IMG/VR virus record: IMGVR_UViG_3300030098_001234
Coordinates: 1 to 23,274 of that record
Direction: 5' to 3' (one strand)
Length of the DNA stretch: 23,274 bases
Origin: a virus
This document shows positions 1 through 23,274 of the stretch, piece after piece (position 1 is the stretch's first letter; every line of letters starts with the position of its first letter). The notes under the pieces are model-generated. The model saw only the letters and a program-made list of their open reading frames with translations. It had not been told where the DNA came from and did not search any database. The position numbers and the translations under genes were made by a program.

Positions 1-52
1 TTTTTAATTAAATGCAAAAAGTTGTTTACAAGATGGAAATAATTGATACCCT

Positions 53-116
53 CGGTAATTACCGCGCCCGGTCAGCTACACGTTATAATTACATATATAT
101 TACAGTGTAATTACAC
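53..116. promoter_or_regulatory. Operator-like cluster of TAATTA-centred palindromes
   Basis: Two perfect 12-base palindromes, CGGTAATTACCG (53-64) and GTGTAATTACAC (105-116), share the core GTAATTAC. A third, one-mismatch copy, TATAATTACA (84-93), lies between them. The centres are at about 58.5, 88.5 and 110.5, so they are 30 and 22 bases apart, close to three and two turns of B-DNA. The middle copy contains TATAAT, a consensus -10 box, and the last ends four bases before the ATG of the next gene. This arrangement suits a dimeric repressor covering a promoter. The protein that binds is unknown; the next gene product is one candidate (inference). Confidence 0.5.
84..89 (+). promoter_or_regulatory. 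Candidate -10 box TATAAT
   Basis: This is a perfect TATAAT hexamer inside the middle operator-like repeat. Transcription would start near 95-97 and leave a leader of about 24 bases before the ATG at 120. No good -35 hexamer lies 16-18 bases upstream, so it is either a weak or activator-dependent sigma-70-type promoter or a chance AT-rich match. Confidence 0.3.
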
Positions 117-119
117 GTA

Positions 120-584
120 ATGCTGCATAAGGAGATTCCATACGATGTAACCTGGCTTGAGTCGCTGTTTCTCGAGGCCGCAGCAACAGAGCGCAGACTG
201 CCGCCGGCAATCATCAAACGGAAACTTGCCAGCTGGCCCGAGTACGAACAATCCTGGCACGCATACAATGCAGCTGCTTTCTCACCAAAACCATTAAAAG
301 CATCACCAAAAGATATTGATAATTATTTTCTGGCGCTCGATATCTCTCTCGCCTATTGCAGCACAGAGCAGCGCCGGTTGATATGGGCCGTTAATTATTC
401 AGCGGTGCTGCGTAATGGATACATCCGAGAACGTGGGCCAGCCTGGGAAAAGCTTAGTAAAGTAAGTAAGGATCGTATCTCACCAAAGCGCGTCAAAGCA
501 AATTACCTGGATGCAATTGTTAAGCTTGCGTATCGCATGAAGATGCAACCAGAAAGATTGACGCAAAAAGTCATTACAAAGTGA
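120..584 (+). CDS. DUF6362-like phage protein
   Basis: This 154-residue protein resembles DUF6362 phage proteins. It has an N-terminal block with LEAAATERRLPP (about residues 18-29), then a WPEYEQSWHAY-type segment (about 39-49). A helical C-terminal half (about 85-150) follows, with the spacing of a helix-turn-helix (LSKVSKDRISPKRVKANYLDAI). Its biochemical role is unknown to me. The HTH-like end and its place next to the small terminase suggest DNA binding, either regulatory or packaging-related (inference). There is no Shine-Dalgarno sequence before the ATG; palindrome 105-116 sits where one would be. An AAGGAG at 128-133 lies inside the gene but leads to no usable in-frame ATG. Family assignment is from remembered sequence pattern only. 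Confidence 0.55.
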   Translation: MLHKEIPYDVTWLESLFLEAAATERRLPPAIIKRKLASWPEYEQSWHAYNAAAFSPKPLKASPKDIDNYFLALDISLAYCSTEQRRLIWAVNYSAVLRNGYIRERGPAWEKLSKVSKDRISPKRVKANYLDAIVKLAYRMKMQPERLTQKVITK

Positions 585-724
585 TTGCACGAAAGCACGA
601 AATATAGTACGCTTCCAGCTATAATTGCCAAGATCTTGCGATTAAGCTGCTTATATAGTGTCATTATACTGCCCAGACCATAGATCGCGGTGATTATTTT
701 TTCATATCATTTTCTGATATTTTG

Positions 725-758
725 CCAGGTGTAAGCCGCTCCACCGGTTTACACCTGG
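725..758. promoter_or_regulatory. Strong hairpin upstream of the small terminase gene
   Basis: The arms CCAGGTGTAAGCCG (725-738) and CGGTTTACACCTGG (745-758) pair over 14 positions, with one G-U, around a six-base loop. No T-run follows, so it is not a classical Rho-independent terminator. It lies 16 bases before the ATG at 775, just ahead of the AGGTAGGA ribosome binding site. The half-sites GTGTAA and TTACAC are the same as those in the palindrome at 105-116, so it could be a second operator site, an RNA processing site or a translational control hairpin. The rest of 585-774 holds a stray TATAAT at 620-625 without a matching -35 and no gene that I can see. Confidence 0.6.
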
Positions 759-774
759 TCAATAGGTAGGATCA

Positions 775-1191
775 ATGTCACGGCTAATGAACATAGAATT
801 AATGGAGAAGATCTGCGATCACTTGCTCAGCGGCAAGTCAATGCGCGAGATAGCAAAGATCGATGGATTTCCAAGCGATGATACAGTGTATCGATACATT
901 CAGAAGAATGACGACGCACATGAGATGTATACAAAAGCAAAAGCTATCCAGGGAGAGCGCATCCAGGAAGAGATCGACGAAGTGCTTAACAAACCTTTAC
1001 CGGTGGATCCAAAGCACATGATGGCAGAGGTACAGATGCGACGGCTAAAGGTAGATACATTGCAGAAGAGGCACACGCAGCTGCAACCGAAAGGCATAAG
1101 AAATAAGGCAGAAGATATGGCAGCACCAGGCATGAGCGGTACGATTACGTTGTCCTGGGAGAAAGGCGATGTTGACATCAAAGCTGGGTGA
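775..1191 (+). CDS. terS: Terminase small subunit (Sf6 gp1-like)
   Basis: At 138 residues it is close to the 140 of Sf6 gp1. An N-terminal helix-turn-helix (about residues 8-45; LLSGKSMREIAKIDGFPSDD followed by TVYRYIQ) matches the DNA-recognition region of this family. Next is the acidic RIQEEIDEVLN helix and the QMRRLKVDTLQKRH segment (about 87-100), which corresponds to the RLRVDxRKW oligomerisation region of relatives. By family knowledge the ring it forms recognises phage DNA and regulates the large subunit at the start of packaging. AGGTAGGA lies six bases before the ATG. The large subunit is 1.4 kb downstream, with a methyltransferase and small genes between, whereas the two terminase genes are more often adjacent. 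Confidence 0.75.
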   Translation: MSRLMNIELMEKICDHLLSGKSMREIAKIDGFPSDDTVYRYIQKNDDAHEMYTKAKAIQGERIQEEIDEVLNKPLPVDPKHMMAEVQMRRLKVDTLQKRHTQLQPKGIRNKAEDMAAPGMSGTITLSWEKGDVDIKAG

Positions 1192-1211
1192 TTTCCGTTG
1201 TGCATTACTGA

Positions 1212-1254
1212 CAATGCGTTCAATCGCACGCGCGAGTCCAGGGCGATTGCATTG
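1212..1254 (+). terminator. Possible weak terminator or RNA hairpin after terS
   Basis: CAATG (1212-1216) and CAATCGC (1221-1227) pair with GCGATTG (1243-1249) and CATTG (1250-1254). This gives a 12-pair stem with a four-base bulge and a 15-base loop, followed by TTTT (1255-1258). It starts 20 bases after the terS stop. The long loop, bulge and short T-run make it a poor terminator at best. The rest of 1192-1439 has no convincing gene. ATATATAA-like AT-rich sequence around 1390-1405 and the GAGG ribosome binding site at about 1431-1434 serve the next gene. Confidence 0.3.
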
Positions 1255-1439
1255 TTTTGCGACCGATCTGCGACCAGGCAGCGTCATCGTAGTTATTTTA
1301 TTGCAAAGCGTGGGGGATGGTGGCTGTTACGCTGCATATTTGCACATATACCGGCTGACCCTACCCCCGGCGACCGCACCGCGCGCTGTATATACATATA
1401 TAACCCAATCCGGACAAACACATTCACAATGAGGACACC

Positions 1440-1976
1440 ATGGGTAAACGCAGTGAATTTGACCGGATACCGAGAGATTTTTATCCGACACCTCCGTCAG
1501 CTATCAAACCATTGCTGCCGTACCTACATAATGCCGATGTAAAGCTGTTTTGTGAGCCGTGTGCTGGCGATGGACAGTTAATTGATATGTTAGAGCTTGC
1601 CGGCCTTATGTGCTGCTACAAGAGCGATATAGAGCCGCGTAGATCCGACATCGTGCAGCATGATGCGCTTGAGTTAGACGAGATGAAGATATTAGAGGCT
1701 GACGCGATAATTACGAACCCTCCTTGGCGACGTGATTTACTCCATCCGATGATCGAGTATTTTATGTCGCTAAAACCCACATGGCTGATTTTTGATGCGG
1801 ATTGGATGCACACTAAGCAAGCGAGAGAGTTAATAACCTATTGCCGGTTGATAGTATCTGTGGGTCGTGTCAAGTGGATCCCGGATAGCAAGCATACCGG
1901 TAAAGACAATGTGTGCTGGTATTTATTCACCAAGTACATGCAGACAAAGCAAACAGAATTTATAGGCCGTCAATGA
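1440..1976 (+). CDS. DNA methyltransferase, probably adenine-specific
   Basis: This 178-residue protein has the hallmarks of amino-DNA methyltransferases. DFYPTPP is near residue 13. The S-adenosylmethionine motif I is CEPCAGDG (38-45), and an acidic SDIEP (about 61-65) may contact the cofactor. The catalytic motif IV is NPPW (93-96). The combination of an early DFYPTP with NPPW is typical of phage-encoded N6-adenine enzymes; N4-cytosine activity cannot be excluded. The target site cannot be read from the sequence. Methylation could protect phage DNA from host restriction or mark it for packaging (inference). GAGGACACC precedes the ATG, and the stop overlaps the next start as ATGA. Confidence 0.8.
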   Translation: MGKRSEFDRIPRDFYPTPPSAIKPLLPYLHNADVKLFCEPCAGDGQLIDMLELAGLMCCYKSDIEPRRSDIVQHDALELDEMKILEADAIITNPPWRRDLLHPMIEYFMSLKPTWLIFDADWMHTKQARELITYCRLIVSVGRVKWIPDSKHTGKDNVCWYLFTKYMQTKQTEFIGRQ

Positions 1977-2155
1977 AAACTGTAGTTTTTATCCTGGTTA
2001 TATTAAAGGGATCGGAAGTGATGGAAGAGGCCGAGATCGGCAGCTATCAAGATTGCAGCTGGCATATGTCCTTAATAAATAAGCAAGGTGATGGCAATCC
2101 CTACAGTGCGTATTGCAAGCCTAAATTAAAGACGATTGTTGATCGCAATGGATAA
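1973..2155 (+). CDS. Small exported or membrane-associated hypothetical protein
   Basis: This is a 60-residue protein starting at the ATG that overlaps the methyltransferase stop (ATGA, 1973-1976). The frame stays open upstream to 1913, but that longer form would overlap the methyltransferase by 64 bases and lacks an ATG. Residues 2-11 (KTVVFILVIL) form a short hydrophobic segment like a minimal signal peptide or membrane anchor. The remainder is small and hydrophilic, with cysteines in QDCSWHM and AYCKPK that could pair outside the cytoplasm. I do not recognise a named family. Short proteins of this type occur in phage genomes without assigned function. It overlaps the next gene by eight bases. 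Confidence 0.6.
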   Translation: MKTVVFILVILKGSEVMEEAEIGSYQDCSWHMSLINKQGDGNPYSAYCKPKLKTIVDRNG

Positions 2156-2444
2156 CGTAAACAGACCGCCGCATTACACCGATGGTGAGATAGAGTGTAT
2201 AGATGCGCTGCGCTCTATGCTGGGCGACAGCTTTGGTGCGTTTTGCCAGGGAACGATCGTGCAGTATCTATGGCGCTATAAGCATAAGAATGGTGTCGAG
2301 GATCTCCGTAAAGCGGAGTGGTATTTAAACGCATTACTTAAATTTGAGGAGGACAAACATGCCTGGAGGTTACGGAAAATCCAAGAGTGCAATGCCGATG
2401 AAGAAGAAATCAATCTTAACGGCTGGACAAAAGACGCTTCCTAA
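2148..2444 (+). CDS. DUF3310 protein (T7 gp1.7 C-terminal-like)
   Basis: This 98-residue protein has the DUF3310 signature: VNRPPHYTDGEIECIDA near the N-terminus, FCQGTIVQYLWRYKHKNG in the middle and DLRKAEWYLNALL (about residues 60-75). The domain is common in phages and occurs in T7 gp1.7, a nucleotide kinase. This short protein has only the DUF3310 part, so a kinase label would go beyond the evidence. The ATG at 2148 is preferred over an upstream TTG at 2136 because VNRPPHY normally lies very close to the start. It overlaps the upstream gene by eight bases, consistent with translational coupling, and its 3' end overlaps the next small gene in another frame. Confidence 0.85.
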   Translation: MDNVNRPPHYTDGEIECIDALRSMLGDSFGAFCQGTIVQYLWRYKHKNGVEDLRKAEWYLNALLKFEEDKHAWRLRKIQECNADEEEINLNGWTKDAS

Positions 2445-2493
2445 AGATCTACAAAAGAAGATCGTAGCGTCGAAGATGAAGAAAAAAGCATAG
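2359..2493 (+). CDS. 44-residue basic hypothetical protein
   Basis: The ORF starts MPGGYGKSKSAMPMKKKS and ends KMKKKA. It is preceded by GAGGAGG (2347-2353) at ideal spacing, one of the strongest ribosome binding sites in the window. It overlaps the last third of the DUF3310 gene in another frame. The protein is very rich in lysine, with a Gly/Ser start and an amphipathic TLPKDLQKKIVASKMKKK end. It resembles the short MPGYGKSKS-type proteins found near terminase and portal genes of podoviruses, which have no known function. Binding to nucleic acid is possible from charge alone. The last codons run over an A6 stretch (2482-2487). Confidence 0.65.
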   Translation: MPGGYGKSKSAMPMKKKSILTAGQKTLPKDLQKKIVASKMKKKA

Positions 2494-2723
2494 ACGACAC
2501 GCTATTTCAGAAAAACGCGAGGTTCTTTGACAAGAACCAAGAACGAAAACGGCTGCATAGAGATTTTATGCTGCGGCAGCTGCGGCGAGAGTTAAGACAT
2601 GGAAATAAAAATCCCATACGCACCGCGCACAGTGCAGCAAGAACTACACGATCAGCTGGACAAACATCGATGGGCGGTAGTGGTGATGCACCGGAGAGCC
2701 GGCAAAACAGTGATGGCGATTAA
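2445..2723 (+). other. Open frame without ATG before terL (possible frameshift product)
   Basis: Between the DUF3310 stop and the first part of terL this frame is open. In 2488-2600 it reads like real protein: DDTLFQKNARFFDKNQ, then ERKRLHRDFMLRQLRREL. It has no ATG before 2568. The preceding 44-residue ORF enters this frame by a -1 step at AAG AAA AAA GCA TAG (2479-2493), where the lysyl-tRNA on the second AAA can re-pair one base back. The options are programmed -1 slippage, a non-AUG start, a one-base loss in the A-run, or no coding at all. The part after about 2600 overlaps terL and looks like noise. Confidence 0.25.
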
Positions 2724-3867
2724 CCATTTACTGCGCGAGGCTATCTTATGCGATAAACCAAACCCGAGATATGCGTATATAGCACCGACGTATCGCCAGG
2801 CTAAACAAGTTGCCTGGGATTATCTAAAACAGTTTGCGGTCAATATACCAATGGCGCGTTTTCACGAAACAGAACTGCGCTGCGATCTGCCTAATGGTGC
2901 AAGAATACAGCTGCTTGGATCTGAAAATCCGGCTAGCTTGCGTGGAATATATCTTGATATGGCTTGCCTGGACGAAATGGCGGATATGCCGGAGAACTTG
3001 TTCCCGGAAGTTATACGACCAGCCTTATCGGATCGTGAGGGCAAAGCATTATTTATTGGTACACCAAGAGGACACAATGCCTTTTTCGAACTATACGAGG
3101 CGGCCACCGCATCTAAGGATTGGTTCGCTGCAACGTACCCAGCGAGTAAAACCGGGATATTACCAGATACCGAACTGGAGTCGGCGCGGATTGGTATGTC
3201 AGAGGATCAGTATAACCAGGAGTATGAATGTTCCTGGGTCGCTAACGTACCCGGATCGATCTTTGGAAAAGAGCTACAAAAAGCGTTCCAGGATGGCCGC
3301 ATATCAAAAGTACCTTATGATTCCAGTGTCCGTGTGGACACGTTTTGGGATCTGGGCGTGGGCGATAGCACAGCGATTTGGTTTGTCCAGGTCGTAGGCC
3401 GGGCCGTACATTTTATAGATTACTACGAGGCAAGAGGTGAGGGATTACCCCACTATGCGCGAGTGCTGCAAGAGCGTGAGTATCTTTATGATAGCCACTA
3501 TGCGCCGCACGATATTGAAGTTAGAGAGTTAGGATCCGGCAAAAGCAGACGTGAGATAGCCTGGGATCTTGGAATAAATTTTCGTGTTGTACCAAAACTG
3601 CCTATTGATGATGGGATACACGCAGCGCAGCTGCTTATCGAGCGCGCCTGGTTTGACCGGGATAACTGCAAACACGGCCTTGAGGCATTACGACAATATC
3701 ATCGTGTGTATAACGAGCGCACACGATCCTTTTCTACAACGATAAAACACGACTGGTCATCGCATAGCGCGGATGCTTTTCGCTATAGCGCTATAGGATT
3801 GCGTGAAAATAAACGGCAATTTGCGCCAATGCAGCAAACAGCAATGAATGATTACCGCGTTTTCTAG
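2599..3867 (+). CDS. terL: Terminase large subunit
   Basis: This 422-residue packaging motor and headful or end-cutting nuclease acts at the portal vertex. The ATPase domain has Walker A HRRAGKT (31-37), Walker B IYLDMACLDE (117-126, catalytic E126) and the coupling motif GTPRG (154-158). The RNase H-like nuclease domain begins with FWDLGVGDST (catalytic D251) and ends with HDWSSHSADAFRY, whose last Asp is the expected metal ligand. The compact length and order fit the Sf6 gp2/T7 gp19-like range. The start is the ATG at 2599 with only a weak GAGAG upstream, so translation may depend on reading through from the preceding small frame. All catalytic motifs are intact. Confidence 0.95.
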   Translation: MEIKIPYAPRTVQQELHDQLDKHRWAVVVMHRRAGKTVMAINHLLREAILCDKPNPRYAYIAPTYRQAKQVAWDYLKQFAVNIPMARFHETELRCDLPNGARIQLLGSENPASLRGIYLDMACLDEMADMPENLFPEVIRPALSDREGKALFIGTPRGHNAFFELYEAATASKDWFAATYPASKTGILPDTELESARIGMSEDQYNQEYECSWVANVPGSIFGKELQKAFQDGRISKVPYDSSVRVDTFWDLGVGDSTAIWFVQVVGRAVHFIDYYEARGEGLPHYARVLQEREYLYDSHYAPHDIEVRELGSGKSRREIAWDLGINFRVVPKLPIDDGIHAAQLLIERAWFDRDNCKHGLEALRQYHRVYNERTRSFSTTIKHDWSSHSADAFRYSAIGLRENKRQFAPMQQTAMNDYRVF

Positions 3868-3875
3868 GAGATATC

Positions 3876-4460
3876 ATGGGATTTTTTACTGATTTTTTAA
3901 ATGCTATCAGCAATGTAGCGCAAGGTCGAGGGACAGACTTTGGCCGCAATACCGGCGCAGCGATAGACAGTTTTCAAAAAAGTGTAAGTTTCAGTGAGCC
4001 AACAAGATTGGATAGGTTTTTGGCTGGCCCAGGACAAAGCATAGATATGAGCGAAGCTGGTCGTGAAAAAAGATTTCAAGAAAATGTTGCAGCAAATGAA
4101 AGAGCTATGGCAGCAATGGCTGATATGCGTGATCCCGAGGGTAGACGCACTGATCCTAATACCGGGCGAACAGTTAGAGAAGAGCGCGGATTTGAGGAAA
4201 AAAGCACACGATCAACAATGACAAGCGGCGGCGGTAGCGGCGGCGGATCTGCAACAACAAGCGGCACAACAACAGAATTAAAACCACCGGTAGCACCAGC
4301 AACTGTTGCCGAGGATCCAGCGTCATCCGGTGAATTAGAAGATGAGGCAATGGCCACCGGCAAAAAAGGCCGTAAGGGAACAATCTTAACGTCAGCACAA
4401 GGTTTATTAACAGATGCACCGACACGCGATCGTCGTCGATTGAAAGGCTTGATAAATTGA
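3876..4460 (+). CDS. Virion-associated hypothetical protein with TILTSAQG tail motif
   Basis: This 194-residue protein starts MGFFTDFLNAISN, an amphipathic helix. It continues with a charged helical region (about residues 40-110), a Gly/Ser/Thr linker (about 116-135) and a Pro/acidic stretch. It ends in a basic segment GRKGTILTSAQG ... APTRDRRRLKG. The C-terminal TILT...PTR..LLG-type motif recurs at the ends of otherwise unrelated small proteins next to portal genes in podoviruses, so it may be a docking tail (inference). TAGGAGATATC precedes the ATG. The stop overlaps the next start as TTGA. Function unknown; a structural or assembly role is suggested by position. Confidence 0.6.
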   Translation: MGFFTDFLNAISNVAQGRGTDFGRNTGAAIDSFQKSVSFSEPTRLDRFLAGPGQSIDMSEAGREKRFQENVAANERAMAAMADMRDPEGRRTDPNTGRTVREERGFEEKSTRSTMTSGGGSGGGSATTSGTTTELKPPVAPATVAEDPASSGELEDEAMATGKKGRKGTILTSAQGLLTDAPTRDRRRLKGLIN

Positions 4461-4645
4461 GAATTAAGAGAACTAAGAATATTGCTGGCATGATGGGCCG
4501 TTTGTCACCACAAGGCAAAACCGGCATTTCAATGGCAATGGATATCGATCCTATGGAGCGTATGCAACAGCGGTTTGAGGGTCGAACAAAAGGCGGCAAT
4601 CCTAGAAAGATGAAACGCAAAACACTTATGACCGGAGGGTACTAA
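4457..4645 (+). CDS. 62-residue basic hypothetical protein
   Basis: Starting at TTG (4457), it overlaps the previous stop by four bases (TTGA), and its TAA overlaps the next ATG. If TTG is not used, the first ATG is at codon 12 (MMGRLSPQG). The protein is rich in Arg, Lys and Met, with a GRTKGGNPRKMKRKTLMTGGY end. I recognise no domain. It is the first of three tiny coupled genes between terL and the portal. Confidence 0.5.
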   Translation: MRIKRTKNIAGMMGRLSPQGKTGISMAMDIDPMERMQQRFEGRTKGGNPRKMKRKTLMTGGY

Positions 4646-4797
4646 TGGCTGCAAAAAAGGGTTTATATTACAACATCAACAGACGCAAGAAAGCTGGTAT
4701 ATCCAGGCCAAAAAGCGAGTCTACCATAACAGCAAAAGCCTATAAAAATATGCAAGCTGGTTTTCCGGATAGCAAGAAAAACAAGAAAAAAGCCTAA
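4645..4797 (+). CDS. 50-residue Lys-rich conserved podovirus protein
   Basis: The ORF begins MAAKKGLYYNINRRKKAG and ends GFPDSKKNKKKA, preceded by GGAGGGTACTA. It overlaps the TAA of the previous gene by one base and donates one base to the next ATG (TAATG). The pattern GLYxNIxxRxKAGxSRxKxxSTIT and KAYKNMxAGFP is familiar from many uncharacterised phage proteins at this genomic position. It is highly basic with no hydrophobic core. Binding DNA or an acidic portal surface would suit the composition, but there is no direct evidence. Confidence 0.7.
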   Translation: MAAKKGLYYNINRRKKAGISRPKSESTITAKAYKNMQAGFPDSKKNKKKA

Positions 4798-5069
4798 TGG
4801 TCGCCAAAAAATACCAGAATCCAAAAGGCGGATTGAACGAGGCTGGTCGAAAATTTTTTAAACGCACTGAGGGCAGCAATCTTAAAAGACCGCAGAAATC
4901 GGGAACAAGTGGTCGCCGCGTCAGTTTTGCCGCCAGATTTGCTGGGATGCGCGGCAAAATGAAAGATGAAAAAGGCCGTCCGACGCGCAAGGCACTTGCG
5001 TTAAAAGCCTGGGGATTTGGCAGTGTTGAGGCTGCACGAAACTTTGCCAAGCGAAATAAAAAGAGTTAG
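4797..5069 (+). CDS. DUF6321-like phage protein
   Basis: This 90-residue protein has GGLNEAGRKFF (about residues 11-21), NLKRPQKSG, RRVSFAARFAGMRGKMKDEK (about 40-59), GRPTRKALALKAWGFG and a charged end. The RxSFxARxxGMxGxMKDxxGxPTRKALAL pattern is the one I associate with DUF6321 phage proteins. Function is unknown; it lies directly before the portal gene in many podoviruses. It overlaps the previous stop as TAATG and ends two bases before the portal start, so the cluster is translated as a unit. Confidence 0.7.
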   Translation: MVAKKYQNPKGGLNEAGRKFFKRTEGSNLKRPQKSGTSGRRVSFAARFAGMRGKMKDEKGRPTRKALALKAWGFGSVEAARNFAKRNKKS

Positions 5070-5071
5070 AT

Positions 5072-6682
5072 ATGGAACCATCGAAGTTAGTACAAATGCT
5101 GCACAAACGCTATGAAACACTAGCGACACAGCGCAGCAACATCGAGAATAGATGGCAAGAGGTTGCTGATTTTTTCTTACCCAGGAAAGCCGATATCATC
5201 AACAAACGCACACCGGGCGAGAGAAAAGATCAAAGAATATTCGACTCCACGGCGCAACATGCGGTCGAATTGCTAGCGGCGAACTTACACGGCACATTGA
5301 CGAGTCCTAGTGTGCCGTGGTTTTCTATGCGCTATAGAAACAGAGAGTTCCAGGCAATTGATGCGTTGAACGAATGGCTAGAGAGATGCACAGAAATAAT
5401 GTACCAGGAGTTAGAGCGATCGAACTTTCAGCAAGAAATACACGAATTATATTATGATTTAGTTGTTTTTGGAACCGCAGCGCTGGCGATCGAGAAAGAA
5501 ATGGGCCAGGATATCCGGTTTTCTACCCGGCATATAGCGGAGATCTACATTGCCGAAAACCATGAGGGCCGTGTTGATACTGTCTATCGTAAGTATGAGC
5601 TCACCGCCAGGCAAGCTGAGCAAAAGTTTGGCAAAGAAAACCTATCGGAGAAAATACGTAAGTCGCTCGAGAACGATCCGTTAGAAAAACACGCTATAAT
5701 TAACGCTATTTATCCACGGCAAGATGCTGGAGGATTAGCAAAAGCAGCAAAAGACAAGCCGTTTGCGTCTATTCACTATTGTTTCGACAGCAAAACACTG
5801 ATGCAAGAAAGTGGTTTTGATAGTATGCCTATCGCCACACCCAGGTTTACTAAAGATAGTTCGAGTGTGTATGGCCATTCACCGGCGCATACAAGCCTTG
5901 CTGACACGATGATGGTGTCGAAAATGGCCGAGATTGGTATTCGCGCAGCGCAAAAGCAGCTGGATCCGCCGCTTATGGTTCCGGATGATGGCTATGTTTT
6001 GCCGGTACGAACATCACCGGGCGCGTTAAATTTTTATAGATCGGGATCAAGAGATCGTATTGAGCCGCTAAAAACAGACGCAAATAATCTGTTGCAGCTT
6101 AACCAGGAGGAGCGGCGGCAAGATCAGATTCGCCGTATCTTCTATGTCGATCAGCTGTTAGCGTCAACCGATAGAACAATGACGGCAACACAAACGCTGC
6201 AAATGCAAGAAGAGCGACTACGATTGCTGGGGCCGGTTCTTGGTCGATTGCAATCCGAATTACTCAAGCCTCTTATCGATAGGACGTTTGAATTGCTGCT
6301 TACCCAGGGCGTTTTACCGCCAGCACCGGAAGAACTGCAAGGACAAGATATAGATATCGAGTACGTATCACCGCTGGCAAAGGCACAAAAGATAGGCGAC
6401 CTACAAAATCTAGTGCGCGGAATCGAACTTATGACCGGGTTAGCCGAGGCTATACCAGGCATAACAGACTATCTCGATAACGATGGGTTAGTAAAATACA
6501 TCATCAATGTGACCGGTTTGCCGGCGCAAGTCATTTTATCCGATCAGCAAGTGGCCCAGATGCGCCAGCAACAGCAAGAGGCAGCGGCAGCGCAGCAAGA
6601 AGCGCAGCAAGAAATGGATAACTCTGAGCAAGCGCGTAACGTAGCGCCGCTCGTACAAGCGCTGCAAGGCCAGGCTGAATGA
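5072..6682 (+). CDS. Portal protein (T7-type head-tail connector)
   Basis: At 536 residues it matches T7 gp8 (536) and the Head-tail_con family. The N-terminus has QRSNIENRWQEVADFFLPRK, and residues 60-90 contain FDSTAQHAVELLAANLHGTLTSP-like sequence, the family's most conserved block. The middle includes GHSPAHTSLADTMMVSKM. The C-terminus is Gln/Ala-rich and helical (about 485-536), as expected for the barrel. Twelve copies form the DNA channel at one capsid vertex, contacting TerL during packaging and the tail adaptor afterwards (family knowledge). AAAGAGTTAGAT provides a weak ribosome site before the ATG. The stop overlaps the next ATG (ATGA). Confidence 0.95.
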   Translation: MEPSKLVQMLHKRYETLATQRSNIENRWQEVADFFLPRKADIINKRTPGERKDQRIFDSTAQHAVELLAANLHGTLTSPSVPWFSMRYRNREFQAIDALNEWLERCTEIMYQELERSNFQQEIHELYYDLVVFGTAALAIEKEMGQDIRFSTRHIAEIYIAENHEGRVDTVYRKYELTARQAEQKFGKENLSEKIRKSLENDPLEKHAIINAIYPRQDAGGLAKAAKDKPFASIHYCFDSKTLMQESGFDSMPIATPRFTKDSSSVYGHSPAHTSLADTMMVSKMAEIGIRAAQKQLDPPLMVPDDGYVLPVRTSPGALNFYRSGSRDRIEPLKTDANNLLQLNQEERRQDQIRRIFYVDQLLASTDRTMTATQTLQMQEERLRLLGPVLGRLQSELLKPLIDRTFELLLTQGVLPPAPEELQGQDIDIEYVSPLAKAQKIGDLQNLVRGIELMTGLAEAIPGITDYLDNDGLVKYIINVTGLPAQVILSDQQVAQMRQQQQEAAAAQQEAQQEMDNSEQARNVAPLVQALQGQAE

Positions 6683-6897
6683 TGGAGATAGAGGATTTAC
6701 AACGTATATATCGCGCCGTGTTTACGACAGATGATGGCGCAACAGTATTAGACGATCTTAAAAAAAGATTTGGTCTATACAAGAGTACGCATGTTCCGGG
6801 CGATCCCCATGAAAGTGCGTTCTATGAGGGGCAGCGCAATGCGATGCTCATAATTTTACGAATGTTAGAAGAAAGAAAGGATCTTAACAGTGAATGA
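6679..6897 (+). CDS. Bbp19-like structural protein
   Basis: This 72-residue protein carries LQRIYRAVFTTDDGATVLDDLKK, then VPGDPHESAFYEGQRNAMLIIL. The pattern F.td.G..vL.dL...f, followed by GDP...afrEGqR..vl.i, is that of Bbp19 of Bordetella phage BPP-1, a small protein placed between portal and scaffold genes. Its exact role is unclear; an assembly role at the portal or head is inferred from position. Two ATGs in tandem (6679, 6682) are possible starts. It overlaps the portal stop and ends inside the scaffold start. Confidence 0.75.
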   Translation: MMEIEDLQRIYRAVFTTDDGATVLDDLKKRFGLYKSTHVPGDPHESAFYEGQRNAMLIILRMLEERKDLNSE

Positions 6898-7711
6898 AAC
6901 AGCAGAGGTAATTGAGGACACTCAATCTCAAGAAACAGTAGCACAAGAAACACCAGTCGCCTTTGCCGATACATTGGGCGAGGAGTTCAAAGGCAACCCT
7001 ATATTTGCAAATTTCCAGGATGTTAACGGCCTGGCAAAGTCGTACATGCATGCGCAGCGCATGATCGGCGCTGACAAAATAGCCATACCAGGCAAACATG
7101 CCACCGATGACGAGCGGCTCGAAGTCTATCGTAAGCTAGGATCACCGGCGGATGTATCCGGATATGAAATAAGTTTTCCGGATTTATTTACAGATGAAGA
7201 ACAAAGCGCATTTAAGGAAACAGCTTTAGTCAATGGTTTGAGTAGTAGCCAGGCAAGCAAGGTTGTTGATTTTCTTAATGACACATTTACACAAGCGCAA
7301 TCACAAAACGAGTATGCTGCACAGCAAATTGTAAACGAAAATCGTGCAGAACTCGAGCAAGAGTGGGGCAACGCAATGCCGCAAAAGCTTGAAAGAGCAA
7401 GATCAGCGGTAGTTAGTTTGTTAGGCAGCGATGATATTATGGATAATATCGAGCTTGCCGACGGAACATACTTAGGCGATAACCCACAGATTATAAGAAT
7501 GTTTGCCGCTTTAGCTGACCAGATAAGCGAAGATGCCCTGGGCGGCCCTACAAGCGAGCAGATCAGTACACCGGCAGAACTTGAGAAAGAAAAACGCGAG
7601 TTGATGGTTGCCGGTTCACCTTATTGGAGTAGTCAACATCCAGAGCATGAAACCTACGTACAGCGTGTTCTGCAACTAAACGAGCAGCTATATCCAGAGC
7701 CGGAGGGGTAA
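6890..7711 (+). CDS. Capsid assembly scaffolding protein
   Basis: This 273-residue protein starts at GTG with AAAGGA upstream and overlaps the Bbp19-like gene by eight bases. It is acidic. It has a disordered Glu/Thr/Gln-rich N-terminus (1-25) and a DTLGEEFKGNPIF-type segment. An NGLAKSYMHAQRMIGADKIAIPG region (about 45-70) follows, then ERLEVYRKLGSPADVSGYE, a motif common to podovirus scaffolds. Long helices and ELEKEKRELM near the end complete it. It should guide capsid shell formation and then leave. Its place immediately before the capsid gene and after the portal supports the assignment. Confidence 0.85.
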   Translation: MNETAEVIEDTQSQETVAQETPVAFADTLGEEFKGNPIFANFQDVNGLAKSYMHAQRMIGADKIAIPGKHATDDERLEVYRKLGSPADVSGYEISFPDLFTDEEQSAFKETALVNGLSSSQASKVVDFLNDTFTQAQSQNEYAAQQIVNENRAELEQEWGNAMPQKLERARSAVVSLLGSDDIMDNIELADGTYLGDNPQIIRMFAALADQISEDALGGPTSEQISTPAELEKEKRELMVAGSPYWSSQHPEHETYVQRVLQLNEQLYPEPEG

Positions 7712-7805
7712 TCTTAGGATCTTTCCAGGTTAAACTATCTATTTGGGCCTTATTTATAAGACAACCCAGCTTCAATTTTAACTTAAATTAACGGAGGTAC
7801 TTATT
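7712..7805 (+). promoter_or_regulatory. Leader of the capsid gene with strong ribosome binding site
   Basis: This 94-base gap is one of the few non-coding gaps in the structural block. It ends in CGGAGGTACTTATT before the ATG at 7806, a strong Shine-Dalgarno site suited to the most abundant virion protein. TTATTTATAAG at about 7749-7759 contains a possible -10 (TTATAA) but has no clear -35. No terminator is visible. Confidence 0.4.
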
Positions 7806-8911
7806 ATGAGTACACAAATCACTACGGCTTTCGTTAATCAGTTTTCGCAAAACATACAGTTATTATCGCAGCAAATGGGTTCATTGATGCGAAACACTGT
7901 ACGACAGGAAACTGTGACCGGCGAAAAAGCCTTTTTCGAGCAGATTGGTAGTGCAGTGGCGCAAAAGAGAGCCAGCCGCCATGCTTCAACTCCCATTATG
8001 GATACCCCACACGCCCGTTAACTTTCAGCGGCTTAATGTAGAAATACATTTCGAAAAACTCTGTGAACTCAGAAAAAGTCTTACTAAGATAATTCTGAGC
8101 CAAGCCTAGAAATAGGAAGGTGCAACGACTATTCCGAGAGGAAGTAGGATCAAGTGATCCGAAGCGCAGAGCATCCAACAAGGATGATGATATAGTCTGA
8201 TCTATATGGTGACATATAGCAGCCGAAAGGCGGTTTTGTTTTAACGAAACAAAGCGAACACAAATGAGAATGGTTACTATGAGCGATTATGAATACGCTG
8301 ATCTGGTTGATGACCAGGACAAAATTCGTATGCTTATTAGTCCGGAATCAACATACGGCAAGGCAGCAGCGGCAGCTATCGGCAGAGCAATGGATGATGA
8401 AATCATCGGTGCTTTAGGCGGTACAGCTAAAACTGGTGTGTCCGGTGGAACTAGCACAGCATTGCCTAGTAGTCAGAAAATCGCGCATGGTAGTGCCGGT
8501 TTGACAATCGCTAAGCTAATTAGTGCTAAAAAAATTATGGATCAAAACAGTGTTGATCCCTCAATCGAGAGATATATTGTTGTATCTCCCGAGCAGATCG
8601 AGGATCTACTCAACACAACATCCGTAACTAGCGCAGACTTTAACAGTGTAAAAGCGCTGGTAAATGGAACTGTTGATTCATTTATGGGATTTAAATTCAT
8701 TACATCCAATCGTTTAAAAGACGATGGCACATCACGACTATGCTATGCGTATGCGCGTGAGGGTGTAGTAATGGCTCTTGGTAAGGACGTGACGGCGAAG
8801 ATCGATCCTCGACCAGACAAATCCTATTCAACACAAATTTACTACTGTTCAACTTTTGGTGCGTCCAGGATGCAAGAAGAGATGGTAGTTGAATTAGCTT
8901 GTAACGAATAA
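7806..8911 (+). CDS. Major capsid protein, split by a group I intron (join 7806-8018, 8267-8911)
   Basis: The two exons join to 285 residues. Exon 1 gives AFVNQFSQNIQLLSQQMGS and KAFFEQIGSA, and ends in DTPHAR. Exon 2 continues RMVTMSDYEYADLVDDQDKI. The rejoined DTPHARRMVTMSDYEY matches the uninterrupted D-T-P-H-x-R-R-x-V-T-M-x-D-Y-E motif of podovirus capsid proteins, so no residue is lost or gained. Without splicing, exon 1 meets a TAA at 8019-8021, made by the first three intron bases. The 3' part would then need the ATG at 8264, which is an intron codon with no good ribosome site. The rest of exon 2 (SPESTYGKAAAAAIGRAMDDEII onward) is the expected HK97-fold shell protein. It lies between the scaffold and the probable decoration protein. 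Confidence 0.9.
8019..8266 (+). ncRNA. Group I self-splicing intron in the major capsid gene
   Basis: This is a compact intron of about 248 nt with no ORF. P1: exon end CCGU (8015-8018) pairs with GCGG (8028-8031), giving the diagnostic U-G pair at the 5' site. The last intron base is G8266. P2: AATGTA-GAAA-TACATT (8035-8050). P7: GACTAT (8127-8132) pairs with ATAGTC (8192-8197), inside core elements GCAACGACTA and GATATAGTC typical of group I R and S strands. Between them are TCC-GAGA-GGA (8133-8142), GGATC-AAGT-GATCC (8147-8160) and a P8-like CATCC/GGATG stem. P9: CTATATG-GTGA-CATATAG (8202-8219), followed by GCC-GAAA-GGC (8222-8231) and a third hairpin (8235-8253). The extra helices near P7 suggest subgroup IA. 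A short P10 (TTC 8024-8026 with GAA 8268-8270) is possible. Confidence 0.9.
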
Positions 8912-8924
8912 GGGGGGCTAGATC

Positions 8925-9428
8925 ATGGCGAATAAAAATTCAACTTTAGTTAGTAACTTTGAGGCTGATCCCCAGGTTATGAATCATGCACGACAGCATC
9001 ACGGAATCAAGAGAGTTATACAGGGTTCTGTAGCTCTTGCTGCCGGCGATCTGAGTGCTAGTGATACTGTAATGCTTGCGCCAATTCCGACAAACGCAAG
9101 TGTTATCAGCATTAAACTATTCAATGACGACCTGGATAGTGGTTCTACCAATACTTGCGACGTGGGATTATATTCTGCGGATGGTAACGTAACAGCGGTC
9201 GATGATGACGCATATGCAAGCGCTATCACCGATCTACGTGCTGCGGTTACTACTGGTACTGAGGTAGCTTTTGAGGCGAGAAACATCAATACAATGGGTC
9301 AGAGAGTTTGGGAAGATGCCGGGCAATCAAGCGATCCAGGCGGATACTACAATATCGGTCTGACGTTCGATGCAGCTGGTGACACTGCCGGCGATCTCTC
9401 CTTTATGATTGAGTACGTCGTAACCTAA
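8925..9428 (+). CDS. Probable capsid decoration or minor head protein
   Basis: This 167-residue protein follows AAGGGGGGCTAG and lies directly after the capsid gene. After a polar N-terminus it has GIKRVIQGSVALAAGDLSAS and DTVMLAPIPTNASVISIKLF, then alternating beta-like strands and FEARNINTMGQRVWEDAG. It ends in a strand, LSFMIEYVVT. Proteins with this 'x-G-x-x-x-L-A-x-G-D-x-x-x-x-D-x-x-x-L-x-x-I-P' layout commonly sit beside podovirus capsid genes and are annotated as head decoration or structural proteins. I cannot name a specific family, and the assignment rests mainly on position and beta-rich composition. Confidence 0.5.
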   Translation: MANKNSTLVSNFEADPQVMNHARQHHGIKRVIQGSVALAAGDLSASDTVMLAPIPTNASVISIKLFNDDLDSGSTNTCDVGLYSADGNVTAVDDDAYASAITDLRAAVTTGTEVAFEARNINTMGQRVWEDAGQSSDPGGYYNIGLTFDAAGDTAGDLSFMIEYVVT

Positions 9429-9447
9429 ATTTAACCAGGGGTGATCT

Positions 9448-10053
9448 ATGTCGAGTGTAGTAGAAATAGCTAATAATGCGCTTAATGCGATTGGAGCGAC
9501 CAATATAACAGCGCTGGATGAAAACTCCAAAGCAGCGCGCGTAATTAGTCAAGTCTATACAAACGTCCGAAATGAAACATTTCGAGCTCATCCCTGGAAC
9601 TGTTTAATTAAGAGGGCCGATCTTGCCAAAGACACGACCGGCCCGACTTACGGATATAGTAATGCGTATACGTTGCCGACCGATCCTTTTTGCTTGCGTG
9701 TTCTTGAGTTTAGCAATGGTACGTCAACATATCCTTTTGATAATCTTACAAACAATACCGGCGGCAGCGTCTTTGTTATCGAGGGCCGAAAGCTGCTAAC
9801 AGACGAAGATACAGCAAAAATTAAGTTTGTTGCGCGTATAGAAGATCCAAACGAGTATGATGCTGGATTAGTAGGCACATTATCAGCTAGGCTTGCTTAT
9901 TCTATAGCCTATGCTTTGACCGGATCCACAACAGTAGTGCAGCTGCAAAAAGTATTGTATGACGAGCGATTGCGTGAGGCACGATTTATCGATGCAACAG
10001 AGGGAGCGCCACAACGTATTGAGGCAAGTGATCTTATTGAATCGAGGTTATAA
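9448..10053 (+). CDS. Tail tubular protein A (head-tail adaptor, gp11-like)
   Basis: This 201-residue protein has the gp11 family pattern: VEIANNALNAIGATNITALDENSKAA at the N-terminus, and VYTNVRNETFRAHPWNCLIKRADL (about residues 31-55). LPTDPFCLRVLEF follows, then EGRKLLTDEDTAKIKFVAR, and finally helical SARLAYSIAYALTGS. T7 gp11 is 196 residues. It forms the adaptor ring between portal and nozzle. Its TAA (10051-10053) shares a base with the next ATG, as expected for coupled synthesis of the two tail proteins. CAGGGGTGATCT gives a ribosome site. Confidence 0.9.
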   Translation: MSSVVEIANNALNAIGATNITALDENSKAARVISQVYTNVRNETFRAHPWNCLIKRADLAKDTTGPTYGYSNAYTLPTDPFCLRVLEFSNGTSTYPFDNLTNNTGGSVFVIEGRKLLTDEDTAKIKFVARIEDPNEYDAGLVGTLSARLAYSIAYALTGSTTVVQLQKVLYDERLREARFIDATEGAPQRIEASDLIESRL

Positions 10054-12059
10054 TGGCACGATCTGCGCCAGCTATACAATCCTTTACGGCTGGAGAGTTA
10101 TCTCCCAGGCTAGAGGGCAGAGTAAATATAGATAAGTATAGAGAGGGATTATCAGAACTTACTAACATGGTATCCATGCCGCATGGCGGTGTTGCGCGGC
10201 GACCAGGCACAGAGTTTCTAGGCGAGGTAAAATCAAGCAGCGTAAAGACACGACTAATACCTTTTCAGTTTAAGACAAGCGATACGTATATTCTCGAGTT
10301 TGGTGAACAGATTATGCGTGTGTTTCGCAACGGCTTGCAAGTTTTGTCTGCAACCACAAAGACAATAAGCGCAATAACGCAAGCAAATCCAGGTGTTATA
10401 ACATCAAATTCGCATGGATACAGCAACGGCGATGAGGTGTTTATCGACTCTATCGTTGGGATGACAGAGCTAAATACACGTAATTATAAGGTTGCTAACG
10501 TCACAACAAACACATTTACGCTAACCGATCTATTTGGTAACGCGATCAATACAACAAGTTTTACAGCATATGCTAGCGCCGGTAACATCAACGAGATATT
10601 TGAGGTAGCGACTCCCTATGGCGAGGATGATCTACCGAGGCTGCGTTTTGCACAAAGCGCAGATTTAATGTATATCGTGCATCCTAGTTATGCGATACGA
10701 ACTTTAACCAGAACAGCACACACAACATGGACGTTTGCAACACCATCAATTACCGGTTCGCCTAGTCCTAACCTTAATAATTCTAGCGATAACTTTCCAA
10801 GCGTAGTTACGTTTTTTGAGCAGCGTCTTGTTTTTGCTAATACAAACAATAATCCGCAGACAATATGGTTTTCTAAAACAGCGGATTTCAATAATTTTAC
10901 TGCTGGCAGCAATGCTGATGATGCGTTGATATATACGATCGCCAGCAACCAGGTAAACGCAATACGATTTATGACGGCGACGCGCGTGCTTACTGTAGGT
11001 ACGTCGGGCGGCGAATATGTCGTCAGTACAACGAATGATGGGCCGATAACACCGACAACAACACTTATTCGTAAGTACAGTAATTATGGTTCAGCAAACG
11101 CGGATCCTATACAAGTTGCAGACGTTACTTTGTTTTTGCAACGCGGCAACAGAAAGGTACGTGAGTTTCGATTTGTAGGGGATGTTGATACCAGCGGCTA
11201 TACGGCCCCGGATATGACTATTCTTGCGGAGCACATTACTGAGGGCGGCATCACAGAGTTTGCCTATCAGCAAGAGCCGGACAGTGTGGTGTGGGCCTTG
11301 CGATCGGATGGTGTTTTGCTAGGTCTAACATATCGCCGGGAAGAACAAGTTGTTGCCTGGCATAAGCACACAATAGGTGGTGTATTTAGTTCCGGTGATG
11401 CAGTAGTCGAGAGCATAGCGACATTGCCTACAGATACTGGTGAGGATGAGTTATACATGATAGTTAAAAGAACTATCAACTCACAAACAAAGCGCTATGT
11501 TGAGCGATTGAAGTTATTTGATTTTGGAACGTCGGCAACGTCTGCATTTTTTGTTGATAGCGGTCTTACGTACAGCGGCAGCGCTGTAACATCACTAGGG
11601 GCATTGCATCACTTAGAGGGCGAAACAGTCAGCATCCTTGGTAATGGTGGATCGCATGCCGATAAAACAGTTAGCAGCGGTACTATTAGTTTAGATGTAT
11701 CCGCAACAACGGCAGCAGTAGGATTAGGGTACACGTCCAATTTACAGACACTAAGATTAGAAAGCGGATCCGTCGATGGTACTAGCCAGGGCAAGCCAAA
11801 ACGTATTCATCACATAACGCTGCGTTTGTTTCGCACTGTTGGTATTGAGGTCGGTTCGTCCTCGAGTGACGCGGATCGTGTGCCTTTTCGTGATAGCAGC
11901 ATGGCTATGGATCAAGCGGTTAGTTTGTTTACCGGTGATAAGGATATTGAGTTTGCCGGTGGTTTTGAGGAGGACGATCGCATATTTGTTCGGCAAAACC
12001 AGCCGCTGCCTCTCACTGTCCTGGCATTATATGCGCGTATGAACACTTTTGATGTATAG
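10053..12059 (+). CDS. Tail tubular protein B (tail nozzle, gp12-like)
   Basis: This 668-residue protein starts with SFTAGELSPRLEGRVNIDKY and SMPHGGVARRPGTEFLGE, the classical start of podovirus tail nozzle proteins. PFQFKTSDTYILEFGE follows. Residues about 102-180 contain a small beta module, with VITSNSHGYSNGDEVFI and YKVANVTTNTFTLTD. I associate it with the FCCH-like (ubiquitin-activating enzyme) fold often seen inserted in these proteins. The remaining beta-rich region includes TFFEQRLVFANTNNNPQTIW and the propeller-like repeats of the family. It forms the distal tail through which DNA leaves. All blocks expected for a full-length protein are present. Confidence 0.9.
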   Translation: MARSAPAIQSFTAGELSPRLEGRVNIDKYREGLSELTNMVSMPHGGVARRPGTEFLGEVKSSSVKTRLIPFQFKTSDTYILEFGEQIMRVFRNGLQVLSATTKTISAITQANPGVITSNSHGYSNGDEVFIDSIVGMTELNTRNYKVANVTTNTFTLTDLFGNAINTTSFTAYASAGNINEIFEVATPYGEDDLPRLRFAQSADLMYIVHPSYAIRTLTRTAHTTWTFATPSITGSPSPNLNNSSDNFPSVVTFFEQRLVFANTNNNPQTIWFSKTADFNNFTAGSNADDALIYTIASNQVNAIRFMTATRVLTVGTSGGEYVVSTTNDGPITPTTTLIRKYSNYGSANADPIQVADVTLFLQRGNRKVREFRFVGDVDTSGYTAPDMTILAEHITEGGITEFAYQQEPDSVVWALRSDGVLLGLTYRREEQVVAWHKHTIGGVFSSGDAVVESIATLPTDTGEDELYMIVKRTINSQTKRYVERLKLFDFGTSATSAFFVDSGLTYSGSAVTSLGALHHLEGETVSILGNGGSHADKTVSSGTISLDVSATTAAVGLGYTSNLQTLRLESGSVDGTSQGKPKRIHHITLRLFRTVGIEVGSSSSDADRVPFRDSSMAMDQAVSLFTGDKDIEFAGGFEEDDRIFVRQNQPLPLTVLALYARMNTFDV

Positions 12060-12067
12060 GTAAAACA

Positions 12068-12583
12068 TTGGATTTCTTAACAGTATTTAATTTAATAGCT
12101 GCCGGATCAACAATTCTGGGCGGCATCAACGATAAAAATGCAGCGGATAATGCTGCGGCAGCGGCACAACAAGCGTCAAACTTTAACGCTAATATTATCG
12201 AGCGTGATATTGATTTGCTGGAAAAACAGCGTCAATTTGTAAACGCAAACTTTGGTGTAAGCAACGATCGTAAAAAGCAAAGCTTCAAGGCAGTCCAGGG
12301 CGAAGTAAAAGCAAACTATGCTTATGGTGGCATCGATATATCGGAGGGAACACCAATATCGGTTCTTAGAAAAAATGCTAGGGAAATGAAATTCGAACTG
12401 GATACCGATAAGTTTAACAACGACGTGACAAACATGCAGATTGATGACGCGCAAGAAAATGCCAAGTTAAACGCACAGCTTGCACGTATGGAGGGCGGAT
12501 CAGCTGCCGCAAGTTTACGCGCGCAAGGCACTGCAAGTCTTATTAAGAGTTTTGGATCTGCGGCACGAACACTAGCATCATAG
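12068..12583 (+). CDS. Internal virion (ejection) protein, gp14-like
   Basis: This 171-residue protein starts at TTG, with AGGTAAAACA upstream and an eight-base gap after the nozzle gene. The N-terminus is a small hydrophobic helix (FLTVFNLIAAGSTILGGI), followed by Ala-rich helices. It contains EKQRQFVNANFGVSND and EVKANYAYGGIDISEGTPISVL. The 'A..GG.d...GT..v' block is typical of the shortest ejection protein in T7-like phages (T7 gp14, 196 residues). These proteins enter the cell envelope at infection and help to build the DNA channel. Function is by family and position; overall sequence identity to T7 gp14 is expected to be low. Confidence 0.75.
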   Translation: MDFLTVFNLIAAGSTILGGINDKNAADNAAAAAQQASNFNANIIERDIDLLEKQRQFVNANFGVSNDRKKQSFKAVQGEVKANYAYGGIDISEGTPISVLRKNAREMKFELDTDKFNNDVTNMQIDDAQENAKLNAQLARMEGGSAAASLRAQGTASLIKSFGSAARTLAS

Positions 12584-12590
12584 GTGATAA

Positions 12591-14915
12591 ATGCGAATAC
12601 CATTATACACCGCGCAATCCAGAGCAACTAGCGAGGCTCCTGGACGATCAATAACTGCGCGTAAAAACGTACAGCTTGCCGCCCAAACAGAGTTGGCAAA
12701 AGCTAGTCCATTCAGTGCGTTTGCTGATGAAGTGGGAGAGTACGCAAAAGAGCGTTATAAAACAGTACGAAACAATCTGCTTGCCGAGGCTGATATTGCA
12801 GCGGAAGAGGCATTATTCAAGTTGCGTAATGATTTAGAAAAAACACGCGACTACAACAATATTTTAGATGGTGACAATCCTCGATGGATGAGTGGATCTA
12901 ATGCAGTAAAGGAAGAGATACGAAAAAAAGTTGGCAAAGACGAATATAGCCAAAACTATTTTAATACACGATTTAGCCAACTAGAGCTAAAGCATAGATT
13001 TCAGCTTAGAAACCAAGTTGATCGTCAGATACAAATAGCAAGTGCTAACAACTACAGCAACAAACTTGTCCAGGGAGAACGGCAGCTAAGCGATCCTAGT
13101 CTTGATGCCTTAGATCGCGCTCGGATTATTGGCGATATAAAAGTATTTACTAACGGATATATTTCACAAACTGGTGCTAGTAAAGCAAAGGTCAACGAAA
13201 CAATAAAAGCAATGGAGCTAGGCGCTGCACGTAATGCTTTGACCAAGTTTATTGCAGATCAGCGCGGATCCGAGATCACAACCCTTACAGCCATTCGTAA
13301 CGCTATTCGTGACGGCAGAAAAGGAGAGTTACTCGATACAAATCCAATCACCGGAGAGGGCGACTCCCTGGCTGGACGCGGTTTAGATGGTGCAGAAGAA
13401 TTGTATAAACGTCTAACGCAGCTAGATGACGATGAGTTAGCCAGTGTATTGAAAACGTCAGCGTCTGATATTGCGTCGATATACGGCCCAGGGTTTGAGG
13501 AAAGAGCAAAAAAGTCACGGCAAACTAGCCTTAAAAATGCGCTTACATCACAAACAAATGATTTACTTGCACAAATGGAACTAGAGGGTAAAGCCGATAG
13601 CCAAGCTGTGAGTAATATTTTAGCAAGTATGGACGATGTGATTGCAAAAGATCCAAGTGTTTCGGAGTCATTTAAGAATAAGAGAAACGAATTACAGCTA
13701 GTTAGCACAGTTGCAGCTACTGTAAGAACAGCTGACATTGATGATTTAAGCAGAGTTATAAACGATATAAAAAAAGGTACACAAAATTTTGGTGGTGCTG
13801 GTCTCGATACTGCAGCAGAACAAGCAGCTTATAAATATTTAACGAATAGACGCAACATCATGGAAAAAGCACTTGAAGATGACGCACTACAATGGGGCAG
13901 AGAAAACGGAATAATAGATGAACCAGTTCCAACCTTATTTGATGCCGACGGAAATTTTGATCCAAATTTAGTTGCATTAAGAAACATAAACGCACGTACT
14001 GTTGCGACACATTATAATCTAGCAGAAGAACAATTTCTAACCAAAATAGAAGTTGATGAATTTGCAAAATTTATCAAAAGGAAAGATCTTAATCCGAATA
14101 CAAAGCTGGCTTTCGTTGCTAGGTTTCAAAAAGCCTGGGGCGGTGAGGTCGCAAAAGTATTTACACAAATGGGCGAAAAAGAGCAACATGAAATGGCTGC
14201 TCTGGGTTCATTAGTAAATGCTGGTCGTAACGAAGCAGCATTGGCAATTATGAAAGGTATGGAAGATTTTGACGCTGGATTAAAACTTTCAGCCGATACA
14301 AAAGAGTCTGATTTATACGAGGTTTTTACTGCCTTTATAACTGATGAAGAAGGGATGAATATTTTTGCAGATATGGATCCTAATGATTTAGACGCAATGT
14401 ATACCCTAGCAAAAGCCCATTACAAGGGTCGAAATATTATGGAATACGACGAAGATTTATTTGTTGAATCTCTCAATGTAGTTGTTGGCGCAAATGGTGA
14501 TCGTGGTGGTATTCAAGAGGTACGATCACATAAAACATTGCTGCCGCCAGAAATGACGGCTGATGAAGCTGAAAATTTTTTAGATAATTTAAGCACCGAA
14601 ATAATTGCTTCCATGAACGCTTATGTCGGAGAAAACATTGATAATCCAAACAGGAAATTGTCTGCAGCATTGATAGCAGACATTAGACAACGCAACGACG
14701 ACTATGTTCTTAAATCTTTTTCATCCGACGAATATTATATTTTTGATTTTTCAAGAAATGGCATAATTCGTTATCCGGATGATACACCAGTAATTTTAAA
14801 TCTTTTTCAATTACAAAAAGAGTTTCCAAGAGCTTTTTCTGAAAAAGTAAAACGCAGCTTTTTTACCGGTAGAATTAAAGACAAAATCGAAACCTTAGAT
14901 GATGTTAATCCATGA
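12591..14915 (+). CDS. Internal virion (ejection) protein, gp15-like
   Basis: This 774-residue protein is almost entirely helical by composition, with Glu/Lys/Ala heptad-like stretches. It lacks a signal peptide or membrane segment. T7 gp15 is 747 residues and sits in the same place. The N-terminus (IPLYTAQSRATSEAPGRSIT) resembles the polar start of podovirus ejection proteins with the pattern '...P.Y......'. The body has FADEVGEYAKERYKTVRNNL and long AADIAAEEALFKLRNDLEK-like helices. It likely assembles around the DNA core above the portal and is ejected with DNA. I see no enzymatic motif. It overlaps the next start by four bases (ATGA). The 3' third is more AT-rich than the 5' part. Confidence 0.75.
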   Translation: MRIPLYTAQSRATSEAPGRSITARKNVQLAAQTELAKASPFSAFADEVGEYAKERYKTVRNNLLAEADIAAEEALFKLRNDLEKTRDYNNILDGDNPRWMSGSNAVKEEIRKKVGKDEYSQNYFNTRFSQLELKHRFQLRNQVDRQIQIASANNYSNKLVQGERQLSDPSLDALDRARIIGDIKVFTNGYISQTGASKAKVNETIKAMELGAARNALTKFIADQRGSEITTLTAIRNAIRDGRKGELLDTNPITGEGDSLAGRGLDGAEELYKRLTQLDDDELASVLKTSASDIASIYGPGFEERAKKSRQTSLKNALTSQTNDLLAQMELEGKADSQAVSNILASMDDVIAKDPSVSESFKNKRNELQLVSTVAATVRTADIDDLSRVINDIKKGTQNFGGAGLDTAAEQAAYKYLTNRRNIMEKALEDDALQWGRENGIIDEPVPTLFDADGNFDPNLVALRNINARTVATHYNLAEEQFLTKIEVDEFAKFIKRKDLNPNTKLAFVARFQKAWGGEVAKVFTQMGEKEQHEMAALGSLVNAGRNEAALAIMKGMEDFDAGLKLSADTKESDLYEVFTAFITDEEGMNIFADMDPNDLDAMYTLAKAHYKGRNIMEYDEDLFVESLNVVVGANGDRGGIQEVRSHKTLLPPEMTADEAENFLDNLSTEIIASMNAYVGENIDNPNRKLSAALIADIRQRNDDYVLKSFSSDEYYIFDFSRNGIIRYPDDTPVILNLFQLQKEFPRAFSEKVKRSFFTGRIKDKIETLDDVNP

Positions 14916-17900
14916 GTGCAATATTTCAAAAATATAGAAGTCGATCGTATCTTGACACTCTGACTGGTATCACGACTCCGCAATCTACACTGATGGAAAA
15001 TATAAACGCAGCGGATATTAGTCAGAAAGCCACAGGAAATAGCAATTCAAGAGCGGTAATGCTGCAAGAGGCGTGGCAGCCATTTTTAGATGAGATGCAA
15101 ATAAAATCTGGAGAACAGTTTCCTAATCCAGCCAGGCATTTAAACAAAGGCTTATTTAGTGGTGGGGCAACACACGGCACTAATACATTTAAATATCGGC
15201 ATGAAGTCGAAAAGATAATTGATTTTGCAAAAAATAATACCGAAACTTTAGGTGTCGAGTTTGAGCAGCTTACACACGATTTTATTATGGATCGTGCAAT
15301 TAAGATGGCGCAAAACAGAGCAGAACAAAATGAAGCAATCGCGGCACGATCAAATGATTGGAAAAAATACTTAGGGCAATTTGCTGGCGCGATGAAAGGA
15401 TCCCTAGATGATCCAGTGATACAAGCCACAATAGGAACCGGCGCATTAATGACCGGATTGAGATCATTGTATGGATTGATGTTTCGTGAGGCCGTTATAG
15501 GCGGTGTTAGTGAAACACTGATACAAGCCGAGGTTCAAGATTGGTACAAAACTCTTGATTTACCCTACACCTGGGAAACTTTTGCGATGAACGTAGGATC
15601 AGCGACAGCATTATCTGCTGCGTTTCCTTTAGTATTTAGAGTTGGTGGTGAGACAGTAAAGCTTACCGCAAGCCAAGCAAAAAAAGGTTATGAAGCAATA
15701 AAAAAAGCGCATCAATCTGCCGGGCAAACATCAAGTGCAGCAGCGGACACGGCAGCGGAAATGATTGATGAAATTGAAAATACTGTTGCTAGAAATCCCT
15801 TAAATGATGTCGATGAGCATTTAAACAGAATGGATGCTGTTGATGAAGCAGTTGAGAATGGCATATTGCCTACTATTGATGATGAACCATCAAGCGGAGT
15901 GTCAAAGGCTGAGATACAAAAACAAGCAAATCCTGGCCAGGGTGCAGCAAACTTAGACGAAATAAACAAAGAAATACAACAAATAGAAGAGGCAAGAGAT
16001 CTTTTTCAGAAACAATTTAAAGAAGAAGAAGAGGCGATAGCATTAGAATTAGATCAGTTAGGAAAAACTAGAGAGCTTACAAACGATGATTTTTTTGAAG
16101 CAGCGCAAAGAGTAGATGCACTTGAGTCCAAAAAAAACTTAGATGATGCAAAAGAAATACTTAAGGTTTTGAATGAACAAAAAAGCGATTTGGATGCACA
16201 GTTAGAGGCTCAACCCAACGTAAAGCCAAGAGCAAACATTAGCGATGTTGTCGCAAGATACGAGATTGATGAACTAAACGTAGACGCAAAAGCATTTCAA
16301 TTTAAAGATGGTGGTGACGAGTTCGGTGTAACGGATAAATTAAAAGATATAAAAACCTGGAATCCTGGGAAAGCTGGCACTGTTTATGTATACGAGCAAG
16401 CGGATGGCAAACTCTTTATAGCTGATGGCCACCAGCGTTTAGGATTAGCAAAACGAATAAAAAAACAAAATCCAAAACAAGACATATTTCTACTTGGTCA
16501 TATTTTGCGTGAAAAAGACGGCATAACAAGAGAAGAGGCGATGGCCACAGCTGCACTAAAAAATATAGGTGAGGGAACCGGTACTGTTCTTGATGCTGTT
16601 AAGGTGTTACGTGGTGATAAAAAGCGTTTTGATGAGTTGCCGCCGCGAATGGCGCTGGTGCGTATGGCACGAAACGTCGTAAATATTACAGATAACGAAG
16701 CTTATGGACTATTTGTTAACGGCCTAGTTTCGGAACAACAAGCAAGCGTAGTGGGCCGGATGATCCCAGACGATCCTACAATGCAGCGCGCTGCAATGAA
16801 CGTAATAGCTAAGGTAAAGCCAGAAAATGAGGTGCAGACAGAGGCCGTAGTCAGGCAAGTTATGGAAAGCGGCACAGAAAAGGTCAACCAGGAAAGTTTG
16901 TTTGGCGATAAAATAGAAGAAGAAAGCTTATATTTTGAAAGAGCAAAGATTCTTGATAGCGCAATAAAAATATTGCAGCGTGATAAAAGCGCATTTAATA
17001 CTATAGTACGTAACCAAACAAAGTTTGAGTCAGCTGGCAATAAGCTGGCAAGGAGCGCGAATGAGCAAAAAATCCAGAAAGACGCAGAGGCAATCGACCT
17101 TATCCAAACCCTTGCAAACCGAAGAGGACAACTCAGCGACGACCTCACAGCTGCCGCCAAAGTTGCCAAAAGAGACGGACAATTTGGATCGGCTACAGAC
17201 GATTTTGTCCAATCTGTCCGAAGAGCAGTTGAACAGGGCGATTTTCTCCGGACGATCCCTAGCAATCCAGGACGCGCTATCAATGCTCCGCCGCCGAACG
17301 GCGCAGTACCGGCAAACGCAGCTGAACAAAGTTTAGAGTCTTTCGACATACCGGCTGGCCCAGGGGCCAATCAACAAATGAATCAGCTGGCAGCGGATAT
17401 GTTTCAAGAGCCGCCGCCTAAAACACCGCGCGAGGCTTTTCAATCTGACGATGAATTACGCAATGATTTAGGCCGTGTTATTGAGGAAGGTGCTGATGAG
17501 GCCACAATAGACGCGCATCCAGCTGTAATTAAAGCAATTGAAGAAGCAAAAGCAATACCAGAAACAAGCGATCCAAAAGTAAATCCTGGTTATAACACGG
17601 AACCTTTTGAAAATAGTCGCATATTCAACACTCAAGAACTACAAAAGCTAGGCGTAGATATTGAAGATCAAATCGTAGGATACACTGATGCTATAGCTGC
17701 ATTATATCGCGGCGCAAGAAATATGGCTTGGAAAGACGATGGATTAGATCTTCCACCAGGACAATATATCAATCAGCAGAAGCGCGCTGTAATTATGTTA
17801 GGGCCACCAGCTGCCGGTAAATCAACTTTAGCCAACCCAATAGCGCGAAAGATGAACGCAGCTATTATTGATAGTGACGTTGCAAAAAAACTATTGCCAG

Positions 17901-18565
17901 AATATCAAGGCGGCATAGGCGCAAACGCTGTTCATCGAGAAAGCAAAAACATCTCTGAAAGAGTTTTAGATTTAGCGCTAGAGTTTGGTGATAATATTAT
18001 AATTCCTAAAGTTGGGGATGAAGAAGAGTCAATAGCAAAACTTATAAAAAAGTTACGAGATAAAGGGTATTCTGTTGATTTATTCGACATGTATGTTACT
18101 TATAGTGAGGCACGTAAAAGAATGTTTTTACGCTTTGTCAAAGAGGGTCGATTAATAAATCCTGATTATGTTCGCCAGGTTGGTGAAAATCCAGGGAAAA
18201 CTTTCGACGCACTCAAAGCAAAAGGGGCAGCCGATGGCTACACGCGAATCGATAACAACGGAGAAATCGACGACGGAAAAATCCTCATCGAAGACTCAAA
18301 CGAACTCGTCAAAGACACTGATATTCGATTACAACAAGGCCGAGAGGTTGGGGATAGAGGACGCGAACAACCCGAGGGCCAGGCAGCAAGTCTTAGACGC
18401 GATGAGGAAATTACAGATCAAGAACTAGACTATGAAGTTCCGGTCGATACTACTTTAGATGCTGAAGGAAATCTAACAGTAGTTAACCAAACAATGCGAC
18501 AAATAAAAGAAGAGATCGATTATGAAGAAAAAATGATCGAGCGGATGGGGTATTGCGTCAAATGA
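14912..18565 (+). CDS. Polyvalent ejection protein with ParB-like and zeta-toxin-like kinase domains
   Basis: This 1217-residue protein has several parts. The N-terminal ~270 residues contain hydrophobic segments (PVIQATIGTGALMTGLRSLY, SATALSAAFPLVFRVGG), with the GG.sE..iQ..VQDWY..Lgl.Y motif of injected podovirus proteins. A coiled-coil-rich linker follows (about 340-430). A ParB-like domain (about 440-570) has IADGHQRLGLAKR, with DGHQR at 505-509. A further helical part leads to a zeta-toxin-type kinase (about 955-1110): Walker A GPPAAGKST (964-972), DSD (987-989), and EARKRMFLRFVKEGR with R1068, R1070, R1074 and R1080. Zeta toxins phosphorylate UDP-N-acetylglucosamine or use related chemistry. 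Whether this one does is unknown. Domain mixtures like this are known as polyvalent proteins. It is expected to enter the host with DNA. Confidence 0.8.
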   Translation: MSAIFQKYRSRSYLDTLTGITTPQSTLMENINAADISQKATGNSNSRAVMLQEAWQPFLDEMQIKSGEQFPNPARHLNKGLFSGGATHGTNTFKYRHEVEKIIDFAKNNTETLGVEFEQLTHDFIMDRAIKMAQNRAEQNEAIAARSNDWKKYLGQFAGAMKGSLDDPVIQATIGTGALMTGLRSLYGLMFREAVIGGVSETLIQAEVQDWYKTLDLPYTWETFAMNVGSATALSAAFPLVFRVGGETVKLTASQAKKGYEAIKKAHQSAGQTSSAAADTAAEMIDEIENTVARNPLNDVDEHLNRMDAVDEAVENGILPTIDDEPSSGVSKAEIQKQANPGQGAANLDEINKEIQQIEEARDLFQKQFKEEEEAIALELDQLGKTRELTNDDFFEAAQRVDALESKKNLDDAKEILKVLNEQKSDLDAQLEAQPNVKPRANISDVVARYEIDELNVDAKAFQFKDGGDEFGVTDKLKDIKTWNPGKAGTVYVYEQADGKLFIADGHQRLGLAKRIKKQNPKQDIFLLGHILREKDGITREEAMATAALKNIGEGTGTVLDAVKVLRGDKKRFDELPPRMALVRMARNVVNITDNEAYGLFVNGLVSEQQASVVGRMIPDDPTMQRAAMNVIAKVKPENEVQTEAVVRQVMESGTEKVNQESLFGDKIEEESLYFERAKILDSAIKILQRDKSAFNTIVRNQTKFESAGNKLARSANEQKIQKDAEAIDLIQTLANRRGQLSDDLTAAAKVAKRDGQFGSATDDFVQSVRRAVEQGDFLRTIPSNPGRAINAPPPNGAVPANAAEQSLESFDIPAGPGANQQMNQLAADMFQEPPPKTPREAFQSDDELRNDLGRVIEEGADEATIDAHPAVIKAIEEAKAIPETSDPKVNPGYNTEPFENSRIFNTQELQKLGVDIEDQIVGYTDAIAALYRGARNMAWKDDGLDLPPGQYINQQKRAVIMLGPPAAGKSTLANPIARKMNAAIIDSDVAKKLLPEYQGGIGANAVHRESKNISERVLDLALEFGDNIIIPKVGDEEESIAKLIKKLRDKGYSVDLFDMYVTYSEARKRMFLRFVKEGRLINPDYVRQVGENPGKTFDALKAKGAADGYTRIDNNGEIDDGKILIEDSNELVKDTDIRLQQGREVGDRGREQPEGQAASLRRDEEITDQELDYEVPVDTTLDAEGNLTVVNQTMRQIKEEIDYEEKMIERMGYCVK
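17061..17336 (+). CDS. Candidate nested +1-frame gene, 91 residues
   Basis: This ORF lies wholly inside the polyvalent ejection gene, one frame ahead. AAGGAG (17050-17055) lies five bases before the ATG, which is ideal. The protein is hydrophilic at first (MSKKSRKTQRQSTLSKPLQT). It ends in helices of ordinary composition, NLDRLQTILSNLSEEQLNRA and SLAIQDALSMLRRRTAQY. Over this stretch the host frame uses more C-ending codons (GAC, ATC, CTC, AAC, GCC) than before and after, as if both frames were constrained. A C-rich third position also removes stops from the +1 frame, so the openness may be a by-product. I recognise no family. Confidence 0.35.
   Translation: MSKKSRKTQRQSTLSKPLQTEEDNSATTSQLPPKLPKETDNLDRLQTILSNLSEEQLNRAIFSGRSLAIQDALSMLRRRTAQYRQTQLNKV
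18234..18428 (+). CDS. Candidate nested +1-frame gene, 64 residues
   Basis: This is a second +1-frame ORF in the polyvalent gene, just after its zeta-like domain. AAAGGGG (18221-18227) lies six bases before the ATG. It encodes a Ser/Thr/Lys/Glu-rich start (MATRESITTEKSTTEKSSSK) and a compact end (DYNKAERLGIEDANNPRARQ, then VLDAMRKLQIKN). The host frame abruptly switches to C-ending codons (TAC, ATC, AAC, GAC, CTC, GTC) exactly over the first half. The low-complexity Thr/Ser part is what a C-rich third position would create by itself. No known family; the +1 frame is closed soon before and after. Confidence 0.28.
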   Translation: MATRESITTEKSTTEKSSSKTQTNSSKTLIFDYNKAERLGIEDANNPRARQQVLDAMRKLQIKN

Positions 18566-21027
18566 GTACGTTTCGTAGCTGCATAAATGATGGTGTTAGA
18601 GAAGGATTGATTAGAGAACAAGATGCTAATGAAATTAATACAATGTTCGACCAGCTATCGGGTGAGTATCGAGGAAATATGGCAAATGCTTCAGCGGATG
18701 CTCGAGCCGCAGCCGACACTCTAGCAACAATCCGCCGGCAAAGAAGCGAAACACGCAGAAGAAAATTACTGCAAGCACGAAACTGGCGAAACATAGAAAC
18801 TATTCTGGACACACATAAAACAGTATTTGGTCGCCAAGATCCAGCGGATGCTGCTAAAGCGTTACTTGGACATGTACGCGATCAAAGATTTTCGTCAGTG
18901 GAAAGTAGAACAGCAGCAGTACGGGGTCTTGCTCTCAAAAAAATGGACGATGTTCTTGCGTCATTCAAAAGAAATATATTTGGATCGACGCAGAACAAAG
19001 CGCAACAAAAAAATATGGTGCGTGAATTATTTGGTGAAAATACTGGTGATACGGCCGCTAGAGAAATGGCACAAGCTTTTTACGGCGCTAATGAAATGTT
19101 GCGTAAAAGATTTAATGCAGCTGGTGGTGCAATACAAAAATTAGTAAATTACGGCTTGCCACAAATTCACAGGGCAGAGGCAATAAGAAAAGTGTCTGTT
19201 GATGAGTGGACAGATTTTACCATGCGAGAGCTTGATATTGAGGGAATGATAGACGAGCAAACCGGCTTGCCATTCAACGAGGTAAGATTGAGAGAAGTTG
19301 TAAAGGAAATTTACGCAACAATAACACAAAACGGATTAAACAAAGTACAGCCAGGCGGAGTGCTGCAAGGCCGCGCTATGGCAAATAGGAGACAAGATCA
19401 TAGATTTCTAAAATTTAAAAATGCAGATGCTTGGTTGAGGTATCAAGAACGATTTGGAAACGTAGATGCTTTTGATACTATGATTAGCCATATTTCATCT
19501 ATGTCGCGTGATATTGCGATGATGGAAGTTCTTGGGCCTAATCCATTAACAACAATCAATGCTATTAAGACAGCATTAGATAAGCGTGTTATGGAAACTG
19601 GCAAAGGGCAAACGCGCGCTAATATTGCTAAATACGAAATAGATACATTGTACCGCGCTCACATGGGAACGCTCAATGCACCGATAAGCGGTTTTTTTGC
19701 AAACTCAATGGCTGGTGTAAGAAACATCCTTACCTCTGCACAGCTTGGCGCAACATTTTTTACAGCCATAACAGATTTAAATAGTCAATCGTTGGCACGA
19801 AAATTCAATGGTTTGCCCCAGGTAAAAACACTAAATCAAATGATAGGATTTATTAATCCTCTAAAAGCAAAGGAAAGAGGCAAGCTTGCCACACGATTAG
19901 GATTGATTGCGGATCATTGGACAACAATCGCGTCAGCACAAATGCGGTATGTTGGTGAAATAAGTGGGCCGGAGTTTACACGACGTATCAGTGATTTAAT
20001 TATGCGTGGTTCATTACTATCGCCCTGGACACAAGCTGGTCGATGGGCCTTTGGCCAGCAGTTTTTAGGAACAATTGCTGACAATGTAGATAAATCTTTT
20101 GCACAGCTAGATAAAGGAGTAAGAGGCGCTTTTGAACGCTATGGATTTTCAGCTGGAGATTGGGAGATTATAAGGCAAACAGAATTGCTTGATTATGAGG
20201 GGGCAACATTTTTTGATGTTCAAAAACTTATTGAGCGAACGGACATTGATGCTGGCGAGGCAGAAAGATTAGGTACAAGAATCTTAGAAATGATAAATAG
20301 TGAAACTGAATTTGCTGTTCCTACCGGATCAATGCGATCAAGAAATGCTTTATTAGCTGGAACAAAGCCAGGAACACTAGGCGGCGAGATACTACGATCT
20401 TTTGCCATGTATAAAAATTTTGCTGTGACAATTGTCAATACGCATTTATTTCGCGGTGTTGCTGAATTAAAGAACAATAAAAAAGGTGGGTATTTAGCGC
20501 AGTTTATTATTACTGGAACTGTCTTAGCAGCCTTTGGGATGCAGATGAAAGAAATAGCAAAAGGTCGTGATCCTAGACCAATGGACGATCCTAAATTTTG
20601 GGGTCAAGCATTATTAGCGTCCGGTGGTTTGGGTTTGTATGGCGATTTTCTATTTTCTAACATAAATAGAAATGAGCGAGGTATAGCATCTACTGTTGCT
20701 GGGCCGGTTGTTGGTTTTGGAAATGATTTAGTAAATCTTACTTTCGGTAATCTTCTACAACTTACACAGGGCGAAGATACAAATTTTGCAGCGGAAGCAA
20801 TAAAGTTTACAAAAAATTATATGCCTGGATCTTCTTTGTGGTATGGCCGGCTAACTATGGAACGATTGCTCTGGGATAATTTATCTACGATGGCGGATCC
20901 TAAAGTAAAAGCAAAGAGGCGGCGCTTAGAAAAACGTCAGAAAAGACTATACGGAAATAAATATTGGTGGAGGCCAGGTAGAAACGCGCCACGACGAGGG
21001 CCAGATTTTGACAATCTAACGAGGTAA
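18562..21027 (+). CDS. Large ejection (internal virion core) protein
   Basis: This 821-residue protein starts at the ATG overlapping the previous stop (ATGA). A TTG nine bases upstream in frame is less likely. The N-terminal 120 residues are charged and helical. The centre has ANSMAGVRNILTSAQLGATF, and GSLLSPWTQAGRWAFGQQFL. The C-terminal third has hydrophobic stretches, GGYLAQFIITGTVLAAFGMQ and ASTVAGPVVGFGNDLVNLTF. It ends LPGSxLWYxRLxxERLLWD-like at about 755-775, with KYWWRPGRNAPRRGPDF at the very end. This terminal motif is common to the last ejection protein of many podoviruses and to DNA-injection proteins fused to effector domains. Together with the two genes before it, it replaces T7 gp16. 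No lytic transglycosylase motif is obvious. Confidence 0.75.
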   Translation: MSTFRSCINDGVREGLIREQDANEINTMFDQLSGEYRGNMANASADARAAADTLATIRRQRSETRRRKLLQARNWRNIETILDTHKTVFGRQDPADAAKALLGHVRDQRFSSVESRTAAVRGLALKKMDDVLASFKRNIFGSTQNKAQQKNMVRELFGENTGDTAAREMAQAFYGANEMLRKRFNAAGGAIQKLVNYGLPQIHRAEAIRKVSVDEWTDFTMRELDIEGMIDEQTGLPFNEVRLREVVKEIYATITQNGLNKVQPGGVLQGRAMANRRQDHRFLKFKNADAWLRYQERFGNVDAFDTMISHISSMSRDIAMMEVLGPNPLTTINAIKTALDKRVMETGKGQTRANIAKYEIDTLYRAHMGTLNAPISGFFANSMAGVRNILTSAQLGATFFTAITDLNSQSLARKFNGLPQVKTLNQMIGFINPLKAKERGKLATRLGLIADHWTTIASAQMRYVGEISGPEFTRRISDLIMRGSLLSPWTQAGRWAFGQQFLGTIADNVDKSFAQLDKGVRGAFERYGFSAGDWEIIRQTELLDYEGATFFDVQKLIERTDIDAGEAERLGTRILEMINSETEFAVPTGSMRSRNALLAGTKPGTLGGEILRSFAMYKNFAVTIVNTHLFRGVAELKNNKKGGYLAQFIITGTVLAAFGMQMKEIAKGRDPRPMDDPKFWGQALLASGGLGLYGDFLFSNINRNERGIASTVAGPVVGFGNDLVNLTFGNLLQLTQGEDTNFAAEAIKFTKNYMPGSSLWYGRLTMERLLWDNLSTMADPKVKAKRRRLEKRQKRLYGNKYWWRPGRNAPRRGPDFDNLTR

Positions 21028-21031
21028 ATAC

Positions 21032-22594
21032 ATGACAATCAGTACAACGACGATCTCGAAGAGTTATTCGGGAAACGGATCGACTCACTCTTTTGCATAT
21101 GATTTTAAGATTTTTGCAGATGCGGATCTTACAGTTATTATTAGATCCTCTACCGGTGTTGAAACAGTAAAGACACTCAACACGCATTACATTGTAACTG
21201 GTGCTGGAGTATCGAGCGGCGGCACTATTTTATTTAAATTTAACACTGGCAATGCGTCGGACGCTCATCACTCGACAAGTGATTTTAGGCCAGCCTCCGG
21301 GGAAACAGTTGTTATTCGCTCAGAACTAGCAAACACACAGACAATGGATCTAGTGGCTAACGATCCATTTCCAGCAGAAACCCTGGAAACAAACATGGAC
21401 AAGCTTGTCCGTATGGTGCAACAGCATGACGAAGAATTAGGCCGGTCACTAAAGCTATCGCGTACAAATACAATGACATCGACCGAGTTTACCACGTCAG
21501 CAACAGATCGAGCGAGTAAATTAATAGCTTTCGACACAACCGGTGAATTGAGCATCGCACAAGAAATAGGTGAGTTTAAAGGTGATTGGGCGGCAAGCAC
21601 TGCCTATGTTCAGCGTGATATTGTAAAAGATACGAGCACAAACAATATATTTATAGTCAACGCAGCGCATACAAGTTCCGGTTCACAACCTCTTACAACT
21701 AATGCAAACAGCGCCAAGTATGATTTATTGGTAGATGCGGCAAGTGCCACTACAGCGCAAACAGCAGCGGCCAGTAGTGCAACGGCAGCTGCATCGTCAG
21801 CCACGGCAGCTGCGTCCAGCGCATCAACGGCAAGTGGTCACAAAGATACGGCAACGACAAAAGCGTCTGAAGCAGCGTCATCGGCAACGGCAGCAGCTGC
21901 GAGTGCAGCAGCAGCAGCGACTAGCGCGGATAACTTTGATGATGTTTACCTGGGAGCAAAGTCAAGTGAACCATCAACGGACAATGACGGCGATGCGTTA
22001 AATGCTGGCGATCTTTTCTATGATACTACTGCGTCGGCAATAAAAGTATGGACGGGTTCAGCATGGCAAAACGTAACACAAGCATCATTAACATCGGTTG
22101 CGTCGGATAGTTCTCCGCAGCTTGGCGGTGATCTTGATGTTGTAACGCATGCTCTTGTATCAACAAGCAATCGTAATATTGCGCTGACACCAAACGGCAC
22201 TGGAGTTGTGCAAATCGACGGAACAACTGGAGTAGATATTTCGCAAGGTGCTATATCTATCAAGAATGGCGGTGTGCAATCTTATGTACGTTTTTATTGC
22301 GAAAGTTCTAATGCACACTATGCACAGCTGACTGCGCCAGCACACGCAGATTTTTCGGGCAACATATCAATAGTTCTGCCAGCAACCGCTGGAACTATAG
22401 CACTGACATCACAACTACCAACATCGGGCATATCCAGTGGTAACGTCGCAACATTTACGTCGGGTGTCGCTGACGATGATTTTTTAAGAGTAAATGGTAC
22501 ATCGATTGAGGGTAGGAGTGCATCAGAAGTAGCGAGCGATATTGGTGCAGCAACAACAGACGAAGCAACCGCATTAGCACTGGCACTTTCGTAG
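21032..22594 (+). CDS. Tail fibre protein (T7 gp17-like N-terminus)
   Basis: This 520-residue protein begins with the T7 tail fibre attachment domain (about residues 1-140): YSGNGSTHSFAYDFKIFADA, the LNTHYIVTGAGVSSGGTILF block and TLETNMDKLVRMVQQHDEEL. Next comes a central Ala/Ser/Thr tract (about 235-300) with repeats of the type SSATAAASSATAAASSAS, likely a trimeric coiled shaft. Beta-rich modules follow: DLFYDTTASAIKVWTGSAWQ (a short domain common in marine phage fibres), LTPNGTGVVQIDGTTGVDIS, and AQLTAPAHADFSGNISIVLP. The C-terminus (SASEVASDIGAATTDEATAL) resembles the ends of shorter fibres that dock a further protein, so downstream genes may provide the receptor tip. Confidence 0.85.
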   Translation: MTISTTTISKSYSGNGSTHSFAYDFKIFADADLTVIIRSSTGVETVKTLNTHYIVTGAGVSSGGTILFKFNTGNASDAHHSTSDFRPASGETVVIRSELANTQTMDLVANDPFPAETLETNMDKLVRMVQQHDEELGRSLKLSRTNTMTSTEFTTSATDRASKLIAFDTTGELSIAQEIGEFKGDWAASTAYVQRDIVKDTSTNNIFIVNAAHTSSGSQPLTTNANSAKYDLLVDAASATTAQTAAASSATAAASSATAAASSASTASGHKDTATTKASEAASSATAAAASAAAAATSADNFDDVYLGAKSSEPSTDNDGDALNAGDLFYDTTASAIKVWTGSAWQNVTQASLTSVASDSSPQLGGDLDVVTHALVSTSNRNIALTPNGTGVVQIDGTTGVDISQGAISIKNGGVQSYVRFYCESSNAHYAQLTAPAHADFSGNISIVLPATAGTIALTSQLPTSGISSGNVATFTSGVADDDFLRVNGTSIEGRSASEVASDIGAATTDEATALALALS

Positions 22595-22609
22595 TAAAGG
22601 AGAAAATAC

Positions 22610-22969
22610 ATGCCAAACACATTTAAATCGGTAAGTCACGATGTCATGCCAGCTAGTGCTGGAACACCAGAGGACTTATACACAACACCAGCAAGCACGA
22701 CTACAGTAGTCATTGGATTAATGATTGCTAACGTGCATACGTCACAAGTGACGTTTAGCGTTAAGCACGTTTCCACAACGTCGGGCGGTGGTCGAGCAGC
22801 GCAAAACACAACGACGTTTTTGCAAAAAGACATACCGATCGCGCAAGGTGAAAGCAAACAAGCGTTGGTGGGTGGCAAACATGTTTTAGAAACTGGTGAC
22901 AAAATTCAGATAGATTGCTCAGTCGCAGACAAAGTATCGGTCACAATGTCGATAATGGAGATAACCTAA
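22610..22969 (+). CDS. Small tail-associated hypothetical protein
   Basis: This 119-residue protein has AAAGGAGAAAATAC as a ribosome site. It is beta-rich: STTTVVIGLMIANVHTSQVT, FSVKHVSTTSGGG and LVGGKHVLETGDKIQIDCSV, ending VSVTMSIMEIT. The pattern resembles short single-domain proteins found after fibre genes in marine phages, where the strands '...i.GL.iaN......v.v.v' form a jelly-roll-like unit. A role in the tail or at the fibre tip is inferred from position. Its stop shares one base with the next start (TAATG). Confidence 0.55.
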   Translation: MPNTFKSVSHDVMPASAGTPEDLYTTPASTTTVVIGLMIANVHTSQVTFSVKHVSTTSGGGRAAQNTTTFLQKDIPIAQGESKQALVGGKHVLETGDKIQIDCSVADKVSVTMSIMEIT

Positions 22970-23148
22970 TGTCAGAGTATAGCATAGGAAAACAAGCGGA
23001 TGGCACTAGCTATGAGCCAGTTATTCGCCAAGTAGAAAACACAATTAATAATTCATTAACCATAGACGCAAATAACAACGCCGTAAGTCCTGGCCCGATT
23101 ACACTAAATGCCACAGTCGTTGTGTCTGGAACGTGGGTGATAGTATGA
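22969..23148 (+). CDS. 59-residue hypothetical protein of the tail-tip region
   Basis: The ATG at 22969 overlaps the previous TAA. The frame is open further upstream from a TTG at 22915, but that region codes for the previous gene. The protein contains QADGTSYEPVIRQVENTINN and SPGPITLNATVVVSGTWVIV, the latter a beta hairpin-like end. The 'isPGPit.naTVtV.gtWviV' type of ending is seen in other small phage tail proteins and suggests a trimeric beta unit. Function unknown. The stop overlaps the next start (ATGA). Confidence 0.55.
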   Translation: MSEYSIGKQADGTSYEPVIRQVENTINNSLTIDANNNAVSPGPITLNATVVVSGTWVIV

Positions 23149-23274
23149 GCAAGCTACAAGTAGAAACCATATCGCATACGAATAACACTACGGCTATGTC
23201 TATTGATAGCAGTGGACGTATGCAACTTCCTCAACTTCCTCATTTTCATGGTAATAGATTAGGGTTATCTATTG
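23145..23274 (+). CDS. Tail fibre-related protein, 5' part only
   Basis: The gene starts at ATG 23145, overlapping the previous stop by four bases, and is cut by the window end after 43 codons. The visible part reads MSKLQVETISHTNNTTAMSI, followed by DSSGRMQLPQLPHFHG. The MSxLxVxTIxHTNxTxAMxIDSSGR start is typical of marine phage tail or fibre accessory proteins that continue into a C1q-like or similar receptor-binding domain. The downstream part is not in the window, so the domain cannot be confirmed. Confidence 0.6.
   Translation, partial: MSKLQVETISHTNNTTAMSIDSSGRMQLPQLPHFHGNRLGLSI

Follow-up and report, generated by a model that had tools for sequence, protein, structure and literature searches.

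Genomic setting of the locus

The stretch of DNA analysed here (the window, a virus record of 23,274 bp) carries the late genes of a podovirus, with an Sf6-type small terminase, a large terminase, a head-tail connector and tail proteins (Table 1). The head-tail connector is ~50% identical to that of Pelagibacter phages, e.g. HTVC010P. The early part of the genome is absent from the window and was supplied by six 36-kb relatives (G001-G004, G006 and G007). Because an integrase (PF00589) and a C1-type HTH protein (PF01381) are present in both of the 36-kb relatives scanned with Pfam, these phages are probably temperate; four proteins of the leftward operon received no Pfam name in the scan of the relatives. 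The presumed major capsid gene is split in the window into ORFs 7806-8021 and 8264-8911 by a group I intron at 8009-8219 (RF00028, 96.8 bits); it is split at a different place in G003 and intact in G004.

Table 1. Features of the window around the gene for the DUF6362 protein.
Feature	Position	Strand	Remarks
Window	1..23,274		virus record, late genes of podovirus
Small ORF	33..110	+	25 codons, overlaps array; peptide without visible selection
Conserved nucleotide block	33..160	.	87 nt before DUF6362 and ~40 nt of coding start
Site 1, palindrome CGGTAATTACCG	53..64	.	conserved core GTA-AT-TAC or GTA-GC-TAC
Half-site CTAC	76..79	+	overlaps direct repeat TACACGTTAT (77-86)
Near-copy ATAATTAC	85..92	.	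overlaps TATAAT (84-89); relatives keep half-site only
Half-site TTAC in TTACAGTGTAA	100..103	+	CTAC in sister group
Site 3, palindrome GTGTAATTACAC	105..116	.	core as site 1 (GTA-AT-TAC or GTA-GC-TAC)
TACACGTAAT, second copy of direct repeat TACACGTTAT	112-121
DUF6362 protein	120..584	+	predicted HTH, Q21-like fold (weak match); no Shine-Dalgarno sequence
Late-promoter-like block	585..625	+	TTGCAC (585-590), TATAGT (603-608), TATAAT (620-625)
Direct repeats GCACGAAA in late-promoter-like block	587-594, 595-602	+	6-bp tandem, period 8
RNA hairpin	725..758	+	covarying stem, invariant loop CTCCAC, directly before terS, no T-run
Terminase small subunit (Sf6 type)	775..1191	+	start of packaging/structural genes

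Two samples of loci were compared. The first comprises 20 loci including the window, with L019 (no gene start) and L021 (distant) left out; its haplotypes form a window-like group A and a sister group, B plus C, which are 71-73% identical in the DUF6362 protein. For the family set, 80 further DUF6362 loci were kept of 105 relatives, and five with matches near the locus edge (L270, L290, L292, L299 and L304) were dropped. The remaining 75, with the window, L013 and L016, gave 78 genes in 19 clusters (single linkage, 80% identity), each scored on the one representative with the most upstream DNA. DUF6362 had one match in plasmid records and none in the genome contig collection; four query sequences found no match in the 'phages' collection, and two additional DNA-pattern scans yielded no new group.

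A conserved pair of palindromes precedes DUF6362

A sequence-only reading of this DNA had described two palindromes flanking a near-copy over a -10 box and proposed that a repressor binds them cooperatively. Both perfect 12-bp palindromes are indeed present (sites 1 and 3), and the centre spacings of 30 and 22 bases are borne out. The motif search that it proposed confined exact GTAATTAC to two places in the window, namely these two sites. A lone 12-bp palindrome is ordinary here, because the window holds nine perfect palindromes of at least 12 bp against 6.7 +- 2.6 expected in Markov simulations; two palindromes less than 100 bp apart that share an 8-bp core arose in 1 of 300 simulations. The pair, whose absence upstream of the gene in relatives had been named as a finding that would count against it, stands before DUF6362 in all 20 loci compared, 51, 52 or 53 bp apart. 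A partly covered locus outside this count, L080, also keeps both sites. When the records of nine relatives were searched, eight contained the pair, together with 0-3 further GTARYTAC matches each.

The surrounding details proved less durable. The near-copy and the TATAAT exist in the window as described but are not conserved: the former is not palindromic in the sister group, and some relatives have TATTAT or TATACT in place of the latter. At site 1, L008 and the sister group do not keep the outer flanks (CGG/CCG) intact. A proposed fourth site, TTTAATTAAA at 3-12, occurs in only 4 of the 20 loci and was rejected.

Conservation extends beyond the palindromes themselves. Among seven A-type loci with the same upstream ORF (six distinct rows), diversity per site is 0-0.06 over -80 to +40 around the DUF6362 start, and 0.03-0.39, mostly above 0.1, in the other 20-nt bins of -400 to +300. 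For DUF6362 itself, dS between A genes and the window is 0.25-0.91, while the ORF that overlaps the array (72 coding nt) has a dS of 0-0.13 and a dN similar in size. Low dS with similar dN, together with the dip in diversity, means that the constraint acts on nucleotides and not on the peptide of the overlapping small ORF.

Half-sites change in concert between two groups

In the sister group, both cores read GTAGCTAC. Groups A and B differ at 29 of 88 aligned bases, and seven YTAC/GTAR half-sites are found in A, six of them at the same aligned place in B. In tests that were framed after the data had been seen and that rest on the A-to-B branch only, random placement of the 29 differences preserved two palindromes in 0.19% of trials and gave two altered sites that were still palindromes in 0.02% (null 2e-4), and the joint replacement of TTAC by CTAC in five of the six shared half-sites had a null of 1e-5. 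The swapped repeat word suggests a fast-changing site of DNA-protein recognition.

The HTH parts of C1, TerS and a small HTH protein show little difference between groups with different units, and the presumed recognition helix of DUF6362 differs between the two groups. We do not claim DUF6362 as the binder with switched specificity, because a tandem GCACGAA repeat 3' of its gene is kept in both.

Repeat arrays across the DUF6362 family

Short repeats also precede DUF6362 in more distant relatives. We counted the most frequent 6-mer upstream of the gene over 350 nt (over 119 nt in the window) and compared it with 1307 control windows, which pool loci of differing composition: the count was reached by at most 37 controls in 15 of 19 clusters, and by at most 17 in 11 of them. 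The four clusters without enrichment include L271, which has a helicase. Shuffling of the nearest 130 nt gave p <=0.05 in 6 of 19 clusters (L249 0.39, L262 0.54), a weaker result in part because some arrays lie beyond these 130 nt, and when non-overlapping copies were counted over 250 nt, the window and L013 did not stand out. Two clusters that passed narrowly (L240 and L265) may be compositional, because their sequence is GC-rich and coding. Two cluster members, L252 and L256, have no array.

The unit depends on the lineage, and includes AATTAC, AGCTAC, GATTAC, AATAAC, AATACT, ACCGCA, GGCGCA and GCGCAC, among others. Several lineages have about three direct copies at 9-11 bp, as in relatives such as L232, L246 and L233, with an inverted copy and hairpins after them. 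The window lineage showed no regular direct repeat of 11 bp; its half-sites are 18, 13, 12 and 11 columns apart. In L277, L275, L291 and L308 the array lies within an ORF and is visible as a low-complexity peptide. This ORF before DUF6362 (L277:1056-1463, L291:1107-1502 and relatives) consists in its first half of the translated repeat array (SDYTVSDYS, NNYKVNNYK) and is more ordinary in its second half; it had no Pfam match.

Between close relatives, the unit is replaced and the layout of the array retained. This was the case for L262 and L264 (DUF6362 98.5% identical; CGCGCA versus CGGTTC), L261 and L266 (92.7%; TTTGTGCGCA versus CATCGGGGCGCA), and L234 and L246 (88.3%). The difference of L249 from L248 and L250 may be an exchange of the whole cassette, because the upstream gene differs as well. 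A search of open-licence literature found no description of these arrays. The palindromes of the window are the dyad part of a short repeat array that stands before DUF6362 across this uncultured phage family, and its reading as a sequence-specific DNA-binding array is well supported.

DUF6362 and the late-promoter-like block

The sequence-only reading had considered the DUF6362 protein a candidate repressor. Its HTH look holds, but the nearest match to its predicted fold is the Q antiterminator. A first structure model (pLDDT 67.3) was too poor; with the second (pLDDT 75.8), the best VIA-align matches are five chains of phage 21 Q21, at Z 6.9-7.3 with 112-117 residues aligned (top row: Z 7.3, rmsd 3.9, 113 aligned), values that make the match only a lead, because in helical proteins a Z below 8 can be accidental or reflect a common arrangement of helices. 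Next comes a sigma factor (Z 5.5) and, lower, an AlpA complex (4.1). Foldseek alone gave the Q21 match an E of 1.2, and a search of BFVD returned one nameless match (E 2e-4). The DUF6362 sequence had no match in the PDB, no sequence similarity to Q21 was found, and no paper on DUF6362 appeared in the full text of open-licence PMC papers.

The position of the gene resembles that of phage 21 Q, as it lies directly before the late genes. In the window terS follows, and a terS-like sequence motif lies downstream in 11 of 19 cluster representatives. A terminator-like site is found within 230 nt after DUF6362 in 45 of 78 loci, compared with 19 of 319 control segments. Here the window departs from phage 21: no T-run terminator was found after the gene in the window, L013 or L016, where there is a hairpin without a T-run. 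To our knowledge, a repeat array before the regulator gene is also no part of a known Q module. A possible further likeness lies immediately downstream of the gene in the window, where 6-bp repeats stand in tandem with a period of 8; passages of PMC6606751 describe 21Q as binding two 6-bp direct repeats, at positions -21 and -13. This tandem is broken in L010, L011, L016 and L017, and the core TTG[AC][AC]N15[TC]AGTA is present in 7 of 78 loci. Given the model and the gene's position, DUF6362 may work like a Q module; we do not class it as one, because the fold match is weak and the window has no T-run terminator. If it does work in this way, Pfam DUF6362 (PF19889) would gain a function as a late-gene antiterminator.

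RinA/Ltr of staphylococcal phages offers a second comparison. As described in parts of PMC9867676 and PMC13123087, it is a protein of ~130 aa whose gene precedes the late genes and which binds at DNA repeats; there, however, the repeats lie after the regulator gene and upstream of the late genes, whereas the present array lies before the regulator.

Two further elements were noted in this region. A palindrome in the late-promoter-like block, CAAGATCTTG at 629-638, has one copy per genome in six of six relatives. The hairpin before terS shows compensated changes in 9 of 15 pairs, and its loop has a complement, GGTGGA, close to the start of terS in L003-like phages.

A candidate origin of replication

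The reading that we tentatively put first is that the lineage-specific DNA-binding array is an iteron-type origin lying before a Q-like late regulator. The repeated half-sites would be bound cooperatively by a probably dimeric protein that recognises their sequence and whose specificity co-evolves with the array. The origin would lie between the early/replication genes and the late regulator; DUF6362 would associate with RNA polymerase at the promoter that follows its own gene and take it through a terminator into the late operon. In lambda, the origin lies upstream of Q.

This reading fits the array layout, the neighbouring helicase genes and the switching of units. Pfam places an AAA_25 helicase gene just upstream in five of six clusters (L233, L246, L255, L261 and L271), four of which have the array; none was found on the fragment before L232. 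Two things weaken it: the skew, and the irregular array without a recognised initiator in the window lineage. No GC-skew minimum at the array was found in 12 genomes examined, although skew is a weak test because it follows gene direction, and the window lineage yielded no recognisable initiator or helicase gene.

Known iteron origins share with the array short repeated dyads or half-sites, partly in coding sequence and near replication genes, as well as variation of the unit. According to parts of PMC8263062, the semi-palindromic iterons of the PLE satellite bind RepA, and their variation leads to escape from the nuclease Odn; lambda ori lies within gene O, as stated in a passage of PMC6022878. 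The present array differs in that no skew minimum or initiator was found with it, and in that its units in the window are few and irregular.

The fuller proposal, namely an origin-like array before a Q-like antiterminator whose word is rewritten whole between near-identical temperate phages while the layout is kept, is a doubtful one. Under it, diversifying selection would act on the recognition code, exerted for example by superinfection incompatibility, satellites or origin-directed nucleases. If true, these phages would provide a natural series of DNA-protein recognition systems in which specificity has changed in concert between close relatives, together with a testable reason for that change.

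An operator of the late-regulator gene

A rather unlikely but serious alternative is that the array is a transcriptional operator of DUF6362, with a phage protein at two dyads five turns apart repressing or activating this gene and so timing late expression. This is close to the idea of the sequence-only reading, with a different target. What survives of the cooperative-repressor geometry is a conserved array of dyads at the DNA level, its two sites separated by about five helical turns, located before DUF6362 and near the head of the late operon. Its constant place before DUF6362 fits an operator as well as it fits an origin. Furthermore, the conserved block reaches to +40 of the gene, the 51-53 spacing is kept despite indels, and the block stays where the upstream gene has been swapped. 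Repression over a -10 box, however, could not be upheld: a sigma-70-type promoter was looked for in the array block of the window and not found, and the TATAAT there varies. Also against an operator are L275, L291 and L308, where the array inside an ORF lies roughly 190-330 nt before DUF6362, and the close likeness of the HTH parts mentioned above where the unit differs.

The absence of another repressor, as the earlier reading had remarked, applies to the window; relatives carry a C1-type repressor gene outside it, and this gene has different sites. GTAAC-N7-GTTAC occurs 1-3 times in each of the six 36-kb genomes, and one copy in five of these genomes sits in a divergent promoter region between the C1-type gene and a small HTH gene. 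In G002 the sites are present, but the motif search found no repressor gene. Neither GTAATTAC nor GTAGCTAC occurs in the divergent region of the five genomes in which both genes were located. Thus, while lambdoid C1 operators are likewise dyad sites on phage DNA and the relatives have a C1-type HTH gene, the promoter sites of that gene are GTAAC-N7-GTTAC and not GTAATTAC, and the reading as an operator of the C1-type repressor was rejected. Additional GTAAC-N7-GTTAC sites lie at one or two places ~3-5 kb from the divergent promoter in G001, G002 and G003 (L147-L150, L143-L144), and are perhaps more operators of the C1-type protein.

RNA, peptide and chance

An action of the array as RNA, in which leader hairpins or a helix between site 1 and site 3 control DUF6362 translation and the small ORF delivers ribosomes to a gene without a Shine-Dalgarno (SD) sequence, is improbable, even though several observations agree with it. 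In the window and nine relatives, an SD before DUF6362 is absent in 10 of 10, and the small-ORF stop is found at -9 to +11 nt relative to the gene start; the distant L021 has the same ORF bridge as the window lineage. Translational coupling from the small ORF to DUF6362 is plausible, but coupling alone would not account for the constraint on bases. Of the ten small-ORF starts compared, six have a strong SD and four a weak one (window, L004, L005 and L009).

The folding results are similarly divided. Folds with z <=-2.5 occur in 8 of 19 clusters, but the window element folds no better than its shuffles (z about -0.2; -0.03). In GC-rich relatives, the antisense strand folds about as strongly as the sense strand, which favours DNA dyads over RNA, though not decisively. 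Sites 1 and 3 are complementary and could form a helix in each of the nine haplotypes, and two of its pairs covary. When the fold takes in 45 nt of the gene, the pairing probability of this helix is at most 0.01 in all nine; without this stretch it reaches up to 0.79 in L008. This RNA helix was set aside, since the covariation agrees with it but the pairing probability in context is near zero.

It is very improbable that a small protein or leader peptide is conserved and that the palindromes are a by-product of the codons GGT AAT TAC. Conservation does begin at the ATG at window position 33, the start of the small ORF, where different upstream genes end directly (a ~40-codon ORF, a C5 methylase or a PAPS-reductase-like gene), and the SD is strong at most starts. 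However, the changes are mostly non-synonymous, and the sites persist in haplotypes whose reading frame and stop have shifted; conservation of the peptide was rejected on this substitution pattern. Least credible of all is that the palindromes are chance and without function, for although single ones are about as common as expected, conservation, compensated changes and the arrays in relatives stand against it.

In L008, the small ORF is preceded by a cassette (L008:1108-2897) comprising a C5 cytosine methylase gene and a PAPS-reductase-like gene, which most other A-type loci lack.
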